Of a stretch of 64,000 bases of DNA, positions 1 to 64,000 are shown piece by piece. The position numbers and the translations under genes were made by a program. The notes beneath the pieces are model-generated. The model saw nothing but the letters and a program-made list of their open reading frames with translations, was not told the DNA's origin and searched no databases. This DNA comes from an uncultured Acidobacteriota bacterium. GTDB taxonomy: Bacteria; Acidobacteriota; UBA6911; RPQK01; JAJDTT01. Numbering within the stretch: position 1 is the first letter of the stretch; each line of letters opens with the position of its first letter. The stretch lies in NCBI GenBank assembly GCA_951812665.1, contig CATOST010000018.1, positions 1-64,000 of the forward strand. Direction: 5' to 3'.

Positions 1-1145
1 CTGCAAGCCGCCGACTCTCTGAGGCGCCGTTCCGTCGGCGATCAGGTGACCTACGTGGTCAACCGAAACATCAATTTCACCAACGTTTGCGCAAAGAAAT
101 GCAGTTTTTGCGCCTTTAGCCGAACCTACCGCAGCGACGAAGGCTATTTGCTGCCCGTGTCTGAAATCGTCCGCCGGGCCCGGGTAGGCGCGGCAATTCG
201 GCGCCACCGAGGTCTGCATCCAGGCCGGGCTGCCTCCTGCCATGCCGGGAGACCACTACATTCGAATCTGCCAGGCGGTCACGGACGCTCTTCCAGGCCT
301 GCACGTCCACGCCTTTTCGCCGGAGGGAGATCTCTTACGGGTGCCAGCGTTCCGGGATGCGGGTTCGAGACTACCTGGCGGGAACTCCTCGACGCCGGGA
401 TCGGCAGCCTGCCGGGTACATCGCCGAAATCCTGGACGACGATCTGCGCAACCTCATCTCGCCCGGACGCATCAGCAGCGGGGAATGGACCCGAACCATC
501 TCGACGGCCCACTCCCTGGGCATCCGGACCTCCTCCACCATGATGTTCGGCCACCTCGAGACTCCGGTTCACGTTGCCCGGCACCTGGCACACCTGAGAA
601 CCATCCAGCGCCAGACCGGCGGCTTTTACCGAGTTCGTTCCCTTGGGCTTCGTCCACACGGAGGCTCCCCTTTACCAGAGCAAACGGCTGCCGAATCTGC
701 GGCCCGGGCCCCACGGGGTTGGGAGGTTCTGAAGGTTCACGCCGTCTCCCGGCTGGCGCTGGACAAGGATATTCCCAACCTTCAGGTCTCCTGGGTCAAG
801 GAAGGGACGAAGCTGGCTCAACTCTGCCTGGCGGCGGGTGGAAATGACCTGGGGGGCACGCTGATCAACGAGAGTATTTCCACCGCCGCCGGGGCCGGCC
901 ACGGCCAACTGGTGACCCCGGTAGAGCTTCATCGCGTGATTCGCGATGCGGGCAGAGTCCCGGCGGAACGGAACACGCTCTACGGGACCCTGCGCACCTT
1001 CACCGGCAGAGAAGAAGACGGGACTCACCCACTGGACTCCCTGCGGGGCGGCGACCGAAACCTTTTCGGCTCCTACGCCCAGTTGACCCGGTCGCGGCGT
1101 TTTCGCTTCAACCCGGGCGCAGCCCGGAGACATTCCCCGGATTGA
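1..1145 (+). pseudogene. cofH: FO synthase subunit 2 CofH (radical SAM), 5' end off the window, broken by about six frame changes
   Basis: CofH joins tyrosine to 5-amino-6-ribitylaminouracil, the radical SAM step that starts the deazaflavin ring of coenzyme F420. The first frame runs in from the left edge and holds NINFTNVC and the CxxxCxxC cluster motif (CAKKCSFC, about 90-113). CofH-like sequence then continues in other frames: frame 2 from about 190 to 320, frame 3 to about 375, frame 1 to about 420, frame 3 to about 620, frame 1 to about 712, and frame 3 to the TGA at 1143-1145. Conserved segments survive in every piece (ATEVCIQAGLP, DYLA, GSLPGTS, EILDDDLRN, STMMFGH, EFVPLGFVHTEAPLY, LGGTLINESIS). 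No single frame can make the enzyme. It faces the cofE operon, with 38 bp between the two 3' ends. Either base-calling indels or very recent decay could explain this; residue conservation across frames favours the former. Confidence 0.85.
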
Positions 1146-1183
1146 CTGCCACGCCGATGCGCCGGATGCCGGCGCCGCGGTGA

Positions 1184-1939
1184 CTAGCGAAACAGGTCCC
1201 GCTCCGGAGGCCGCACCAGGTTCGACCCGCCGCCAGGACCTGCTTCCAGCCGCACACCCCGGACCAGGGCCGCCGGCACCCGGCGCCGCTTTCCCATCAC
1301 CAGCTCCGCCGCGGAGGCGATTTCGTCGGCCCGGGCGATGCAGGTCGCCTGAAGCGTTCGGCCGAACCCGTCCTTGCTTCCCCGATAGTCCGACAGCGGC
1401 ATTCCTCCCGCCACACCGATCGCCACGTTCACCTGCCCCTCCCGCCAGGGGCGGCCGAAGGTATCGGTGATGATCACTGCCAGGTCCACCCCCATCGTTT
1501 CAGTCAGACACGCCCTGATGCCGGCCGCGGATCGGTCCGGATGTTCCGGAAGCAAGATGGCCATCCCCTCCGGACTATTGGAGAGATCGACGCCGGCATT
1601 GGCGCACACGAACCCGTGGCTGGTTTCAGCCAGCAGCACGCCGCGATCCATCCTCACGATCCTGCGGCTCTGGGACAGGGCCAATTCGACCACCCTGGGG
1701 TCCCGGCCCCATTCCCGCGCCCAGGAGTTGGCCAGCGGCGACGGGGTGACCGTCGCCAGAGGAACAGTCCGCCCCTCCGCCTTGGAAACGATCTTGTGGG
1801 CCAGCACCAGAATATCCCCTCGGCGGACCTGGATAGGGATCCTTCTCAGCGCCTCCAGCAGCAGCGCGCCCAGAGCGTCCCCCGGTTTCACTTCGGGGAG
1901 TCCCGGGATGCCCAGGATCTGCACGCCGGCGTCACTCAT
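1184..1939 (-). CDS. cofE: Coenzyme F420-0:L-glutamate ligase
   Basis: CofE uses GTP to add gamma-linked glutamates to F420-0 and so builds the polyglutamate tail. The 251-residue protein starts at ATG 1937-1939 (MSDAGVQILGIPGLPEV). It shows family segments such as GDILVLAHKIVSKAEG near the N-terminus, the central VIITDTFGRPWREGQVNVAIG, and DEIASAAELVMGK toward the end. It is the single-domain form, without the C-terminal nitroreductase-like domain of actinobacterial FbiB. The start overlaps the last 8 bases of cofC, so the two are probably translationally coupled. An in-frame upstream extension to 2167 exists but only mirrors cofC in another frame, so I rejected it. Confidence 0.9.
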   Translation of the reverse strand: MSDAGVQILGIPGLPEVKPGDALGALLLEALRRIPIQVRRGDILVLAHKIVSKAEGRTVPLATVTPSPLANSWAREWGRDPRVVELALSQSRRIVRMDRGVLLAETSHGFVCANAGVDLSNSPEGMAILLPEHPDRSAAGIRACLTETMGVDLAVIITDTFGRPWREGQVNVAIGVAGGMPLSDYRGSKDGFGRTLQATCIARADEIASAAELVMGKRRRVPAALVRGVRLEAGPGGGSNLVRPPERDLFR

Positions 1940-2606
1940 GAAGGTTCCGCACCTTCTCAGCCAGACGGGTTGCGAGGCCACTCTCGGCGAGATAGCTCCT
2001 GGTCGCCGCCCCTCCCTCTCTCTGCCAAAATCGAACCAGGTCTTCGGGTCCGTCCAGGTCCAGACCCAACCGCGGGTTCGACAGCACGGTGGCAGGCACC
2101 CGTGCACGGCGCGCCTCGGCCAGATGACGGCGCAGGCTGTCCCGGCCGAAACGCGACGGAAAGGCATCCGGCGGCATTCTCAACAGGGCATTGGTGCCCC
2201 GGCCGTCTCGAGAGGGCACCAGCAGAGCCGCCGGGGAAGCCAGCGGGCGGCCCAGCAGAGCGTCCACATCCCGTCCCTGGATCAGCGGGACATCCAGCGG
2301 CACCCGTAGCACACAGGTTGCTCCCTGTTGGCGCAGTGCGGCTGCGCACTCGTCCACGGAGCGGCTCTCGGAGGATTGGCGCCGCTCCCGGATGAATCCC
2401 CATTGCCGCCGGGCGGCGTAGGCCGCAAGCTCCGGGTCCCGGCCTGCCACGACCACCTTGTCCGGTGTTCCGGCGCCGGCCAGCGCCCTGCCCACATCCT
2501 CCAACATGGCCCAGACCAGCCCGATCCTTTCCCGGCGGGACAGCCACGGAGCCATTCGCCGCTTGGCTTGGACGAGCTCCTTGACTGGTATCAGGACGAC
2601 TTTCAC
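1932..2606 (-). CDS. cofC: 2-phospho-L-lactate (or PEP/phosphoglycerate) guanylyltransferase
   Basis: CofC activates a phosphorylated three-carbon acid with GTP to give the guanylylated donor that CofD attaches to FO. The 224-residue protein has a nucleotidyltransferase layout: an N-terminal PVKELVQAKRRM segment resembling the PxKxxxxAKxRL motif, then LDVPLIQGRDVDAL in the middle, and LDLDGPEDL near the C-terminus for metal and nucleotide binding. Which acid it uses (2-phospholactate, PEP or 3-phosphoglycerate) cannot be read from sequence alone. The ATG overlaps the cofD stop by 4 bases (ATGA), and the 3' end overlaps cofE by 8 bases. Confidence 0.88.
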   Translation of the reverse strand: MKVVLIPVKELVQAKRRMAPWLSRRERIGLVWAMLEDVGRALAGAGTPDKVVVAGRDPELAAYAARRQWGFIRERRQSSESRSVDECAAALRQQGATCVLRVPLDVPLIQGRDVDALLGRPLASPAALLVPSRDGRGTNALLRMPPDAFPSRFGRDSLRRHLAEARRARVPATVLSNPRLGLDLDGPEDLVRFWQREGGAATRSYLAESGLATRLAEKVRNLHE

Positions 2607-3583
2607 GCCAACCGCAGCAGGGCGCGAGCCAGCTCCCGTTTCGCGCCGGAGGTGTCCATGACGGTATTCCGAACCACGACCCGGACGCCCAGGCGTTCGA
2701 TGGACGCAGCGCTGCTCGCATCGCGCTCATCCAATACGAAAACGTCCAGAAGACCGCGATAGATCCGGGCAACGCCTTCGGCCGAGACCGGATGCCCCAG
2801 CTCCCTGAGCATTTTTGCCGCCGGCCCTTTGAGGGCGCGCCCGCCCACGATTGGACTCACCGCCACCACCAGGCCCCGACTCTCCACCACAGCCCGCCTG
2901 ATCCCGGGGACCGACAGAATAGGCCCCACGCTGATAAAGGGGTTGCTGGGACAGATGACGATGACCCGGGCCTTTCGAATCACTTTCTCCACGCCCGGCG
3001 CGGCACGTTGACGACTCAAACCCGTGTATTCGAAACCGTGAACCCGGGGCGCGCACTTCTCCCTGACCAGATACTCCTGAAGATGAAGGCGGCCGGCATC
3101 GGTCTCCACCAGAGTCGGATTGTAGCCTTCGGCCATTGGCAAGACTGAAGATTCTATCCCGAACCCTTTGCAGATGTGCGCGGTTACGGCGGCCAGGCCC
3201 CACCCCCGGTTCAGCAGGGACGTCCGCCAGAGATGCGTCGCCAGATCCTGGTCTCCGAGGCCGAACCAGGTGTCCGCGCCCAAGCGCCCGAGGGCCTTCA
3301 GACAGCGAAAGGTGTCGCCCTCGATGCCCCAGCCCCAAGTCTGGTTGGACAGACCCGCCAGGGTATAGGTGATGGTGTCGAGATCCGGACAGATCCGGAG
3401 CCCGAAGGTTTCCAGGTCATCCCCGGTGTTGACCACGACGGACAGGCGGCTCCCAAGCCCCTCCTGCGCCAAGCCCCAGACCAGTTTCGCGGCGCCGACG
3501 CCTCCGGCCAACGCCACTACGCGAACGTCGCCCGATCCGCAGAACCTATCACCGATCTCGACAGGACGAGGGGCTGCCACCAC
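2603..3583 (-). CDS. cofD: 2-phospho-L-lactate transferase CofD (F420-0 or dehydro-F420-0 synthase)
   Basis: CofD transfers the phospho-acid from the CofC product onto FO, giving F420-0 or its dehydro form. The 326-residue protein contains the family opening ALAGGVGAAKLVWGL, then VVVNTGDDLETFGLRICPD, LGDQDLATHL and VICPSNPFISVGPIL, spread as in known CofD proteins. The first 20 residues before the glycine loop are less conserved, so the start could lie a little downstream. It sits 6 bp after npdG and overlaps cofC by 4 bases, the middle of a compact four-gene operon. Confidence 0.9.
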   Translation of the reverse strand: MVAAPRPVEIGDRFCGSGDVRVVALAGGVGAAKLVWGLAQEGLGSRLSVVVNTGDDLETFGLRICPDLDTITYTLAGLSNQTWGWGIEGDTFRCLKALGRLGADTWFGLGDQDLATHLWRTSLLNRGWGLAAVTAHICKGFGIESSVLPMAEGYNPTLVETDAGRLHLQEYLVREKCAPRVHGFEYTGLSRQRAAPGVEKVIRKARVIVICPSNPFISVGPILSVPGIRRAVVESRGLVVAVSPIVGGRALKGPAAKMLRELGHPVSAEGVARIYRGLLDVFVLDERDASSAASIERLGVRVVVRNTVMDTSGAKRELARALLRLA

Positions 3584-3589
3584 GAATCG

Positions 3590-4249
3590 TCAAAGCCCCA
3601 CGACCCGAAAACGCGATTCGTGAACCCGGTATCGGCGATTGATGCCGATCAGCAGGGCACTCATTCGCTCCAGCGTCCGGGCCGCGTCGAGCTGGCCCGC
3701 GTCCACCGTCCTAACCCCCGGCCATCGGCTCAGCACTCGCGCCACCTCCCGCTTCCGGCGCCCCGAATTGCCACAAACGAAGACGTCGCAATCGAGAGGA
3801 ACCGCCAGCTCCCCCAGAAGGCGGGCCGGAACCGTCTTCAGGGCCGCCACCAAGGCGCCCGGATCAGGAAGGCCCGCCGCCAACTGCTCGCTCCCGGAAC
3901 CGGCCTCCAAGGGGGCCATCTTGATCCGGCGGGCGTCGAACACTACCGGTACCGTGACGTCGACCCAGGTGGTCTCAGGCGCAACGTGCGGCGCACAGCT
4001 GAACACCAGCTCGGCGGCCCCGGCGAAAGGCGCCGCCACAAAGAGGACCCTGGACTGGGTCGCTACCTCCAGGTTCAGCGCCCCCCGGATCCCGGTTTTG
4101 CCTCCCCGAATAGAATTCAACTCGGACGCCGTCCCGGTCGCTCGGGTCCGGCTCCGAGATCCCACCAGGACCTCGAATCCCGCCTCCGCCAAACGCAGCG
4201 CGATGCCCCGGCCCTCTTGACCGGTGCCGCCGAGCACACCCAGCTTCAC
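3590..4249 (-). CDS. npdG: NADPH-dependent F420 reductase (F420H2:NADP oxidoreductase)
   Basis: This enzyme moves hydride between NADPH and F420, linking the F420 pool made by the downstream genes to central metabolism. The protein opens with KLGVLGGTGQEGRGIALRLA, the Rossmann loop typical of the family, and carries VGSRSRTRA just after the second beta strand, where NADP phosphate is bound. I chose the GTG at 4247-4249, preceded by GAAGGCG, because it places the Rossmann strand at residue 2 as in relatives. An in-frame ATG at 4345 adds 32 residues without family resemblance. The length is about 219 residues, near the usual size. It is the first gene of the F420 operon. Confidence 0.87.
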   Translation of the reverse strand: MKLGVLGGTGQEGRGIALRLAEAGFEVLVGSRSRTRATGTASELNSIRGGKTGIRGALNLEVATQSRVLFVAAPFAGAAELVFSCAPHVAPETTWVDVTVPVVFDARRIKMAPLEAGSGSEQLAAGLPDPGALVAALKTVPARLLGELAVPLDCDVFVCGNSGRRKREVARVLSRWPGVRTVDAGQLDAARTLERMSALLIGINRRYRVHESRFRVVGL

Positions 4250-4525
4250 AATTCGCCTTCTTTTTTCGCCTGCCGCGTGAAACTCCAACCCGAGATCGAC
4301 GCTTCCCGGAAGCCGCATTACAACAAAGCGCGGTAGCCCCCACAAGTCTCAGGTTCAGCGGCTTTTGTCCACCGCGGGCCGCTGCCTTCACGGGCGCGTA
4401 AGGCTTGCTAGGGAGAGAGCGTCCGCGTAATCTCTCCAGTGCGTTGAGGAGTTGAAGAAGGGGCCGCCAGCAGCATTCCAGCGGCGGTGTAACGGCTTGG
4501 GCCCGGAGCTTCCGGGTATCTGTCA
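4250..4525. other. Intergenic region between divergent npdG and the four-domain lipid synthase
   Basis: This 276 bp stretch separates two divergently transcribed genes and must hold both promoters. I see no strong -35/-10 pair, no tRNA and no convincing open frame. A weak GGAG lies about 20 bases ahead of the ATG at 4526. Confidence 0.5.
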
Positions 4526-7500
4526 ATGAACTCGGTATCCGAATATCTCAAGGGCAAGACGCTGTTCATCACCGGAGCCACCGGCTTCCTGGGACAGTGC
4601 CTGGTCGAGAAAATCCTTTGGGCGGTACCGGACGTCGAGCGCGTCTACATCCTGATCCGCCCGCGAACGAACCTGCGCGGCGCGGTCGTGACCGCCCAGA
4701 TGAGGTTGGAACGGGAACTCCTCCGGTCCAGTTCCTTCGACCGCCTCCGGAGCAGGCTCGGTGACGGCTTTTCGGCTTTCCTGAAAGAAAAACTGGTCGC
4801 GGTTTCCGGCGACTTGTCCAGGGATGACCTGAACCTCGACGAGCCGACTCGGATTCATCTTCAGAGCCAGACCGACATCGTCATCAACAGTGCTGCCGTC
4901 GTCTCCTTCGACGCCCCGCTGGACGAAGCCTACCACCTGAATATCCTGGGAGCTCAGCGCGTCGCCCGTTTCGCCCAATCCTGCGACGATTGCGTCCTGG
5001 TGCACGTCTCCACCGCCTACGTCTGCGGCGCCGCCGTCGGCTCCGTCCCGGAAACGATTCCGGAGATCTCGGATCAGGGCAAAGGGCCCTTCCCGGCACG
5101 CGCCTTCAGCGACGTGGATCTGGACATCGAACGCATCGAGGCGATACTCGCCTCGGTCCGGGAGCGCGCCTATGCGCCTGAACTCGAGCGCGACTTCACG
5201 GCGGCCCTGCTGCGGCGATTCAAGCGCTCGAAGCGGGGCCGCAACGTTCGGAGGCGGGAGAAGATCGAGAATCTCCGCAAGAAATGGATCCAGAACCAGC
5301 TCTCCCAGGAAGGGATGAGCTGGGCTCGCGAGCGGGGCTGGAACGACACCTACACCTACACCAAGGCCATCGGGGAACAGATGGTCTTGCGAACCCGCAA
5401 CGGGGCTCCGACCATCATCATCCGCCCCTCTGTGATCGAAAGCGGTTTTTCGGAGCCGAGCCCCGGATGGCTCGAGGGCCTTCGCATGGCGGACCCCCTC
5501 ATCGCCGCCATCGGCAAGGGCCGTCTCCGGGCACTGCCTCTGAGCCCCAAGGTCATCATCGACCTGGTGCCCGTGGACATGGTGGTGAACGCGCTGCTGG
5601 CGTCGCTTCCAGCGGTCTCGACCGCAACCGCCGTCCAGATCTACCAGGTGGCCACCGGGTCCTGCAATCCCATCACATTGGGCTATCTCTACGATCTCAT
5701 CTATCGCTATTTCAAGAGAAACCCCATGTTCGACAGGTCGGGGCGGCCCATCGACATCCGTTACCTCCGCTTCCCGAAACCGGCCAGCTTCCGCTTGCAA
5801 CATCGACTCAAGGCGCTACCCCTGAACACGGCGGCCAGCGCCTTGGACAAGCTCGCCGTATTCGGCGCCTTCGACGGCGCCCAGCGCTTCAACCGGCGCC
5901 TCTCGGCCCTGAAGGCCGCTCATGAAAAGCTGTATTACTACGGAGAGATCTACGAACCGTATCTGAACTTGAATTGCCGCTTCGGAGTGGAGAACACGCT
6001 GGGCCTTCTGGACACGATGTCCCCCCGGGAGCGGGAAGTCTTCAACTTCGACGTGACGCGCCTGAACTGGCGCCACTATGTTCAGAACATCCACATCCCC
6101 GGGGTCAAGAAGTTCATTTTGAAGATGGAGGGAGCGGGAACGCTGGAACTCGATGTCCAGCCGTCGGGTGAAGGCGGATCCGTCTCGACCATCAACGACC
6201 TCCTGGCATACAGCGCATCCCGGTATTCCGAGAAGACCGCGCTCAGGATGCAGCGCGACGGTGAGTGGATCAGCTATACGTACGCGGATCTCCAGCGCCG
6301 GGCCCGGATCGTCGGCCGGCAACTCCGGACCCAGGGTCTGGCCAAGGGCGATCGAGTGGTCCTTTTTGCGGAAAACCAACCGGACTGGGGCGCCGCGTAC
6401 CTGGGTGCAGCCTCCCGGGGAGTCGTCGTCGTTCCCCTCGATTCCCAGGCGTGGCACCGTGAGGTCTGGTCCGTCGCCCGCTTCACCGAGGCCCGGGCCA
6501 TCCTCGCTTCCGAGCGCACGATCGAGCGGCTGCCGCCCGACAGCCTGGCGCGGAATGAAGCCGGCGAGACCCCGATTCGACTCCTGAACATCAACCACGT
6601 GGGCCAACCGTTCGACCTTCCGCAATACCCCAGGAGCACCGGAACGGCGGCCCCCGTTCCCGAGGCGCCCGGCGACCGCCCGCTGAGAGTCGAAGCCGAG
6701 GACCCGGCTTCCATCATCTTCACTACCACCACGGCAGCGGACCCCAAGGGCGCCGTTCACACCCATTCCAGCTTCCTCAGCAATCTCCACGGCATGAACC
6801 GTTATCTGGCGGCAGAGGAGACGGATCAGATCCTTTCGGTGCTCCCGCTCTACCATGCTCTGGAGTTCACGTGCGGGTTTCTGTCCCCCCTGTATGGGGG
6901 CGCAACCATCACCTACCTTCACTCCCTGAAGCCTCGAGTCATCCTGAAGACCATGCGGGAGACGGGCACCACCTGCATGTTGGGCGTCCCCAGTCTCTAC
7001 GCTCTGATCCGGGACGACATCAACCGGCGCACTCTGCGCGCCTCCAAGTCACCTCTGAAGTCCAACCTGGTGGCCAGGTCGCGTCAGCTCAGCAAGTCCA
7101 TCGACAAGACCTTCGGCAAGAACCTGGGCCGCCAGCTCTTCGCTCGGGTACACCAGGAATTCGGGGGCAAGATCCGAGCCTTCGTCAGTGGCGGTTCAGC
7201 TCTGGGCAATGAACTCTACGACGACTTCAAGGCCTTGGGCCTGACCATCTACGAGGGCTACGGCCTCACCGAGACCGCGCCGGTCCTCACGGTCAATCCA
7301 CTGAATCGAAGCCGTCGGGGCTCGGCCGGCAAGCCGTTGCCCGGGACCGAGTTGCGGATCTTTCGGGCCGATGACCGGGGAGAGGGCGAGATCATCGTCC
7401 GGACGCCCAGCCTCATGAAGGGCTACTACAAGAACCCCGACGCCACCCGGGCCGCGATGCGGGACGGCTGGTTTCACACGGGTGATCTGGGGTGGGTGGA

Positions 7501-8896
7501 CGAGGACGGATACCTCTACATTACGGGGCGCAAAAAGAACGTCATCGTCACGGGCGCCGGCAAGAACGTCTACCCGGTGGACCTGGAGGCCATCTACCGC
7601 CACGTTCCGGCGGTCGAGGACATCTGCGTGGTGGGAACCCCCAAGGGACTCACCGAAGACGTCCATGCCGTCATCGTGCCCAAGAAGGAGATATTGCAGG
7701 AGGTGGCGGCCGAGGAATGGCCGCGGGCCATGAAGCGTGCGACTCGCGCGCTGGCCCGCCAGCTTCCGGGCTATCAACGGCTGCAGCACATTCATCTTTC
7801 GGAAACGCCCCTGCCGCGCCGCAGTGACGAGTCTCTCGCCCGCGACGTGATCCTGCAAAACGTGCGCCGAAGCGTCGCCCGTTCTCGAGCTCGCGGAGGC
7901 CCTTCGGGGCGTCCCCGCGGAAGCGACGTCGCAACCGAGTTGACCCGGGAACTGAGCCGAATCTCGGGGACCCCCTCAGCGGAAATCACGCCCGATTCCC
8001 ATCTCTACACCGACGTGGGCCTGGATTCGCTCGCCGCCATGGAGCTGCTGATTCAGCTGGAGCATCGGTTCGGCATCTCGCTATCGGAGGAGCGCGTCGC
8101 CTCCCTGGTGAGCTTTGGCGATCTGGTCGATGCGGTGAAGGAGAGCACGTCGGCGCATGCGGCCGGCAAAGACGGCACGGTCGCCGTCCGCTCCGCCTTG
8201 CCGTGGTCACAGCGCCCGCCCATCGACCGCGCCCTCCTCAGCTTCTCCTTTTCCGCTCTACGGCTCCTGTACGCAAGCTACTTCCGGCTGCAGCTGCGTT
8301 TTCCGGAACGCCTACCCCGTGAGGAGGCCTACATCATCGCCGCCAACCATTCCAGCCATCTGGACAGCGGCGCCATCATCGCCGCATTGGCGGGGGCGCT
8401 GGGCCCGAGCCAGGCCAGGAAGCTCCATCTTCTGGGGGCCCGCGACTACTTCTTCAACAATCCCCTTCGTGCCTGGTTTTTCAGCACCTTCCTCAACGTA
8501 GTGCCCATCGAACGGGAGGAGACCTCGTTGGCGGGACTCCGCACCATCCAGACGATCCTGCAGGAAGGCGAACCCATTCTCATCTTCCCGGAGGGGACAC
8601 GGTCCCGGACCGGCGAACTCCGATCCTTCAAACCGGGCCTCGGCCTCATCGCCCGGGAGCTCAGGGTGCCGATCGTCCCCACCCACATCGACGGCACCTA
8701 TCGGGCCTTCCCGGCGGGACGCTACCTTCCCCGTCCGGGACGGCTGGCGGTGACATTCGGCAAAGCGATCAGGACCGAGCAGTATTTCGCGGACGGCGTT
8801 GAGGAGTCCCGCGTCAGCCTCTACCGAAAGATCGCCGGGGAGGTCCGCGAGCACGTCGTTCGGCTGGGGGACGGGGTCCGGGACGAACCAGTTTGA
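4526..8896 (+). CDS. Four-domain lipid synthase: fatty acyl reductase - acyl-activating (AMP-binding) - acyl carrier protein - PlsC acyltransferase
   Basis: This 1456-residue protein joins four lipid enzymes. Residues 1-500 are a fatty acyl-CoA/thioester reductase: GATGFLG (about 17-23), HVSTAYVCG, and Y276xxxK280. Residues 555-1090 are an AMP-forming ligase: TTTTAADPKGA from T733, YEGYGLTE, FHTGDLGW with D987, and GRKKNVIVTGAGKNVYP. Residues about 1130-1210 are an acyl carrier domain with GLDSLAAMEL; S1168 is the expected phosphopantetheine site. Residues about 1250-1440 are a 1-acylglycerol-3-phosphate acyltransferase: H1275xxxxD1280 in NHSSHLD, and FPEGTRS from F1354. Such a protein could activate a fatty acid, hold it on the ACP, reduce it to an alcohol or aldehyde, and acylate a glycerolipid. 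From memory the set resembles myxobacterial ElbD, an ether-lipid enzyme. The A3 motif is unusual: TTTTAADPKG where TSGTTGxPKG is common. acpS at 40926 could supply the phosphopantetheine. Domain calls are firm; the product is inferred. Confidence 0.9.
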   Translation: MNSVSEYLKGKTLFITGATGFLGQCLVEKILWAVPDVERVYILIRPRTNLRGAVVTAQMRLERELLRSSSFDRLRSRLGDGFSAFLKEKLVAVSGDLSRDDLNLDEPTRIHLQSQTDIVINSAAVVSFDAPLDEAYHLNILGAQRVARFAQSCDDCVLVHVSTAYVCGAAVGSVPETIPEISDQGKGPFPARAFSDVDLDIERIEAILASVRERAYAPELERDFTAALLRRFKRSKRGRNVRRREKIENLRKKWIQNQLSQEGMSWARERGWNDTYTYTKAIGEQMVLRTRNGAPTIIIRPSVIESGFSEPSPGWLEGLRMADPLIAAIGKGRLRALPLSPKVIIDLVPVDMVVNALLASLPAVSTATAVQIYQVATGSCNPITLGYLYDLIYRYFKRNPMFDRSGRPIDIRYLRFPKPASFRLQHRLKALPLNTAASALDKLAVFGAFDGAQRFNRRLSALKAAHEKLYYYGEIYEPYLNLNCRFGVENTLGLLDTMSPREREVFNFDVTRLNWRHYVQNIHIPGVKKFILKMEGAGTLELDVQPSGEGGSVSTINDLLAYSASRYSEKTALRMQRDGEWISYTYADLQRRARIVGRQLRTQGLAKGDRVVLFAENQPDWGAAYLGAASRGVVVVPLDSQAWHREVWSVARFTEARAILASERTIERLPPDSLARNEAGETPIRLLNINHVGQPFDLPQYPRSTGTAAPVPEAPGDRPLRVEAEDPASIIFTTTTAADPKGAVHTHSSFLSNLHGMNRYLAAEETDQILSVLPLYHALEFTCGFLSPLYGGATITYLHSLKPRVILKTMRETGTTCMLGVPSLYALIRDDINRRTLRASKSPLKSNLVARSRQLSKSIDKTFGKNLGRQLFARVHQEFGGKIRAFVSGGSALGNELYDDFKALGLTIYEGYGLTETAPVLTVNPLNRSRRGSAGKPLPGTELRIFRADDRGEGEIIVRTPSLMKGYYKNPDATRAAMRDGWFHTGDLGWVDEDGYLYITGRKKNVIVTGAGKNVYPVDLEAIYRHVPAVEDICVVGTPKGLTEDVHAVIVPKKEILQEVAAEEWPRAMKRATRALARQLPGYQRLQHIHLSETPLPRRSDESLARDVILQNVRRSVARSRARGGPSGRPRGSDVATELTRELSRISGTPSAEITPDSHLYTDVGLDSLAAMELLIQLEHRFGISLSEERVASLVSFGDLVDAVKESTSAHAAGKDGTVAVRSALPWSQRPPIDRALLSFSFSALRLLYASYFRLQLRFPERLPREEAYIIAANHSSHLDSGAIIAALAGALGPSQARKLHLLGARDYFFNNPLRAWFFSTFLNVVPIEREETSLAGLRTIQTILQEGEPILIFPEGTRSRTGELRSFKPGLGLIARELRVPIVPTHIDGTYRAFPAGRYLPRPGRLAVTFGKAIRTEQYFADGVEESRVSLYRKIAGEVREHVVRLGDGVRDEPV

Positions 8897-8939
8897 CCCG
8901 GCAAGCCAAGCCCCTCTAGAATGGCGTCCTTCTCTGACC

Positions 8940-9031
8940 GGAGAGGTGCTGGAGTGGCTGAACAGGGCTGCCTGCTAAGCAGTTACTCGGGGGAACCTGG
9001 GTCGGGGGTTCGAATCCCCCCCTCTCCGCCA
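8940..9031 (+). tRNA. tRNA-Ser (anticodon GCU)
   Basis: The acceptor stem GGAGAGG pairs with CCTCTCC, followed by G and an encoded CCA. The anticodon loop CTGCTAA places GCT at 8974-8976. A long variable arm and the GGTTCGAATCC T-loop fit a 92-base class II serine tRNA. It reads AGC and AGU codons. Confidence 0.97.
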
Positions 9032-9127
9032 CCCGCCCCGGCTCGATGCCTTCCACGCGGCCGCCACCATCCCCTTGGTCTCGCCGACCGGGTTCACGCA
9101 CCCTCTCTACAGTGAGCGAGTGCACGT

Positions 9128-9931
9128 TCAGAAGCGAAATACCAACAAGAGCTGGGGAAGCACTTCGTCGGCGTCCTCAAACCCGAATTTGTTGACCCAG
9201 ACATGCATTTCTATCCCTGCGAAGATACGGCCCGGGCGCCGGGCGACCGCCTTGCCCACGTCGAAACGCAATTGGGGCTGAAGCAGGACCCAGTAGGGTG
9301 CGCGGGTCCCGAACTCGGTGTCTCGCGGACTCTGCCATTCTGCGTGCCCCTCGAAAGAGAACGACCCGCCGCCGATCTCGAAGGGCAGGCCCCAGTTGAA
9401 GTCGACAAGATGGCTGTTGCCTTCCTTCGGGGCGCCGCCGGCCGGCACGCCCTGGTTGCGATCCACCAGATACACGTAGTCGACGTTCGCAAAGGCGAAA
9501 CCGGGAAGATCGAGCTGGAACCGGAAACCGGGACCGATTTTGAGAACCTTTGACTGAGCTCCCCAGTTCAGCCCGCCCAGCGGACCGATCCCCCGGATCG
9601 GCCCCCAGGGCAGATTTTGTCCGGTGATCGATCCCAGGTTGAAGTAGGGATACCACTCCATGTAGATATCCCGGTCCGTACCCGACCCGGAGCAGCAGAT
9701 CATGTCCACGAAGAAGAAGTTCTCTCCGTGGCTCCAGCCACTGCCGTGCTGAAGGGTCAGAATGTTCTGGAATCCACTGGGGCTCACCAGGTGAGGCCGG
9801 CGTGCGCTGCCACCCTGGTACTGAGCCTCGGTAACGCTCCAGCCCTGGGCCAGAACGTTCCCGTCAGTCACCAGTGGACAAATCGCAATCAGGGCCAGGA
9901 CGACGCTGCAACGGCGGATCGTCTTCTTCAT
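9128..9931 (-). CDS. Tsx-like nucleoside-specific outer-membrane channel
   Basis: The 267-residue protein starts with a signal peptide (MKKTIRRCSVVLALIA... to about residue 29, cut near VLA-QG). It ends in phenylalanine (LLLVFRF), the usual last residue of outer-membrane beta barrels. Alternating aromatic strands and the segment GENFFFVDM resemble the Tsx nucleoside channel family. The expected role is diffusion of nucleosides or similar small molecules across the outer membrane, which implies a diderm cell. It stands alone between tRNA-Ser and pcm. Family membership is likely; the substrate is inferred. Confidence 0.72.
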   Translation of the reverse strand: MKKTIRRCSVVLALIAICPLVTDGNVLAQGWSVTEAQYQGGSARRPHLVSPSGFQNILTLQHGSGWSHGENFFFVDMICCSGSGTDRDIYMEWYPYFNLGSITGQNLPWGPIRGIGPLGGLNWGAQSKVLKIGPGFRFQLDLPGFAFANVDYVYLVDRNQGVPAGGAPKEGNSHLVDFNWGLPFEIGGGSFSFEGHAEWQSPRDTEFGTRAPYWVLLQPQLRFDVGKAVARRPGRIFAGIEMHVWVNKFGFEDADEVLPQLLLVFRF

Positions 9932-9986
9932 GGCATGAAACCGCTACTAATTCCGCGCGGAAGCCTGGACTCCGAGTTCTGGTCTT

Positions 9987-10655
9987 TCAGTGCACCGCCG
10001 GTTTCCGCTTCCAGGCAAATTTACCGATCAGGGGCACAAAAATACATCGTTCCGCCCGTTTGGTGCGATATCCGTCTCCCCTCCGGGTCACGACGTGAAG
10101 GACCTGCGAATAATCCCGCCCCACCGGGATCACCAAGCGCCCTGTTTCGCCCAGTTGCTGCAACAGGGGCTCGGGGATTCTGGGAGATGCTGCGCCGACG
10201 ATGACGCTCTTGAACGGTGCGAATTCTTCCCAGCCCAGCGTCCCATCGGCCACTCTCACCTCGACATCCCGATGCCCCAGCTCGTCGAGCCGAGTCGCCG
10301 CCTGGTCGGCCAGCTCCGGGATCCGTTCCACGGTGAAGACCTGAGCCTTCATGGCCGAAAGCAGCGCAGCCTGATATCCGCTTCCGGTCCCTATCTCCAG
10401 CACACGGTTGCCGGGGGACACCCTCGCCGCTTGAACCATAGCGGCAATCATGTAGGGCTGACTGACGGTCTGATCATGGCCGATGGGAATGGGGCCGTCA
10501 TCGTACGCCCGCTCAACCCATTTGTCAGGCACGAAACGATGACGAGGGACTTCCAGGAACGCCTCCAGCAAGCTGCTGTCCCGGATACCTCGGGCTCTCA
10601 GTTGCTTCTCCACCATCTGGCGGCGTTCCGGGCCGTAGGATGCGCGCCGTTTCAT
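9987..10655 (-). CDS. pcm: Protein-L-isoaspartate O-methyltransferase
   Basis: Pcm methylates isoaspartyl residues in aged proteins so that they can return to normal aspartate. The 222-residue protein shows ISQPYMIA-type substrate motif (TVSQPYMIAAMVQA), the SAM-binding VLEIGTGSGYQAALL, and VIVGAASPRIPEPLLQQL followed by GRLVIPVG, all in family order. Its ATG overlaps the rnhB stop by 4 bases, so it is translated after rnhB. The length is standard. Confidence 0.93.
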   Translation of the reverse strand: MKRRASYGPERRQMVEKQLRARGIRDSSLLEAFLEVPRHRFVPDKWVERAYDDGPIPIGHDQTVSQPYMIAAMVQAARVSPGNRVLEIGTGSGYQAALLSAMKAQVFTVERIPELADQAATRLDELGHRDVEVRVADGTLGWEEFAPFKSVIVGAASPRIPEPLLQQLGETGRLVIPVGRDYSQVLHVVTRRGDGYRTKRAERCIFVPLIGKFAWKRKPAVH

Positions 10656-11431
10656 GCCGCTCCCCGGCCGAATGACCTCCGATGCACCCGCGTCCTCCCA
10701 TATTTCTCGATTGCCCGGCGGTGCTGCCTGGTCGGATAGCCCTTGTGGCGGGCAAATCCATATTCCGGATACACCCGGTCCAGCTTCATCATGAGCCGAT
10801 CCCGATGGGTCTTCGCCAGGATCGATGCGCCGGCTATTGAGAAATGCCTGCGGTCCCCGCCGACGCAGCGCTCCTGCGGGATCTCGAGGTCCGGAATCCG
10901 GCGGCCGTCCACCAGGGCGACCTCCGGCGCCGGACGGAGAACCGCGACGGCCCGCTTCATGGCCAGAAGACCGGCATGGAAGATATTCAGCCGGTCGATC
11001 TCCGGCACCGACGCCTCTCCGATCCCCATGGCGACCGCGGCTCGGGCAATGACCTCGGCCAACTCGTTGCGGCGGGCGCTCGAGAGTCTCTTGGAGTCGT
11101 CCATGCCGCAGATTTCAGTGCCCGGCTCGAAGATCACCGCGGCAGCGACGACCGGTCCCGCCAGGGGGCCCATGCCGGCTTCGTCTACCCCGGCGACCCT
11201 TACGGTCCCGCTACGCCACAGCCTGCGCTCCTTACCCAGCATCGAATTCAAGCGGCGTCTCTCCGCTCGGGCCGAAGCCCGCGCGCGCTCCAGCCGGCGC
11301 CCAAGACGCCGCACTCCGACTCTCGGGTCCCGCGCCAGGGCGGACAACACCGCGGAAGTCACCCGGACTTCACCGGAGCTAAGCGCTCCCCTGATTTGGG
11401 ACAGGGTCAACCGGGACGGCTCCAGTGCCAC
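10652..11431 (-). CDS. rnhB: Ribonuclease HII, with GMG in place of the GRG motif
   Basis: RNase HII nicks DNA at embedded ribonucleotides and removes RNA from hybrids. The catalytic DEAG and later segments (MDDSKRLSSARR, EIDRLNIFHA, LVDGR, GDRRHFSIAGASILAK) are present. The usual DEAGRGPLAG reads DEAGMGPLAG here, with the Met codon at 11171-11173. That arginine belongs to the GRG motif that recognises the ribonucleotide. An N-terminal helical extension of about 80 residues precedes the catalytic domain, similar in size to that of some Gram-positive enzymes. I chose ATG 11431 with GGAG upstream; a GTG at 11464 is possible. Confidence 0.9.
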   Translation of the reverse strand: MALEPSRLTLSQIRGALSSGEVRVTSAVLSALARDPRVGVRRLGRRLERARASARAERRRLNSMLGKERRLWRSGTVRVAGVDEAGMGPLAGPVVAAAVIFEPGTEICGMDDSKRLSSARRNELAEVIARAAVAMGIGEASVPEIDRLNIFHAGLLAMKRAVAVLRPAPEVALVDGRRIPDLEIPQERCVGGDRRHFSIAGASILAKTHRDRLMMKLDRVYPEYGFARHKGYPTRQHRRAIEKYGRTRVHRRSFGRGAA

Positions 11432-11472
11432 CATACAGTTCGCCACTCCAGCCGATTTGGACACGCATGAGC

Positions 11473-11575
11473 TTAGCAGCCCGTGGCCAAGGTCGTCACC
11501 GCATTCGACCGTCCCTGCATCCCGGCGGGCACAGGAACGGTCTCGGTGCTCACGGGACTTTCACCACGGACTGCC
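11473..11575. repeat. Short copy of the TTAACAG-CCGTGG palindromic element
   Basis: About 103 bp, starting TTAGCAGCCCGTGG and ending with CCACGGACTG. It matches both arms of the element at 59578-59743, sharing for example CATTCGACCGTCCCTGCATC and GACTTTCACCACGGACTG. It lacks the central 60 or so bases, which form the inner hairpin of the longer copy. Confidence 0.8.
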
Positions 11576-11618
11576 AGCCAGGACACCGGCAGGCAGGTAA
11601 TGCGAAGAAGCCAACTCT

Positions 11619-11647
11619 TTTTTGGGTATCCGCAACTCCATTATAAT
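11619..11647 (+). promoter_or_regulatory. Putative tyrA promoter with a consensus -10
   Basis: A perfect TATAAT lies at 11642-11647, only 8 bases before the GTG start at 11656. The -35 region is a T-rich TTTTTG stretch (11619-11624), a weak match. The geometry would place the transcript start at or next to the start codon, which suggests a leaderless mRNA. Confidence 0.5.
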
Positions 11648-11655
11648 GCCCCGTT

Positions 11656-12405
11656 GTGAGCACCGGCAATATTGGCCTCCTGGGCTTTGGGCGCTTCGGC
11701 CAACTGGTCTACCGCCAGCTGCCCGCCGGCAAAGTCGCCGGCGTATTCGACCACGATCGCGCAAAACTGGCCGGATTGTCCGATGCCGCCACCCTGGAGC
11801 AGGTGCTCACGGCCAAGTACATCATTCTCGCCACCCCCATTTCCGCCATCGATGGCGTCTGCAAACAGATTTCTCCGGGCCTCAGAACCGGCCAGGTGAT
11901 CGTGGACACCTGCAGTGTCAAACAATATCCCGTCGACTGCATGTTGTCCCGCCTCCCCGACGGGATTCAGATTTTGGGCACCCACCCCCTCTTCGGACCC
12001 GACAGTGGCAGGAATGGAATCGGAGGCATGAAGATCGCAGTCTGCCCAGTGCGAATAGACTCTGCGAATTACGACCGCATACGCGCCTTTCTCCACGGCC
12101 TCGGATTGGAGATCATCGAGACTACGCCGCGGGAGCACGACCGCAGACTCGCTCGCACCCAAGCCATATTCCACCTGATCTCCCAGGCGCTGAAGGAGTT
12201 GGATTGGCGGGAGCAGCAACTCTCCACACCGGGCCCGGCTGCCTTCTATCGGCTGGCTGAAACCGTTCAGAACGACACGGCAGAGCTGTTTCTGGACATG
12301 GAGCGGCGCAACATCTACGCCAGCGCGTACCGGCGACAGTTCATCAGCAAACTGGTCGAGATCGACGAACTTCTCTCCCGGGGTGAGACGTCCGAGCCGG
12401 CTTGA
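11656..12405 (+). CDS. tyrA: Prephenate dehydrogenase (TyrA family)
   Basis: TyrA oxidises prephenate (or arogenate) with NAD(P) on the way to tyrosine. The protein starts with a Rossmann loop (IGLLGFGRFGQLV) followed by an acidic VFDHD. It continues with LATPISAI, VDTCSVKQ and GTHPLFGPDSG, all typical of the family. At 249 residues it is the short form without an ACT or chorismate mutase domain. The start is GTG 11656, right after a strong -10 box and without a ribosome-binding site. It lies 6 bp ahead of the DUF374 gene and probably shares its transcript. Confidence 0.88.
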   Translation: MSTGNIGLLGFGRFGQLVYRQLPAGKVAGVFDHDRAKLAGLSDAATLEQVLTAKYIILATPISAIDGVCKQISPGLRTGQVIVDTCSVKQYPVDCMLSRLPDGIQILGTHPLFGPDSGRNGIGGMKIAVCPVRIDSANYDRIRAFLHGLGLEIIETTPREHDRRLARTQAIFHLISQALKELDWREQQLSTPGPAAFYRLAETVQNDTAELFLDMERRNIYASAYRRQFISKLVEIDELLSRGETSEPA

Positions 12406-12411
12406 GAAATC

Positions 12412-13095
12412 ATGAACGCTGAAGCAGTGCACCTGTCGCAGCGCCTTCGCCTGGCTGCAGGGAGTACGGTCGGATGGGCCCTGATTTGGAGCCTCGGCAC
12501 GCTCCTTCGGTATCGAGTCGAAGGTTGGGAACATTTTGCCCGGTTAAATCGCCGAGGCATTCCCTTTATCTTCAGCTTCTGGCACAACCAGATCTTTTGC
12601 GCCACCCATTTCTGGCGATTCCGGGAGATCGGCGTGATCACCAGCCAGCACGCCGACGGGGAGTACATGGCTCGCATCATTCAACGATTCGGGTACTTTC
12701 CGGCCAGAGGATCCAGCCGTCGAGGCTCTACCCAGGCCCTCCTCCAGCTCAAACGCCATCTGGCCGACGGCCGGCCCGTGGGTTTTGCCGCCGACGGACC
12801 CGTGGGGCCGGCCTACAAGGTCAAGCCCGGGCCGCTCTGGCTCTCCATGAAGACCGGGGTTCCCATCCTTCCGTTCCATATCCAGCCCCGACGATTCTGG
12901 GCCGGATCCGGTTGGGACGGGTTTCGAATCCCCAAGCCCTTCTCCCAAACCCTGGTGAAGATCGGGCAGCCGCTACTGGTGCCTCCCGGACAATCCGCCG
13001 CGGACTGGCTGCCCAGATATCAGGGAACGATGGACGCACTCAAGGAATACTGCGAATCCTACCCCTGGAGCCGGAAGAGAAGCCCGGAGCGCTGA
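12412..13095 (+). CDS. DUF374 family lysophospholipid acyltransferase-like protein
   Basis: The 227-residue protein belongs to the lysophospholipid acyltransferase-like fold known as DUF374. It has an N-terminal hydrophobic stretch, then SFWHNQIF, a HxxxxD-like region, FPARGSSRRGSTQALLQL, and GFAADGPVGPAYKVKPG. Relatives are thought to acylate a lipid A-like or phospholipid acceptor at the inner membrane, but the substrate is unproven. It follows tyrA by 6 bp. Its 3' end overlaps the convergent VWFA gene by 56 bp. Confidence 0.8.
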   Translation: MNAEAVHLSQRLRLAAGSTVGWALIWSLGTLLRYRVEGWEHFARLNRRGIPFIFSFWHNQIFCATHFWRFREIGVITSQHADGEYMARIIQRFGYFPARGSSRRGSTQALLQLKRHLADGRPVGFAADGPVGPAYKVKPGPLWLSMKTGVPILPFHIQPRRFWAGSGWDGFRIPKPFSQTLVKIGQPLLVPPGQSAADWLPRYQGTMDALKEYCESYPWSRKRSPER

Positions 13096-14524
13096 CACTG
13101 ACGTCGCGCTGGAAGAAGAACATTTTCCAGGTGGGAATTTCCAACAGGGCGATTCGAAAATTGTATCGTCCCGGCCGTGCGAAAAGCTTGTTGGTGTAGA
13201 TGATCCCGCGGCCGTCCCGGAGCTCCTTCCTTTCCAGGGTGGCCCTGAAGAACTCTCTCATCCTTACGACTTCCCGCCCGTTCGCATCCACCAGCTGGCC
13301 GATGATTCCCAGTTGGGTTCGGACATTTCCCCCCTTCTCCCGCGACAGCGTATAAGGGCTGATCTTGATTCGGAAGGGCAACCCGACCTTGCCCGCAATC
13401 TGCCCCCTGGGCCGGAGTATGTCGACATCGGCACCCAGCTCGTACCGTTCCAGACCCTCGTCCTCGGGTTGTCCCAGCTCGACTTCGCTGTAGAAGAGGG
13501 CCTCGATGAACTTTTTCTTGGCGCGGAGACGGCCGGGTGCCCGAGTGAACGGGCGCGACACCAGCAAATTGGCGTTCGGAGTCCTGACCACGGCCGGGGA
13601 GTCGGGATCGGCGCCCGGCGCCTCGTCGCCGGAGATGCCGATGGAGTAGAGGTTGCCGAAAACGTCGTCGTTGATCTGTGCCAAAGTGGAATCGAAGTCG
13701 AGGATGGTTTCGATCCCGCTGAAGTGCATTCCGCCGGTCTTCGCGGCCAAACGCGCGAAGGCGGCTGCCTTCACCTCCGCCTTCGGATCTTCCGCCGCGA
13801 CGAGTCCCGGAGCCGTCGGCAGCGCCCTCGCCGACGGAACCAGAATAGTATAGATTCTCACATCCTCGCGAAGGGCCAGGGCCGCGGTCCTCTCGGCTCG
13901 GCGGTAGGCATCGTCCATCCCATCGGAGACGAGAATCAACACCTTGCCGTCGCCGGGCCTCGCCCGGCTGCCGAGTGGTGCCAGCAGCGCCTCCACCGAC
14001 TCGTAAATTGCGGTTCGACCCTGGTGCGGACGGGCCGCCGCGAAGGCCTTCTCCGCAAGTGCCTTGCGGGAGGTGAACTCCTGAAATACCAGCAACTTGT
14101 CAGTAAAGCCAAAGACGCCGATCTGGGTGAACAGGTGGATGTTGTCCAAAAAGTTCTGGGCGGCCATGATCTCCTCCGCCCTGGTGGCAAAGGTGCTTCC
14201 ACTCACGTCCAGAAGAAAGGCGATCCAGAGGCGGCCCAGATCGGGTGTCTGTTTTCGCGGGGGGCGAAAAAAGACGATCTCCCGTTCCCTTCCTCCCTGG
14301 ATGACACGGAAGTCCTCCTGGGTCAGGGAGTTGACCAGCCGGTTCCGGGAATCTCTGACGGTGAAACGAAGCAGAACCAGATCCACTCTGACCCGGATCG
14401 CTTCGTCCTGGGTCTGGTCCTGTGGAATCGCCCCAGCCGGACCCAGCCAGATCCAGAGAATCGGGGCCAGGGCCAGCCACCTGAGCTGCCCCCACCGTCG
14501 CCGACTCCGGATCTCACTTTTCAT
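13040..14524 (-). CDS. Secreted von Willebrand factor A domain protein of the acidobacterial type
   Basis: A signal peptide (residues 1-32, MKSEIRSRRRWG then a hydrophobic run to GPAGA) precedes a conserved beta domain (VRVDLVLLRFTVRDSRNRLV, LTQEDFRVIQGG). The VWA domain follows, with the metal-binding DVSGST and later LVSDGMDDAYRR. The order matches the family usually called VWFA-related acidobacterial domain proteins, whose role is unknown; a binding or envelope function is likely. The chosen ATG (14522-14524) lies 1 bp after the folE stop. An ATG further upstream would place the signal peptide internally. The 3' end overlaps the convergent DUF374 gene. Confidence 0.85.
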   Translation of the reverse strand: MKSEIRSRRRWGQLRWLALAPILWIWLGPAGAIPQDQTQDEAIRVRVDLVLLRFTVRDSRNRLVNSLTQEDFRVIQGGREREIVFFRPPRKQTPDLGRLWIAFLLDVSGSTFATRAEEIMAAQNFLDNIHLFTQIGVFGFTDKLLVFQEFTSRKALAEKAFAAARPHQGRTAIYESVEALLAPLGSRARPGDGKVLILVSDGMDDAYRRAERTAALALREDVRIYTILVPSARALPTAPGLVAAEDPKAEVKAAAFARLAAKTGGMHFSGIETILDFDSTLAQINDDVFGNLYSIGISGDEAPGADPDSPAVVRTPNANLLVSRPFTRAPGRLRAKKKFIEALFYSEVELGQPEDEGLERYELGADVDILRPRGQIAGKVGLPFRIKISPYTLSREKGGNVRTQLGIIGQLVDANGREVVRMREFFRATLERKELRDGRGIIYTNKLFARPGRYNFRIALLEIPTWKMFFFQRDVSVSAPGFSSGSRGRIRSIP

Positions 14525-14525
14525 T

Positions 14526-15077
14526 TCAAGTCTTCCGGGCGCCCACCAAGTGCAAAAACTCGCTCCGGGACCGCTGATCATCCCGGAACTTGCCCAGCAT
14601 GGCGGAAGTCATGATCCGGGCTTGCCGCTTTTCGACCCCTCGCATCAACATGCACAAGTGTTGCGCCTCGACAACGACCGCCACACCCTTGGGCCGGATC
14701 TTGTTGTTGACGGTCTCGGCAATCTGCTGGGTGAGCCGCTCCTGGACTTGCAGGCGCCGCGCGAACACGTCGACGATTCTCGGAATCTTGCTGAGCCCGA
14801 TGACCCGATCCGAAGGAAGGTATCCGACATGGCATCTGCCGAAGAAGGGGAGCAGATGATGTTCGCAAAGGCTATAGACCTCGATGTCTTTGACGATCAC
14901 CATTTCATCGTAGTCCACCTTGAAATAGGCGCCGTTGAGCAACTCGTCCACATCCTGCCCGTATCCTCTGGTCAGGAAACGCAGGGCGCGCTCCACCCTT
15001 TCGGGCGTGCCGACAAGCCCCTCCCGCTTGGGGTCCTCACCGATCTCATGAAGCAGCTGCCTCACCAACCCTTCCAA
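14526..15077 (-). CDS. folE: GTP cyclohydrolase I
   Basis: FolE converts GTP to dihydroneopterin triphosphate, the first step of folate and pterin synthesis. The core is clear: [15 protein letters not shown] (zinc Cys and His), [36 protein letters not shown], and [12 protein letters not shown] with the last zinc cysteine. I chose the TTG at 15077 because AGGAGG lies 6 bases upstream and the protein then starts where short homologs align ([16 protein letters not shown]). An ATG at 15170 would add 31 residues and overlap the HIT gene. Confidence 0.9.
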
Positions 15078-15129
15078 GGCCAACCTCCTGCCAATCCCGT
15101 TTTCCGAACCTGCGCCCTGACAGCCGGTG

Positions 15130-15471
15130 TCAACCCGGAGGCCAGCCCAGGTGTCGACCGCCCAGAACATGGGCGTGAATGTGAAACACGCTCTGCCCGG
15201 CAGCGCCGCCGTTGTTCAGGACGACACGATAGCCCGAGGCCAACCCTTCACCGCGCGCTACTACCTTGGCGAGCAGCAACAGCCGGCCAAGCAGGACGGC
15301 GTCTTCCTCCGCCGCTTCGCCCAAAGAACCAAGGTGCTTCTTGGGAATCACCAGGATATGGGTGGGAGCCTGGGGTCTGATGTCTCGAAACGCCAGGGCC
15401 CATTCGTCCTCCGCCACCACAGCCGCGCCAAGTTCCCCGCTCACGATCCGGCAGAACAGGCAATCACTCAC
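15130..15471 (-). CDS. HIT family nucleotide hydrolase
   Basis: The 113-residue protein is a histidine triad protein with [11 protein letters not shown] at the N-terminus and the catalytic HIHAHVLGG near the C-terminus (HxHxH). Such enzymes hydrolyse nucleoside phosphoramidates such as adenylyl-lysine adducts. The GTG start at 15469-15471 overlaps the prmC stop by 8 bases and places the CxxC-like zinc knuckle at residues 4-7. The longer in-frame upstream part is prmC read in another frame. Confidence 0.92.
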
Positions 15472-16381
15472 CCGACACCTCGCCTTGGCTCCCCCGGACC
15501 AACACCAGACAACGTTCGATGCCCGCCAGATCCTTCCGGACCTCCACCTCGCGCCAGTTCCAACGCCGTGCCAATCGGCAGACACGCTCCTTGGCGCCCG
15601 CGCCGATCTCCAAAACCAAAGGAGCTGACGGCTCCAATACCGACGGACATCCCTCCAACAACACTTCGTACATCTCCATGCCGTCCCGGCCCGCAAAGAC
15701 CGCCTCGCAGGGCTCATAGGCGGCGACCGACCGGTCGACCCTCCCGCGGTCCGCGGTTGCGACGTAGGGGGGGTTCGACACCATCAGGTCCCAACGGTCC
15801 GTCCGCCCAATCACCGGCGCCAAGTCTCGCCCCTCCAGAAACTCCACCCGGGATTCGCAACCGTGACGCGACGCGTTCTTCCTCGCCACCGCCAGGGCGC
15901 GGCGCGATACGTCCGTGGCCGTTACCCGGACCCCCGGCCGTTCGGCGGCCAGCGTCACCGCTATGGCCCCCGAACCCGTTCCCAGGTCGAGCACTCTCGG
16001 ATTTGGTTGGGCCCTGCCGTCGAGCCACTCCAAGCAGACATCCAGCAGCAGCTCCGTCTCCGGTCGGGGAATCAGCACCCCCGGCCCAACCGCAAAAACT
16101 CTTCCGTAGAACTCCTGATTCCCCAACAAGTATTGGAGCGGATAATGCTCTCCTCGCTTCCGGAGCCAGCTTTCCCATCTCGCAGCCTGGCCGGAGGCCA
16201 AGCGCAATTCAGGGTGCGCCAACAAGTACGCCCGGGGACGCCCCAGAATGCAACCCAGCATCAGCTCCGCATCCAGACGCGGAAAACGGATACTATGTCG
16301 CCTGAGGTGCGAGGTTCCCTGCCCAACGGCTTCCCCTACCGTCATCCCCGCCGGAATCCTGTTCAGACGGGATTCAAGCAA
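15464..16381 (-). CDS. prmC: Peptide chain release factor N5-glutamine methyltransferase
   Basis: PrmC methylates the glutamine of the GGQ motif in release factors, which boosts termination. The 305-residue protein has the helical N-terminal domain, PLQYLLGNQEFYGR, LIPRPETELLLD, the SAM loop VLDLGTGSGAIAV, and the substrate-binding NPPY motif. The ATG overlaps the 3' end of prfA by 8 bases, so enzyme and substrate are made together. HIT and folE follow in the same direction. Confidence 0.95.
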   Translation of the reverse strand: MLESRLNRIPAGMTVGEAVGQGTSHLRRHSIRFPRLDAELMLGCILGRPRAYLLAHPELRLASGQAARWESWLRKRGEHYPLQYLLGNQEFYGRVFAVGPGVLIPRPETELLLDVCLEWLDGRAQPNPRVLDLGTGSGAIAVTLAAERPGVRVTATDVSRRALAVARKNASRHGCESRVEFLEGRDLAPVIGRTDRWDLMVSNPPYVATADRGRVDRSVAAYEPCEAVFAGRDGMEMYEVLLEGCPSVLEPSAPLVLEIGAGAKERVCRLARRWNWREVEVRKDLAGIERCLVLVRGSQGEVSGE

Positions 16382-17447
16382 TTTTCTGTGCCTTCAGCGC
16401 TTCAGCCTGATCGTAAGCGATCAGGGGGTCGAGAAGGTCGTCGAGGGCGCCCCCCAGCACGGCCTCGAGGCGGTGCAACGAGACACCGACCCTGTGGTCG
16501 GTGATGCGATTCTGGGGAAAGTTGTAGGTCCGGATCTTCTCGCTGCGGTCGCCGCTGCCGACCAGGGCGCGGCGTCTGGCCGCCACCTCATCGTGCCGTT
16601 CCCGGAGAGCCCGCTCGTACAAACGGGACCTCAACACCTTGAGCGCCTTGTTCTTGTTCTTGAGCTGCGACTTCTCGTCCTGGCAGGTTACGACCTCGCC
16701 ACTTGGAATGTGGGTGACACGCACCGCTGAGTAAGTCGTGTTCACCGACTGCCCGCCGGGACCGGAGGAGCAATAGGTGTCCCACCGCAGGTCATTGGGG
16801 TGGATCTTGATGTCGACGTCATCCGCTTCCGGCAGAACGGCAACCGTCACGGCGGAGGTGTGAACCCTTCCCTGAGTCTCCGTTTCCGGCACCCTTTGGA
16901 CCCGATGCACACCGCTCTCAAACTTCAGCCGGCCGTAGACCTGCTTGCCTTCGATGGTGGCGCTCGCTTCTTTCAGTCCGCCGGCATCGGTGGCATGCGC
17001 GGAAATGATTTCCACCCTCCACCCGTGCGACTCGGCATACCTTCCGTACATGCGGAAGATTTCCTGTGCGAACAGGCTGGCTTCGACGCCTCCGGTGCCG
17101 GCACGGATCTCCAGGATGGCATTCTTTTCGTCGTTGGGGTCCCCGGGCAGGAGCAGGACACGCAACTCCTCTTCCTGCTCGGAGACGCGAGCCTCAAACA
17201 TCCCCAACTCGCCCCTCGCCAACTCCGCCAACTCCGCGTCCGCCTCGCCCCCAGCCATCTCCCTGAGATCCTTCACCTCGCGTAGCGTTCGCCGGTACTC
17301 CCTGTATTTTTCGACCAGTGGGCGCAACTCCGAATGCGTCTTCGCGGCCTCCCGGTAACGATCCCGGGAGGCAACGACCCGGGGATCTCCCAATTGTCGG
17401 GAAACCTCCTCATAGGTTGCTTCCAGAGCGCGTAATTTCTCTAACAT
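16374..17447 (-). CDS. prfA: Peptide chain release factor 1
   Basis: RF1 reads UAA and UAG. The 357-residue protein starts at ATG 17447 (MLEKLRALEATYEEV). It contains the stop-codon recognition region VQRVPETETQGRVHTS, with the PxT tripeptide typical of RF1, and the catalytic GPGGQ (SSGPGGQSVNTTYSAVR). An in-frame ATG at 17525 adds 26 unrelated residues and was rejected. It lies upstream of prmC in a tight operon. Confidence 0.95.
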   Translation of the reverse strand: MLEKLRALEATYEEVSRQLGDPRVVASRDRYREAAKTHSELRPLVEKYREYRRTLREVKDLREMAGGEADAELAELARGELGMFEARVSEQEEELRVLLLPGDPNDEKNAILEIRAGTGGVEASLFAQEIFRMYGRYAESHGWRVEIISAHATDAGGLKEASATIEGKQVYGRLKFESGVHRVQRVPETETQGRVHTSAVTVAVLPEADDVDIKIHPNDLRWDTYCSSGPGGQSVNTTYSAVRVTHIPSGEVVTCQDEKSQLKNKNKALKVLRSRLYERALRERHDEVAARRRALVGSGDRSEKIRTYNFPQNRITDHRVGVSLHRLEAVLGGALDDLLDPLIAYDQAEALKAQKIA

Positions 17448-17575
17448 GGCAGGGACTTCCGGAGGCTTGTCTCCCCAACTCCGGCTACAGGTTCCAGGAC
17501 CCCGCGACGAGAGTCGCCACGGCATTCGGGCGCAACACCGGCGCCAGTGCGACGCTGTAACGTCACCGCAGGCTC

Positions 17576-17782
17576 CTAGCGGATGAGGCCGTACTTCCTC
17601 TGGAACCGCTCGACGCGGCCCGCGGTGTCTATCAGCTTCTGCTTACCGGTGAAAAAGGGGTGACAACTAGAACAGATCTCGAGGCGCAGTTGGTCCCTGT
17701 GGGTGGATCGGGTCTCCCAACCCGCGCCGCACGCACAGCGCACCGTGACGACGCCGTAGTCGGGATGGATGCCTGCTTTCAT
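17576..17782 (-). CDS. rpmE: 50S ribosomal protein L31
   Basis: The 68-residue protein has the L31 pattern [14 protein letters not shown], then [28 protein letters not shown]. The cysteines form the zinc-binding C+ type. GGGAG lies about 10 bases before the ATG. It is transcribed away from rpsA, 128 bp ahead of prfA. Confidence 0.96.
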
Positions 17783-18054
17783 CTGTGACCGCTCCCTTTT
17801 CTCGCTCGCCTCACACGCAGACGAAGGAGGAGTTTAGCAAATCGGCCGCGTCGAGTCGAGTCGGGCCGCGGCTCTTGACAACACGGACGACCGGCGGTTA
17901 ATGATCAACCTCACGCCCCGGGGCGGTTGCGGAAGGCAGACTGAATATCCTATCCTGAATGCCCCCTCTTTGAGTAAGTCGGCCGGATTGAGGAGGGGGA
18001 AGTTTGCAGTCTGCTCAGGAAAGATGACGCCGGCTGGCAGGAGGAACATTGCGG
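17783..18054 (+). promoter_or_regulatory. rpmE/rpsA divergent region with rpsA promoter and leader hairpin
   Basis: TTGACA (17875-17880) is followed after 17 or 18 bases by TTAATG/TAATGA (17898-17904), a good candidate promoter for rpsA. The resulting leader of about 140 bases can fold a hairpin in which CCCCCTC (17962-17968) pairs with GAGGGGG (17993-17999). AGGAGG at about 18039 is the ribosome-binding site. S1 is autoregulated through its leader in some bacteria, so this hairpin may matter. Confidence 0.55.
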
Positions 18055-19839
18055 ATGGCTCCAACTGGAACCGAAAAAGGGCTTGAACGCCTGATTGCTG
18101 CGGGGCTCTCGAACGTCGCGCTCCCCACCATCGAGGTCGCCGACGACCTCGATTACGATGCGTTGGCGGAAGCGTACGAGTCGAGCTTCAAGAACCTTTC
18201 CGAGGGCGAGGTGATCCCCGGAACGGTCATCGACGTCACCAATTCCCATGTTCTAGTCGATATTGGGTTCAAGTCCGAAGGCTTGGTTCCCATCAGCGAG
18301 TTCCGTGAGCGGGGCGGTGTCATCGACGTCAAGCCCGGCGATACCGTGGATGTTCTGATGGAGAATTCGGAGACCTTGGACGGTGGGGTGATTCTCTCTC
18401 GCGAGAAGGCGGAGAGAATGAAGATCTGGGATAGCATCGAGCGCGCCTACCAGGAACAGACGGTGATCCAGGGGCGTGTCATCGAGCGGGTGAAGGGGGG
18501 ACTCTCCGTCGATATTGGCGTTCGTGCCTTCCTGCCGGGCTCCCAGGTCGACATGCATCCGGTTCGTAATCTGGACAGCTTGCGTGACCAGGATCTCCAA
18601 GTCCGGGTGATCAAGGTGAACAAACGCCGCGGCAACATTGTCCTTTCGCGAAAGGCTGTCTTGGAGGAAGAATACTTCAAGCGCAAGGAGGAAACTCTCC
18701 GCAGTCTGGAAGAGGGAAAGGTCACGCCGGGAGTCGTGAAGAACATCACCGACTATGGCGCCTTTGTCGACCTCGGCGGTATCGACGGCCTGCTCCACAT
18801 CACCGACATGTCCTGGGGCCGTGTCAACCACCCCACCGACCTCTTCAAGGTAGGAGACAAGATCGACGTCAAGGTTCTCAAATTCGACAAGATCGACGAG
18901 AAGGTCTCCCTGGGATACAAACAACTCACCGCTGATCCCTGGTACACCGTGGCCCAGCGATACCCGCGCGGATCCCGTGTCCCCTCGGTGGTCGTCAGCA
19001 TTACCGATTACGGCGCCTTTGTTGAACTGGAGGAGGGTGTCGAAGGGCTCATTCACATCTCCGAGATGACCTGGAACCGCCGGATCAAGCATCCCTCCAA
19101 GATCCTTTCCGTCCGCGACGAGGTCCAAGCGGTCGTCCTCGCCGTCGACGCCAAAGCCAGACGCATTTCCATGGGCATGAAGCAGACCGAACCGAATCCC
19201 TGGGACTCGGTCGAGGAACGATACGCCATCAATTCCGTAGTCAACGGCACCGTCCGAAATCTGACCGATTTCGGCGCCTTTGTGGAGGTGGAAGAGGGAA
19301 TCGAGGGCTTGGTCCATATCTCCGACCTGAGTTGGACGAAAAAGATCAAGCATCCGTCGGAGGTTCTCAAAAAAGGCGAGGAGGTTACCGCTGTGGTTCT
19401 GAGTGTCGACGGCGAAAGCCAGCGCCTGTCGCTCGGGATCAAGCAGCTGGGACCCGACAAGTGGGAGGATTTTTTCTCCCGGCACCAAGTCGGTGATCGC
19501 GTGCCGGGCAAGGTTGTCCGCCTGACCTCGTTTGGTGCGTTCGTGGAGCTGGACGAGGGCGTGGAAGGTCTCTGCCATATCTCCGAACTGTCCGAGGATC
19601 GAGTCGAGGACGCCACATCCTACGTCTCGGTAGGCCAGGAACTCGATTTCGAGATCATCAAGCTCAATCTTCTCGAGCGGAAAATCGGGCTTTCCCTGAA
19701 GGCCCTGGTCGAGCGGAGCCACCGGGAAACCTGGTCCTACCGTCCTGAAGTGGGCAAGACCTCCATTGGGGAATTGGCTGGTCGCCAACTGGGCGGACTC
19801 AAGCAGCGGGCCATCGACGCAGCGAGAACTAAAAAATGA
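18055..19839 (+). CDS. rpsA: 30S ribosomal protein S1
   Basis: S1 binds mRNA and helps bring it to the ribosome. The 594-residue protein carries six S1 RNA-binding repeats, beginning near residues 55, 140, 225, 310, 395 and 480. Repeats 3-6 show the strong pattern G-x-V-x-x-[IL]-T-[DS]-[FY]-GAFV. I use ATG 18055, about 10 bases after AGGAGG; TTG 18049 is also possible. The stop codon overlaps the hup start (ATGA), coupling the two genes. Confidence 0.95.
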   Translation: MAPTGTEKGLERLIAAGLSNVALPTIEVADDLDYDALAEAYESSFKNLSEGEVIPGTVIDVTNSHVLVDIGFKSEGLVPISEFRERGGVIDVKPGDTVDVLMENSETLDGGVILSREKAERMKIWDSIERAYQEQTVIQGRVIERVKGGLSVDIGVRAFLPGSQVDMHPVRNLDSLRDQDLQVRVIKVNKRRGNIVLSRKAVLEEEYFKRKEETLRSLEEGKVTPGVVKNITDYGAFVDLGGIDGLLHITDMSWGRVNHPTDLFKVGDKIDVKVLKFDKIDEKVSLGYKQLTADPWYTVAQRYPRGSRVPSVVVSITDYGAFVELEEGVEGLIHISEMTWNRRIKHPSKILSVRDEVQAVVLAVDAKARRISMGMKQTEPNPWDSVEERYAINSVVNGTVRNLTDFGAFVEVEEGIEGLVHISDLSWTKKIKHPSEVLKKGEEVTAVVLSVDGESQRLSLGIKQLGPDKWEDFFSRHQVGDRVPGKVVRLTSFGAFVELDEGVEGLCHISELSEDRVEDATSYVSVGQELDFEIIKLNLLERKIGLSLKALVERSHRETWSYRPEVGKTSIGELAGRQLGGLKQRAIDAARTKK

Positions 19840-20111
19840 CTAAAGCCGAGCTGGTTGAGCGAGTCGCCGGTGGCTCAAGCCTCACCAGAAAGGAAGCCGA
19901 GGTGGTCGTCCAGGCCGTCCTCGACAGCATCGTCCAATCTTTGAAAGGCGGCACCAAAGTCGAGTTGCGGGGCTTCGGCAGCTTTCGGTTGCGCCACCGT
20001 GCGGCCCGCATCGGGCGCAACCCCAAGACCGGCGCCAAGGTCCACGTTCCCGCCAAGCGGGTCCCCTATTTCAAGCCGGGCAAGGACCTGAAAGAGTTGA
20101 TCAACTCCTGA
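19836..20111 (+). CDS. HU/IHF family DNA-bending protein
   Basis: The 91-residue protein has the HU/IHF fold: helical MTKAELVERVAGGSSLTRKEAE, then LRGFGSFRLRHRAARIGRNPKTG and VPAKRVPYFKPGKDLKELIN. The arm carries the RNPKTG signature with a proline that can intercalate. HFRAARxGRNP-type features resemble IHF subunits as much as HU. The start overlaps the rpsA stop by 4 bases, the same rpsA-ihf order seen in many genomes. It may also act at the nearby replication origin. Confidence 0.9.
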   Translation: MTKAELVERVAGGSSLTRKEAEVVVQAVLDSIVQSLKGGTKVELRGFGSFRLRHRAARIGRNPKTGAKVHVPAKRVPYFKPGKDLKELINS

Positions 20112-20510
20112 ACGGTTCCCGCGTTCGGCAACTCGCCGCCCGTCATCCGGCCATGCGCCACGGCCATTAGATCGCCGCTGCTATGCTGACAATTCCTCGC
20201 CGGTGTGGTGTCGCAGGCGTCGAAGCGGCGACCCAAAAACACCCAAAACGTCAAAAAAACACCCAAGCGCTCCCCTCCGCCGACCCACGCGCGGACCCGA
20301 TGTTAACGCAATCTTCACAAAACCCTTGTGAGTACTGGAAAAAGGGGAATCCCTGTCACACAAGCTCATCGAACTACTCGTTTTTGTTCCGTAAGTTATT
20401 GGATCAAAAGGTATTTCCAGGCTTTAGTCGGATAACGCCCAGGGCCACAAAAGAAACTTCTTTCGCCTCCGAGACCGACTGTGCTACCTTGTTTCGGCCC
20501 GAAAACGCAG
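20112..20510. promoter_or_regulatory. Region upstream of dnaA with phased ACCCAA repeats and a small operator-like palindrome
   Basis: This 399 bp stretch has no gene I can support. From about 20230 it is poorer in GC than its surroundings. ACCCAA occurs at 20231, 20241 and 20261, spaced one and two helical turns apart in an A-rich context. TCACAA-AACCC-TTGTGA at 20315-20331 is a perfect 6 bp palindrome that could be a protein site ahead of dnaA. No clear -35/-10 pair stands out. Confidence 0.45.
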
Positions 20511-21911
20511 ATGACCATGGGCGGTGCGCCGCCGCCCAATTCTTCTTTGCAAAGTCAACAGAGCTTTCAGGGGAGGCCGCCCGCTTTGGATTTATGGCGC
20601 GACATCGTAGCCTCCCTTGAAGCAGCAGGACAGATCTCACCCGAGAATCTGGCCGTCTACTTCCAAGCTACCTCCCAGGTCCGCTACGATCACATTGCTC
20701 GGCGACTCGTGGTTCGGGTTCCCAACAGCCGCTTCAGCAGGTGGATTTCTCACCAATACGGCGATCTCCTGAAAACAAAAATGGGAGAAATGGGGTTTCC
20801 AAACGCGAAAATCATTTTCCGAGCAGATCTGGACGAACCGCAATCAAGCCTGATCTCGTCACCTCACCTGTTGGGCTCCTACGTCGGCGCGGCCGAGTGC
20901 AACCTGAACCAGCGTTACACCTTTGCCAACTTCGTCGTCGGGTCGAGCAACCAATTCGCCCACGCTGCCGCACTGGCAGTCGCGGAACGCCCTTCCAGGA
21001 GTTACAATCCTCTCTTCCTCTACGGTGGCGTCGGGCTGGGCAAGACCCACCTCATGCACGCTATCGGACACTCGATCAAGATTGAGTTTCCCAGTGCAGA
21101 TCTCGCCTACGTCCCCTCGGAACGCTTCACCAACGACCTTGTCAACTCCATCCGTTTCGACCGGACCGCCGGTTTTCGACAGAAATACCGGAATATCGAC
21201 GTGCTGCTGATGGACGACGTTCAGTTCCTTGCAGGCAAGGAGAAGACTCAAGAAGAATTCTTCCACACCTTCAACAGCCTGTACGACGCCCAAAAGCAGA
21301 TCGTCATCTCCAGCGATTCCCCTCCTCACGAAATCCCGACCCTGGAGGAGCGTCTCCATAGTCGCTTCCAGTGGGGACTGATTGCGGACATACAAGCCCC
21401 GGACCTGGAAACCAAGGTCGCCATTCTTCGGAAGAAAGCAGCCTTGCAGCGGGTGGAACTCCCGGACGACGTGGCTTTTTTCATCTCAAGCAACACCAAG
21501 TCCAATATCCGCCAACTCGAAGGGTCGCTCATTCGTCTGATCGCCTACAGTAGCCTGATCGGCGAGGAGATCACCCTCGACCTGGCCCAATCCACCCTCA
21601 AGGATCTCGCCGCGACCGCGCAGCGAGTGATCACCATCGGAGAAATTCAACGGGTCGTCGCCCGACACTACTCCCTGACCATGTCCCAGCTCATCAGTCG
21701 GACCAACTCCCCGAGAATCGTGGTTCCGAGACAGATCGCCATGTACCTCTGCAAGCAGTTGACCCAGGCCTCTCTGCCCCGGACCGGCCGCGCTTTCGGC
21801 GACAGGCACCATACGACCGTGCTGCACGCCGTGCGGAAGATCTCTCGGCTCATCAAGAAGGACTCGCTGCTGCACTCCACTGTCAACAAGCTGACAGACG
21901 AAGTTTCATGA
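20511..21911 (+). CDS. dnaA: Chromosomal replication initiator DnaA, with an altered DNA-recognition motif
   Basis: DnaA binds origin boxes and opens the DNA. Domain I starts near LWRDIVASLEAAG. The AAA+ core has GGVGLGKTH (K178), LLMDDVQFL and the NIRQLEGSL sensor region. Domain IV carries RQIAMYLCKQLT and GRAFGDRHHTTVLHA. The usual signature is FGGRDHTTV; here the Asp of RDH is His (residue 433 from this start, codon 21807-21809) and the second Gly is Asp. In E. coli that Asp (D433) contacts box bases. I chose ATG 20511; ATG 20517 and GTG 20481 are alternatives, and none has a clear ribosome-binding site. Confidence 0.95.
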   Translation: MTMGGAPPPNSSLQSQQSFQGRPPALDLWRDIVASLEAAGQISPENLAVYFQATSQVRYDHIARRLVVRVPNSRFSRWISHQYGDLLKTKMGEMGFPNAKIIFRADLDEPQSSLISSPHLLGSYVGAAECNLNQRYTFANFVVGSSNQFAHAAALAVAERPSRSYNPLFLYGGVGLGKTHLMHAIGHSIKIEFPSADLAYVPSERFTNDLVNSIRFDRTAGFRQKYRNIDVLLMDDVQFLAGKEKTQEEFFHTFNSLYDAQKQIVISSDSPPHEIPTLEERLHSRFQWGLIADIQAPDLETKVAILRKKAALQRVELPDDVAFFISSNTKSNIRQLEGSLIRLIAYSSLIGEEITLDLAQSTLKDLAATAQRVITIGEIQRVVARHYSLTMSQLISRTNSPRIVVPRQIAMYLCKQLTQASLPRTGRAFGDRHHTTVLHAVRKISRLIKKDSLLHSTVNKLTDEVS

Positions 21912-22139
21912 CGTTTTCCCACTTTTCCACCGGTGGTAGAATGTAATAGCTGTGGAAAAGGCTGACCGGACTCATGCCGGTCCTTTTTCCACCTCGTATC
22001 AAGAGCCGAATTCACAACTGACGAGTGACTCTATCCGCTTGGAAATAAAAGTTTCTTCCAGTTCATCCACAGCCTGCGCAACCTCTACGACGACGGTTCG
22101 ATATACAATTCCTCTCGTTACTCGAAGACGGAGAACGCC
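21912..22139. other. Probable oriC: dnaA-dnaN intergenic region with DnaA-box-like sites
   Basis: Four 9-mers resemble TTATCCACA. They are TTTTCCACC (21923-21931), TTTTCCACA on the minus strand (21951-21959), TTTTCCACC (21985-21993) and TCATCCACA (22063-22071). The location between dnaA and dnaN is the common place for oriC, and the region is AT-richer than the genome average. No initiation has been shown; boxes with one or two mismatches are common by chance, but four in 228 bp is suggestive. Confidence 0.6.
21952..21992 (+). terminator. Hairpin after dnaA, nested between inverted DnaA-box-like sites
   Basis: GACCGG pairs with CCGGTC around the loop ACTCATG. The flanking GTGGAAAAGG pairs with CCTTTTTCCAC, so the stem is followed by a T run. 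It begins 41 bases after the dnaA stop and fits an intrinsic terminator. The outer arms are themselves DnaA-box-like sequences in opposite orientation. Confidence 0.6.
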
Positions 22140-23279
22140 ATGGACATTACTTTGAAGCGGGAGCATCTGTTCCCCGAGGTCCAACACCTTCAGACTATCG
22201 TCGAGAGAAAAACCACAGTGCCGATCCTTGGTCATGTTCTGCTTGAGACTATCGGGAACAATATTCTTCTGACCGCCACTGACCTGGACGTATCTCTGCG
22301 TTGCCGCTGTGAGGCCCAAGTAAGGGTGAGCGGGGCCCTTACCATCTCAGCCAGAAAACTCTTCGAGATCGTCCGTCTGGCCCCCCAAGATTCCGCAATT
22401 CAGATTAAATCCATCGCCGAGGGGGATTGGGTCGAGATCGGCTATGCTCGGTCCCGGTTCAAGGTGGCCGCCTTGGGGAAGGGGAACTTTCCCGAGATCG
22501 GCGAGGCGGAAGGCCAGGTCATTCGCATGGACGCGGCCATGATTCGGCGTATGATCGGAAGCTGCGTCTTCGCCATCACCCAGGAGGAGAGTCGATATAC
22601 TCTGGGTGGAGCGTTGGCCGTAATTACTCCTTCGGACCTTTCCCTGGTCACCACGGATGGGCACCGCCTCGTCATTGTCCAACGGGATGTGGAGATGGGT
22701 ATCGACCAGGAGGAGCTTCGAGTTCTGATTCCCAAGAAAGCACTCGTTGAACTGATGAAGCTGCTGGGAGAAGCCGGCGGGGAGATCGAATTCAGGAGTG
22801 GTGAAAGAAGGATCTCGTTTCGAATGGGCCGCCGGCTCTTGATCTCACGCATCCTCAGCGGCGAGTTTCCAAACTACAAGATGGTCATCCCGCAAGGGAA
22901 CGATCTGCACGCGCAGTTTGGCACCTTGGGCTTCACAGCGGCCTTGAGGCGGGTCGCCGTCGTAGCCGACCGGGAGACGCGGGCGGTCGAGCTGAGCGTG
23001 AGCGAGGGACAAGTCAAACTGGCGTGTGAAAATGCGAATGGGGAGCGAGCAGCCGAAGCGATGGAGGCGACCTACGAGGGGACACCGACCGTGATCGGTT
23101 TCAACGTGGACTATCTGCTCGACTTCGTCAATGTCGTCGATAGTGGGCAGGTGCGCATCTCGCTCAAAGACTCGGATACCCAGGGGCTGCTCCAGCCCCT
23201 CAGTGCGGCCGATGGCGACGACTCCGAAGCGGGCGGCGACTACATGATCCAATATGTCGTCATGCCGCTGAGCCTCTGA
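22140..23279 (+). CDS. dnaN: DNA polymerase III beta subunit (sliding clamp)
   Basis: The beta clamp rings DNA and tethers polymerase III. The 379-residue protein shows the three-domain clamp layout. It opens MDITLKREHLFPEVQHLQTIVERKTTVPIL, has ATDLDVSLRC in domain 1 and ITQEESRYTLGGALAVI with VTTDGHRL in domain 2, and ends VQYVVMPLSL-like (IQYVVMPLSL). The ending matches the usual MPMRL-type C-terminus. It follows the probable origin, and gyrB is next with 134 bp between; recF is not there. Confidence 0.96.
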   Translation: MDITLKREHLFPEVQHLQTIVERKTTVPILGHVLLETIGNNILLTATDLDVSLRCRCEAQVRVSGALTISARKLFEIVRLAPQDSAIQIKSIAEGDWVEIGYARSRFKVAALGKGNFPEIGEAEGQVIRMDAAMIRRMIGSCVFAITQEESRYTLGGALAVITPSDLSLVTTDGHRLVIVQRDVEMGIDQEELRVLIPKKALVELMKLLGEAGGEIEFRSGERRISFRMGRRLLISRILSGEFPNYKMVIPQGNDLHAQFGTLGFTAALRRVAVVADRETRAVELSVSEGQVKLACENANGERAAEAMEATYEGTPTVIGFNVDYLLDFVNVVDSGQVRISLKDSDTQGLLQPLSAADGDDSEAGGDYMIQYVVMPLSL

Positions 23280-23326
23280 GCCGTACTGTTCCATCGCCCC
23301 GTTTGCGACACCTGTACCGGGTATAA

Positions 23327-25852
<2,526 letters not shown>

Positions 25853-25990
25853 GCGCTTGCGGTCGAGGTCGGCGCGGCCGGTTTCCTGGCGTTTCCACTG
25901 TGACCCCAGCGCTGCACGTTTCCCCAGTCGGGCGCCGCTTCGCCCGCGCACCGTGACTTTTCGAATGGCCAGGATGGGAGGAACAAGTCG

Positions 25991-28450
25991 ATGAGAGAGT
26001 ACCAGGGCCGGGAGATTCCGGTCACCATCGAAGCGGAGATGAAGGCGTCCTACCTGGACTACGCCATGTCGGTCATCGTGGGGCGGGCCCTGCCGGATGT
26101 CCGGGACGGGTTGAAGCCGGTTCATCGGCGCATCCTCTACGCCATGAGCGAGCTGAACAACAGGAGGAACCGCCCCCACAAGAAGTCGGCGCGGGTCGTG
26201 GGTGAGGTCATCGGAAAGTACCATCCCCACGGGGATGCGGCTGTCTACGATGCGCTGGTCCGAATGGCTCAGGATTTTTCCATGCGGGAGTTGCTGATCG
26301 ACGGCCAGGGGAACTTCGGGTCCATCGATGGCGACTCGCCGGCAGCCATGCGATACACCGAGGTTCGCATGGCGCGAATCGCCAACGAGATCCTGGCGGA
26401 CATCGAGAAGGAGACGGTCGATTTTCAGGCCAACTACGACGAGTCAATGCAGGAGCCGACCGTTTTGCCGGCTCGAATTCCCAATCTCTTGATCAACGGG
26501 GCCTCCGGGATTGCCGTGGGGATGGCGACCAATGTGCCTCCCCACAACCTCAGTGAGGTCATCGACGGCCTTTTGCTCCTGCTCGATCGACCGGATGCGA
26601 CATTGTCGGCGCTGATGCGGTTGATTCGGGGACCGGATTTTCCCACCGCGGGCATCATCTACGGGCGCAAGGCCATCCACAGTGCGTACGCTACGGGCCG
26701 CGGCATCATCCAGCTGCGGGCCAAGGCCGCCATCGAGAAGATCAGAAAAGACAAGGAGGCCATCATCATCGATGAGCTCCCGTATCAGGTCAACAAAGCC
26801 AAGCTCATCGAGACGATTGCAGCGCTCGTTCGCAGCAAGAGAATCGATGGGATCAGCGACTTGAGAGACGAGTCCGATCGGGACGGGATGCGGGTCGTCA
26901 TCGAGCTGAAGCGAGGCGAGCAGCCCCAGGTGGTCCTGAACCAGCTCTACAAACTGACGCCGATGCAGAATTCGTTCGGGATTATTCTGCTGGCCCTGAC
27001 GGCCGGCCGGCCGCGCGTCCTGACCCTCAAGGAAATGCTGAGCCATTTCCTTGCACACCGCAGGATCGTCGTGCGGAGGCGCACACAGTTCGACCTGAAG
27101 AAGGCCGAAAAGCGGGCACACATCCTGGAGGGTCTTGCCAAGGCGCTGGATCACCTGGATCTGGTGATCGCCCTGATCCGAGGTTCGAGGACGCCGGCGG
27201 AGGCCAAGACACAGTTGATCCAGCGCCTTGAGTTCACCGAAATTCAGGCTCAGGCCATACTTGAAATGCGGCTGCAGCGCCTCACGGGCCTGGAACGGGA
27301 CAAGATCGTGGAGGAACTGGAGCGGATTCGGGACCGGATCGTCCAACTGCGGAAGATTCTCACCAGCGGGGCCGAACTCCGGCGGGTGATCCGCGACGAA
27401 CTCACGGAGATTCAGGACAGGTACCATTCGCCGCGCCGCACGGTGATCCTGGACGAGGCGATCGACCTGACGATCGAGGACCTCATCGCCGAGGAGCAAG
27501 TGGTCATCACAGCCACGCACGGTGGCTACATCAAGCGGACCGCCCTTCACATCTACCGTAGTCAGCATCGCGGAGGCAAGGGCCGGATCGGCATGTCCAC
27601 GCGCACGGTCGATGACGTCCTCGACTATCTTTTTGTCGCCTCCACGCACAGTTATATCCTCATCTTCACGAACCAGGGGAGAGTCTACTGGCTGAAGGTT
27701 TATGAGATTCCCGATGTGGGCGCCGCCGGGAAAGGGAAGCCGATCGTCAATCTGGTCAAGTTGGAGCGGGGCGAGAAGGTGGCGGACATGATCGCCGTGC
27801 AGGACTTCAAGACCCCGGGTTTCATCGTGATGGCATCTCGCCAAGGGCGGGTTAAGAAGACGGCGTTGGGGGCTTACTCTCGACCCTTGGCGAAAGGGAT
27901 CATCGCCTGTACGGTGGCGCAGGGGGACGAGTTGATCGTAGTGAGCCGAACCAGCGGCAAAGACGACATTCTTCTCTGCACGGAACAGGGTAAGGCCGCC
28001 CGGTTCTCGGAAAAACATGTCCGGGAGATGGGGCGCGTCGCTCGGGGTGTATGGGGTATACGCCTCAAGGGGGGCGACTCGGTCGTCAGCATGGGCGTCA
28101 TTCGAGAAAATCACGAGAGCATATTGGCGGTGACCGAACACGGTTTCGGAAAGCGGACACCAGTCAACGAATACGCCCCGAAGGGGCGGGCGGGTCAGGG
28201 CGTGATCAACATCAAGACGAGCGGCCGAAACGGCAAGGTTGCGGCGACATTCCCGGTGGGACCGGGTGCTGAGTTGATCATCATCACCGCGAAGGGCAAG
28301 ATCATACGTCTGGAGGCGGATAGCATTCGAATGACGGGCCGCAACGCATTTGGCGTGACGCTGATGGAGATGGGGGATGGAGACACTGTGGCCGATGTGA
28401 GCCTGGTGGCCGACGGGGTTGTAGAAGTGGAATCGGAGGCTTCCGAATGA
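25991..28450 (+). CDS. gyrA: DNA gyrase subunit A
   Basis: GyrA cuts and rejoins DNA through a tyrosine in AMRYTEVRM (near residue 121). The 819-residue protein has the QRDR segment [20 protein letters not shown]. By E. coli numbering residue 83 is Ala instead of Ser, and Asp87 is kept. The GyrA box that wraps DNA reads QHRGGKG (usual QRRGGKG). Six beta-pinwheel blades follow, with repeats such as [11 protein letters not shown] and [12 protein letters not shown]. The ATG has GGGAGGAA upstream. The stop overlaps the TPR gene (ATGA). Confidence 0.96.
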
Positions 28451-29238
28451 GATCCGCGGTCCCCTGGTTGGTCCTGGCCGCGACTGCTGCAATTCTGTTC
28501 CTGTACGGTCACGACCAGGCGGGAGCGGAATTCCAGAGGGCCCGTGACCTCTGGCTGACCGGGGAGTATCGGGCGGCGACCCGCGTCTTTGAAAGTATCC
28601 GCCGCCTCCACCCCGAGAGCCGGCATGCCGCGGAAGCCCTCTGGGAGATCGCTTCCATCTACTACTCGCATCACTACGACCTGTCCGAGGCGCGTACGCA
28701 TCTGGAGGAACTGGTCTCCCGCTACCCCACGAGCCTCCGTGTCGGCGACGCGCTCCTCCGTCTGGCGGAAATCCATGAAGCCGGAGAATACGATCTGGCC
28801 GCGGCCGTGAAGTACTGGTCCCTGGTCCTGGAACGGAAGCTGCCCCCGGAGGAGGAGCGGGAAATCCTCTATAAGCGGGGGCGCGCGCTACTGAAGCTGG
28901 AACAGATCGACGAGTCGGAACGCGACCTGTTGGCGGCGGCGGGTGACTCGTCGGACCACCTGTCCCAACAGGCACATGTCTGTCTTGGAACGATCGCCCA
29001 GATCAGGGGGGACCATCGGGCTGCGCTCCGTCTTTTCGAGAAGACCCGGGAACTGGGCCGCTGTGGCGAATGCCGGCTCCAATGCCGGCTCAGCATGATT
29101 GAGAGTTTCGAATATACGGGCGAACTGGACCGGGCAATCGAGATCGCCGGCGTTCTGGACAAGACGGGCTACCCGAAGGCCGGCGAGCTGATCGTCCGGC
29201 TCAGACAGAAGCGGGATTTCTACGCCGACAAGAAGTAG
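28447..29238 (+). CDS. TPR-repeat protein with N-terminal membrane anchor or signal peptide
   Basis: The 263-residue protein begins with a hydrophobic segment (residues 5-20, [18 protein letters not shown]), then repeated helical pairs typical of tetratricopeptide repeats, similar to YbgF/BamD-type outer domains. Examples are [52 protein letters not shown] and [16 protein letters not shown]. There is no lipobox. It is probably an envelope scaffold. The ATG overlaps the gyrA stop by 4 bases, odd company for gyrase. Its TAG stop (29236-29238) lies inside a REP-like palindrome. Confidence 0.75.
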
Positions 29239-29305
29239 GGGCGACCTTGTGGCCGCCCTACCCGGCATTGAGAGGCGACAGCGGGCACCCACAAGGGGCG
29301 CCCCG
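29235..29305. repeat. Head-to-head pair of REP-like palindromes
   Basis: One copy starts GTAGGGGCGACC-TTGT-GGCCGCCC (29235-29261). An inverted copy, GCGGGCACCCACAAGGGGCG, lies at 29281-29305, 19 bases later. The same palindrome, with (A)CC-CTTGTGGG-type centre, occurs at 57442, 58579, 61726 and 61844. Confidence 0.75.
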
Positions 29306-29385
29306 ATGTCGCGATCCTCGTTCAATCCGGCATCCCCTGTTCTCCCGGACTCCCGGAAAAATGGGGAAAGTCCTGCTCAAGTCCA

Positions 29386-29415
29386 TTGACACGAGGACCG
29401 AAACGGGACTATATT
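29386..29415 (+). promoter_or_regulatory. rpsU promoter
   Basis: A perfect -35 TTGACA (29386-29391) and TATATT (29410-29415) are separated by 18 bases. The start codon lies 27 bases after the -10 box, giving a short leader that contains AGGTGG. Confidence 0.72.
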
Positions 29416-29441
29416 GTTGCCTCCGAGAAAGGTGGAACGAA

Positions 29442-29645
29442 GTGGCGTACGTCTTCATTCATGATGGTGAGCCCCTGGAAAGCGCGCTCAGGCGCTTCAA
29501 GCGAAAGGTGCAGCAGGAAGACATCATCAAGGATGTCAAGCGCCATTCCTACTATCTGAAACCGGGCGAAAAGCGGCGCCTCAAGCAGGCCTTGGCTCGG
29601 AAGAGAGCCCGGAAGAAGTTCATGAAGAAGCAGCTTCACAGATAG
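29442..29645 (+). CDS. rpsU: 30S ribosomal protein S21
   Basis: The 67-residue basic protein (VAYVFIHDGEPLESALRRFK, then RHSYYLKPGEKRRLKQALARKRARKK) matches S21, which helps start-site selection on the small subunit. I use the GTG at 29442 because S21 proteins begin here, AGGTGG lies just upstream, and a consensus promoter sits 27 bases before. A longer in-frame extension to 29247 crosses the REP repeat and the promoter, so it is not coding. Confidence 0.93.
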   Translation: MAYVFIHDGEPLESALRRFKRKVQQEDIIKDVKRHSYYLKPGEKRRLKQALARKRARKKFMKKQLHR

Positions 29646-29728
29646 CAGCCACGACCCGTTCCCCGATCTCCGCCAGCCTCGAGTCCGCACGTCGCACCGG
29701 GTTTCCCGGCAGACCTCTAGCTACACAC

Positions 29729-30349
29729 TCAGGGATTGATGCAGCGGATCGCCTTCCAGTGGCCCAGGAAGTCGATGGGCATTTCCGATTCGATTTCCAG
29801 CCCGCACTTGCGCAGCAGCTTTTTTCGATCCAGATCGGTTCGGAAACCGATCCGGTAGCAGAGGGGGGAAATGAGCGTCTCGAGGGAACCGAGGACAGGG
29901 TTCTCATTGCGAAAATGGTTCAGAAAGACAAGATATCCGCCCTTCTTGCAGACCCTCTTCATTTCTTCAATCACCATTACGGCGTCGGGGACCACGGAGA
30001 TGAAATAGGCGGCGAGGATTCGATCAAAGCTGCCGGACGGAAAATTGAGACGGGTCGCGTCCATCTTCATCAACTGGATATTCTCCAGCTGCAATTCCTT
30101 CGTCCGGCGCCGCGCCTGCTCCAACATTTTCTCGGAAAGGTCGACACCCGTTATCTGGATGTTTCGCGGGAGCGTCGGAAGGGAGAGTCCGGTTCCAACG
30201 CCCACTTCAAGGAGACGAGAGCCAGGCGTCAGGTCCAGCAGGAGGGGTGCCATTTCCCGCCCACTGTGGAAAATGGGCCCGAACAGGAGATCGTAGAAAC
30301 GGGAGTACCAGTTGTAAACCCTCTCGATGTGTTCGACATCGACACTCAC
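29729..30349 (-). CDS. SAM-dependent methyltransferase of the PmtA type (phosphatidylethanolamine N-methyltransferase)
   Basis: The protein resembles bacterial phosphatidylethanolamine/phosphatidyl-N-methylethanolamine methyltransferases. It has VYNWYSRFYDLLFGPIFHSGR, a pattern typical of PmtA relatives, then the SAM loop LLEVGVGTGLSLP, GVDLSEKMLEQAR and MDATRLNFPSGSFDRI. The expected role is making phosphatidylcholine or its methylated precursors at the membrane. I favour the GTG at 30349, preceded by AAAGGGGGG; an ATG at 30376 lacks a ribosome-binding site. It diverges from hpt. Confidence 0.72.
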   Translation of the reverse strand: MSVDVEHIERVYNWYSRFYDLLFGPIFHSGREMAPLLLDLTPGSRLLEVGVGTGLSLPTLPRNIQITGVDLSEKMLEQARRRTKELQLENIQLMKMDATRLNFPSGSFDRILAAYFISVVPDAVMVIEEMKRVCKKGGYLVFLNHFRNENPVLGSLETLISPLCYRIGFRTDLDRKKLLRKCGLEIESEMPIDFLGHWKAIRCINP

Positions 30350-30458
30350 AAATCGGCCCCCCTTTGTCCGCGCCATTGTAGCATTATCCCCGCCGGAGGA
30401 CAGAACATGCCTGTGCTATCATCAGGCGGTGTCTCAAAGGGGGGCTGAGGGGCTCGAC

Positions 30459-31016
30459 GTGCTCATTGAAGAGACCGAGATCCGGCAGCGCGTCGCCGAA
30501 ATGGCCCGTCGCATCGAGGCCGACTACGAGGGCAGGGAACCGCATTTTGTCGGCGTCCTCAAGGGGGCGGCCATATTCCACGCTGACCTGGTCAGAGAGT
30601 TGTCCCTGCCGCTGACCATGGATTTCGTGTCGATTTCCAGCTATGGCCCCGCCACCTCACCAGTAGGTCCGTTGTCCCTGGACAAAGACTTGGAGGATGA
30701 CATCGAGGGCAAGGACGTCATTCTGGTGGAGGACATCGTCGACACCGGTCGCACCGCCACTTTTCTGTTCCAATGGTTACCGGCGCGAAAGCCGGCTTCC
30801 TTGAGGCTTTGCGCCCTTCTGTCCAAACCGGACCGCCGCGTGTTTCCTGCCCACCCCGACTACGTCGGCTTCGATGTGCCCGACCGGTTCGTCGTCGGCT
30901 ATGGCCTGGACTACAACCAGATGTATCGCAACCTGCCGTATATAGCGGCCCTGCGGCGTTCGCGCCCGGAGCCGTCCTCCGCGCATTTGGAGCACACCGC
31001 CACCGGCGAACCGTGA
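30459..31016 (+). CDS. hpt: Hypoxanthine (guanine) phosphoribosyltransferase
   Basis: The enzyme salvages hypoxanthine and guanine with PRPP. It carries LKGAAIFHADLVREL, MDFVSISSYG, the PRPP loop VILVEDIVDTGRTA, and DYVGFDVPDRFVVGYGLDYNQMYRNLPYI, all typical of HPRT. I chose GTG 30459 with GAGGGG just upstream, so the protein starts LIEETEIRQRVAEM like homologs. GTG 30429 would add ten residues. The C-terminal 20 residues after the core are unconserved. acs follows after 46 bp. Confidence 0.9.
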   Translation: MLIEETEIRQRVAEMARRIEADYEGREPHFVGVLKGAAIFHADLVRELSLPLTMDFVSISSYGPATSPVGPLSLDKDLEDDIEGKDVILVEDIVDTGRTATFLFQWLPARKPASLRLCALLSKPDRRVFPAHPDYVGFDVPDRFVVGYGLDYNQMYRNLPYIAALRRSRPEPSSAHLEHTATGEP

Positions 31017-31062
31017 GGCCATCCAGGCTGGGGACACGGCTTGCAAATGAGGAGATTCTGAG

Positions 31063-33021
31063 ATGAGCGAGAAAGAAGGAACCATATCTGCATTGATGAC
31101 GGAGGATCGGCGGTACCCCCCTGCCCAGGAGTTCACCGCCCAGGCGAACTGGAGCGACCCGGAGGTCTATCAGCGAGCCCTGGCGGACCCGGAAGGCTTC
31201 TGGAGCGAGATGGCCCAGGCCATCGACTGGTTTGAGCCCTGGAGGTCGGTTCTGGAGTGGGACCCGCCCACCACGAAGTGGTTCCTTGGGGCCCAGGTCA
31301 ACGTTTCCTACAACTGCGTCGACCGGCATCTGGCGACGTGGAGAAAGAACAAGGCGGCCATCATCTGGGAAGGTGAGCCGGGTGACACTCGGGTCCTCAC
31401 CTACCAGGATCTGTTCCGCGAGGTGAATCGTTGCGCGGCGGCCATGAGGCGTCTGGGGATCCAAAAAGGCGACCGGGTGGCGCTCTATCTGGGAATGGTG
31501 CCGGAACTGCCGATCGCCATGCTGGCCTGTGCGCGGCTGGGCGCGCCCCACACCGTCGTGTTCGGCGGCTTCAGCCCCGAGTCGCTCCGCGACCGCATCG
31601 TGGATTGTCAGGCCAAGCTCCTGGTCACGGCCGACGGCGCCTGGCGGCGGGGAAAGGTGGTGGCGCTGAAGGAGAATGCCGATCGAGCACTGGACGGTTG
31701 CCCCGGCATCGAGAATGTCCTGGTGGTGAACCGCGTCGCCTCCCCCGAGCAGGTTTCCATGGTGAAAGGACGGGATCGATGGTGGCATGCCGAGATGGAG
31801 GCCAGCGGGACGGAAACCGTCGAGCCCGAGTCGCTGGACAGCGAGCACCCCCTGTACATCCTGTACACCTCGGGGACGACGGGGAAGCCGAAGGGCCTGC
31901 TCCATACCACCGGGGGTTACCTGGTCGGCGTCCACACCACCGCCAAGTACGTATTCGACCTGAAGGAAAACGACACCTATTGGTGCGCTGCCGATGTGGG
32001 GTGGGTCACCGGGCACAGCTATATCGTGTACGGTCCTCTCTCCAACGGCGCAACCTCGATCATGTACGAAGGGGCGCCCGATTACCCTGGGAAGAACCGC
32101 TTCTGGCAGATCGTCGAGAAATACCGGGCCAACATTCTGTATACGGCCCCGACCGCGATCCGGGCGTTCATGAAGTGGGGAACGGAGTATCCGGCAGGCC
32201 ACGATCTGAGCTCACTCCGGCTCCTGGGGACGGTGGGAGAGCCCATCAACCCGGAGGCCTGGGTCTGGTATCGGGACCATATCGGTTCCGGCCGGACCCC
32301 GGTGGTCGACACCTGGTGGCAGACGGAGACGGGCATGACGCTCATCACTCCCTTGCCGGGGGTGACGGTCTTGAAACCCGGGTCGGCAACCTTTCCCTTT
32401 CCGGGAGTCGAGGCCGACATCGTGGACGAAGCCGGAGAGTCGGTGCCTCTCGGAGGAGGAGGGTATCTGGTGCTGAAACGCCCCTGGCCGGCCATGGCCC
32501 GAACCATCTGGGGCGACCCGGCGCGATGGTACGACCAGTATTGGTCACAATATCCCGGAATCTACTTCACGGGAGACGGGGCCAAGCGCGATGAGGACGG
32601 CTACTTCTGGCTACTGGGCCGCGTGGACGATGTCCTGAACGTGGCCGGTCACCGAATCGGGACCATGGAGGTGGAAAGCGCACTGGTGAGCCATCCCAGC
32701 GTTGCCGAAGCGGCCGTTATCGGCATCACCCACGAAATCAAGGGTCAGGCGATTGGCGCGTTCGTCACCCTCCGTGGAGATCAGACGGCGACGCCGGAGC
32801 TGGTCGCTGAACTCAAGCTCCACGTGGGAGAAAAGATCGGACCCATTGCCCGTCCGGACACCCTGATCCCCACCGGGGAGCTGCCCAAGACCCGCAGCGG
32901 AAAGATCATGCGGCGCCTGCTCCGTGACATCGCCGAGGGCCGGGTCGTCGGCGACACGACGACACTACAGGACCCAGGGGTCCTGGACGCCATCAAGGAC
33001 GAATACGAAGAGCGCGAATAA
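31063..33021 (+). CDS. acs: Acetyl-CoA synthetase
   Basis: Acs makes acetyl-CoA from acetate and ATP through acetyl-AMP. The 652-residue protein has [32 protein letters not shown], the AMP motif [47 protein letters not shown] and the C-terminal [10 protein letters not shown], whose lysine is the acetylation-controlled catalytic residue in known enzymes. GGAG lies ahead of the ATG. Length is standard. A strong hairpin follows the stop. Confidence 0.96.
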
Positions 33022-33049
33022 CGCCGGCGAGGAAAAGGAAAGAGTAAAA

Positions 33050-33096
33050 GAGAAGAGAGAAGGGAAGTCGGCCCCGGGCTTCCCCTCTCTCTTCTC
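33050..33096. terminator. Long hairpin between convergent acs and bacilliredoxin genes
   Basis: An 18 bp arm (33050-33067, GAGAAGAGAGAAGGGAAG) pairs with 33079-33096 with one mismatch, around an 11-base loop. There is only a weak T run, so it may act as a bidirectional or 3'-end-protecting structure rather than a classic intrinsic terminator. Confidence 0.6.
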
Positions 33097-33160
33097 AGTC
33101 GTTTCAACTCACTACCGAACGGCTCGCGCCGGCCGCGCCACCGCCCAGCCGGAGAGTATT

Positions 33161-33601
33161 TCAGGAAGTAGCGGTTTCCGCCTGGGCGCAGTGTCGCGCA
33201 AACGCGTCCCGTAAATCGCTGGAGATTTCGTAGGCTTCCCGACTCTCAATCAGGTGGCGCTCCATCATGTAGACCAGCTTGCCGTCGCTTAGCAGGGCGA
33301 TGCTGGGAGACGATGGGGGATAGGGAAAGAAGTACTCCCTGGCTCGAGCGGTCGCCTCGAGATCCTGGCCGGCGAACACCGTGGTCAGGCGATCCGGCTT
33401 GGGATCATTCCTGAGCGCATCCGCAATCGCCGGGCGGGCCCGGGCTGCGGCGCACCCGCAAATGGAGTTGACCACCACCAGAACGGTGCCCTCCTCCCCG
33501 GTCAGCGCCTGGTCCACGTCTTGAGCGGTACGCAACTCTTCAACCCCGATGCGAGTCAGCTCCTGTCGCATCGGGGTTACCCATTGTTCAGGATATGGCA
33601 T
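33161..33601 (-). CDS. Bacilliredoxin (BrxA/BrxB family)
   Basis: The 146-residue protein is of the YphP/YqiW family. It has VVVNSICGCAAARARPA with the CGC active site near residue 49, followed by TVFAGQDLEATARAREYF and PPSSPSIALL. In Firmicutes such proteins remove bacillithiol from oxidised proteins; many other phyla have the family, and whether this organism makes bacillithiol is unknown. It stands alone, convergent with acs. Confidence 0.88.
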   Translation of the reverse strand: MPYPEQWVTPMRQELTRIGVEELRTAQDVDQALTGEEGTVLVVVNSICGCAAARARPAIADALRNDPKPDRLTTVFAGQDLEATARAREYFFPYPPSSPSIALLSDGKLVYMMERHLIESREAYEISSDLRDAFARHCAQAETATS

Positions 33602-33676
33602 GGATTTCTCCTCCTTTGGACTGATGAATGTCGATACGCTCTACATTCTAATTGGGAAGGCGGTCTCAAATCCAGG

Positions 33677-34843
33677 TCACTCGAAAGCGGGGATACCGGT
33701 GATGGACTGGCCCAGGATCAGGGTGTGGATGTCGTGGGTTCCCTCGTAGGTCGAAACCGTTTCCAGGTTCGACATGTGACGAAAAACCGGATACTCGGAG
33801 AGGATTCCGTTGGCCCCCAGGAGGTCCCGGGCCCGCCGCGCGATCCGAAGTGCGACGGCGACGTTGTTGCGCTTCGCCATGGAGATCTGATCGTGCCGGC
33901 ACTGACCCTGTTCCATCAGTTGCCCCAGGCGGTGGGTCAGCAGTTGGCCCTTCGTGATTTCCGTCAACATGTACACGAGTTTCTGCTGGACCAGTTGATG
34001 GCCCGCAATGGGGCGGTTCCCGAACTGGCGCCGCTCGAGAGCCCAGCGCCGGGCGGTTTCATAGCAGGCCATGGCCGCCCCGAGAGCCCCCCAGGCGATG
34101 CCGTACCGGGCCTTGTTCAAGCACATGAGGGCGCTTTTCAGACCTGTCGTCCCGCCCAGAAGGCGGTCTTCGGGGATCCAGCAGTCGTCCAGGATCAGCT
34201 CCGAGGTGACCGAAGCTCGAAGCGAATGCTTGTGGCGGTAGTCCCTGGTGGAAAAACCTTCGGTGGAGCGTTCCACCAGGAATCCGCGGATTCCCGCCCC
34301 CTCCAGGCGCGCCCAGACGACGGCGACGTCGGCGAGGCTGCCGTTGGTCACCCAGGCCTTGTTTCCGTTCAGGACGAAACCTCCGCCGTGGCGCCGTGCC
34401 CGGGTCCGCATCCCAGCGGGATTCGAGCCGAAATCAGGCTCGGTGAGACCGAAGCAGCCGATGGCCCGGCCGGCCTGCAGCCGCGGGAGCCAGTACGCTC
34501 GCTGGTCCTCGCTGCCGAAACGGTGGATGGGGTACATGACCAGGGCGTTCTGGACCGAGACGAAGCTGCGCAGGCCGCTGTCGCCCCGCTCCAGCTCCTG
34601 CATGATGAGCCCGTAGCCGACCGGCCCCAGGCCGGCACAGTTGTAGCCGCTCAAGCTGGCCCCCAGGTAGCCGAGTCCGGCCATGGACTCCACCAGCTGC
34701 AGGGGGAACGTGCCTTGTTGGAAATGGTCTTCGATGATGGGAATGACCCGCTCTTCGACGAAGCCGCGGACACTTTCTCGAATCAGCCTTTCCTCCTGGG
34801 AAAGCAGGTCGTCGAGACGCATGAAATCGACGTTTTCCGACAC
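33677..34843 (-). CDS. gcdH: Glutaryl-CoA dehydrogenase (acyl-CoA dehydrogenase family)
   Basis: The FAD enzyme oxidises and decarboxylates glutaryl-CoA to crotonyl-CoA in lysine, tryptophan or aromatic breakdown. The 388-residue protein has GLRSFVSVQNALVMYPI, in which the Arg corresponds to the residue that binds the glutaryl carboxylate. It also has FGLTEPDFGSNP, KAWVTNGSLADV and the C-terminal TYEGTHDIHTLILGQSITG with the catalytic Glu. These details favour GcdH over a general acyl-CoA dehydrogenase. Confidence 0.88.
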   Translation of the reverse strand: MSENVDFMRLDDLLSQEERLIRESVRGFVEERVIPIIEDHFQQGTFPLQLVESMAGLGYLGASLSGYNCAGLGPVGYGLIMQELERGDSGLRSFVSVQNALVMYPIHRFGSEDQRAYWLPRLQAGRAIGCFGLTEPDFGSNPAGMRTRARRHGGGFVLNGNKAWVTNGSLADVAVVWARLEGAGIRGFLVERSTEGFSTRDYRHKHSLRASVTSELILDDCWIPEDRLLGGTTGLKSALMCLNKARYGIAWGALGAAMACYETARRWALERRQFGNRPIAGHQLVQQKLVYMLTEITKGQLLTHRLGQLMEQGQCRHDQISMAKRNNVAVALRIARRARDLLGANGILSEYPVFRHMSNLETVSTYEGTHDIHTLILGQSITGIPAFE

Positions 34844-34986
34844 GGCGACGAATATAGCAGGCCCCAGCCGGAGGCGCGCGGCAGCCGTGGGCCCGGGCCG
34901 ACGCGGAAACCTCGCTGGAGACTTCGCGATGCCCTCCTGATTCCGCGTTCATCATTTCCCGCCCCGCCGTGTGCTATAAGGGTTTC

Positions 34987-35988
34987 GTGATCGTTGGCCT
35001 CACTGGCCGCAACGGCTCTGGCAAGGGCGTCGTGGCCGACTACCTGCAAACCAAGGGCTTCGGTTTCTGGTCCCTCTCCGATGTGATTCGCGAGGAAATC
35101 ACGCGGCGGGGGGAGGAAGTGACGCGGCCCCAGTTGATCCGTGTCGGAAGGGAGCTTCGGTCGAGGTACGGCAACGACCACCTGGCGCAGGAGGTCCTGG
35201 CCAAGCTGGAGGCGGATCGGAACTACGTCGTCGATTCCTTTCGCCACCCGGCGGAGGTTCGGGCGTTTTCGCGGCAACCCGATTTCTATCTGGTGGCGGT
35301 CGAAGCGGAGGCCGAAATTCGGCACCGTCGCGTCCGGGACCGCGCCCGGGAGAGCGACCCCGTCTTATTCGATCAGTTTCTCGACTTGGAACGGCAAGAG
35401 CTGTCCAGTCCGGACACGCAAGGCCAGCAGCTTTTGGCGACGGGGCAGTTGGCCAACGTCAGCTTCGCCAACAACCGCACCAAGGAGGACCTTCAGCAGA
35501 AAATCGCCGATTGGCTGCTTCAGACGGTCCCCAAGATGACCCGGCCGCATTGGGATCCGTACTTCATGAAACTGGCGCAGGTGGTGGCGCTCAGGAGCAA
35601 CTGCATCAAGCGCAAGGTGGGGGCCATCATCGTGCGCGATCTACGGGTGATCTCCACAGGCTACAACGGCACGCCGCGCGGCACCCGTAACTGTTTCGAG
35701 GGGGGCTGTCCCCGCTGTGCCGGGCTGGCGGACAGTGGTACGCAGTTGGGGGACTGCCTCTGCTCCCATGCCGAGGAGAATGCCATCACCCAGGCGGCCT
35801 ACCATGGCGTGAGCGTCAATGGGGGCGTTCTCTATACGACGTACTCGCCCTGCCTGACCTGCAGCAAGATGATCATCAACTCGGGAGTCGGCGAGGTGGT
35901 CTACAACTTGGAGTATCCTCTCTCCGGACGATCGTTTCGGCTCCTCCGTGAGGCGTCCGTCGACTGCCGCCAGCCGACGGACGGCTAG
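34987..35988 (+). CDS. Fusion of a P-loop kinase-like domain with deoxycytidylate deaminase
   Basis: Residues 1-185 form a P-loop kinase-like domain resembling dephospho-CoA or adenylate kinases: VGLTGRNGSGKGVVADYL, then WSLSDVIREE and YVVDSFRHPAEV. Residues 190-333 are a zinc deaminase of the dCMP type: KRKVGAIIV, STGYNGTPRGTRNC, CSHAEENAI (zinc His and catalytic Glu) and TTYSPCLTCSKMII (zinc PCxxC). dCMP deaminase makes dUMP for thymidylate synthesis. Yeast Dcd1 also has an N-terminal kinase-like extension, from memory. I chose GTG 34987 with AGGG upstream; GTG 34969 is possible. The kinase substrate is unknown. Confidence 0.85.
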   Translation: MIVGLTGRNGSGKGVVADYLQTKGFGFWSLSDVIREEITRRGEEVTRPQLIRVGRELRSRYGNDHLAQEVLAKLEADRNYVVDSFRHPAEVRAFSRQPDFYLVAVEAEAEIRHRRVRDRARESDPVLFDQFLDLERQELSSPDTQGQQLLATGQLANVSFANNRTKEDLQQKIADWLLQTVPKMTRPHWDPYFMKLAQVVALRSNCIKRKVGAIIVRDLRVISTGYNGTPRGTRNCFEGGCPRCAGLADSGTQLGDCLCSHAEENAITQAAYHGVSVNGGVLYTTYSPCLTCSKMIINSGVGEVVYNLEYPLSGRSFRLLREASVDCRQPTDG

Positions 35989-36028
35989 CCGGGGTGCGGC
36001 CGGCGATGGTCCGGCGTCCCGGGCCAAC

Positions 36029-37390
36029 TCAGAGGTGGGACCGGCGTAGAGTGCGTTCCGCCTCCTGCAGCCGCGGGCTGAAGTGGACCGGATACGGGTC
36101 ACCCTCGAGCTTCCACAATCGCGCCGGCAAGCCGTCCAGTTGGGTCCGGGCGTAGTCCCTGATCTGATGGATATCGGGCAGGTCGCCCCTCGTTTCTCCA
36201 CCCTCGACGTATCGAACCAGCAACGAGGAGTGTCCGTCCGGGGCGGCTTCCCCTTCCGCCGCCAGCAGGTCCCCGCCGAGTCCTACCCCCTCCCGGAGCC
36301 GATAAAGCTCCTTTCGGAGAGGGAACGACGCCTTGTCGCCGCTGATCTTCATTCGCGGCAGGATCCGGCCCTGGCGGACCCGCTCCACCAATTTGTAGAC
36401 CAGGTCGCAGGTGGGCGCTTCCGGGCAGATGACCAGGTTCGTGCCCACGCCGTAGCCGTCGATGGGCGCCTCCTCCTTTGCCAGAGCCCTCACTCTCTCC
36501 GGGTCCAGGTCGCCGCTGACCAGGATTCGCGTCTCGCTGCGTCCGTTCTGGTCCAGGAGCGCCCTGGCGGCCCGCGCCATCCGGCCCAGGTCGCCGCTGT
36601 CCAACCGAAGCCCCTGCACCGCCGCATCCAGGCTGAGGGCGTTCCCGATCCCGCGGAGAGTGTCGTAGGTGTCCACGAGCAGAATCGTGTGCCGGGGAAA
36701 CGCCTGTTGGAAGACCTCGAAGGCGCGCGTTTCGTCGTCGAAGAACTGAACGAAGGAGTGAGCCATGGTGCCGTAGAGGGGAAGGCCGAGCTGATATCCA
36801 GCCAGAACGTTGCTGGTGCCGGCGCAGCCGCCGATGAACGATGACCGGGCCGCCAGCAGCCCGGCCTGTGGCCCCTGGGCGCGGCGGCTGCCGAAATCGA
36901 TCACGGGCCGGCCCCGGGCGGCTCGGCAGAGCAGGCTCGCCTTGGTGGCCACCGTCGTCTGGTAGCTGATCGACGCGATCAGATAGGTTTCCAGAAGTTG
37001 AGCCTCCATGACGGGGCCCCTGACCTGGAGAACGGGCTCGTGAGGGAAGAATGGAGTCCCCTCGGGCAAGGCCCAGAGATCCCCGCTGAACCGGAAATCG
37101 CGGAGGTAATCGAAGAACTCCGGAGAAACCCCGCGGAAGACGTCCAGAGTCCGCAGCCAGGCGAGAATATCCTCTGGAAAGTGCAGGTTCAGAACTTGGT
37201 GCAGCGCCTGTTCCAACCCGGCGGCAACCAGAAAGCCCCTCTCCTCCGGCAAGCGGCGGGTAAAGAGCTCGAAGCTGGCCCGCTCCTCGGCGAGCCCCGC
37301 CTCGAAGTAGGCGGCGAGCATGGTCAATTCGTAGAGATCGGTGTGGATGCCGAGGGTTTCCCGGGAGGGAAACAAGGGCCGCAGGTTCAT
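36029..37390 (-). CDS. pncB: Nicotinate phosphoribosyltransferase
   Basis: PncB makes nicotinate mononucleotide from nicotinate and PRPP, the salvage entry to NAD. The 453-residue protein has TDLYELTMLAAYFEAG, FELFTRRLPEERGFLVAAGLEQ, IDFGSRRAQGP, GTMAHSFVQFF, LVDTYDT and RLDSGDL, all hallmarks of the family. The ATG overlaps the purB stop by 4 bases (ATGA), so it is the last gene of walJ-purB-pncB. Confidence 0.94.
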   Translation of the reverse strand: MNLRPLFPSRETLGIHTDLYELTMLAAYFEAGLAEERASFELFTRRLPEERGFLVAAGLEQALHQVLNLHFPEDILAWLRTLDVFRGVSPEFFDYLRDFRFSGDLWALPEGTPFFPHEPVLQVRGPVMEAQLLETYLIASISYQTTVATKASLLCRAARGRPVIDFGSRRAQGPQAGLLAARSSFIGGCAGTSNVLAGYQLGLPLYGTMAHSFVQFFDDETRAFEVFQQAFPRHTILLVDTYDTLRGIGNALSLDAAVQGLRLDSGDLGRMARAARALLDQNGRSETRILVSGDLDPERVRALAKEEAPIDGYGVGTNLVICPEAPTCDLVYKLVERVRQGRILPRMKISGDKASFPLRKELYRLREGVGLGGDLLAAEGEAAPDGHSSLLVRYVEGGETRGDLPDIHQIRDYARTQLDGLPARLWKLEGDPYPVHFSPRLQEAERTLRRSHL

Positions 37391-38685
37391 GCTTCAGGAA
37401 ACACGCGAGCAAAGACCGTGTCGACGTGCTCAAGGGTCTGCCGGAGGTCGAAGGCGGCTTCGATCTGTTCCGGTGAGAGGTGGGATCCGATGTCGGGGTC
37501 GGCGAGGACGAGTGTCTTGAAATCGACCTTCTCGTTCCAGACTCGGAGAGCGTTGCGTTGGACCCAATCGTAAGCCTGGCTGCGGAGAACTCCCGCCATC
37601 ACCAGCTTCAGCAACAGGGTGCCCGAATAGACCAGCCCCCCGGTCAACTCCAGGTTGTCCAGCATTCTCTCCCGGTTCACCACCAGGTTGTCCACGACCC
37701 GTCCGAGTCTCAGGGTGAGGTAATGGGCCAGTGTCGTGCTGTCGGGCAGGATGACCCGCTCCACCGAGGAGTGAGAGATGTCCCGCTCGTGCCAGAGGGG
37801 TATGTTCTCCAGAGCCGCCAGGGCGTTGGCGCGAAGCACCCGCGAAAGCCCGCTGACGTTCTCGGAGCTGATGGGGTTCTTCTTGTGAGGCATGGCGGAG
37901 CTGCCTGTCTGGCCGGTTCGGAAGGCCTCGCTGGCTTCGCCCACTTCGGTACGCTGCAGGTGGCGAATCTCGGTGGCGATCTTGTCGTAGGTCGAACCCA
38001 GGATGGCCAAGGTGCACAGGTATTCGGCATGGCGGTCCCGCTGCAGGGTCTGAGTGGAGGCGGCGGCATAGCCGATACCGAGTGCGGAGCAGACCTTCTC
38101 CTCGACCTCGGGGGGGAGGTGGGAAAAGGTGCCCACCGGGCCGCTGATCTTGCCTACCTCCAAGATCTTGCGGGCCTTCCGAAAGCGTTCCAGGTTGCGC
38201 TCCATTTCCGAGTGCCAGACGGTCACCTTGAGGCCGAACGTCGTGGGCTCGGCATGGATCCCGTGGGTCCGTCCCATCATCGGGGTGTCCCGGTAGCGGT
38301 GGGCCTTGCGGCGCAGCACTTCCAGAAAATCCAGGAGCGCGGATTCGATCAACCCGGAGGCTTCCTTGACCTGGAGCGCCTGGGCCGTGTCCACGACGTC
38401 GGTGGAGGTCAAGCCCATGTGGATGAACCGGGAGGCCGGTCCCACCACTTCTGAGACGGCCCGGATAAAGGCCACCACATCGTGACGCGTGACCGCCTCG
38501 ATCTCATGAATCCGGTCGACGGAAAAACCCGCCTTTTCGCGGATTTCCGACATGGCAGCCGGCGGGATGCGCCCCCCGTCGCTCAGCACCTGGCAAACCG
38601 CCACCTCCACTTCGAGCCATTTCCGGAACTTGTTTTCTTCGGACCAGATCCGGGCCATTTCAGGCCGGCTGTACCGGGGAATCAT
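37387..38685 (-). CDS. purB: Adenylosuccinate lyase
   Basis: PurB cleaves SAICAR and adenylosuccinate in purine synthesis. The 432-residue protein starts at ATG 38685 (MIPRYSRPEMARIW). It has HMGLTSTDVVDTAQALQ, MGRTHGIHAEPTTFG and the superfamily signature GSSAMPHKKNPISSENVSGL, which carries the catalytic serine loop. Its ATG overlaps the walJ stop by 4 bases, and its stop overlaps pncB. The upstream in-frame part to 38874 is walJ in another frame. Confidence 0.95.
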   Translation of the reverse strand: MIPRYSRPEMARIWSEENKFRKWLEVEVAVCQVLSDGGRIPPAAMSEIREKAGFSVDRIHEIEAVTRHDVVAFIRAVSEVVGPASRFIHMGLTSTDVVDTAQALQVKEASGLIESALLDFLEVLRRKAHRYRDTPMMGRTHGIHAEPTTFGLKVTVWHSEMERNLERFRKARKILEVGKISGPVGTFSHLPPEVEEKVCSALGIGYAAASTQTLQRDRHAEYLCTLAILGSTYDKIATEIRHLQRTEVGEASEAFRTGQTGSSAMPHKKNPISSENVSGLSRVLRANALAALENIPLWHERDISHSSVERVILPDSTTLAHYLTLRLGRVVDNLVVNRERMLDNLELTGGLVYSGTLLLKLVMAGVLRSQAYDWVQRNALRVWNEKVDFKTLVLADPDIGSHLSPEQIEAAFDLRQTLEHVDTVFARVFPEA

Positions 38686-39461
38686 AGATCCAAGACTATG
38701 GAGGGCCGGTTCTGGTGAGTCAAGTGGACTCTGGGGCCGGATTCGCCCCCTCCGGAGGGGCCGGAGAGGGCCTCCGATACCTGATCCAATGCCAGTTGGG
38801 GATGGTTGTTGGTGCGGCTCAAATGGGCCAGGAGTACGTGTCTGGTCTTGGCGCCCAGGTGGGTCTTGAGGCACCGGCCCAGGGCGTGGTTGGAGAGGTG
38901 CCCTTTCGGTCCCATCAACCGTTGTTTGAGGAGCCAGGGATAGGGTCCGGCCAGCACCATCTCCTCGTCGTGGTTGGACTCCATGATCAACCAGTCGCAG
39001 CCAGCCAGATGTTCCAGGATTTCCTGGGTCGGTTCACCCAGGTCGGTGGCGAGAAGGCCCTGAGTTCCTTCGGCCGCAAAGCGGAACCCGACCGGCTGGG
39101 CCGCATCGTGGGAGACGGGGAAGGCTTCGACTTCCAGGTCGCCGATGTGAAAGGGAGAGCCGACAGGGACGATCTTCACCCGGTTCAATTCCTGAAGCGG
39201 GGGGCTTTCCCGCAAGGTCCCTTCGGTCATGAGCACGGGGGCATCCAGATCCCGGACCAGGGCCGGGACGCCGCTGACGTGATCCGTGTGTTCGTGCGTC
39301 AGGAGGAGAGCATCCAGCCGATCCAGGGACAGGCCCGCCTGCCGCAGGCGCCGGCGAAGGCTGATTCGACCGAAGCCCAGATCGACCAGAATCCGGGTTT
39401 CTCGCGTCGCGATGTAGGTGCAGTTTCCCGCGCTGCCACTTCCCAGAACACAGAGTTTCAT
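38682..39461 (-). CDS. Metallo-beta-lactamase fold hydrolase (WalJ/YycJ type)
   Basis: The 259-residue protein has KLCVLGSGSAGNCTYI and LLLTHEHTDHVSGVPAL, the metal-binding HxHxDH, then FPVSHDAAQPVGF and LLATDLG, with HLSNHALG near the end. This is the YycJ/WalJ pattern; relatives are predicted nucleases linked to cell wall or DNA repair control in Firmicutes. The role here is unknown. It leads the walJ-purB-pncB operon and diverges from mtaB. Confidence 0.82.
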   Translation of the reverse strand: MKLCVLGSGSAGNCTYIATRETRILVDLGFGRISLRRRLRQAGLSLDRLDALLLTHEHTDHVSGVPALVRDLDAPVLMTEGTLRESPPLQELNRVKIVPVGSPFHIGDLEVEAFPVSHDAAQPVGFRFAAEGTQGLLATDLGEPTQEILEHLAGCDWLIMESNHDEEMVLAGPYPWLLKQRLMGPKGHLSNHALGRCLKTHLGAKTRHVLLAHLSRTNNHPQLALDQVSEALSGPSGGGESGPRVHLTHQNRPSIVLDL

Positions 39462-39606
39462 GCTGGAGCCCGGACCCTCCGCAGTGATGGTCTTGCGAAG
39501 CGTCGATCGATTGCCGTGATGGTGTTTTGCGCCGGCTGCTAGAATCTACCAGTCGGGTGTGAAAGGGGGCGAACGGTCCCACGATCCGGGGAAGGGGCGG
39601 CAGCAG

Positions 39607-40959
39607 ATGACTTCCAGTTTCCACATCTTCAGCTTCGGCTGCCGCACCAACCAGTCCGACAGCGCCGCCATCCGGCAGGACTTCCTGGGGCGCGGCTACC
39701 AGGAGGCAGGGGACTGGCGGAAGGCGGGGATCATCATCGTCAACTCCTGTACCGTCACGCATCGAGCCGATCAGCAGGTGCGGCAACTGGTCCGCCGGTT
39801 TCACCGCGGAAACGCGGCGGCCCGGATCCTGGTGACGGGTTGCTATGCTCAACGGGATCCGGAAATCCTGTCTCGAATTCCAGGTGTCGAAGCCGTCATC
39901 GGCAACACTCACAAGAGCGGCCTGGTGGGGATCGTGGACGGGACGAGGGAGTCCGCCCTGACGGCGGACGAGCTGGCGGACGTGTACCGGCAGGAGTTCG
40001 TCAAGGTCCGCACCATGGAGGGCGCGACCGCGGGATCGCCGGGGCTTCGAGTCCGACCCTTCGTCAAGGTGCAGGACGGCTGTGACGCCAAGTGTACGTA
40101 CTGCATCATTCCGCTGGTTCGCGGGCCCGGACGGAGCCTGCCGCCGGAGCAGGTTCTGGCCCAGGTGCGGCAGTTGGCCCGAAAGGGGTTCCAGGAGGTG
40201 GTTCTGACCGGAATCCACATTGGAACTTACGGAGTGCATCTGAAGCCGCGTTATTCTCTGGATCGCCTCTTGGCGGACGTGGCTGAGACGCCGGGGCTGG
40301 TCCGGCTGCGGTTGAGTTCCATCGAACCGATGCAGCTGTCGCGGCGGGTGATCCGGTTGGCGGCCGGGAACGACAAGATCTGCCCGCATTTCCACATCTG
40401 CCTGCAGAGCGGCAGCAACCGGATCCTGCGGAAGATGTTGCGCCCGTACAACACGTCCAGATTCGGAGAGATCGTGCAGGAGATCCGGGCCACGTTGCCC
40501 CAGGCGGCCATCGGAACGGATCTGGTGGTCGGATTTCCGGGGGAGACGCGACGGGACCATCTCGAAACCGTCCGTTTCGTTCAGGCCATGCCCTTCACCT
40601 ATCTCCACGTGTTCCCTTACAGCGACCGGCCCGGGACCCGGGCGTCGTCAATGCGGCCCAAAGTCGACCCGCGGGTGCGGCGTCAGCGGTGTTGGGAGCT
40701 GAGGCAGATTTCGGCAGCAAAGAATCGCGTCTTCCGGCGACGGTTCATCGGCAGGAAGCTTTCGGTCCTGACGCTGGGGGAGTCTGCCGCCGGCAGGTGG
40801 GAGGGGATCTCCGCAAACTACATCAAGGTTCGTTTTCCGGTCCCCATGGCGCCCAACAGAATGGTCCGGGTCGAGGCCGCAGGGGAGACGGAGGATGGTC
40901 TGGCCGGGAGCCCCGGGTCAACGTGTCAACCGTCGAGGACGACGCAGGCCACTGCGTAG
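39607..40959 (+). CDS. mtaB: tRNA t6A37 methylthiotransferase MtaB
   Basis: MtaB adds a methylthio group to t6A at position 37 of ANN-reading tRNAs. The N-terminal domain has FGCRTNQSDS and NSCTVTHRADQQVRQ with conserved cysteines. The radical SAM domain has CDAKCTYCIIPLVRGPGRS (CxxxCxxC), LTGIHIGTYG and LQSGSNRILRKMLRPYN. The C-terminal TRAM-like part is short. I use ATG 39607; an ATG at 39559 would add 16 residues without family resemblance. The 3' end overlaps the convergent acpS by 34 bp. Confidence 0.9.
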   Translation: MTSSFHIFSFGCRTNQSDSAAIRQDFLGRGYQEAGDWRKAGIIIVNSCTVTHRADQQVRQLVRRFHRGNAAARILVTGCYAQRDPEILSRIPGVEAVIGNTHKSGLVGIVDGTRESALTADELADVYRQEFVKVRTMEGATAGSPGLRVRPFVKVQDGCDAKCTYCIIPLVRGPGRSLPPEQVLAQVRQLARKGFQEVVLTGIHIGTYGVHLKPRYSLDRLLADVAETPGLVRLRLSSIEPMQLSRRVIRLAAGNDKICPHFHICLQSGSNRILRKMLRPYNTSRFGEIVQEIRATLPQAAIGTDLVVGFPGETRRDHLETVRFVQAMPFTYLHVFPYSDRPGTRASSMRPKVDPRVRRQRCWELRQISAAKNRVFRRRFIGRKLSVLTLGESAAGRWEGISANYIKVRFPVPMAPNRMVRVEAAGETEDGLAGSPGSTCQPSRTTQATA

Positions 40960-41300
40960 TCGGTGGCGTGGGTGATCGTGAGGTGGCTCCTCTGAGCCTT
41001 CGATTCCTTGAAGATGGCCGCCGCTTTTCCGTATAGGGTCAACCGGGGTTCCCCCATCGGTCCGGCCGTGGTTTCGACGTCGCGCCACCGGATCCCCGCC
41101 TGCCAACCGGTCCCCAGGGCCTTCAGGGCCGCCTCTTTGGCTGCGAATCGTCCGGCGAAATGCTGGTATTTGTTCCGCCGCCGGGAGCAGTATCGTATTT
41201 CTTCAGGGGTGAAGACTCGCTCGGTGATGGATTTGCTGCCGCGTAGAGCCTTGGCGATGCGCGCGACCTCCACGATGTCCAGTCCAATTCCGACGACCAT
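40926..41300 (-). CDS. acpS: Holo-[acyl-carrier-protein] synthase
   Basis: AcpS places phosphopantetheine on ACP. The 124-residue protein starts MVVGIGLDIVEVARI (the Asp binds magnesium) and has FTPEEIRYC, AGRFAAKEAALKALGTG and LTITHATDYAVACVVL, all family motifs. I chose ATG 41300; an upstream ATG at 41381 would add 27 unmatched residues. It could prime both the free ACP and the ACP domain of the synthase at 4526-8896. Confidence 0.93.
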   Translation of the reverse strand: MVVGIGLDIVEVARIAKALRGSKSITERVFTPEEIRYCSRRRNKYQHFAGRFAAKEAALKALGTGWQAGIRWRDVETTAGPMGEPRLTLYGKAAAIFKESKAQRSHLTITHATDYAVACVVLDG

Positions 41301-41379
41301 GGGGAACCCTCTGTGAACCGGGCACAGTTTACTGTGGGGAGGCCGGTCAGTTCCAGACCATGTTACCCTGCCCCCTCCC

Positions 41380-42150
41380 ATGATGGTGGAGAAGGCGGCG
41401 GGTAATTTCCCCTATCTGGCCTTCCAGGGCCTGACGGCAATTCCCGGGTTCGTCCACGCCGTCACGACCCGGGCAACCGAGGGGTGCCGGCCGGCCCAGC
41501 AGGCTGCCCGCCCGCCGGAACCGGCCGCGGAATTTCTGGAGGCCCTCGGCGTTCCCGCCCGGAAACTGATCCTGTTGAAACAGGAGCACGCAGACGAGGT
41601 GCTTGCAGTCGAGGCCGCGAGGCCGCCGGGCGACGCGGGAAAACCTGCAGCGGATGCCGTCGTCCTCTCATCCCCGGGGTGGTATTCGGCGATTCGGACG
41701 GCGGATTGCCTTTCGGTGTTGGCCGTGGAGCCACGCCGGCGGGTCGTGGGCTTGGTGCACGCCGGCTGGCGGGGAACCTGCAAGCGGGTGACTGCCAAGG
41801 CGTTGGCTCACCTGCTCCGTTTGTCGGGGGCAGCTCCCGAGGATCTGTGGGTCGGGTTCGGGCCCTGCATCCGGAATTGTTGTTACGAGGTCGGCGCAGA
41901 GGTGAGGGCCGCTTACCGGGAGCGCGGCCATGAAACGCGGGAGATCTTCCAGGGGAGGTGCCTGGACCTGATCCGAGCCAACCGGCTCCAACTGGAGCAA
42001 CTGGGCGTCAGCCGGATTGTGGACTCCGGCCTCTGCACCTCCTGCTGCAACGATCGGTTCTATTCCTACCGGCGGGAAAAGACGGAGCGGAGGATGTGGA
42101 CTCTGGCCGGCTTTCGCCCCGGGCTGTCCAGGCTCCATCCGCTCGAATGA
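41380..42150 (+). CDS. pgeF: Purine nucleoside phosphorylase / peptidoglycan editing factor PgeF (YfiH, LACC1 family)
   Basis: The 256-residue protein has the copper/zinc-type pattern of the YfiH family: [36 protein letters not shown] and [12 protein letters not shown], near the positions usual for the family. Members act on purine nucleosides and have been linked to removing wrong residues from peptidoglycan precursors. The ATG pair at 41380/41383 leaves the exact start open. Diverges from acpS. Confidence 0.9.
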
Positions 42151-42172
42151 CGGGGCGGCCCCTGAGCCGGCG

Positions 42173-42654
42173 TCAGAGTTGGATGCTCTCGATCTTCTTC
42201 TGTTGCGCCGCCTTGTAGGCCCTCAGCTTGTCCTGAAGTCCCGCGTCGCTGCGACTCAAGATCTGGACCGCCACCAAGCCGCGTTGCGGGCGCCGGCCTT
42301 GCCGATGGCCATGGTGGCCACCGGCACCCCGCCCGGCATCTGAACCGTGGCCAAAAGGGCGTCCAGGCCTTTCAGTGGCGAAGAGTCGATGGGCACACCG
42401 ATCACGGGGAGAATGGTATGGGCCGCCAGCACGCCGGCCAGATGGGCAGCCGCGCCGGCGCCTGCAATCAACACCTGAATTCCACGGCCCTCCGCATCCT
42501 GTGCAAAGTCTTGGGTCAGAGTGGGCGAGCGGTGGGCCGAGAGAACTCGCAGGTCGTAGGGAACGCCAAAATCTTCCAGGATCTTGCTCGCCTCCCGCAT
42601 CACCCCCAGATCGGAAACGCTGCCCATGAGGATGCCAACTTTCGGTGCGCTCAT
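42173..42654 (-). pseudogene. purE: N5-carboxyaminoimidazole ribonucleotide mutase PurE, with a frameshift
   Basis: PurE converts N5-CAIR to CAIR in purine synthesis. The first frame reads [73 protein letters not shown] and then goes wrong (WWRSRS, stop at 42256). The expected continuation, [11 protein letters not shown] and [14 protein letters not shown], is found in the next frame and ends at 42173. A single missing base near 42276-42282 explains it. The gene is otherwise complete, sits in an ATGA overlap with purD and is normally needed, so a sequencing error is quite possible. Confidence 0.85.
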
Positions 42655-43949
42655 TCTGAATTCCTTTCTGGTGGGGAAAGCCGCCGGTACGCGATGTCCC
42701 GCCGATAGTAGATGCCGTCGAAGTGAATCTCATTCAATCCCGCATAGGCGCGCCGAACCGCCTCCTCGAGAGTGGGGGCCAGTGCCGTGACGCCCAGGAC
42801 CCTCCCGCCGCTGGTCAGGAAGCGGCCGCCGGCGTGGGAGGTGCCGGCGTGGAACACTACGAGCTTATCCATCCGTCCTGCCCGCTCCAGTCCGGAGATC
42901 TCGTGTCCCTTGGGGTAGGATCCGGGGTAGCCCTGCGAAGCGGCGACCACGCAGACCGCTGCGTCGGGGGTCCATTCGGCCCGGACGCCCGCCAGGCCGC
43001 CGCAGGCCGCCTGGAGCAGAAGCGTAGAGAGCTCGCTCCGGAGCCGCGGCAGGATGACCTGTGCTTCCGGGTCCCCGAAGCGCACGTTGAACTCCAGGAC
43101 CTTGGGGCCGTCGGCCGTGAGCATCAGTCCGGCGTAGAGGATTCCGGCGAAGGGATGACCCTCCCGGTTCATACCGTCTACGGTGGGGAGAATGACTTCG
43201 TCCAGGATCCGGCGCCGCAGATCAGGGGACAAGAGGCCGTCCATGGAGTAGGCGCCCATTCCGCCGGTGTTGGGTCCCCGGTCTCCTTCGAAGATCTGCT
43301 TGTGATCCTGGGAGGGGACCATGGGGACCACATTGCCGGCTCCGTCGGCCAGGACCATGAACGAAGCTTCTTCTCCTTGTAAAAACTCCTCGATCACCAG
43401 CCGATCGCCGGCAGTTCCGAATCGTCTTGCAATCATGATCCGGTCGACGGCCGCGACGGCCTCCTGCAGGTCGGCGCAGATCAGGACTCCCTTGCCGGCC
43501 GCCAAGCCGTCGGCTTTGAGCACGACGGGAAAGTCGAAGAGTCCGTTCCGAAGGGCCTGTGCCGCGGTCGAGGCCTCATCGAAAACCTGGTAGGCCGCCG
43601 TCGGGATCTGATGGCGGGCCATGAAATCCTTGGCGAAGGCCTTGCTCCCCTCCAGCCGCGCCGCCCCCGCCGAGGGGCCCACGAGCGGCACGCCGGCTTG
43701 ACGAAAGAGGTCGCCGATACCGTCCACCAAGCTGGCTTCGGGACCGACTACGGCCAGATCGACACTCTGGCTGACGGCGAAATCCAGCAGTTTCCGGGGA
43801 GAGAGCTTGGGGAGGAGGCGCGTCTTGGAGGCGTCCGCAATGCCGGCGTTCCCAGGCGAGCAGTAAATCTCCCGGACCCGGTCGGCCAGGCCCAATTTCC
43901 AGACCAGTACGTGTTCTCTTCCGCCGGAGCCGACGACTAATATTTTCAC
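42651..43949 (-). CDS. purD: Phosphoribosylamine-glycine ligase
   Basis: PurD joins glycine to phosphoribosylamine. The 432-residue ATP-grasp protein has ILVVGSGGREHVLVWKL, CSPGNAGIAD, VGPEASLVDGIGD, GSKAFAKDFMARHQIPTA, VLKADGLAAGKGV, GDRGPNTGGMGAYS and FNVRFGDPEAQV. Its 3' end overlaps the purE start (ATGA), so purD and purE form one unit. Confidence 0.96.
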   Translation of the reverse strand: MKILVVGSGGREHVLVWKLGLADRVREIYCSPGNAGIADASKTRLLPKLSPRKLLDFAVSQSVDLAVVGPEASLVDGIGDLFRQAGVPLVGPSAGAARLEGSKAFAKDFMARHQIPTAAYQVFDEASTAAQALRNGLFDFPVVLKADGLAAGKGVLICADLQEAVAAVDRIMIARRFGTAGDRLVIEEFLQGEEASFMVLADGAGNVVPMVPSQDHKQIFEGDRGPNTGGMGAYSMDGLLSPDLRRRILDEVILPTVDGMNREGHPFAGILYAGLMLTADGPKVLEFNVRFGDPEAQVILPRLRSELSTLLLQAACGGLAGVRAEWTPDAAVCVVAASQGYPGSYPKGHEISGLERAGRMDKLVVFHAGTSHAGGRFLTSGGRVLGVTALAPTLEEAVRRAYAGLNEIHFDGIYYRRDIAYRRLSPPERNSE

Positions 43950-43987
43950 TCTGGTTTCGCGACGAGCAGGCTGGAGCCGTGCGTGGG

Positions 43988-44269
43988 TCAGCTCTCCTTC
44001 TTGGCGTCCGATTTGGTGGTCGAACTCTCGGAGTTTGTTTTGGCCGGTTCCGCCTTGGTGGTTTCCGTGTTCTTCGAGGCGGCGTCCTTATTACGGCCGT
44101 AGTCGGTGACGTACCAGCCTGACCCCTTGAACTGGATGCTGGGAGCCGAGATCAGCTTCTCCAACGGCCCGCCGCAAGAGCCGCACGTCTCCAAGGGTGG
44201 ATCCGAGAACCGCTGAAGCGCTTCGATCGTCTCTCCGCAACTGTCGCAAGCGTACTCGTAAAGCGGCAT
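43988..44269 (-). CDS. FmdB-family zinc ribbon protein
   Basis: The 93-residue protein opens MPLYEYACDSCGETIEALQ and has LETCGSCGG, the two CxxC pairs of the FmdB zinc ribbon. After KFKGSGWY-like FKGSGWYVTDYG comes a low-complexity tail rich in Lys, Thr, Ser and Glu. The function of the family is unknown; regulators of amidase genes were the first members. I chose the second of two adjacent ATGs (44269) because the family begins MPxYEY. Confidence 0.88.
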   Translation of the reverse strand: MPLYEYACDSCGETIEALQRFSDPPLETCGSCGGPLEKLISAPSIQFKGSGWYVTDYGRNKDAASKNTETTKAEPAKTNSESSTTKSDAKKES

Positions 44270-44468
44270 CATGGCACCCGCAAGCAACCCCTCCGAAAAA
44301 CGTAGAATATAGCAGCGGCGGAGGGAAAGAGAAAAGCGGAAGCAGAAAAGAGAGAAGAGGAGGGGTTGGGGTGGCGGAAAAGTGATCGGAATGAGGAGGC
44401 TCTCAAGAACAGAGGGCGGGACGAACTCGATTTCCTCTTTTCTTTCCCCTCTGAGATACTGACTCGCG
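44270..44468. other. Purine-rich spacer between divergent fmdB and serS
   Basis: About 200 bp with no gene. The plus strand is very purine-rich (44319-44400), and a pyrimidine run at 44440-44456 is nearly complementary to its first part. It can fold into a long imperfect hairpin ending just before the serS start. I see no T-box or clear promoter. Confidence 0.4.
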
Positions 44469-45758
44469 ATGTTGGACCGGGCCTATATCAGGGGCAATCT
44501 GGAGCAGGTCGAGACAGGGCTGAAGACACGCGGCTTTGCCTTGGCCGTCGAGGAGTTTCGGTCTCTCGACGCACGCGAGCGGGAAATCAGGATCGAAGCC
44601 GAGGAACTGAGGGCCGGCCGCAACCGAACCAGCCACGAGATCGCACGGCAGCGCCAGCGGGGCGACGACGCCAGTTCCCAGATCCGGGAGATGAAGCGGG
44701 TGTCCGCCCGGATCAAGGAGCTGGATGAGAACCTGAGCGGCCTTCGGAGCCGAATGGAAGCGTTCCTCTCCTGGATCCCGAATCTGGCGGCCGAGGGGGT
44801 TCCGGCGGGGAAAGACAGCGGCGCCAACGAAGTCGTTCGCGTCGTGGGCGACCCGCCCGAGTTTTCCTTTCCCGTCCGGGACCATGTCGAATTGGGGACC
44901 CACCTGGGCATCCTGGACCTGGAGCGGGCCAGCAAGATCGCCGGTGCCCGTTTCAGCCTCTATTCCGGTGCCGGCGCCCTGCTGGAGCGGGCGCTCATCA
45001 ACATGATGCTGGACCTTCACACCCGTTCCCATGGATACCGGGAGGTGATTCCTCCCTTCCTGGCCAATCGCCGCAGTTTCTTTGGGACCGGAAACCTCCC
45101 CAAGTTCGAGGAAGACCTCTTTCGGGTGGCGGATTCCGACTACTTCCTCATCCCCACCGCCGAGGTCCCGCTGACCAATATTTTTGCCGGCGAGATCCTG
45201 GAGGAGGAGGATCTTCCCGTCAACCTCACGGCCTGCACGCCCTGCTTCCGGAGGGAGGCGGGCTCTTACGGCAAGGACACCCGGGGGCTGATTCGCCTGC
45301 ACCAGTTCAACAAGGTCGAGCTGGTCAAGTTCACGCACCCGGAAGACTCGCCGCGGCAATTGGAGCAGCTGACCGGCCACGCCGAAGCCGTTCTCCAAGC
45401 GCTGGGAATCCCCTACCGGGTCGTGGTGCTTTCCACCGGCGACATGGGATTCAGCGCGGCCAAGACCTACGATCTGGAGGTGTGGGTCCCCAGCCAGAAT
45501 ACCTATCGGGAGATTTCCTCCTGCAGCAACTTCACCGACTTTCAGGCTCGGCGCTGCAGGATTCGTTACCGCCCGGCTCAGGGCTCGGGAAACCGGCTGG
45601 TCCACACCCTGAACGGGTCCGGGCTGGCGGCGGGCCGGACCTGGGTAGCCCTGGTGGAGAATTTCCAGGAGGAGGACGGAAGCGTTCGGATTCCGGAGGC
45701 GCTCCACCCCTATATGCATGGGCTGGAGTGTTTGGTGCCGGAGGGGCGTTCCGGATGA
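44469..45758 (+). CDS. serS: Serine-tRNA ligase
   Basis: SerRS charges tRNA-Ser. The 429-residue protein has a coiled-coil N-terminal arm (residues 25-105, many Glu, Arg and Lys) that binds the long variable arm. Class II motifs follow: [57 protein letters not shown] and the C-terminal [18 protein letters not shown]. Both tRNA-Ser genes of the window are its substrates. Confidence 0.96.
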
Positions 45759-45807
45759 ACGCGGCGGGCCGAAGGCGCCGGATCGACTCGGGAGCGTTCC
45801 TGAAGAG

Positions 45808-46758
45808 ATGATCGGTTTCAATCTGGACAAATCCGTTCGGCTCAGCCTCTACGAGCAGATCAAGGGACAACTCCTCTCGGCCATCTACTGCGGCAAGATT
45901 CGAGCAGGAGACCGGCTGCCGTCCATCCGGGAGGTGTCCGATCAGCTCGGGATCAACTACAAGACGACCCGCAAGATCTACCTGAAATTGGCCGAGGAGA
46001 ACTATCTGGGGATCGTGAAAGGAAGCGGGGCCTTTCTGAAGGAACGGAGCGGCGAGGCCTCCTATGAGCAGATGCGGCGGCGGGCGGTCTTCAACCTGTT
46101 GGGGGAAGTATCCGCCAAGGCCAGGAACCTGGGCCTCTCCCCGGACAAGTTCAGCGGCTTGCTGGACGCCTACTGGACCGGGACCGATCTGCGCGAGTTG
46201 CATCTGGCGGTCGTGGACCACGAAGAGGAGGCGTACGTTTTCTCCCGGGAGCTGGAGCTACGCCTGAAGGGCGTGCGGGCCCGGAGCGTTTCGTTGGGCG
46301 ACGTCGACAGCGAGGCCACCCGGGCGCTCCTCAGGGACAGCGAGTTCCTGCTGACGACCAGCTACCACTTGGAGGAAGTCAGGGAGCTGACCCGCCGTTT
46401 CGGAAAGAAGCTGGTGGAGATCAAGCCCAGCCACGCGATCTATCGAGAGGTCCTGAGTGCAGCCCGTCACGAGAACGTGGCCATCGTGGTGCGGGATGAA
46501 GACACCCTGCACGCTTCCTGGGACGTCTTCATGAACATCTACCACCCTTCGACGGAGATGAAGTTCTGGATCGCCCCCATTTCCAGGCAGGACCTCATCG
46601 AAAAGATCGTCCGGGATGCGGACCTGATTTTTGTTTCGCCCATGTGCTGGGACGAGATGCGAAAGCGGACGCCTCCGGCGAAGACGCTGAAGACGTACGA
46701 CAAGTTCATTTCTCAGGAGACCATCGACCAGCTCCGGGCGCTCCAGCTCTTGGGGTAG
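45808..46758 (+). CDS. GntR-family regulator with an uncommon C-terminal domain
   Basis: Residues 1-75 form a GntR winged helix (SLYEQIKGQLLSAIYCGKIRAGDRLPSIREVSDQLGIN, KTTRKIYLKLAEE, IVKGSGAFL). The remaining 240 residues are not the FCD, UTRA or MocR/aminotransferase domains usual for the family. They alternate strands and helices (EEAYVFSRELELRLKGVRARSVSL, LLTTSYHLEEVREL, VAIVVRDEDTLHASWDVF), like a periplasmic-binding or receiver-type fold. The ligand is unknown. It lies between serS and the deaminase gene and may control the latter. ATG 45808 is chosen at the HTH start. Confidence 0.8.
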   Translation: MIGFNLDKSVRLSLYEQIKGQLLSAIYCGKIRAGDRLPSIREVSDQLGINYKTTRKIYLKLAEENYLGIVKGSGAFLKERSGEASYEQMRRRAVFNLLGEVSAKARNLGLSPDKFSGLLDAYWTGTDLRELHLAVVDHEEEAYVFSRELELRLKGVRARSVSLGDVDSEATRALLRDSEFLLTTSYHLEEVRELTRRFGKKLVEIKPSHAIYREVLSAARHENVAIVVRDEDTLHASWDVFMNIYHPSTEMKFWIAPISRQDLIEKIVRDADLIFVSPMCWDEMRKRTPPAKTLKTYDKFISQETIDQLRALQLLG

Positions 46759-46798
46759 CGGTCGAGGGCAACCGGCCGCTCCCACGGCAGGCAATGGA

Positions 46799-47887
46799 AT
46801 GATCGATCGGGAAGGCCGCATCACGCGGCCGAACTCTCCGCGGAAAGCCGTCTCCGAGCGGTATGTTCGGAGTCTCCCCAAGGCCGAGTTGCATCTACAT
46901 CTCGAGGGCAGCGTCGGGCCGGAGCGGTTCCATGCCCTCGCCTGCAAATACGGCACGGAATACGCTTCCCTGAGCGTCGCCGAGCTGACCGAGAAACTCT
47001 ACCGGTACGGGAGCCTTCATGAATTCCTGGGCGCCTTCAAGGTGGTCTGCCAACACTTGCGGGGCAAGGAGGACTATGCGGGCATCCTGGAGGACTTGGC
47101 CGAGAGTCTCCTCCGGCAGGGAGTCTTCTATGCGGAGATCACCTACGCTCCGTCCATTCCCTGGATCTGGGGCCGGGACGGCCGGAAGATCCTGCAGCAG
47201 CTATTGAAAACAGGATCCCGGTTCGAGAAGAAGGGTCTGGTCATTCGCTGGGTGCTGGACTGCGTTCGCCAGTTCGGCGTGGAAGCGGCCTGGAGGACAG
47301 CCCGGCTGGCGGCGGAGCATCGGAGCAGGGGCGTCGTGGCGTTGGGGATGGGAGGGGACGAATTGTCCCTTCCCCTGATCGAGTATCGCGATGTCTTTCT
47401 CTGGGCCAAGGCCCATGAGATCTACATCCATATCCACGCCGGCGAGATCGGCGAGCCGGATCAGGTCTGGAGCGCCCTCAAGGACCTGGGCGCGAACCGG
47501 ATCGGGCACGGCGTCCAGGCGGCCCGGGACCCGCGCCTGATCGAGTATCTGCGGGAGCATGCCGTAGGCTTGGACGTCTGCCTCACCAGCAACCTCAGGA
47601 CCCGGGCCTGGACGCCGCTGTCCCAGCATCCCTTTCCCCTCTTTTACCGCCGCGGGGTTCCGGTGACCCTGAACACGGACGATCCCGGCCTGTTCCGGAC
47701 CAGCTTGACCCAAGAGTACCTGAAGGCCTCGCGGACCTTCGGGCTGACGGCACAGGACCTGCAACGGATTGCGTTGCAGGCGGTTCGGTGCTCCTTCCTG
47801 CCCCACGAGGCCAAGATGGCCCACATGCAGCGGCTCCAGGACCGGATGGAACCGGGCGGAATTCCGCAAACCGGACGCCGGCTGTGA
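46799..47887 (+). CDS. Adenosine deaminase family protein
   Basis: The 362-residue metallohydrolase has SLPKAELHLHLEGSVGPE (zinc HxH), YAEITYAPS, HIHAGEIGEP (zinc His and catalytic Glu), GANRIGHG, and LNTDDPGLFRTSL (zinc and catalytic Asp pair). The order fits adenosine deaminase. Close relatives deaminate adenine, aminodeoxyfutalosine or N6-methyl-AMP, and sequence alone does not decide. It follows the GntR gene by 40 bp. Confidence 0.85.
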   Translation: MIDREGRITRPNSPRKAVSERYVRSLPKAELHLHLEGSVGPERFHALACKYGTEYASLSVAELTEKLYRYGSLHEFLGAFKVVCQHLRGKEDYAGILEDLAESLLRQGVFYAEITYAPSIPWIWGRDGRKILQQLLKTGSRFEKKGLVIRWVLDCVRQFGVEAAWRTARLAAEHRSRGVVALGMGGDELSLPLIEYRDVFLWAKAHEIYIHIHAGEIGEPDQVWSALKDLGANRIGHGVQAARDPRLIEYLREHAVGLDVCLTSNLRTRAWTPLSQHPFPLFYRRGVPVTLNTDDPGLFRTSLTQEYLKASRTFGLTAQDLQRIALQAVRCSFLPHEAKMAHMQRLQDRMEPGGIPQTGRRL

Positions 47888-47911
47888 GAGAATGGAGGCT
47901 ACTCGCCAGCC

Positions 47912-48001
47912 GGAGGAGTGGCCGAGTGGTTTAAGGCGGCGGTCTTGAAAATCGCTGTGTCCGGAAGGGCACCGTGGGTTCGAATCCTACCTCCTCCGCC
48001 A
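47912..48001 (+). tRNA. tRNA-Ser (anticodon UGA)
   Basis: GGAGGAG pairs with CTCCTCC, followed by G and an encoded CCA. The anticodon loop CTTGAAA places TGA at 47946-47948. The long variable arm and the GGTTCGAATCC T-loop fit a 90-base class II serine tRNA, which reads UCA and related codons. Confidence 0.97.
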
Positions 48002-48118
48002 CCTCATGGTTCAGTATCGGCAGTGCCGCGAACGGTTTGCGGGGCTGGAAGGGCCCGGGCTACGAGACCTCGGCAATCGGGAAATCGACTTCGGCCAACC
48101 GCCTACACTCGCGGGGAA

Positions 48119-48511
48119 TCACAGTATGCCCTCAACCCACCGAACGACCCGATCGGCCAGCTTGACGGCTTCGCGGTGGTCGTTGTCCGTGACCGGCCTC
48201 GTGTGCCCCGGATACCGGGAAACTGCTGCATACCGGGTCAGGGTTGCAGCGTCGAAGACCTCGGCCGGGACAGCTACTCCCGCTTCCTCGACGAGCGATA
48301 GGAGGGCCGCCAGATCGTGAATGAACGGATGTTGTACGCCACGCGCCAGCAATAACCCCTTAATCGCCTTCTCGGCGGCCTGTTGCGCGTCGAAGCAGAG
48401 GTCCTCCAGATACACGCCTGCCGCCCACAGCTTCGCGCGAACCAGATTGCTGTGGGCTCGGTTCATCCACTCACGCGGGTCGTCGTGCAGGAATCGCTCA
48501 CGCGGCCTCAT
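48119..48511 (-). CDS. HEPN-domain protein, likely toxin of a HEPN-MNT pair
   Basis: The 130-residue all-helical protein has the HEPN pattern WMNRAHSNLVRAKL, FDAQQAAEKAIKGLLL, HDLAALLSLV and YAAVSRYPGHTRPV. In characterised pairs the HEPN protein is an RNase toxin that its MNT partner inactivates. The canonical RX4-6H motif is not obvious here, so its activity is uncertain. It overlaps the MNT gene by 14 bp and follows it on the same transcript. It lies 117 bp from tRNA-Ser(UGA). Confidence 0.85.
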   Translation of the reverse strand: MRPRERFLHDDPREWMNRAHSNLVRAKLWAAGVYLEDLCFDAQQAAEKAIKGLLLARGVQHPFIHDLAALLSLVEEAGVAVPAEVFDAATLTRYAAVSRYPGHTRPVTDNDHREAVKLADRVVRWVEGIL

Positions 48512-48821
48512 AGACCACCCGTCCCTCGCGCAGGGCCTCCCGAATCACCATGCCGTAGCTGTCGCGGTAGCGTTCCAGGTCGTCGGGGGATGCCACGATA
48601 GCGTCGACTGCCGCCCCGACGCCGCGCAGGTTCAGATAAATGTCACCCATGAGATCCAGGGCGTCGACCCCGGCCCGGACCACCAGCAGATCGAGATCGC
48701 TATGGGGCCCCATTCGCCCTCGCGCTGCGGAACCGAACAGAATGATCTTCTCCGGTTGTGCCACCTGCACAACACGCCGAATCACCTCGTCCAGTACCGC
48801 CTGATCTACCGTTCCGTTCAT
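48498..48821 (-). CDS. MNT-type nucleotidyltransferase, likely antitoxin of the HEPN-MNT pair
   Basis: The 107-residue protein has the minimal nucleotidyltransferase signature IILFGSAARGRMGPHSDLDL (GSx10DxD) and a third acidic residue in VDAIVA. Known MNT partners AMPylate the HEPN toxin. It comes first in the pair; the start is ATG 48821, 12 bp after the putA remnant stop on the same strand. Confidence 0.87.
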   Translation of the reverse strand: MNGTVDQAVLDEVIRRVVQVAQPEKIILFGSAARGRMGPHSDLDLLVVRAGVDALDLMGDIYLNLRGVGAAVDAIVASPDDLERYRDSYGMVIREALREGRVVYEAA

Positions 48822-48833
48822 CTCAGTCTCCAG

Positions 48834-50276
48834 TCAGCGCGTCAACGGGCCATTATACGAGAGCATCGCCACTAGCGCCCGAGGTGGAGGGCAGGACTTG
48901 GGACAACTCAAGAAACAGTAGACCTCCTCCTCGACGAGGAGCAGGGAAGTCGCGGAGCATTTCTGTCCGCGGGGACTGAAGGCGGAGTGAATCACGTGAC
49001 TGATGGCAAGTTCCCGATCTCCCAGAGCGGTCACGGTGGTCGCGTTCTTGCCCCCGGTTTCCGCCACCACGACGCCCTTCGGTCTGGCCTGCAAACCTGG
49101 AAGGCCGTGGAAGTAACGGGCGGCCAAGTCGTAGAAAACGACGAAGTCCACGACCTCTGAAACCTCCGGGTCCGACTCGGGCAGGGTCTTCCCGCCGTCC
49201 GCCAGGGCGGCGCCCATGAGGTCTCCCCGGGCGCGACGTAGCTCCCGGGCCACAGCCGCCAGGATCCGGGAGCGCTCTTCCACTTTCCAACCTCGCAGCG
49301 ATGCCTCCAGCCGCTCCATCTCCAGGTTGGCGCCCTTTACGAGCCGGATGGTCACGGGCGCGCCTCCCCGCTGCAGCCGTTCTCGGGCCCAGGCGTTGAT
49401 TCTCTGCTGGGCCAAGTAGGAGTCGGGGAGGTAAGCCTGAAGAGCGATCCCCGCGCCGACCTGCTCCAGGCCCGTGCGGGCGAGGGTGCGCAGGAAGACC
49501 TCGGTGGTCACCGCCAAGTCACGATACTCCTCCATGTCGAGGTAGACGAACTTGGGCGCCTCGGTGCCGTCCCGGCGGCGAAAGCGTTCCCTGGCCGCCG
49601 CCCGATACAGTAGTTCCAGCCGATCGCAAAGCACGGAGACGGTGTGCTCGAAGGCCAGAGACGAGAGCTGCGAGTAGAGGGTGGAGATCTTGACCGAAAT
49701 GACCTCCAGCTCCGGGAGCTGCAGCGCTCGGACGTACGAATCCAGGCGCCTCCGGGCCTCGGTTTCTCCCAGCAGGGCCTCGCCCAGAAAGTTGACGTTC
49801 ATCCGCACACCGTGCTGTCGGCGCGCCTCCAGGTGCCGGACCAGCAGAGCCTTCTCGGCAGGGAGAACGACGTTGGCGGTCTCTTCCCGCATCCTGTCCC
49901 TGACCAGGGGGGCCGCCACGCCCGGGAGGTAGCTGCCGAAGGAGCGAAAGCCCCTGAGGAGGGTTCGGTCCAGGCCGCTGAAGAAACGAGGGATTCCCTG
50001 CAGGTCCAGGATGTGCAGAATCTGGTCGACCGCGCGGTGCGGGCGGTTGGAGCGGAAGGCCTGGTCAGTGAGCTGGGTGAGCGTCGCCTTGTCGTGGGGA
50101 CTCTGCACCATCCGATCGAGTTCGGCCTGCTGCCTCTCTTCGACGGGGGTTTGAAGCGCCGCCGCCGTTTTCTGAAGCTGCCGTGCCAGGACGACGGCTT
50201 TCTGCGCCTGCTCCGTGTCGGGTGACCGGGAATCCGGTACGAACGATCCGGGGAGTGCGCCCAAGACCTTCTGCAA
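48834..50276 (-). pseudogene. putA: Bifunctional proline utilisation protein PutA with two in-frame internal deletions and a cut C-terminus
   Basis: Residues 40-330 are a proline dehydrogenase barrel: RMNVNFLGEALLGETEA, VISVKISTLYSQL, YLDMEEYRDL, GIALQAYLPDS and IRLVKGANLEMER. After SLRGW (about 49285) the protein jumps into the aldehyde dehydrogenase half (VEERSRILAAVARELRRARG ... PEVSEVVDF), skipping the linker. After KGVVV (about 49066) it jumps to AETGGKN and the active-site region GQKCSATSLLLVEEEVY, skipping most of the NAD-binding fold. It then ends early in CFLSCPKSC. The frame is open throughout at 480 residues; intact PutA proteins have about 1000. Proline oxidation might survive; the second step cannot. 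Confidence 0.82.
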
Positions 50277-50513
50277 TGTGACCCGCCAGAATAAAACCCA
50301 AGGAGCCCGAGACGGCCGTTGCGTTGCGGAGGAACTGGCCGGTTACGTGACTTTTTCTCGGGCTTTCAAAACCTCGGCAACCACGACTTCGATCGGCATA
50401 GGCTCGCGTCAGGGACGTTTCGGTTCCCGATCAGTCCTCGGATGCCCGTCTCCAACGCCGTCGGCGTACACCGGGGCGGGCGCAAGGACACGCCGGCAGA
50501 AGCTGGAGCCGGG
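50277..50513. other. Stretch upstream of putA without a supported gene
   Basis: No complete gene is visible. On the minus strand a short hydrophobic fragment (FLRNATAVSGSLGFILAG, about 50280-50340) looks like a membrane-protein remnant. It has no start, and a stop lies upstream. The rest shows nothing I recognise. Confidence 0.35.
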
Positions 50514-51029
50514 TTACCTGCGGCGCTTCAGTTCGAATGTCATCGGGGACTCCTCGGTGATTTCTCCGTCCTTCATGCTGTGCCAGTGGGTCGTGAGGCG
50601 GTCCTCCCCCTGCAGTATGTACTCGGCGTGGTGCATGTAGTGGCTCTGGGGTGACGAGAGGTTGGTGATGCTTTCGAAACGCAATTCCAGGCGGTTTTCG
50701 TCGTCCGTGGCCCGCACTTCCAGGCGCGGCTGATTTCCCGCCGCACAGTAGTGGGTCATCAGCACGCGATCTCCGTCCGCGTGGTACAGGTTGAGCATTT
50801 CATGCCCGTCGGGGCTGTTCGGAAACATCGTCTCCACCAGAGCCGAACCGGCGGAAGTGAGCCGGAAGCTGGAGCCGACGACGCCGGTTTCTCCGCCGTT
50901 CTCGTCCAGCATGACCCATTCGCCTTCCAGCGCAGCCAGTTTGGACATCAGGTCACCGCCCAGCGCGCCTGCCCCGGAGAGGCTGATGGCGGCCAGAGCC
51001 AAGCCGACAAACAGAGCTTTTCTTGTCAT
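50514..51029 (-). CDS. Secreted or periplasmic protein of unknown function
   Basis: The 171-residue protein has a signal peptide (MTRKALFVGLALAAISLSGAG, cut near residue 24). A mature part follows with KLAALEGEWVMLDENG, VGSSFRLTSAGSALVETMF, HEMLNLYHADGDRVLMTHY and THWHSMKDG. This lipocalin-like series of strands occurs in many uncharacterised secreted bacterial proteins. It has a ribosome-binding site (GGAGGAG) before the ATG. I cannot assign a role. Confidence 0.7.
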   Translation of the reverse strand: MTRKALFVGLALAAISLSGAGALGGDLMSKLAALEGEWVMLDENGGETGVVGSSFRLTSAGSALVETMFPNSPDGHEMLNLYHADGDRVLMTHYCAAGNQPRLEVRATDDENRLELRFESITNLSSPQSHYMHHAEYILQGEDRLTTHWHSMKDGEITEESPMTFELKRRR

Positions 51030-51335
51030 TGGATGTTTCTCCTCCCTATCAGTCTAGCAACAAACCGGCGGCTGGTGGCCAAATAGAGCGATCCGCGTCG
51101 CCGCGGTGCGGGCCAGACTTGGAAAACGTCTCGACGGGAGACGCTGGCCATCGCAAGGGGTCGGTCACGCATCCAACTTGACTGCCTGAAATTAGCCGGC
51201 GCTTGATTCGCGTGTTGCCGCCGTCGAGTCCTGCGAACCGCCGCTCCCGCGTCCGGACCCTGACGTGGAGACCAAGCTGATGCCGGCGTGCATTCCGAAT
51301 CAGACGGGCCCGGATTCCGAATTGGACGATACCTG
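51030..51335. other. Gap between the secreted protein and the ATPase remnant
   Basis: About 306 bp without a supported gene. It contains a small palindrome CGTCTCGACGGGAGACG (about 51128) and otherwise nothing I recognise. Confidence 0.4.
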
Positions 51336-51557
51336 ATGCCGGATCGGACGATACGCCGTGGGGAGTTTGTGGCGCGGCATGCCGAGCGCCCGGTTCGCGC
51401 GGCGCTGGCAGATACCCGCATCGTCGCGATCGTGGGGCCGCGCCAGTCCGGCAAGACGACGCTCGCTTGCGGCATCATCCTTCATGACGGCGAGCGCGTT
51501 CAACAAGCCGGGTCCAAGCTTTTCGCGATGCCCGTCAAGATGCTCTGGACGAACTGA
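51336..51557 (+). pseudogene. Remnant of an AAA_14/DUF4143-type ATPase with its middle deleted in frame
   Basis: The first 44 residues match the start of this ATPase family: FVARHAERPVRAALADTRIV and GPRQSGKTTLA with the Walker A lysine. The next residues, CGIILHDGERVQQAG and KLFAMPVKMLW, match the usual last 25-30 residues of the same family. The junction is at about 51468. Roughly 300 residues are missing, yet the frame stays open to the TGA at 51557. The 73-residue product would lack most of the ATPase and the C-terminal DUF4143 domain. Confidence 0.75.
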
Positions 51558-51614
51558 GGGCAGGAAGGATGGCCGTCTCGCGTATGATCCGGTTCGCACG
51601 AGGAGTGGGGAGGC

Positions 51615-51893
51615 TCAATCCAGGTCCCAGAGGCGTTTCGGGTCCTCCAGTTCGTCCTTGGACCGCAGGGCCTCCCGAAACTTGTCCTCCAGGCTGGCGT
51701 GCCGGCGTTTCTCGGCATCCACGACTTTACTGAAACGCTGGTCCGCCTTGGCTTTGCGATCGGTGATCGCCTCCAGGGCCGACTCGAAGGAGTAGTCCGG
51801 TTTCTTGCTCTCGCTTCGAATCACGAGTCCGGTCTTGGTGTCGACCAGAAGCCTGCATCCGCAATCGGGGCATTCCACTTTGAGCCTGGGCAT
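51615..51893 (-). CDS. Small zinc-ribbon, coiled-coil protein of unknown function
   Basis: The 92-residue protein begins MPRLKVECPDCGCRLLVDTKTG, half of a zinc ribbon. It ends in a charged helical part (EALEAITDRKAKADQRFSKV to the C-terminus) likely to form a coiled coil. The acidic, lysine-rich composition looks like a real, conserved small protein. I do not recognise a function. Confidence 0.6.
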   Translation of the reverse strand: MPRLKVECPDCGCRLLVDTKTGLVIRSESKKPDYSFESALEAITDRKAKADQRFSKVVDAEKRRHASLEDKFREALRSKDELEDPKRLWDLD

Positions 51894-51967
51894 GATTTCC
51901 CAATTCTAATATGAATCGTCCGGGGCCGCTCCCGAAGGGGTTCGGAGGGTTGTGGGGTCAGCGCTGG

Positions 51968-52585
51968 TCAGGAGGGAATGCGGGAGAGTTCGTCCAACTG
52001 CCGCCGAATGCCGGGCTCGGCCAGGAGTTCCGATGCGCGAAACAGGGAAAAATAGCGGTAGGAATCCAGATTCCCGGCGGCGCCCTCTTCCCGATCGACG
52101 ATGGAGATGACGGCGGCCACGCGGTAGCCTTCGGCCTCGGCCTGAACGATGGCCTTTCGGGCCGATCCTCCGGTCGTACAGACGTCGTCGACCACCACCA
52201 CCGGAGACCCCTTGGGCCCCTGGAAGCCTTCCAGATAGCGCCGGGTGCCGTGGCTCTTGGGTTGTTTGCGGACGATGAACGCGGAAATCGGGTCGAATCT
52301 GGCCCGGTGGGCGAAGCTCACCGCCGCCACGGCGGCGACGATGGGGTCGGCACCCAGGCTCAGGCCGCCGATGGCGGCTGCTGAAACCTCTCGCCGCCGA
52401 AGCTCCTCCAGGATCAGCAGGGCTGAAAGGTAGGCCCCCTCGGGCTCCAGGGTGGCCTGCTTCAGGTCCAGGTAATAGTTGCTCCGGCGGCCCGAGGCGA
52501 GCCGGAAACGGCCCAGCTTCAGGCAACGGGTCAACAGGATCTCTTTCAGGCGATCGCGGGTGTCCACGGGGATTCGAGTATACAT
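51968..52585 (-). CDS. pyrE: Orotate phosphoribosyltransferase
   Basis: PyrE makes OMP from orotate and PRPP. The 205-residue protein has FRLASGRRSNYYLDLKQATLEPEG-type N-terminal motifs, AIGGLSLGADPIVAAVA, FIVRKQPKSHGTRR, and the PRPP loop VVVVDDVCTTGGSARKAI. I chose ATG 52585 (MYTRIPVDTRDRL); a much longer in-frame extension is the Nramp gene read backwards. Diverges from the Nramp gene, with 24 bp between starts. Confidence 0.94.
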   Translation of the reverse strand: MYTRIPVDTRDRLKEILLTRCLKLGRFRLASGRRSNYYLDLKQATLEPEGAYLSALLILEELRRREVSAAAIGGLSLGADPIVAAVAAVSFAHRARFDPISAFIVRKQPKSHGTRRYLEGFQGPKGSPVVVVDDVCTTGGSARKAIVQAEAEGYRVAAVISIVDREEGAAGNLDSYRYFSLFRASELLAEPGIRRQLDELSRIPS

Positions 52586-52609
52586 GGAGTCTGTTACTAT
52601 GACGCGCTC

Positions 52610-53929
52610 ATGGAGAAACCGGGCAAGTGGCTGTCGCGGATCGGTCCGGGCGCCATCGTGGCGTCGGCCACCGTGGGAGCCGGCGAAACGGTCCTGGCCG
52701 TCCGGGCCGGCGCCTGGGGCGGTTACGATCTCCTCTGGCTGATCCTTCTGGCCATCCTGGCCAAGTCGTTCCTGACGCTTTATCTCCTGGGTCACTATAC
52801 GGTCGCCACCGGACGGACGGTAGCGGAGAAGCTGGTGGACCTGCCCGGTCCACGGGGATGGTTTCTCTGGGTCGTCCTGGTGCTGGAGTCGCTGGTGGCT
52901 CCCTTCGTCTTCGTGGTGATCGCCGTCCCCTGCGGGCGCTTGATGAGCCAGGTGCTGGCGGGGGGAGGATTGAACCTCTCCTACAAGTGGCTGGCTCTGG
53001 CCTTTCTGAGCCTGGCCATCCTGGTCGGCCTGGTCCAACGGTACGATACGCTGGAGAAGTCGCAGGGGTTGGTCTGCCTGGTGCTCCTGGTAGGAACCGT
53101 GACCGCCACCCTTCTGGCCCGCCCCGATTTCGGGGGGATTCTCAAGGGACTGTTCAGCCTGGGGACCGTTCCCCCCTATCCGGACTGGATCCCCACTGAA
53201 ATCAAGGGCAGAAGCCGCCTTTTGGAGATGGCCGCGGTATTCGGATACGCCGGCAGCATCCCCATGAACTACGTGGTCTACTCCAACTGGGCCCTGATGA
53301 AGGGCTGGAGTCTGAAGGGGGCCAGGGGGCGGTCTGCGAGAAAGCGTGCGCTGGGGCCTCTGAAATTCGACGTGGGGGTCAATGCCGTCGTCGTGTTCCT
53401 GGTGACGGTGGCTTTCATGGTGGCCGGCGCCGCAATTTTGAACCCCGCCCGGAAGATACCGCAGGGATACGATCTGCTGACGGAGCAGGCTCATATCTTC
53501 GCCGAGATCTCCCCCTTCATGATTCCGCTCTACTACGTCACTATTCTGGCCGCGCTCTGGGGGACATTGAACGCACTGCCCGACATTTACGGCAGAGGCG
53601 CTCACAGTTTTCTGCGGCAGCTCCTGCCGCGCGCCCGGGAATGGTCGCTCTCCAGGGTGAGAAACGTTTACGGGCTCTCCTCCCTGGTCCTCTCCGGATT
53701 CTTTATCTGGAGTGGGACGACTCCCATCATCATGGTGGACATGGTGGCGCTCTTCAGCGTCAATTTGGGTGTGGGCCTGACCTGTATCGCGGCAATCTGG
53801 CTGAATCGGCAGTTGCCTCCGGAAAAACGGGTGCCGGCCTGGCTCTCCGGCGCGGCCGTGGCGGGAGCCGCCGTCACCAACGTCATGGCGCTGATTTCGG
53901 CGCGCGAAGTGTTGTTGCGTTACTTTTGA
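52610..53929 (+). CDS. Nramp-related membrane transporter lacking the DPGN motif
   Basis: The 439-residue protein has about 11 membrane helices (starting near residues 10, 40, 85, 120, 155, 220, 260, 305, 345, 375 and 405) in the Nramp/LeuT pattern. Helix 1 reads IGPGAIVASATVGAGETVLA. Classical Nramp metal carriers have DPGN at this place to bind Mn or Fe; here it is GAGE. The transported ion is therefore unclear. Start ATG 52610. The clpX-like gene follows after 62 bp. Confidence 0.8.
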   Translation: MEKPGKWLSRIGPGAIVASATVGAGETVLAVRAGAWGGYDLLWLILLAILAKSFLTLYLLGHYTVATGRTVAEKLVDLPGPRGWFLWVVLVLESLVAPFVFVVIAVPCGRLMSQVLAGGGLNLSYKWLALAFLSLAILVGLVQRYDTLEKSQGLVCLVLLVGTVTATLLARPDFGGILKGLFSLGTVPPYPDWIPTEIKGRSRLLEMAAVFGYAGSIPMNYVVYSNWALMKGWSLKGARGRSARKRALGPLKFDVGVNAVVVFLVTVAFMVAGAAILNPARKIPQGYDLLTEQAHIFAEISPFMIPLYYVTILAALWGTLNALPDIYGRGAHSFLRQLLPRAREWSLSRVRNVYGLSSLVLSGFFIWSGTTPIIMVDMVALFSVNLGVGLTCIAAIWLNRQLPPEKRVPAWLSGAAVAGAAVTNVMALISAREVLLRYF

Positions 53930-53991
53930 CGCGTATTTCCGGTTCGACTCTTGCGTTCGGAAAAGCGAGGCCTGCAGGTGGGAGGAAGCCC

Positions 53992-55527
53992 ATGACCGCC
54001 GACAAGCGATTCAATCCTGACGAACTGAAACAATTGCTCCAGAACAAATACGGGACCGGGGTGCGGGTCGAATTGTTCCCCAAGTCGGATCGGGAGGAGA
54101 CGGGCGAAGAGCCGAATCAAGCTCAAGTGGAGCCTCGTGACCTGACGTTCGACTATCGGCCGAGTCAGATCAAGGAGTATCTGGACCGTTTCGTCATTCA
54201 GCAGGACGAAGCCAAGAAGGTTCTGGCCACGGCGATCTGCGACCACTACCACCACATCCAGAACTGCAGCGACCCGGACGAGTGCCGGGAGTATAAGAAG
54301 CAGAACATCATCATCATCGGTCCCACGGGGGTGGGAAAGACCTACCTGATCCAGAACATCGCCCGTTTGATCGGAGTCCCGTTCTGCAAGGCCGACGCCA
54401 CCCGGTACAGCGAAACCGGCTACGTGGGAGGCGACGTGGAGGATCTGGTCCGGGAACTGGTCCAGCAGGCGAACGACGACGTTCGGCTGGCGGAGTACGG
54501 AATCGTCTACCTGGACGAGATCGACAAGATCGCCGCACCCAGGGGCCAGATTGGAAGAGACGTGAGCGGCCACGGCGTGCAAAGGGGCCTCCTGAAGCTC
54601 ATGGAGGAGACGGAGGTCCCGTTGCGATCCCCCACGGATATCGCCAGCCAGATGCAGTCTTTGATGGAGATCCAATCCGGCCGCAAGTTGGAAAAGAAGA
54701 CCATCAACACCAAGCACATCCTCTTCATCGTCAGCGGTGCCTTCATCGGGCTGACCGAGATTGTCGGGAAACGCCTGGGCTCGAGAAAGATCGGCTTCAT
54801 GGGCGGAGAGCAGGAATCGGACCGGAAAGAGGAACTGCTGTTGCAGCAGGTCCGTTCCACGGACTTCGTGGAGTATGGTTTCGAGTCGGAGTTCATCGGG
54901 CGCCTGCCAGTCGTGACCCACTGTCGCCGCCTCAGCGTCGACGACCTGTTTCAGATCCTCAAGACGTCGGAGGGGTCGCTCCTCAAGCAGTACAAGAAGG
55001 ACTTTCTGGCTTACGCCATCGACGCCTATTTCAAGGATGGGGCGATGCGGGCGCTGGCCGAGCTGGCGGCCCGGGAAGAGACCGGCGCACGCGGCCTGAT
55101 GACCGTGTGCGAGCGGGTGTTCCGAGACTACAAATACCATCTGCCGGATCATGAAGTGACGGAATTGGTGGTGGACCGTGAGCTGGTCGAGAATCCGAAG
55201 GCGGCGCTCAATGAACTCCTGGCCACGCCGGACCTGCATCACGAGGCCATCCTGGAGTTCCAGCTCAAACGCTTCGAGGCGGAGTTCCAGAAGCATTACG
55301 GAGTGGAAATCACGTTTACGCCGGAGGCCGTGGCACTCATCTCGGAGCGGGTGAGGGGTCCGAATGCCGACGTCCTGCAGTACTGCCGGGACCTGTTTCG
55401 GGAGTACGAGCACGGGATGAAACTGCTGGCTCGCGGGCAGGCTTCCAAGCCCCTGTCCGTGGACCCTCAGGTCATCGCGGACCCTGCGGGTTCGTTGGAG
55501 CGGTGGATCCGCGAGACTTACAAGTGA
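53992..55527 (+). CDS. ClpX-like AAA+ unfoldase without the zinc-binding domain and with a C-terminal extension
   Basis: The 511-residue protein has a ClpX-type core: PSQIKEYLDRFVIQQDEAKKVLA, Walker A IIGPTGVGKTYLI, pore loop SETGYVGGDVEDLV, Walker B IVYLDEIDKIA, IGF (KIGFMGG) at the place of the ClpP-docking loop, RLPVVTHCRRLSVDDLFQIL and EETGARGLMTVCERVF. The N-terminal C4 zinc domain of true ClpX is missing; residues 1-55 are unrelated and charged. After residue 400 comes an extra helical region of about 100 residues that looks like a second small domain. Start ATG 53992 with GGAGGAAG. It may partner ClpP or act alone; adaptors would differ. Confidence 0.87.
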   Translation: MTADKRFNPDELKQLLQNKYGTGVRVELFPKSDREETGEEPNQAQVEPRDLTFDYRPSQIKEYLDRFVIQQDEAKKVLATAICDHYHHIQNCSDPDECREYKKQNIIIIGPTGVGKTYLIQNIARLIGVPFCKADATRYSETGYVGGDVEDLVRELVQQANDDVRLAEYGIVYLDEIDKIAAPRGQIGRDVSGHGVQRGLLKLMEETEVPLRSPTDIASQMQSLMEIQSGRKLEKKTINTKHILFIVSGAFIGLTEIVGKRLGSRKIGFMGGEQESDRKEELLLQQVRSTDFVEYGFESEFIGRLPVVTHCRRLSVDDLFQILKTSEGSLLKQYKKDFLAYAIDAYFKDGAMRALAELAAREETGARGLMTVCERVFRDYKYHLPDHEVTELVVDRELVENPKAALNELLATPDLHHEAILEFQLKRFEAEFQKHYGVEITFTPEAVALISERVRGPNADVLQYCRDLFREYEHGMKLLARGQASKPLSVDPQVIADPAGSLERWIRETYK

Positions 55528-55542
55528 GGAAGCCGCGCCGCC

Positions 55543-56145
55543 TCAATTGGAACGGCGGCGATAGACGGCGGCGAACACGGTCCGTAAGGGAGAGACGCAA
55601 TAGGTCTCGATGATCTGCTTGCCCGCCTGGGGGCGAAAGCACTTCTCAAGGTAGGAAGCGTTTATCTTGAAGGAGAGCCGCATGATGTCGGCGCCCTCAC
55701 CCCGTCTCTCCACGGCAAACGCGTCCTGCAGACTGGGCTCCAGGAGGAAGAGCTGGTTGTAGCGGAGGTGTTTCAAGTCGTAGGGCGTCGGTAACTTCTC
55801 GTCTCCCAGGTGGCGGTAGTGGGCCATGAGGCGACGCAGAAAATCGTCGTAGTCGAAAGATTCCACCTTGTTGTTGACGCTAACTTCCAGGATGAATGCG
55901 TCGTCGATCCAGGAAGAGCGCAGTCCGTATGTGAAGTCCAGATCGCCCTTGTGGAATTTGATCCGGTGGCCCTTCTCGTCGTGGAAACGCTTGAGCTCCT
56001 CGGTGCCCTGTTGATCGGGAAGGTTCGCCACCTGCTCGCTGGTGATGTAGAAACTGGCGACGTTGTCGTACCAGCCGTCAATGATATTGCTAAGGATCCT
56101 TTCGGCAGCTTGGCGAATCGTGTCGGCGCGAGCGGTGGTCAACAT
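55543..56145 (-). CDS. Conserved-looking protein of unknown function
   Basis: The 200-residue protein (MLTTARADTIRQAAERILSN ... YCVSPLRTVFAAVYRRRSN) is rich in aromatic and charged residues, soluble, and without signal peptide or motifs I know. It has a long N-terminal helix, a middle with KFHKGDLDFTYGLRSSWID, and a C-terminal part ADIMRLSFKINASYLEKCF. Codon use is like its neighbours. I chose ATG 56145; an upstream extension is antisense to nothing coding but runs into the MFS gene. I cannot suggest a function. Confidence 0.55.
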   Translation of the reverse strand: MLTTARADTIRQAAERILSNIIDGWYDNVASFYITSEQVANLPDQQGTEELKRFHDEKGHRIKFHKGDLDFTYGLRSSWIDDAFILEVSVNNKVESFDYDDFLRRLMAHYRHLGDEKLPTPYDLKHLRYNQLFLLEPSLQDAFAVERRGEGADIMRLSFKINASYLEKCFRPQAGKQIIETYCVSPLRTVFAAVYRRRSN

Positions 56146-56225
56146 GCGGTCTGGAGATTGTAAACCAAGCCCCGAAATCGTGTAAATAGCTCCAGCCCAG
56201 TTTTGTTGCCGACGAGGGCCAACCT

Positions 56226-57407
56226 TTATTCCTCCGCCGTCTCTGGCGCCGCCGCCAGCCCGCCTCTTCCCAGATCGGGCGGAAGTTTCAACGCCAGGAC
56301 GAACCCCGGCATCGCGAAGAGGACGATGACCGTCATGGTCAACTGAAGGCCCACCGTCTGACTCGCGAATCCAACCACAGGCAGGAGCAAGCCGCCCACG
56401 CCCCAGGCGAACCCCATGAGCAGAGCCGAGATCGTGGAGGTGGCCTCCGGCACCATCTGTTGGGCCATCACCACGTTGACCGGGGAGGTGGAGAGCAGGA
56501 CGCCGCCTCCCAGAATGCACAGCACGATGGAGATTGGCCCCTGAACCCAGAGAAAGGCCAGGAGCAGCGGCAGGCTGCCGAACATGGAAAGAGCGAGGAT
56601 TATCTTGCCCCCGAAGCGGTCGCTCAGGATGCCCCCCAGGAAACCGGCGCTGCCACCGGCCAGCAGAAACAGGCTCAGAACCAGGGCAGCCCGCGCCGCG
56701 CCATATCCGTGCAGCGTCAGATACAAGGGGAGAAAAGCGACGAAGATGATCTGAATGGATCCTCGGATGACCACGAGCAGGTAGAGGATCAGAAGTGGCT
56801 TTCGTTGCTCCATCAACCGCGAAAGAAGTGTTCGGTGGTGGAGAGCGGCCGTCGGGGACGGGGACGGGCCGTAAAGGATGAGATACAGACTCATGGCGAC
56901 GCCCGGTACGCTCGCCCAGAGGCTGGAGCCCAGGCCCACAAGGGCAATCACGGTGGTGATGTAGACCGGGCCCAGGGCGTAGCCGAGCATGCCGCCGGTG
57001 ACGAAAACCGACATCTGGAAACCCTTTCTACGGCCGGAGGACTCCGAGACGATGGACGCCGCCTGGGGGTGAAACGCCGAGATCCCGGCGCCGCCCAGGA
57101 TGACCATCACCAACAGCGCCCAGAAATTGGGAGCCAGCCCCAGGGCGGAGATGAAGAGCCCCGCCAATCCGGGTCCCAACGCGGTGAAGACAGGTTTCCG
57201 CATCCGGTCGGCCAGGTAGCCGTAGAGGGGCTGCATGAACGCACTGGAAAAACTCAGGACGCCGCCCAGAATCCCGGCTTCGGCCAGCGACAGGCCCAGT
57301 TTCTGATGGAGGAAGGGCAGGAACGCCCCGAACATGCTGGCGTAGCAGTCGATGAGGAAGTGACCGCCGGACAACGAAAGAACCGGTCTCGGAACTCGGA
57401 ACCGCAT
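56226..57407 (-). CDS. MFS transporter, fosmidomycin-resistance (Fsr) type
   Basis: The 393-residue protein has 12 membrane helices and the MFS loop motif (GYLADRMRKPVF after helix 2, and LSDRFGGKIIL after helix 8). GHFLIDCYASMFGAFLPFL near the N-terminus and the AGISAFHPQAA segment are typical of the Fsr drug-efflux subfamily. It probably exports a small molecule; the substrate is unknown. I chose ATG 57407; a start at 57449 adds 14 residues. Confidence 0.82.
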   Translation of the reverse strand: MRFRVPRPVLSLSGGHFLIDCYASMFGAFLPFLHQKLGLSLAEAGILGGVLSFSSAFMQPLYGYLADRMRKPVFTALGPGLAGLFISALGLAPNFWALLVMVILGGAGISAFHPQAASIVSESSGRRKGFQMSVFVTGGMLGYALGPVYITTVIALVGLGSSLWASVPGVAMSLYLILYGPSPSPTAALHHRTLLSRLMEQRKPLLILYLLVVIRGSIQIIFVAFLPLYLTLHGYGAARAALVLSLFLLAGGSAGFLGGILSDRFGGKIILALSMFGSLPLLLAFLWVQGPISIVLCILGGGVLLSTSPVNVVMAQQMVPEATSTISALLMGFAWGVGGLLLPVVGFASQTVGLQLTMTVIVLFAMPGFVLALKLPPDLGRGGLAAAPETAEE

Positions 57408-57441
57408 GGACGCGCTATTCTCGCACAATCCGCCGTAGCGT

Positions 57442-57467
57442 TGGGGCACCCCTTGTGGGTGCCCTCC
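57442..57467. repeat. REP-like palindrome upstream of queA
   Basis: TGGGGCACCCCTTGTGGGTG, followed by CCC, in the same orientation as the copy at 29235. It lies between the divergent MFS and queA starts and ends 24 bases before the queA ATG. Confidence 0.7.
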
Positions 57468-57490
57468 TCGGCTCTTCGCTCTGCAATAAA

Positions 57491-58516
57491 ATGAAACGCG
57501 TTGTGAAGTTGGACGATTTCGACTACGAACTGCCTCGGCGCCTGATCGCCCAACGTCCCCACTCTCCCCGCGACGCTTCGCGCCTGATGGTGCTCCGCCG
57601 GCAGACCGGCACCTGGGAGCACGCCCGGTTCGCCGATCTCCCCGATCTGGTGTCGGAGCAGGACCTCCTGGTGTTGAACGACTCCCGGGTCCTGCCCGCC
57701 CGGTTGGCGGCCGTCAAGGAGACGGGCGGACAAGTCGAGGTGTTGCTGCTGGATGCGCTCGAGAGTCAGGTCTGGCGGGCCCTGCTCAAGCCGGGCCGCC
57801 GGGCCCGCGCCGGCGATCTTCTCACCGTTCATCCGGAATTGCTGTCGATTCGCGTGTTGGACGATCCCGGTCCCGCCGTCCGCCAGGTCCGGTTGGAACC
57901 CGCCGGGGATCTTCAGGAGGTCCTGGAACGAGTGGGACGCACGCCCCTGCCTCCCTACATCCGGCGGGAGGTCGATTCCCGAGACCGCGAAGCCTATCAG
58001 ACGGTGTACGCCGCCAGGCCGGGATCGGCGGCGGCCCCGACGGCCGGGCTCCACTTCACCGAAGCGCTCCTCTCACGCCTGAACCATTGCAAGATCACAT
58101 TGCACGTGGGGTACGGAACGTTTCAACCCGTGGTGGCGGAGCGAGTCGAGGACCACCGGATGCACTCGGAGTACTACGAGGTCTCGGCGGATTCGGCGCG
58201 GCGGATTCGGCGCCAGCGCAGGGCGGGGGGCCGCGTGATCGCGGTGGGGACCACGTCGACCCGGGTTCTGGAGCAGGTTCAGCGCCGCCACGGCGAGGTG
58301 GTGGAGGACCGGGGGTGGACCGACCTCTTCGTGAAACCCGGCTTCGAATTCGGAGTCATCGGCGGCCTCATCACCAACTTTCACCTGCCCCGGACGTCAC
58401 TCCTGCTGCTGCTGGCGGCGTTCGCCGGAGAGCGCCTGCTGAAAGAGAGCTACCGAGAGGCCGTCGCTCGCTGCTATCGCTTCTACAGCTACGGCGACGC
58501 CATGCTCATTGTCTGA
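57491..58516 (+). CDS. queA: S-adenosylmethionine:tRNA ribosyltransferase-isomerase
   Basis: QueA builds epoxyqueuosine on tRNA from SAM. The 341-residue protein has DDFDYELPRRLIAQRP, DLLVLNDSRVLPARL, TPLPPYIRR, AAPTAGLHFTEALL and GGLITNFHLPRTSLLLLLAAF, all in family order. ATG 57491 is chosen at the start of the conserved part. The gene is flanked on each side by a REP-like palindrome. Confidence 0.94.
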   Translation: MKRVVKLDDFDYELPRRLIAQRPHSPRDASRLMVLRRQTGTWEHARFADLPDLVSEQDLLVLNDSRVLPARLAAVKETGGQVEVLLLDALESQVWRALLKPGRRARAGDLLTVHPELLSIRVLDDPGPAVRQVRLEPAGDLQEVLERVGRTPLPPYIRREVDSRDREAYQTVYAARPGSAAAPTAGLHFTEALLSRLNHCKITLHVGYGTFQPVVAERVEDHRMHSEYYEVSADSARRIRRQRRAGGRVIAVGTTSTRVLEQVQRRHGEVVEDRGWTDLFVKPGFEFGVIGGLITNFHLPRTSLLLLLAAFAGERLLKESYREAVARCYRFYSYGDAMLIV

Positions 58517-58578
58517 GAGAGGGAAGAGTGGGGGCGAGAATGTTCCCCCTAAGGCGCTTCTCCTTGAAGGAAGAAAGA

Positions 58579-58603
58579 GGGCGCCCACAAGGGGCGCCCC
58601 TAC
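58579..58603. repeat. REP-like palindrome downstream of queA, supplying the sigma-factor stop codon
   Basis: GGGCGCCCACAAGGGGCGCC, followed by CCTAC, inverted relative to the copy at 57442. The CTA at 58600-58602 is the TAG stop of the sigma-factor gene on the minus strand, so the repeat forms that gene's last codon. Confidence 0.72.
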
Positions 58604-59568
58604 GAAATGAGGGCGAACTCCACGTCGGTGACGTTCTTCAGGGCCTCTTCCATGTAGGCCTTGATCTTCTTGGTCAATGAGATCTGGTTGAGGCGGATCG
58701 CCTCTCGACTCACGCCGAAGCGCGTCCCCAGCTGTTGCAGGGTCTTGGGCTCCTCGGCGATGAGGCGCTCGTTCAGGATGGCCCGTTCCCGTTCGTTCAG
58801 GGTGCCGGCGAACTCGCGAAACTTGTGGGCGAAAAGCCGTTTCAACTCGCCCCGGGCCAGGGTCTCGTCAACCGGATCCCCGGTGGCCTTGAGCATGTCC
58901 AGGTGCCGGATGGTCCGGTTGGGATCGATATAGTTGTCCAGGCTCAGGTCAGAGGACTCGATGGCATGCTCCACTGCCCGGACCTCCTTGACCGGCACAT
59001 CGAGTCTCTTGGCGATCAGCGATGTCGTGGGCTCGATCCCCTGAAGCCGCAGCCGTTCCTTCTCTTTGCGAAGGTTGAAGAGAAGCTTCCGCCGCTGGTT
59101 GGTGGTGCCGATCCGGACGATCCGGAAATTGTCCGTGATGAACTTGATGATGTAGGCCTTGATCCACCAGGAGGCGTAGGTGGGCAAGCGGGTTCCCTTG
59201 TCGGGATCGAATCGGCCCAGGGCTTGGATCAGGCCGATGTTCCCTTCCTGGATCAGGTCCATGACGTTGTTGTAGACGCGCCGGTAGATGAGGGCGATCT
59301 TGACCACCAGCTTCAGGTTGGAGGTGACCAGGCGATAAGCGGCCTCCTGATCGCCTTCCTGCTGATAGCGCCGGATCAGTGACCGCTCTTCTTCCGCCGT
59401 CAGCGGTTCGAACTGGCTGATCTCCAGAAGGTAGCGCCGGAGAGGATCCAGGTTGACCAGCATGGCTTCTTCCCGGGAGGGCAGCTTGCTGGTCTTCTCG
59501 CCCAGAATGGCCTCAAGGCGTTCGGACTCGGGGGCTGAGCCGGCCGGCCCCGGAGGCTGGGAATCCAT
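58600..59568 (-). CDS. RpoH-like (group 3/4) sigma-70 family factor
   Basis: The 322-residue protein has region 1.2/2 motifs DPLRRYLLEISQFEPLTAEEE, LVTSNLKLVVKIALIYRR and DLIQEGNIGLIQALGRFDPD, then KGTRLPTYASWWIKAYIIKFI. The end part NERERAILNERLIAEEPKTLQQLG and GVSREAIRLNQI is region 4. It lacks the long region 1.1 of housekeeping sigma, and the layout resembles heat-shock RpoH and myxobacterial SigB/SigC. It likely controls a stress regulon. The start is ATG 59568. Confidence 0.85.
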   Translation of the reverse strand: MDSQPPGPAGSAPESERLEAILGEKTSKLPSREEAMLVNLDPLRRYLLEISQFEPLTAEEERSLIRRYQQEGDQEAAYRLVTSNLKLVVKIALIYRRVYNNVMDLIQEGNIGLIQALGRFDPDKGTRLPTYASWWIKAYIIKFITDNFRIVRIGTTNQRRKLLFNLRKEKERLRLQGIEPTTSLIAKRLDVPVKEVRAVEHAIESSDLSLDNYIDPNRTIRHLDMLKATGDPVDETLARGELKRLFAHKFREFAGTLNERERAILNERLIAEEPKTLQQLGTRFGVSREAIRLNQISLTKKIKAYMEEALKNVTDVEFALIS

Positions 59569-59577
59569 GGCCGCATC

Positions 59578-59743
59578 TTAACAGCCCGTGGCAAAAGTCG
59601 TCACGGCATTCGACCGTCCCTGCATCCCGGCGGACGGCGTTGCGATTCGGGCACATACTCCCGGTATGCACCCGAATCGCGCCTTGTCCGGCGGGCGCAG
59701 GAACGGTCTCGATGCTCGCGAGACTTTCACCACGGACTGTTAA
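59578..59743. mobile_element. MITE-like palindromic element with 14 bp terminal inverted repeats
   Basis: The 166 bp element starts TTAACAGCCCGTGG and ends CCACGGACTGTTAA; the ends are inverted copies with one mismatch. The arms remain partly complementary across the whole element. An inner palindrome around 59644-59690 has arms GCGATTCGGGCACAT and ATGCACCCGAATCGC. It has no coding capacity and separates the sigma gene from thrC. A deleted relative is at 11473-11575. No target-site duplication is obvious. Confidence 0.72.
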
Positions 59744-59758
59744 CAGATCAGGGTTCGG

Positions 59759-61120
59759 CTAAAGTCTCAGGAGCTGGTGGATCTTCTCCTTGTCGGGCGG
59801 CACCTGGACCGGCGGGTTGGCGTAAGTGGATTGGATCTTGCCGTGCTTCTCGACGATGCGGTTCTCGTAGGCGGCGTGTTCGTAGAGGTTGTCCAAGTGG
59901 TAGTTGACCGTGTACTCGGGGTCCTTGAGTTGATGTCCGGTCAGAATGGCCACCACGTTCTCGGAGGGGTCGATGGTCACTTCGGGACGCTCCTCGGCGC
60001 TCGTATCCAGCAGGCGCTTGAGACCGGCCACCGTGGTGGCCGAGGCAGGTTCGCACCCGATTCCGTCTCGTCCCAGAATCGCCTTGGCGTCGGCGATTTC
60101 CTGCTCCGTGACCTCGTCGCACCAGCCGTCTGAGATCTGGAGGGCGCGAACCGCCTTCTTCCAGCTGATGGGCTGGCCGATCTTGATGGCGCTGGCCAGG
60201 GTCCAGGCATCGTTGACGGGCACCAGTTCTTGCGAGCTGGTCACCAGAGTCCGATAGAGGGGGTCGGCGCCCTCGGCCTGGATGATGGTGATTCTGGGAA
60301 TCTTGTCGATCATTCCCAACTCTTTCAACTCCATCAGGACCTTCCCGTAGGAGGAGCTGTTTCCCAGGTTGCCGCCGGGAACCACGATCCGATCCGGACT
60401 CTTCCAGTCCAGTTGATCCATCAACTCCAGCATCACCGTCTTCTGGCCCTCCAGGCGGAATGGGTTGATGGAGTTCATCAGGTAGAGGTCGGTGTCGGCA
60501 GCCAGTTCCTGAACCAGCTTCATGGCCACGTCGAAGCTGCCCTGGATCTGGAGAGTCAAGGCGCCGTAGTCCAGGGCTTGGGCCAGCTTGCCGAATGCTA
60601 TCTGGCCTTCCGGAATGAAGACGACGGACCTTAGGCCGGCCCGGGCGCAATAGGCGGCCATGGAGGCCGAAGTGTTCCCGGTTGAAGCGCAGGCCACGAC
60701 CTGGGCGTCGAGCCGGATCGCCTGGGAGACGGCCGTGGTCATGCCGTAGTCTTTGAACGAGCCACTGGGGTTCCAGCCCAGGTGCTTCACCCGGAGCCGA
60801 TCCAGACCCACGTATTCGGCGCACCGGGGGGCTTCCAGGATGGGCGTGTTCCCCTCGCCCATAGTCACCACCCGGTCCAGGTCTCCGGCTTCGAAGGGAA
60901 GCAGTTCCCGATATCGCCACACCCCGCTCACGTCGAGGGGGCGATTCGAGAGACGCCTCCGCGAGAAGCTCTCCTTGAGGGAGTCTACGTCGGTCCGGCT
61001 GAAGTCGTAGACGATGTCCAGCAGGTCCTGGCAATGGGGACATTGGTAGAGCTTGTTCTGGATCGGAAACTCCCGGAGACAGGAGTCATTGATGCAGCGG
61101 AATCGGAACCACTCGGTCAT
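59759..61120 (-). CDS. thrC: Threonine synthase
   Basis: ThrC makes threonine from phosphohomoserine with PLP. The 453-residue protein has an N-terminal zinc-ribbon-like part (CINDSCLREF ... CPHCQDLL), then MGEGNTPI, the PLP lysine in NPSGSFKDYGM, ASTGNTSASMAAYCARAG and the PLP-phosphate loop VVPGGNLGNSSSYGK. This matches the long archaeal/bacterial ThrC with zinc ribbon. The ATG overlaps the tlpA stop by 4 bases. Confidence 0.93.
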   Translation of the reverse strand: MTEWFRFRCINDSCLREFPIQNKLYQCPHCQDLLDIVYDFSRTDVDSLKESFSRRRLSNRPLDVSGVWRYRELLPFEAGDLDRVVTMGEGNTPILEAPRCAEYVGLDRLRVKHLGWNPSGSFKDYGMTTAVSQAIRLDAQVVACASTGNTSASMAAYCARAGLRSVVFIPEGQIAFGKLAQALDYGALTLQIQGSFDVAMKLVQELAADTDLYLMNSINPFRLEGQKTVMLELMDQLDWKSPDRIVVPGGNLGNSSSYGKVLMELKELGMIDKIPRITIIQAEGADPLYRTLVTSSQELVPVNDAWTLASAIKIGQPISWKKAVRALQISDGWCDEVTEQEIADAKAILGRDGIGCEPASATTVAGLKRLLDTSAEERPEVTIDPSENVVAILTGHQLKDPEYTVNYHLDNLYEHAAYENRIVEKHGKIQSTYANPPVQVPPDKEKIHQLLRL

Positions 61121-61677
61121 TCTGCCAAAAGGTGACGGATTCGGCTTACGATTTCAGGGGAGTTCCAGACGTACATCCCCACATGATGCAATGCCAGTCT
61201 TCCACGGGCATCGACGATCAGAGTGGTGGGGAGGCCGATGACCTGAAAGCGGCCTTGGAGGATCCGGTCAGGATCCGACAGCAGCAGGAAGGGGTAGTCG
61301 GCGCCGGTCTCTTCGAGAAAGGTTCGGACTGCCCCGGGCTCCTCCCAACTCACGGCGGCAATCGCCAAACCTTCTTTGGAAAGCCTGCGATGAAGGTCGG
61401 CCAGATAAGGCATCTCCAAGCGGCAAGGTCCGCACCAGGTGGCCCAGGCGTTGATCAAAAGGGCCTTGCCCTTCAACTCCCGGAGGGGGACTCGCTTTCC
61501 GTCCAGAGTGGACAGCGATCCGGACAGATCCAGTTGCGGTCTCTCGGCGGCGGGAATCCATGACCGGTAGAGAACGCCCTGAGACGTGACGGCCTCGGCG
61601 CCGCCAAGAAGAAGCGCTGCCGGAAGAGCCGCCGCCAATAGGACGCCGGCGACTCCGATTCTCCCGTTCGTCCGCAT
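61117..61677 (-). CDS. TlpA/ResA-like thiol-disulfide reductase
   Basis: The 186-residue protein has a signal peptide or anchor (MRTNGRIGVAGVLLAAALPA, to about residue 30) and a thioredoxin fold with LLINAWATWCGPCRLEM (WCGPC), then GLPTTLIVDARGRLA with the cis-proline. It is expected to act outside the membrane, reducing or isomerising disulfides, for example for cytochrome c. I chose ATG 61677; ATG 61683 and GTG 61695 are close alternatives, with TATAGT just upstream. thrC overlaps it, an odd pairing. Confidence 0.85.
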   Translation of the reverse strand: MRTNGRIGVAGVLLAAALPAALLLGGAEAVTSQGVLYRSWIPAAERPQLDLSGSLSTLDGKRVPLRELKGKALLINAWATWCGPCRLEMPYLADLHRRLSKEGLAIAAVSWEEPGAVRTFLEETGADYPFLLLSDPDRILQGRFQVIGLPTTLIVDARGRLALHHVGMYVWNSPEIVSRIRHLLAE

Positions 61678-61725
61678 GCCCATTGCCACTAACACTATAG
61701 CAGCCCTGCAGGAGAGGGAAATAGC

Positions 61726-61868
61726 GTAGGGGCAACCCTTGTAGTTGCCCTTCCGCTGGCGGCCTCTCGGCGAACCGTTCCTGGGTTCTTCGCCAATGGT
61801 GTCCCGGGGAACCGGCCCAGCTTGTGGATGCGAGTACGAAAGAGGGCACCCACAAGGGATGCCCCTGC
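61726..61868. repeat. Head-to-head pair of REP-like palindromes before lutA
   Basis: GTAGGGGCAACCCTTGTAGT at 61726-61751 and the inverted GGGCACCCACAAGGGATGCC at 61844-61868, 92 bases apart. The DNA between shows no gene. The layout resembles a bacterial interspersed mosaic element. Confidence 0.72.
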
Positions 61869-61951
61869 AATGCCGTCATAGTAGACTGTCCGAGCCGCGG
61901 GGCCCGGACACCAATTCGGACCCCGTTCCGGAAAATTGGGCGGACGTCGCT

Positions 61952-62677
61952 ATGAAGGTGTCGCTGTTCGTGACCTGCCTGGTGGATCAGGTCTTTCCCC
62001 AGGTGGGACTCAGCACCGTCAAGATCCTGAATCGCCTGGGGGTCGAGGTCGACTTCGATGAACGCCAGGCGTGTTGCGGCCAGCCGGCGTTCAACAGCGG
62101 CCACTCCGAGGAGAGCCGCACCGTGGCCCGCCGATTCCTGGAAGCTTATGCCGACAGCGGCCCTGTCGTGGTTCCCTCCGGATCGTGCGCCACCATGCTC
62201 AAGGTGTTCGTCCCCACTCTTTTTCCGCCCGACTCAGGGGAGAGGCGGCTGGCCCGGGAGATCGCCGGGAGGACCTACGAGCTGTCCGACTTCCTGGTCT
62301 CGGTCCTGGGAGTGACCCGGACCGGCGCCCGCTTCCCGGAGGCCGTCACCTACCACGACGCCTGTCACCAGCTTCGGGAATTGGGGATTGCCCGGCAGCC
62401 GCGCCTCTTGATCGAGGGCGTTGAGGGAGTGCGGTTTCGGGAGCTGCCCCACGCCGACCGATGTTGCGGATTTGGCGGGACCTTCTCGGTCAAGTTCGCC
62501 GACGTCTCGGCCGCCATCGGAGAGGACAAGGTGGACACCATTCACCAGTCGGGGGCCCGCTACGTGGTGGCCAACGACGTGAGTTGCCTGATGCACATCG
62601 GCGGACTGCTCCAGCGTCGGGGATCCCAGGTCCGGACCCTGCATCTGGCCGAGCTGTTGTCGAAGTTCGAGGAGTAG
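61952..62677 (+). CDS. lutA: Lactate utilisation protein A, (Fe-S)-binding CCG-domain protein
   Basis: LutA is part of the LutABC complex that oxidises L-lactate. The 241-residue protein has two CCG-domain motifs: ACCGQPAFNSGH with SCATML, and HDACHQLRELG with RCCGFGG, as in heterodisulfide reductase-type iron-sulfur proteins. ATG 61952 is at the start of the family (MKVSLFVTCLVDQVFPQVG). The stop is 2 bp before the lutB GTG. Confidence 0.92.
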   Translation: MKVSLFVTCLVDQVFPQVGLSTVKILNRLGVEVDFDERQACCGQPAFNSGHSEESRTVARRFLEAYADSGPVVVPSGSCATMLKVFVPTLFPPDSGERRLAREIAGRTYELSDFLVSVLGVTRTGARFPEAVTYHDACHQLRELGIARQPRLLIEGVEGVRFRELPHADRCCGFGGTFSVKFADVSAAIGEDKVDTIHQSGARYVVANDVSCLMHIGGLLQRRGSQVRTLHLAELLSKFEE

Positions 62678-62679
62678 CC

Positions 62680-64000
62680 GTGCAACTCAGGATCCGGCCC
62701 AACACCTCGGCGGTCTTGTCCGACGCCAACCTTCAAGCCAACCTCAGGCCGGCCCTGGAGAAGTCGCTCCAGGCCCGGGATCGCGCCGTTGCGGAGGTCT
62801 CCAACTGGGAAGAGCTCCGGCAGCACGCCCACGACGTCAAGGCCCATACCCTCTCCCGCCTGGACCACTATCTCGAGCAGTTGGAGCGGAAGGTCGTCGC
62901 GCAGGGCGGCAAGGTGGTCTGGGCCGACACCGGAGCCGAAGCCCTGGAGTTCATCGTGGGCCTTCTCCAGGAGCGGGAAATCAAGAAGGTGGCGAAGAGC
63001 AAGACCATGCTGGGCGAGGAGATCCATCTCAACGAAGAGTTGGAACGAGCCCAGCTGGACCCGGTGGAAACGGACCTGGGGGAGTACATCATCCAGCTCT
63101 CCCGGGAGACGCCCTTTCACATCGTGACCCCGGCGCTGCACAAGTCGAAGGAGGAAGTGGTCGAGCTCTTCGGCCGGGAGCTGGACATGCCCCCCACCGA
63201 CGACGTGGAGGCGATTACGGCCACGGCGCGAGCCGTCCTGCGGCGCCATTTTCTGACAGCCGGCGCCGGAATCACCGGCGTGAATTTCGGCGTTGCCGAA
63301 ACCGGAACGCTGGCGGTGGTGGAAAACGAGGGGAACGTCCGCCTCTGCGCCTCCCTGCCGGAGGTGCACATCGCCATCATGGGCATCGAAAAGGTGATTC
63401 CCCGAGCCCGGGACCTGGCGGTGTTTCTGAAGCTCCTCTCGCGGAGCGCCACCGGACAGAAGAGCACCAGTTACGTCAACTTCATCAACGGTCCTCGCCG
63501 GGAGGGAGAGTGGGACGGGCCGCGGGAATTCTATCTGGTGCTGGTGGACAACGGCCGGAGCCGAATTCTGGCGGACCCCGAATTGAGGCAGACGCTGGCC
63601 TGCATCCGTTGCGGCGCCTGCCTGAACGTCTGCCCCGTGTATCAGCGTATCGGCGGCCACGCCTACGGCTCCACCTATCAGGGGCCCATCGGCGCCATCT
63701 TGACTCCTCAACTGACCTCGGCGGAGGCGGCGCCCGAACACCCCTTCGCGTCTTCGCTCTGTGGAGCCTGCTACGAGACCTGTCCGGTCAAGATCGAGAT
63801 CCCTCAGATTCTGTTGAAGTTGCGCGAGCGGGTCCAACGGAGTAAACAGCGGCTGGCCCACCAGCTGCCGCTGGAAGCCTGGGCCATGCAGTTCTGGGCT
63901 TGGGCCATGAGTTCTCCCGGCCGGTATGAATTCCTGGGGAATCTTCTGCGCCGGGTCCAGCCCTACTTCGTGCGGGAGGGGCGGCTACGGCTACGCCTGC
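62680..64000 (+). CDS. lutB: Lactate utilisation protein B (iron-sulfur protein), 3' end beyond the window
   Basis: The frame is open from GTG 62680 to the right edge, 440 residues. It has the LutB N-terminal domain (VAKSKTMLGEEIHLNEEL, HIVTPALHKSKEEV, GITGVNFGVAETGTLAVVENEGN) and two ferredoxin-type clusters, CIRCGACLNVCPVYQ and CGACYETCPVKIEIP. In the LutABC pathway it carries electrons from L-lactate oxidation. The GTG lies 2 bp after the lutA stop, so they are one operon. A lutC gene probably follows outside the window. Confidence 0.92.
   Translation, partial: MQLRIRPNTSAVLSDANLQANLRPALEKSLQARDRAVAEVSNWEELRQHAHDVKAHTLSRLDHYLEQLERKVVAQGGKVVWADTGAEALEFIVGLLQEREIKKVAKSKTMLGEEIHLNEELERAQLDPVETDLGEYIIQLSRETPFHIVTPALHKSKEEVVELFGRELDMPPTDDVEAITATARAVLRRHFLTAGAGITGVNFGVAETGTLAVVENEGNVRLCASLPEVHIAIMGIEKVIPRARDLAVFLKLLSRSATGQKSTSYVNFINGPRREGEWDGPREFYLVLVDNGRSRILADPELRQTLACIRCGACLNVCPVYQRIGGHAYGSTYQGPIGAILTPQLTSAEAAPEHPFASSLCGACYETCPVKIEIPQILLKLRERVQRSKQRLAHQLPLEAWAMQFWAWAMSSPGRYEFLGNLLRRVQPYFVREGRLRLRL

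Follow-up and report, generated by a model that had tools for sequence, protein, structure and literature searches.

The 64,000-nucleotide stretch of an uncultured Acidobacteriota bacterium analysed here (hereafter the window) contains an ElbD-type open reading frame with an ATG start and without internal stops (Table 1). A Pfam scan recovered, in a single frame and in the same order, the reductase, ligase, acyl carrier protein (ACP) and PlsC domains that had been proposed in the initial annotation; every domain scored above its gathering threshold except AMP-binding_C, which fell slightly below, and the reductase and PlsC parts were assigned to the NAD_binding_4/Sterile and Acyltransferase families. 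The residues named in that annotation all occupy their positions (GATGFLG at 17, Y276/K280, D987, S1168, H1275/D1280 and FPEGTRS at 1354), as does the altered ligase A3 motif TTTTAADPKG at 733. The protein combines the domains and S/YxxxK residues of a fatty acyl reductase (FAR) with the NHX4D and FPEGTRS motifs of a PlsC/AGPAT acyltransferase, and its closest PDB structure is the fatty acyl-CoA reductase 7eoz (1.4e-81). With FAR-like, ACS, ACP and AGPAT-like domains in that order on one chain, it has the ElbD architecture, and the earlier comparison with published ElbD holds for domains and order alike.

Table 1 Features of the ElbD-type gene and of further genes in the window (positions counted from its first nucleotide)
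Feature	Position	Strand	Evidence
ElbD-type four-domain protein, 1456 aa	4526..8896	+	orthologues in 15/18 order genomes
Fatty acyl reductase, NAD(P)-binding Rossmann part	4568..5593	+	Pfam NAD_binding_4 aa 15-356, 4e-62; GATGFLG, S162, Y276, K280
Sterile domain (FAR C-terminal) of reductase	5879..6124	+	Pfam Sterile aa 452-533, 1.1e-14
Acyl ligase (ANL) N-terminal subdomain	6209..7429	+	Pfam AMP-binding aa 562-968, 3.3e-70; AF2 pLDDT 89, ANL fold
Degenerate A3 phosphate-binding loop, TTTTAADPKG replacing TSGTTGxPKG	6722..6751	+	TSGTTG intact in 0/14 order orthologues
Acyl ligase C-terminal subdomain	7583..7801	+	Pfam AMP-binding_C aa 1020-1092, 7e-5, slightly below gathering score
Degenerate A10 loop; Ser1103 (7832-7834) at the position of the relatives' catalytic Lys	7805..7849	+	Lys in 2/14 order orthologues and in comparators
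Acyl carrier protein domain, Ser1168	7940..8137	+	Pfam PP-binding aa 1139-1204, 6e-12
PlsC/AGPAT acyltransferase, H1275-X4-D1280 and FPEGTRS	8288..8689	+	Pfam Acyltransferase aa 1255-1388, 1.7e-24; motifs intact in 14/14 orthologues
Intergenic stretch, divergent from F420-dependent oxidoreductase gene; presumed promoter	4319..4525	.	
DUF374	12412-13095		present in window
PmtA-like methyltransferase	29729-30376		167 bits vs 390-bit equivalog cut-off
acpS	40926-41300		present in window

In the window, the gene is flanked by F420 genes, PCMT and RNase HII. Positions 357-4318 hold the F420 synthesis genes CofH (C-terminal part), CofE, CofC and CofD together with an F420-dependent oxidoreductase gene that is divergent from the ElbD-type gene, and a promoter scan of the intergenic stretch revealed no convincing consensus. 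A dnaA-dnaN-gyrB-gyrA block at 20781-28450 and a sign change of the GC skew near 18-24 kb mark a probable chromosome origin region. The DUF374, pmtA and acpS genes, which the initial annotation had offered as helpers of a lipid route, are all present, but as dedicated partners they were ruled out because they are embedded among housekeeping genes, with DUF374 nearby in some relatives only and conservation as partners absent. Neighbours corresponding to elbB (HAD), elbC and elbE (NAD-epimerase) were not found beside the gene in the window.

Orthologues were detected in 15 of the 18 genomes of the order, all of them metagenome-assembled genomes (MAGs) of 65-98% completeness; 14 of these 15 are single intact frames with 54-88% identity, and the fifteenth (G002) is interrupted by what appears to be a frameshift. 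The reading frame is thus not a chance one, and the intact frames together with low dN/dS rule out a pseudogene or an assembly error. Across the phylum, full-length matches occur in 41 of the 396 genomes sampled, with 26 outside the order at 30-34% identity. In a tree of the ligase-PlsC part, the order forms one clade (support 100) from which the remaining full-length ElbDs stand apart, except for an adjoining Verrucomicrobiota sequence, L018, whose placement is unsure given its long branch (support 87). A FAR-less ligase-ACP-PlsC paralogue occurs class-wide and is encoded in the source genome (G000) at C18:67815-70337 (L011:7737-10412, minus strand), 59 kb from the ElbD-type gene; it has intact ligase motifs, and genes for radical SAM and cytochrome oxidase proteins lie nearby.

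Elsewhere in the source genome, on a contig other than that of the ElbD-type gene, we located an AGPS gene (C5:134484-136250) whose product matches mammalian AGPS 4bby with an E value of 5e-166 and carries the active-site signature SHHHGVGKLR, as expected for a true member of the family. It adjoins a gene for an SDR reductase, for which no match was found against the PDB at 1e-30. AGPS is present in 11 of 80 relatives and all 11 carry the ElbD-type gene (the AGPS of G012 being a contig-end fragment); four further genomes have the ElbD-type gene without AGPS, and the former is therefore not tied to the latter. The two genes are unlinked on the chromosome except in G016. A dedicated acyl-DHAP synthase or separate GNPAT was not identified in the source genome. 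CarF/PEDS1 (Lipid_desat, PF10520) is absent from G000 as well, and vinyl-ether plasmalogen synthesis was rejected there on that ground; among 38 genomes the domain was found in G011 only. That genome encodes two CarF/PEDS1-type desaturases (L118:5323-5835, minus strand, and L119:1482-1988, plus strand; PF10520 3e-56 and 1e-46) and combines them with AGPS and the ElbD-type gene, indicating plasmalogen potential in Acidobacteriota; according to a review, true CarF outside myxobacteria is reported from Leptospira only.

A different gene set accompanies ElbD in other genomes. An operon frequent in relatives consists of a lipid kinase (DAGK/YegS), ElbD, a HAD phosphatase, a Zn-dependent dehydrogenase (ADH) and a LarA-type hydroxyacid isomerase, the latter being a LarAH14/15/16-type protein in G010. 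The DAGK-HAD-ADH-LarA genes are missing from the gene's flanks throughout the genus of the window, and HAD and LarA-type genes were not found in the whole source genome at the thresholds used; elb-type neighbours are partly present in G004, G008, G010 and most f29 loci. In other Acidobacteriota, a further 20 ElbD loci were inspected, and HAD and LarA lie within about 9 kb in 18 of them, mostly arranged as HAD-LarA-ElbD-epimerase, which matches the elbB-elbC-elbD-elbE order given for Myxococcus xanthus. In these Acidobacteriota elb clusters (L159-L178 and L090, e.g. L159:5199-13297), a LarA-like gene sits at the elbC position, and by this analogy ElbC, a protein of unknown function, is possibly LarA-like. 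Two other Acidobacteriota (L029:3072-5546 and L031:4747-7245) show an unfused arrangement, in which a separate protein of ~830 aa with its FAR domain after an N-terminal part of ~270 aa is encoded next to two stand-alone ligase genes.

Among the ElbD-bearing genomes examined, 11 have AGPS and lack HAD, and seven have HAD beside or near ElbD and lack AGPS, which was sought in each (G004, G008, G010, G060, G061, G072 and the L018 genome). Neither gene is present in G014 (72% complete); the L017 genome, seen at a single locus, lacks HAD there. Within the order, the exclusion gives a Fisher p of 0.003, or 0.009 counting G014, both uncorrected for kinship. It could be fortuitous, with genome incompleteness and common ancestry producing it between unrelated genes, given that the counts rest on MAGs 65-98% complete, that only three HAD-positive genomes lie inside the order, and that the contig of G011 ends right after its ElbD. 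Against this, AGPS was still not found in the AGPS-negative genomes when re-checked at a loose threshold, HAD lies near ElbD in the great majority of the further loci, and the congeners G008/G011 and G010/G016 have opposite states, yet are sisters in the ElbD tree, from which we conclude that the state switched more than once. Judged separately from the readings of the protein itself, such a coincidence appears unlikely. A contig of G016 (G016:C64) bearing ADH and LarA is nearly identical to G010 (ADH 100%, LarA 97%), whereas the ElbDs of the two genomes are only 75% alike, and it was therefore treated as likely contamination of the MAG and not as native to G016.

Turning to the ligase, a second loss was found beyond the altered A3 loop noted initially, as the catalytic A10 lysine is also replaced (S1103). 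TSGTTG is intact in none of the 14 order orthologues, compared with 18/19 other full-length ElbDs (the exception being L018 with TSGTTFE) and 19/22 FAR-less paralogues, these 19 and 22 proteins being the 41 comparators for all motif counts; G738 is lost in 14/14 and T737 in 13/14 order orthologues. The A10 lysine is lost in 12/14 (retained in G006 and G012), against full retention in the comparators (19/19 and 22/22), and position 1103 varies among S, E, K, G, T and R in the order with no new consensus. Because two orthologues without A3 retain the lysine and its position otherwise drifts (S, E, G, T, R), the A3 loop was probably lost first, leaving the lysine free to change afterwards. In a motif-blind scan, 69 ligase positions were at least 95% identical in the 41 comparators; 46 are retained in every member of the order and 10 are lost in the order, seven of the latter in or directly beside the A3/A10 loops. 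The idea that an acidic A3 residue repels ATP was dropped, as paralogues with an intact loop carry D there too.

A5, A7 and A8, the motifs that hold nucleoside and acyl-AMP, are strictly conserved in the order, and the other catalytic residues of the protein are retained across the orthologues. Within-order identity is 62% for the ligase core, 59% for FAR and 59% for PlsC, and the ligase dN/dS of 0.07-0.21 resembles that of the other domains and indicates purifying selection; decay of the whole ligase was ruled out, since its core is conserved as much as the other domains. The strict conservation of A5, A7 and A8 and the purifying selection would also suit a fully working ElbD, in which the altered A3 and a substitute for the A10 lysine still activate and a single chain performs activation, loading, reduction and acylation, and the ligase of M. 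xanthus ElbD does show activity in vitro (PMC9131029). However, the residues lost belong to both ATP-handling loops and the drift at position 1103 has settled on no substitute, making this reading distinctly unlikely. The initial proposal that the chain itself activates the fatty acid was thus not borne out, given that nearly all members of the order lack both the A3 phosphate loop and the A10 lysine of the ligase, and judging from these substitutions, ElbD is probably retained in the order for something other than ligase activity. By sequence, the A3 TSGTTG and A10 Lys expected of a competent ElbD ligase are missing here, although such competence may be no defining trait of ElbD.

An AF2 model of the ligase domain (pLDDT 89, pTM 0.89) shows an ANL fold whose closest superpositions are with structures like the thioester-forming MenE ternary complex 5x8f (rmsd 4.4) and which fits the adenylate-forming luciferase 4g36_B poorly (11.3), while the model of the intact paralogue behaves in reverse (4g36_B 3.2, 5x8f about 11), both comparisons resting on one model per protein built from the same 43 sequences. 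The predicted conformation is at most suggestive of a domain that is no longer adapted to the first half-reaction.

Taken together, we favour, with a probability of about 0.6, an ElbD-type ether-lipid enzyme whose ligase no longer adenylates, with an acyl chain loaded from elsewhere being reduced and transferred and AGPS making the ether. Starting from the observed domains, residues and conservation, the loss of A3 and A10, the presence of AGPS and SDR, and the AGPS/HAD exclusion, we infer every reaction, acyl donor and product as follows. An acyl chain preactivated elsewhere, either as acyl-ACP or acyl-CoA supplied by fatty acid synthesis or by the intact paralogue, would be held on the ACP of the ElbD-type protein and reduced by its reductase domain to the fatty aldehyde or alcohol. 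AGPS may then exchange the alcohol into acyl-dihydroxyacetone phosphate, the adjoining SDR would reduce alkyl-DHAP to alkyl-glycerol-3-phosphate, and an acyl group could be added by PlsC, either that of the ElbD-type protein or that of the paralogue. The ligase-like domain would be retained as an acyl- and ACP-binding module, performing at most the second (thioester) half-reaction. That the genome also encodes a true AGPS with an SDR reductase beside it makes ether-lipid chemistry much more likely, and as read from the sequence the protein probably makes alkyl lipids while fatty acid activation takes place elsewhere, its likely partners being AGPS and SDR elsewhere in the genome or, in relatives, the DAGK-HAD-ADH-LarA operon. 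Counting against this reading are the two orthologues that retain the A10 lysine, the four genomes with the gene but without AGPS, the failure to identify a dedicated acyl-DHAP synthase and the general lack of linkage between AGPS and the gene. Furthermore, most of the ether lipid of M. xanthus disappears when elbD is mutated and little when AGPS is (PMC9131029), so that ElbD works mainly without AGPS there.

Since FAR families serve wax ester synthesis too, the protein could instead yield a non-ether product. This might be a fatty alcohol or aldehyde destined for wax esters, or an unusual polyol or sugar-acid lipid made jointly with the relatives' HAD, Zn-dehydrogenase and LarA-type genes, whose operon of lipid kinase, HAD phosphatase, polyol-dehydrogenase-like ADH and LarAH14/15/16 hydroxyacid isomerase would suit it. 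An elbD-bearing Pontiella showed no ether lipids (PMC11868695), but the invariable company of the ElbD-type gene wherever true AGPS occurs in the relatives and the requirement of elb genes for M. xanthus ether lipids (PMC9131029) render this quite improbable.

Extending the ether-lipid reading to the whole order, we tentatively propose, as a possibility short of an even chance, that the ligase is a conserved non-adenylating, acyl-passing module and that ElbD pairs with either of two interchangeable ether routes, AGPS and SDR or the elb-type HAD set with Zn-dehydrogenase and LarA-type isomerase. If true, the HAD set would provide candidate genes for the AGPS-independent bacterial route. Myxobacterial ElbD makes ether lipids largely without AGPS, and related genomes that retain ElbD with either AGPS or HAD-type genes represent an apparent natural swap experiment, which narrows the candidate genes to short lists and offers pairs of congeneric genomes for direct testing. 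It is also relevant to the question of which bacteria in soil and sponges produce the ether lipids used as climate proxies.

The architecture itself is not new, as published ElbD and homologues from sponge Acidobacteriota share it. M. xanthus ElbD (ABF88003.1) unites FAR1-like, ACS, ACP and AGPAT-like parts in one chain, is required for most ether lipid, and has in vitro activity shown for the ACS and ACP parts and not for FAR and AT (PMC9131029); its elb operon is MIBiG BGC0000871 (Lorenzen et al. 2014, as cited in PMC9131029 and PMC9426513). Homologues with the same architecture are described from sponge Acidobacteriota and Poribacteria (PMC9426513) and elbD homologues from many phyla (PMC11868695). 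What is new, beyond this known architecture and general role, is that the adenylation motifs are lost across the order and that AGPS and HAD exclude each other, neither of which was found in the passages covered of the papers cited here.

Compared by architecture only, M. xanthus ElbD has the same four domains in the same order, and the catalytic residues of reductase, ACP and acyltransferase are present here; unlike its active ligase, however, the domain studied here has lost the A3 loop and A10 Lys, and the genes for ElbB, ElbC and ElbE are absent beside it. The sponge elbD genes share architecture and phylum and possibly belong to the very same lineage, but are flanked by hydrolases and oxidoreductases instead of F420 and housekeeping genes, and adenylation-motif loss is not discussed in the passages of PMC9426513 covered. 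Other Acidobacteriota ElbDs (families f29, f77 and f30; 31-34% identity) are likewise full-length four-domain proteins, but with intact ligase motifs and mostly in the HAD-LarA-ElbD-epimerase cluster. The class-wide FAR-less proteins (Aas/PRK08633-like, 33-35% identity) share the ligase, ACP and PlsC domains, whereas they have no reductase and keep A10 intact and A3 mostly so. In contrast to the mammalian peroxisomal route FAR1-GNPAT-AGPS-DHRS7B, FAR is fused here to ligase, ACP and PlsC and no separate GNPAT was identified, but FAR, AGPS and SDR are all encoded in the source genome, and the mammalian alkyl-DHAP reductase DHRS7B also belongs to the SDR family (PMC13200781).
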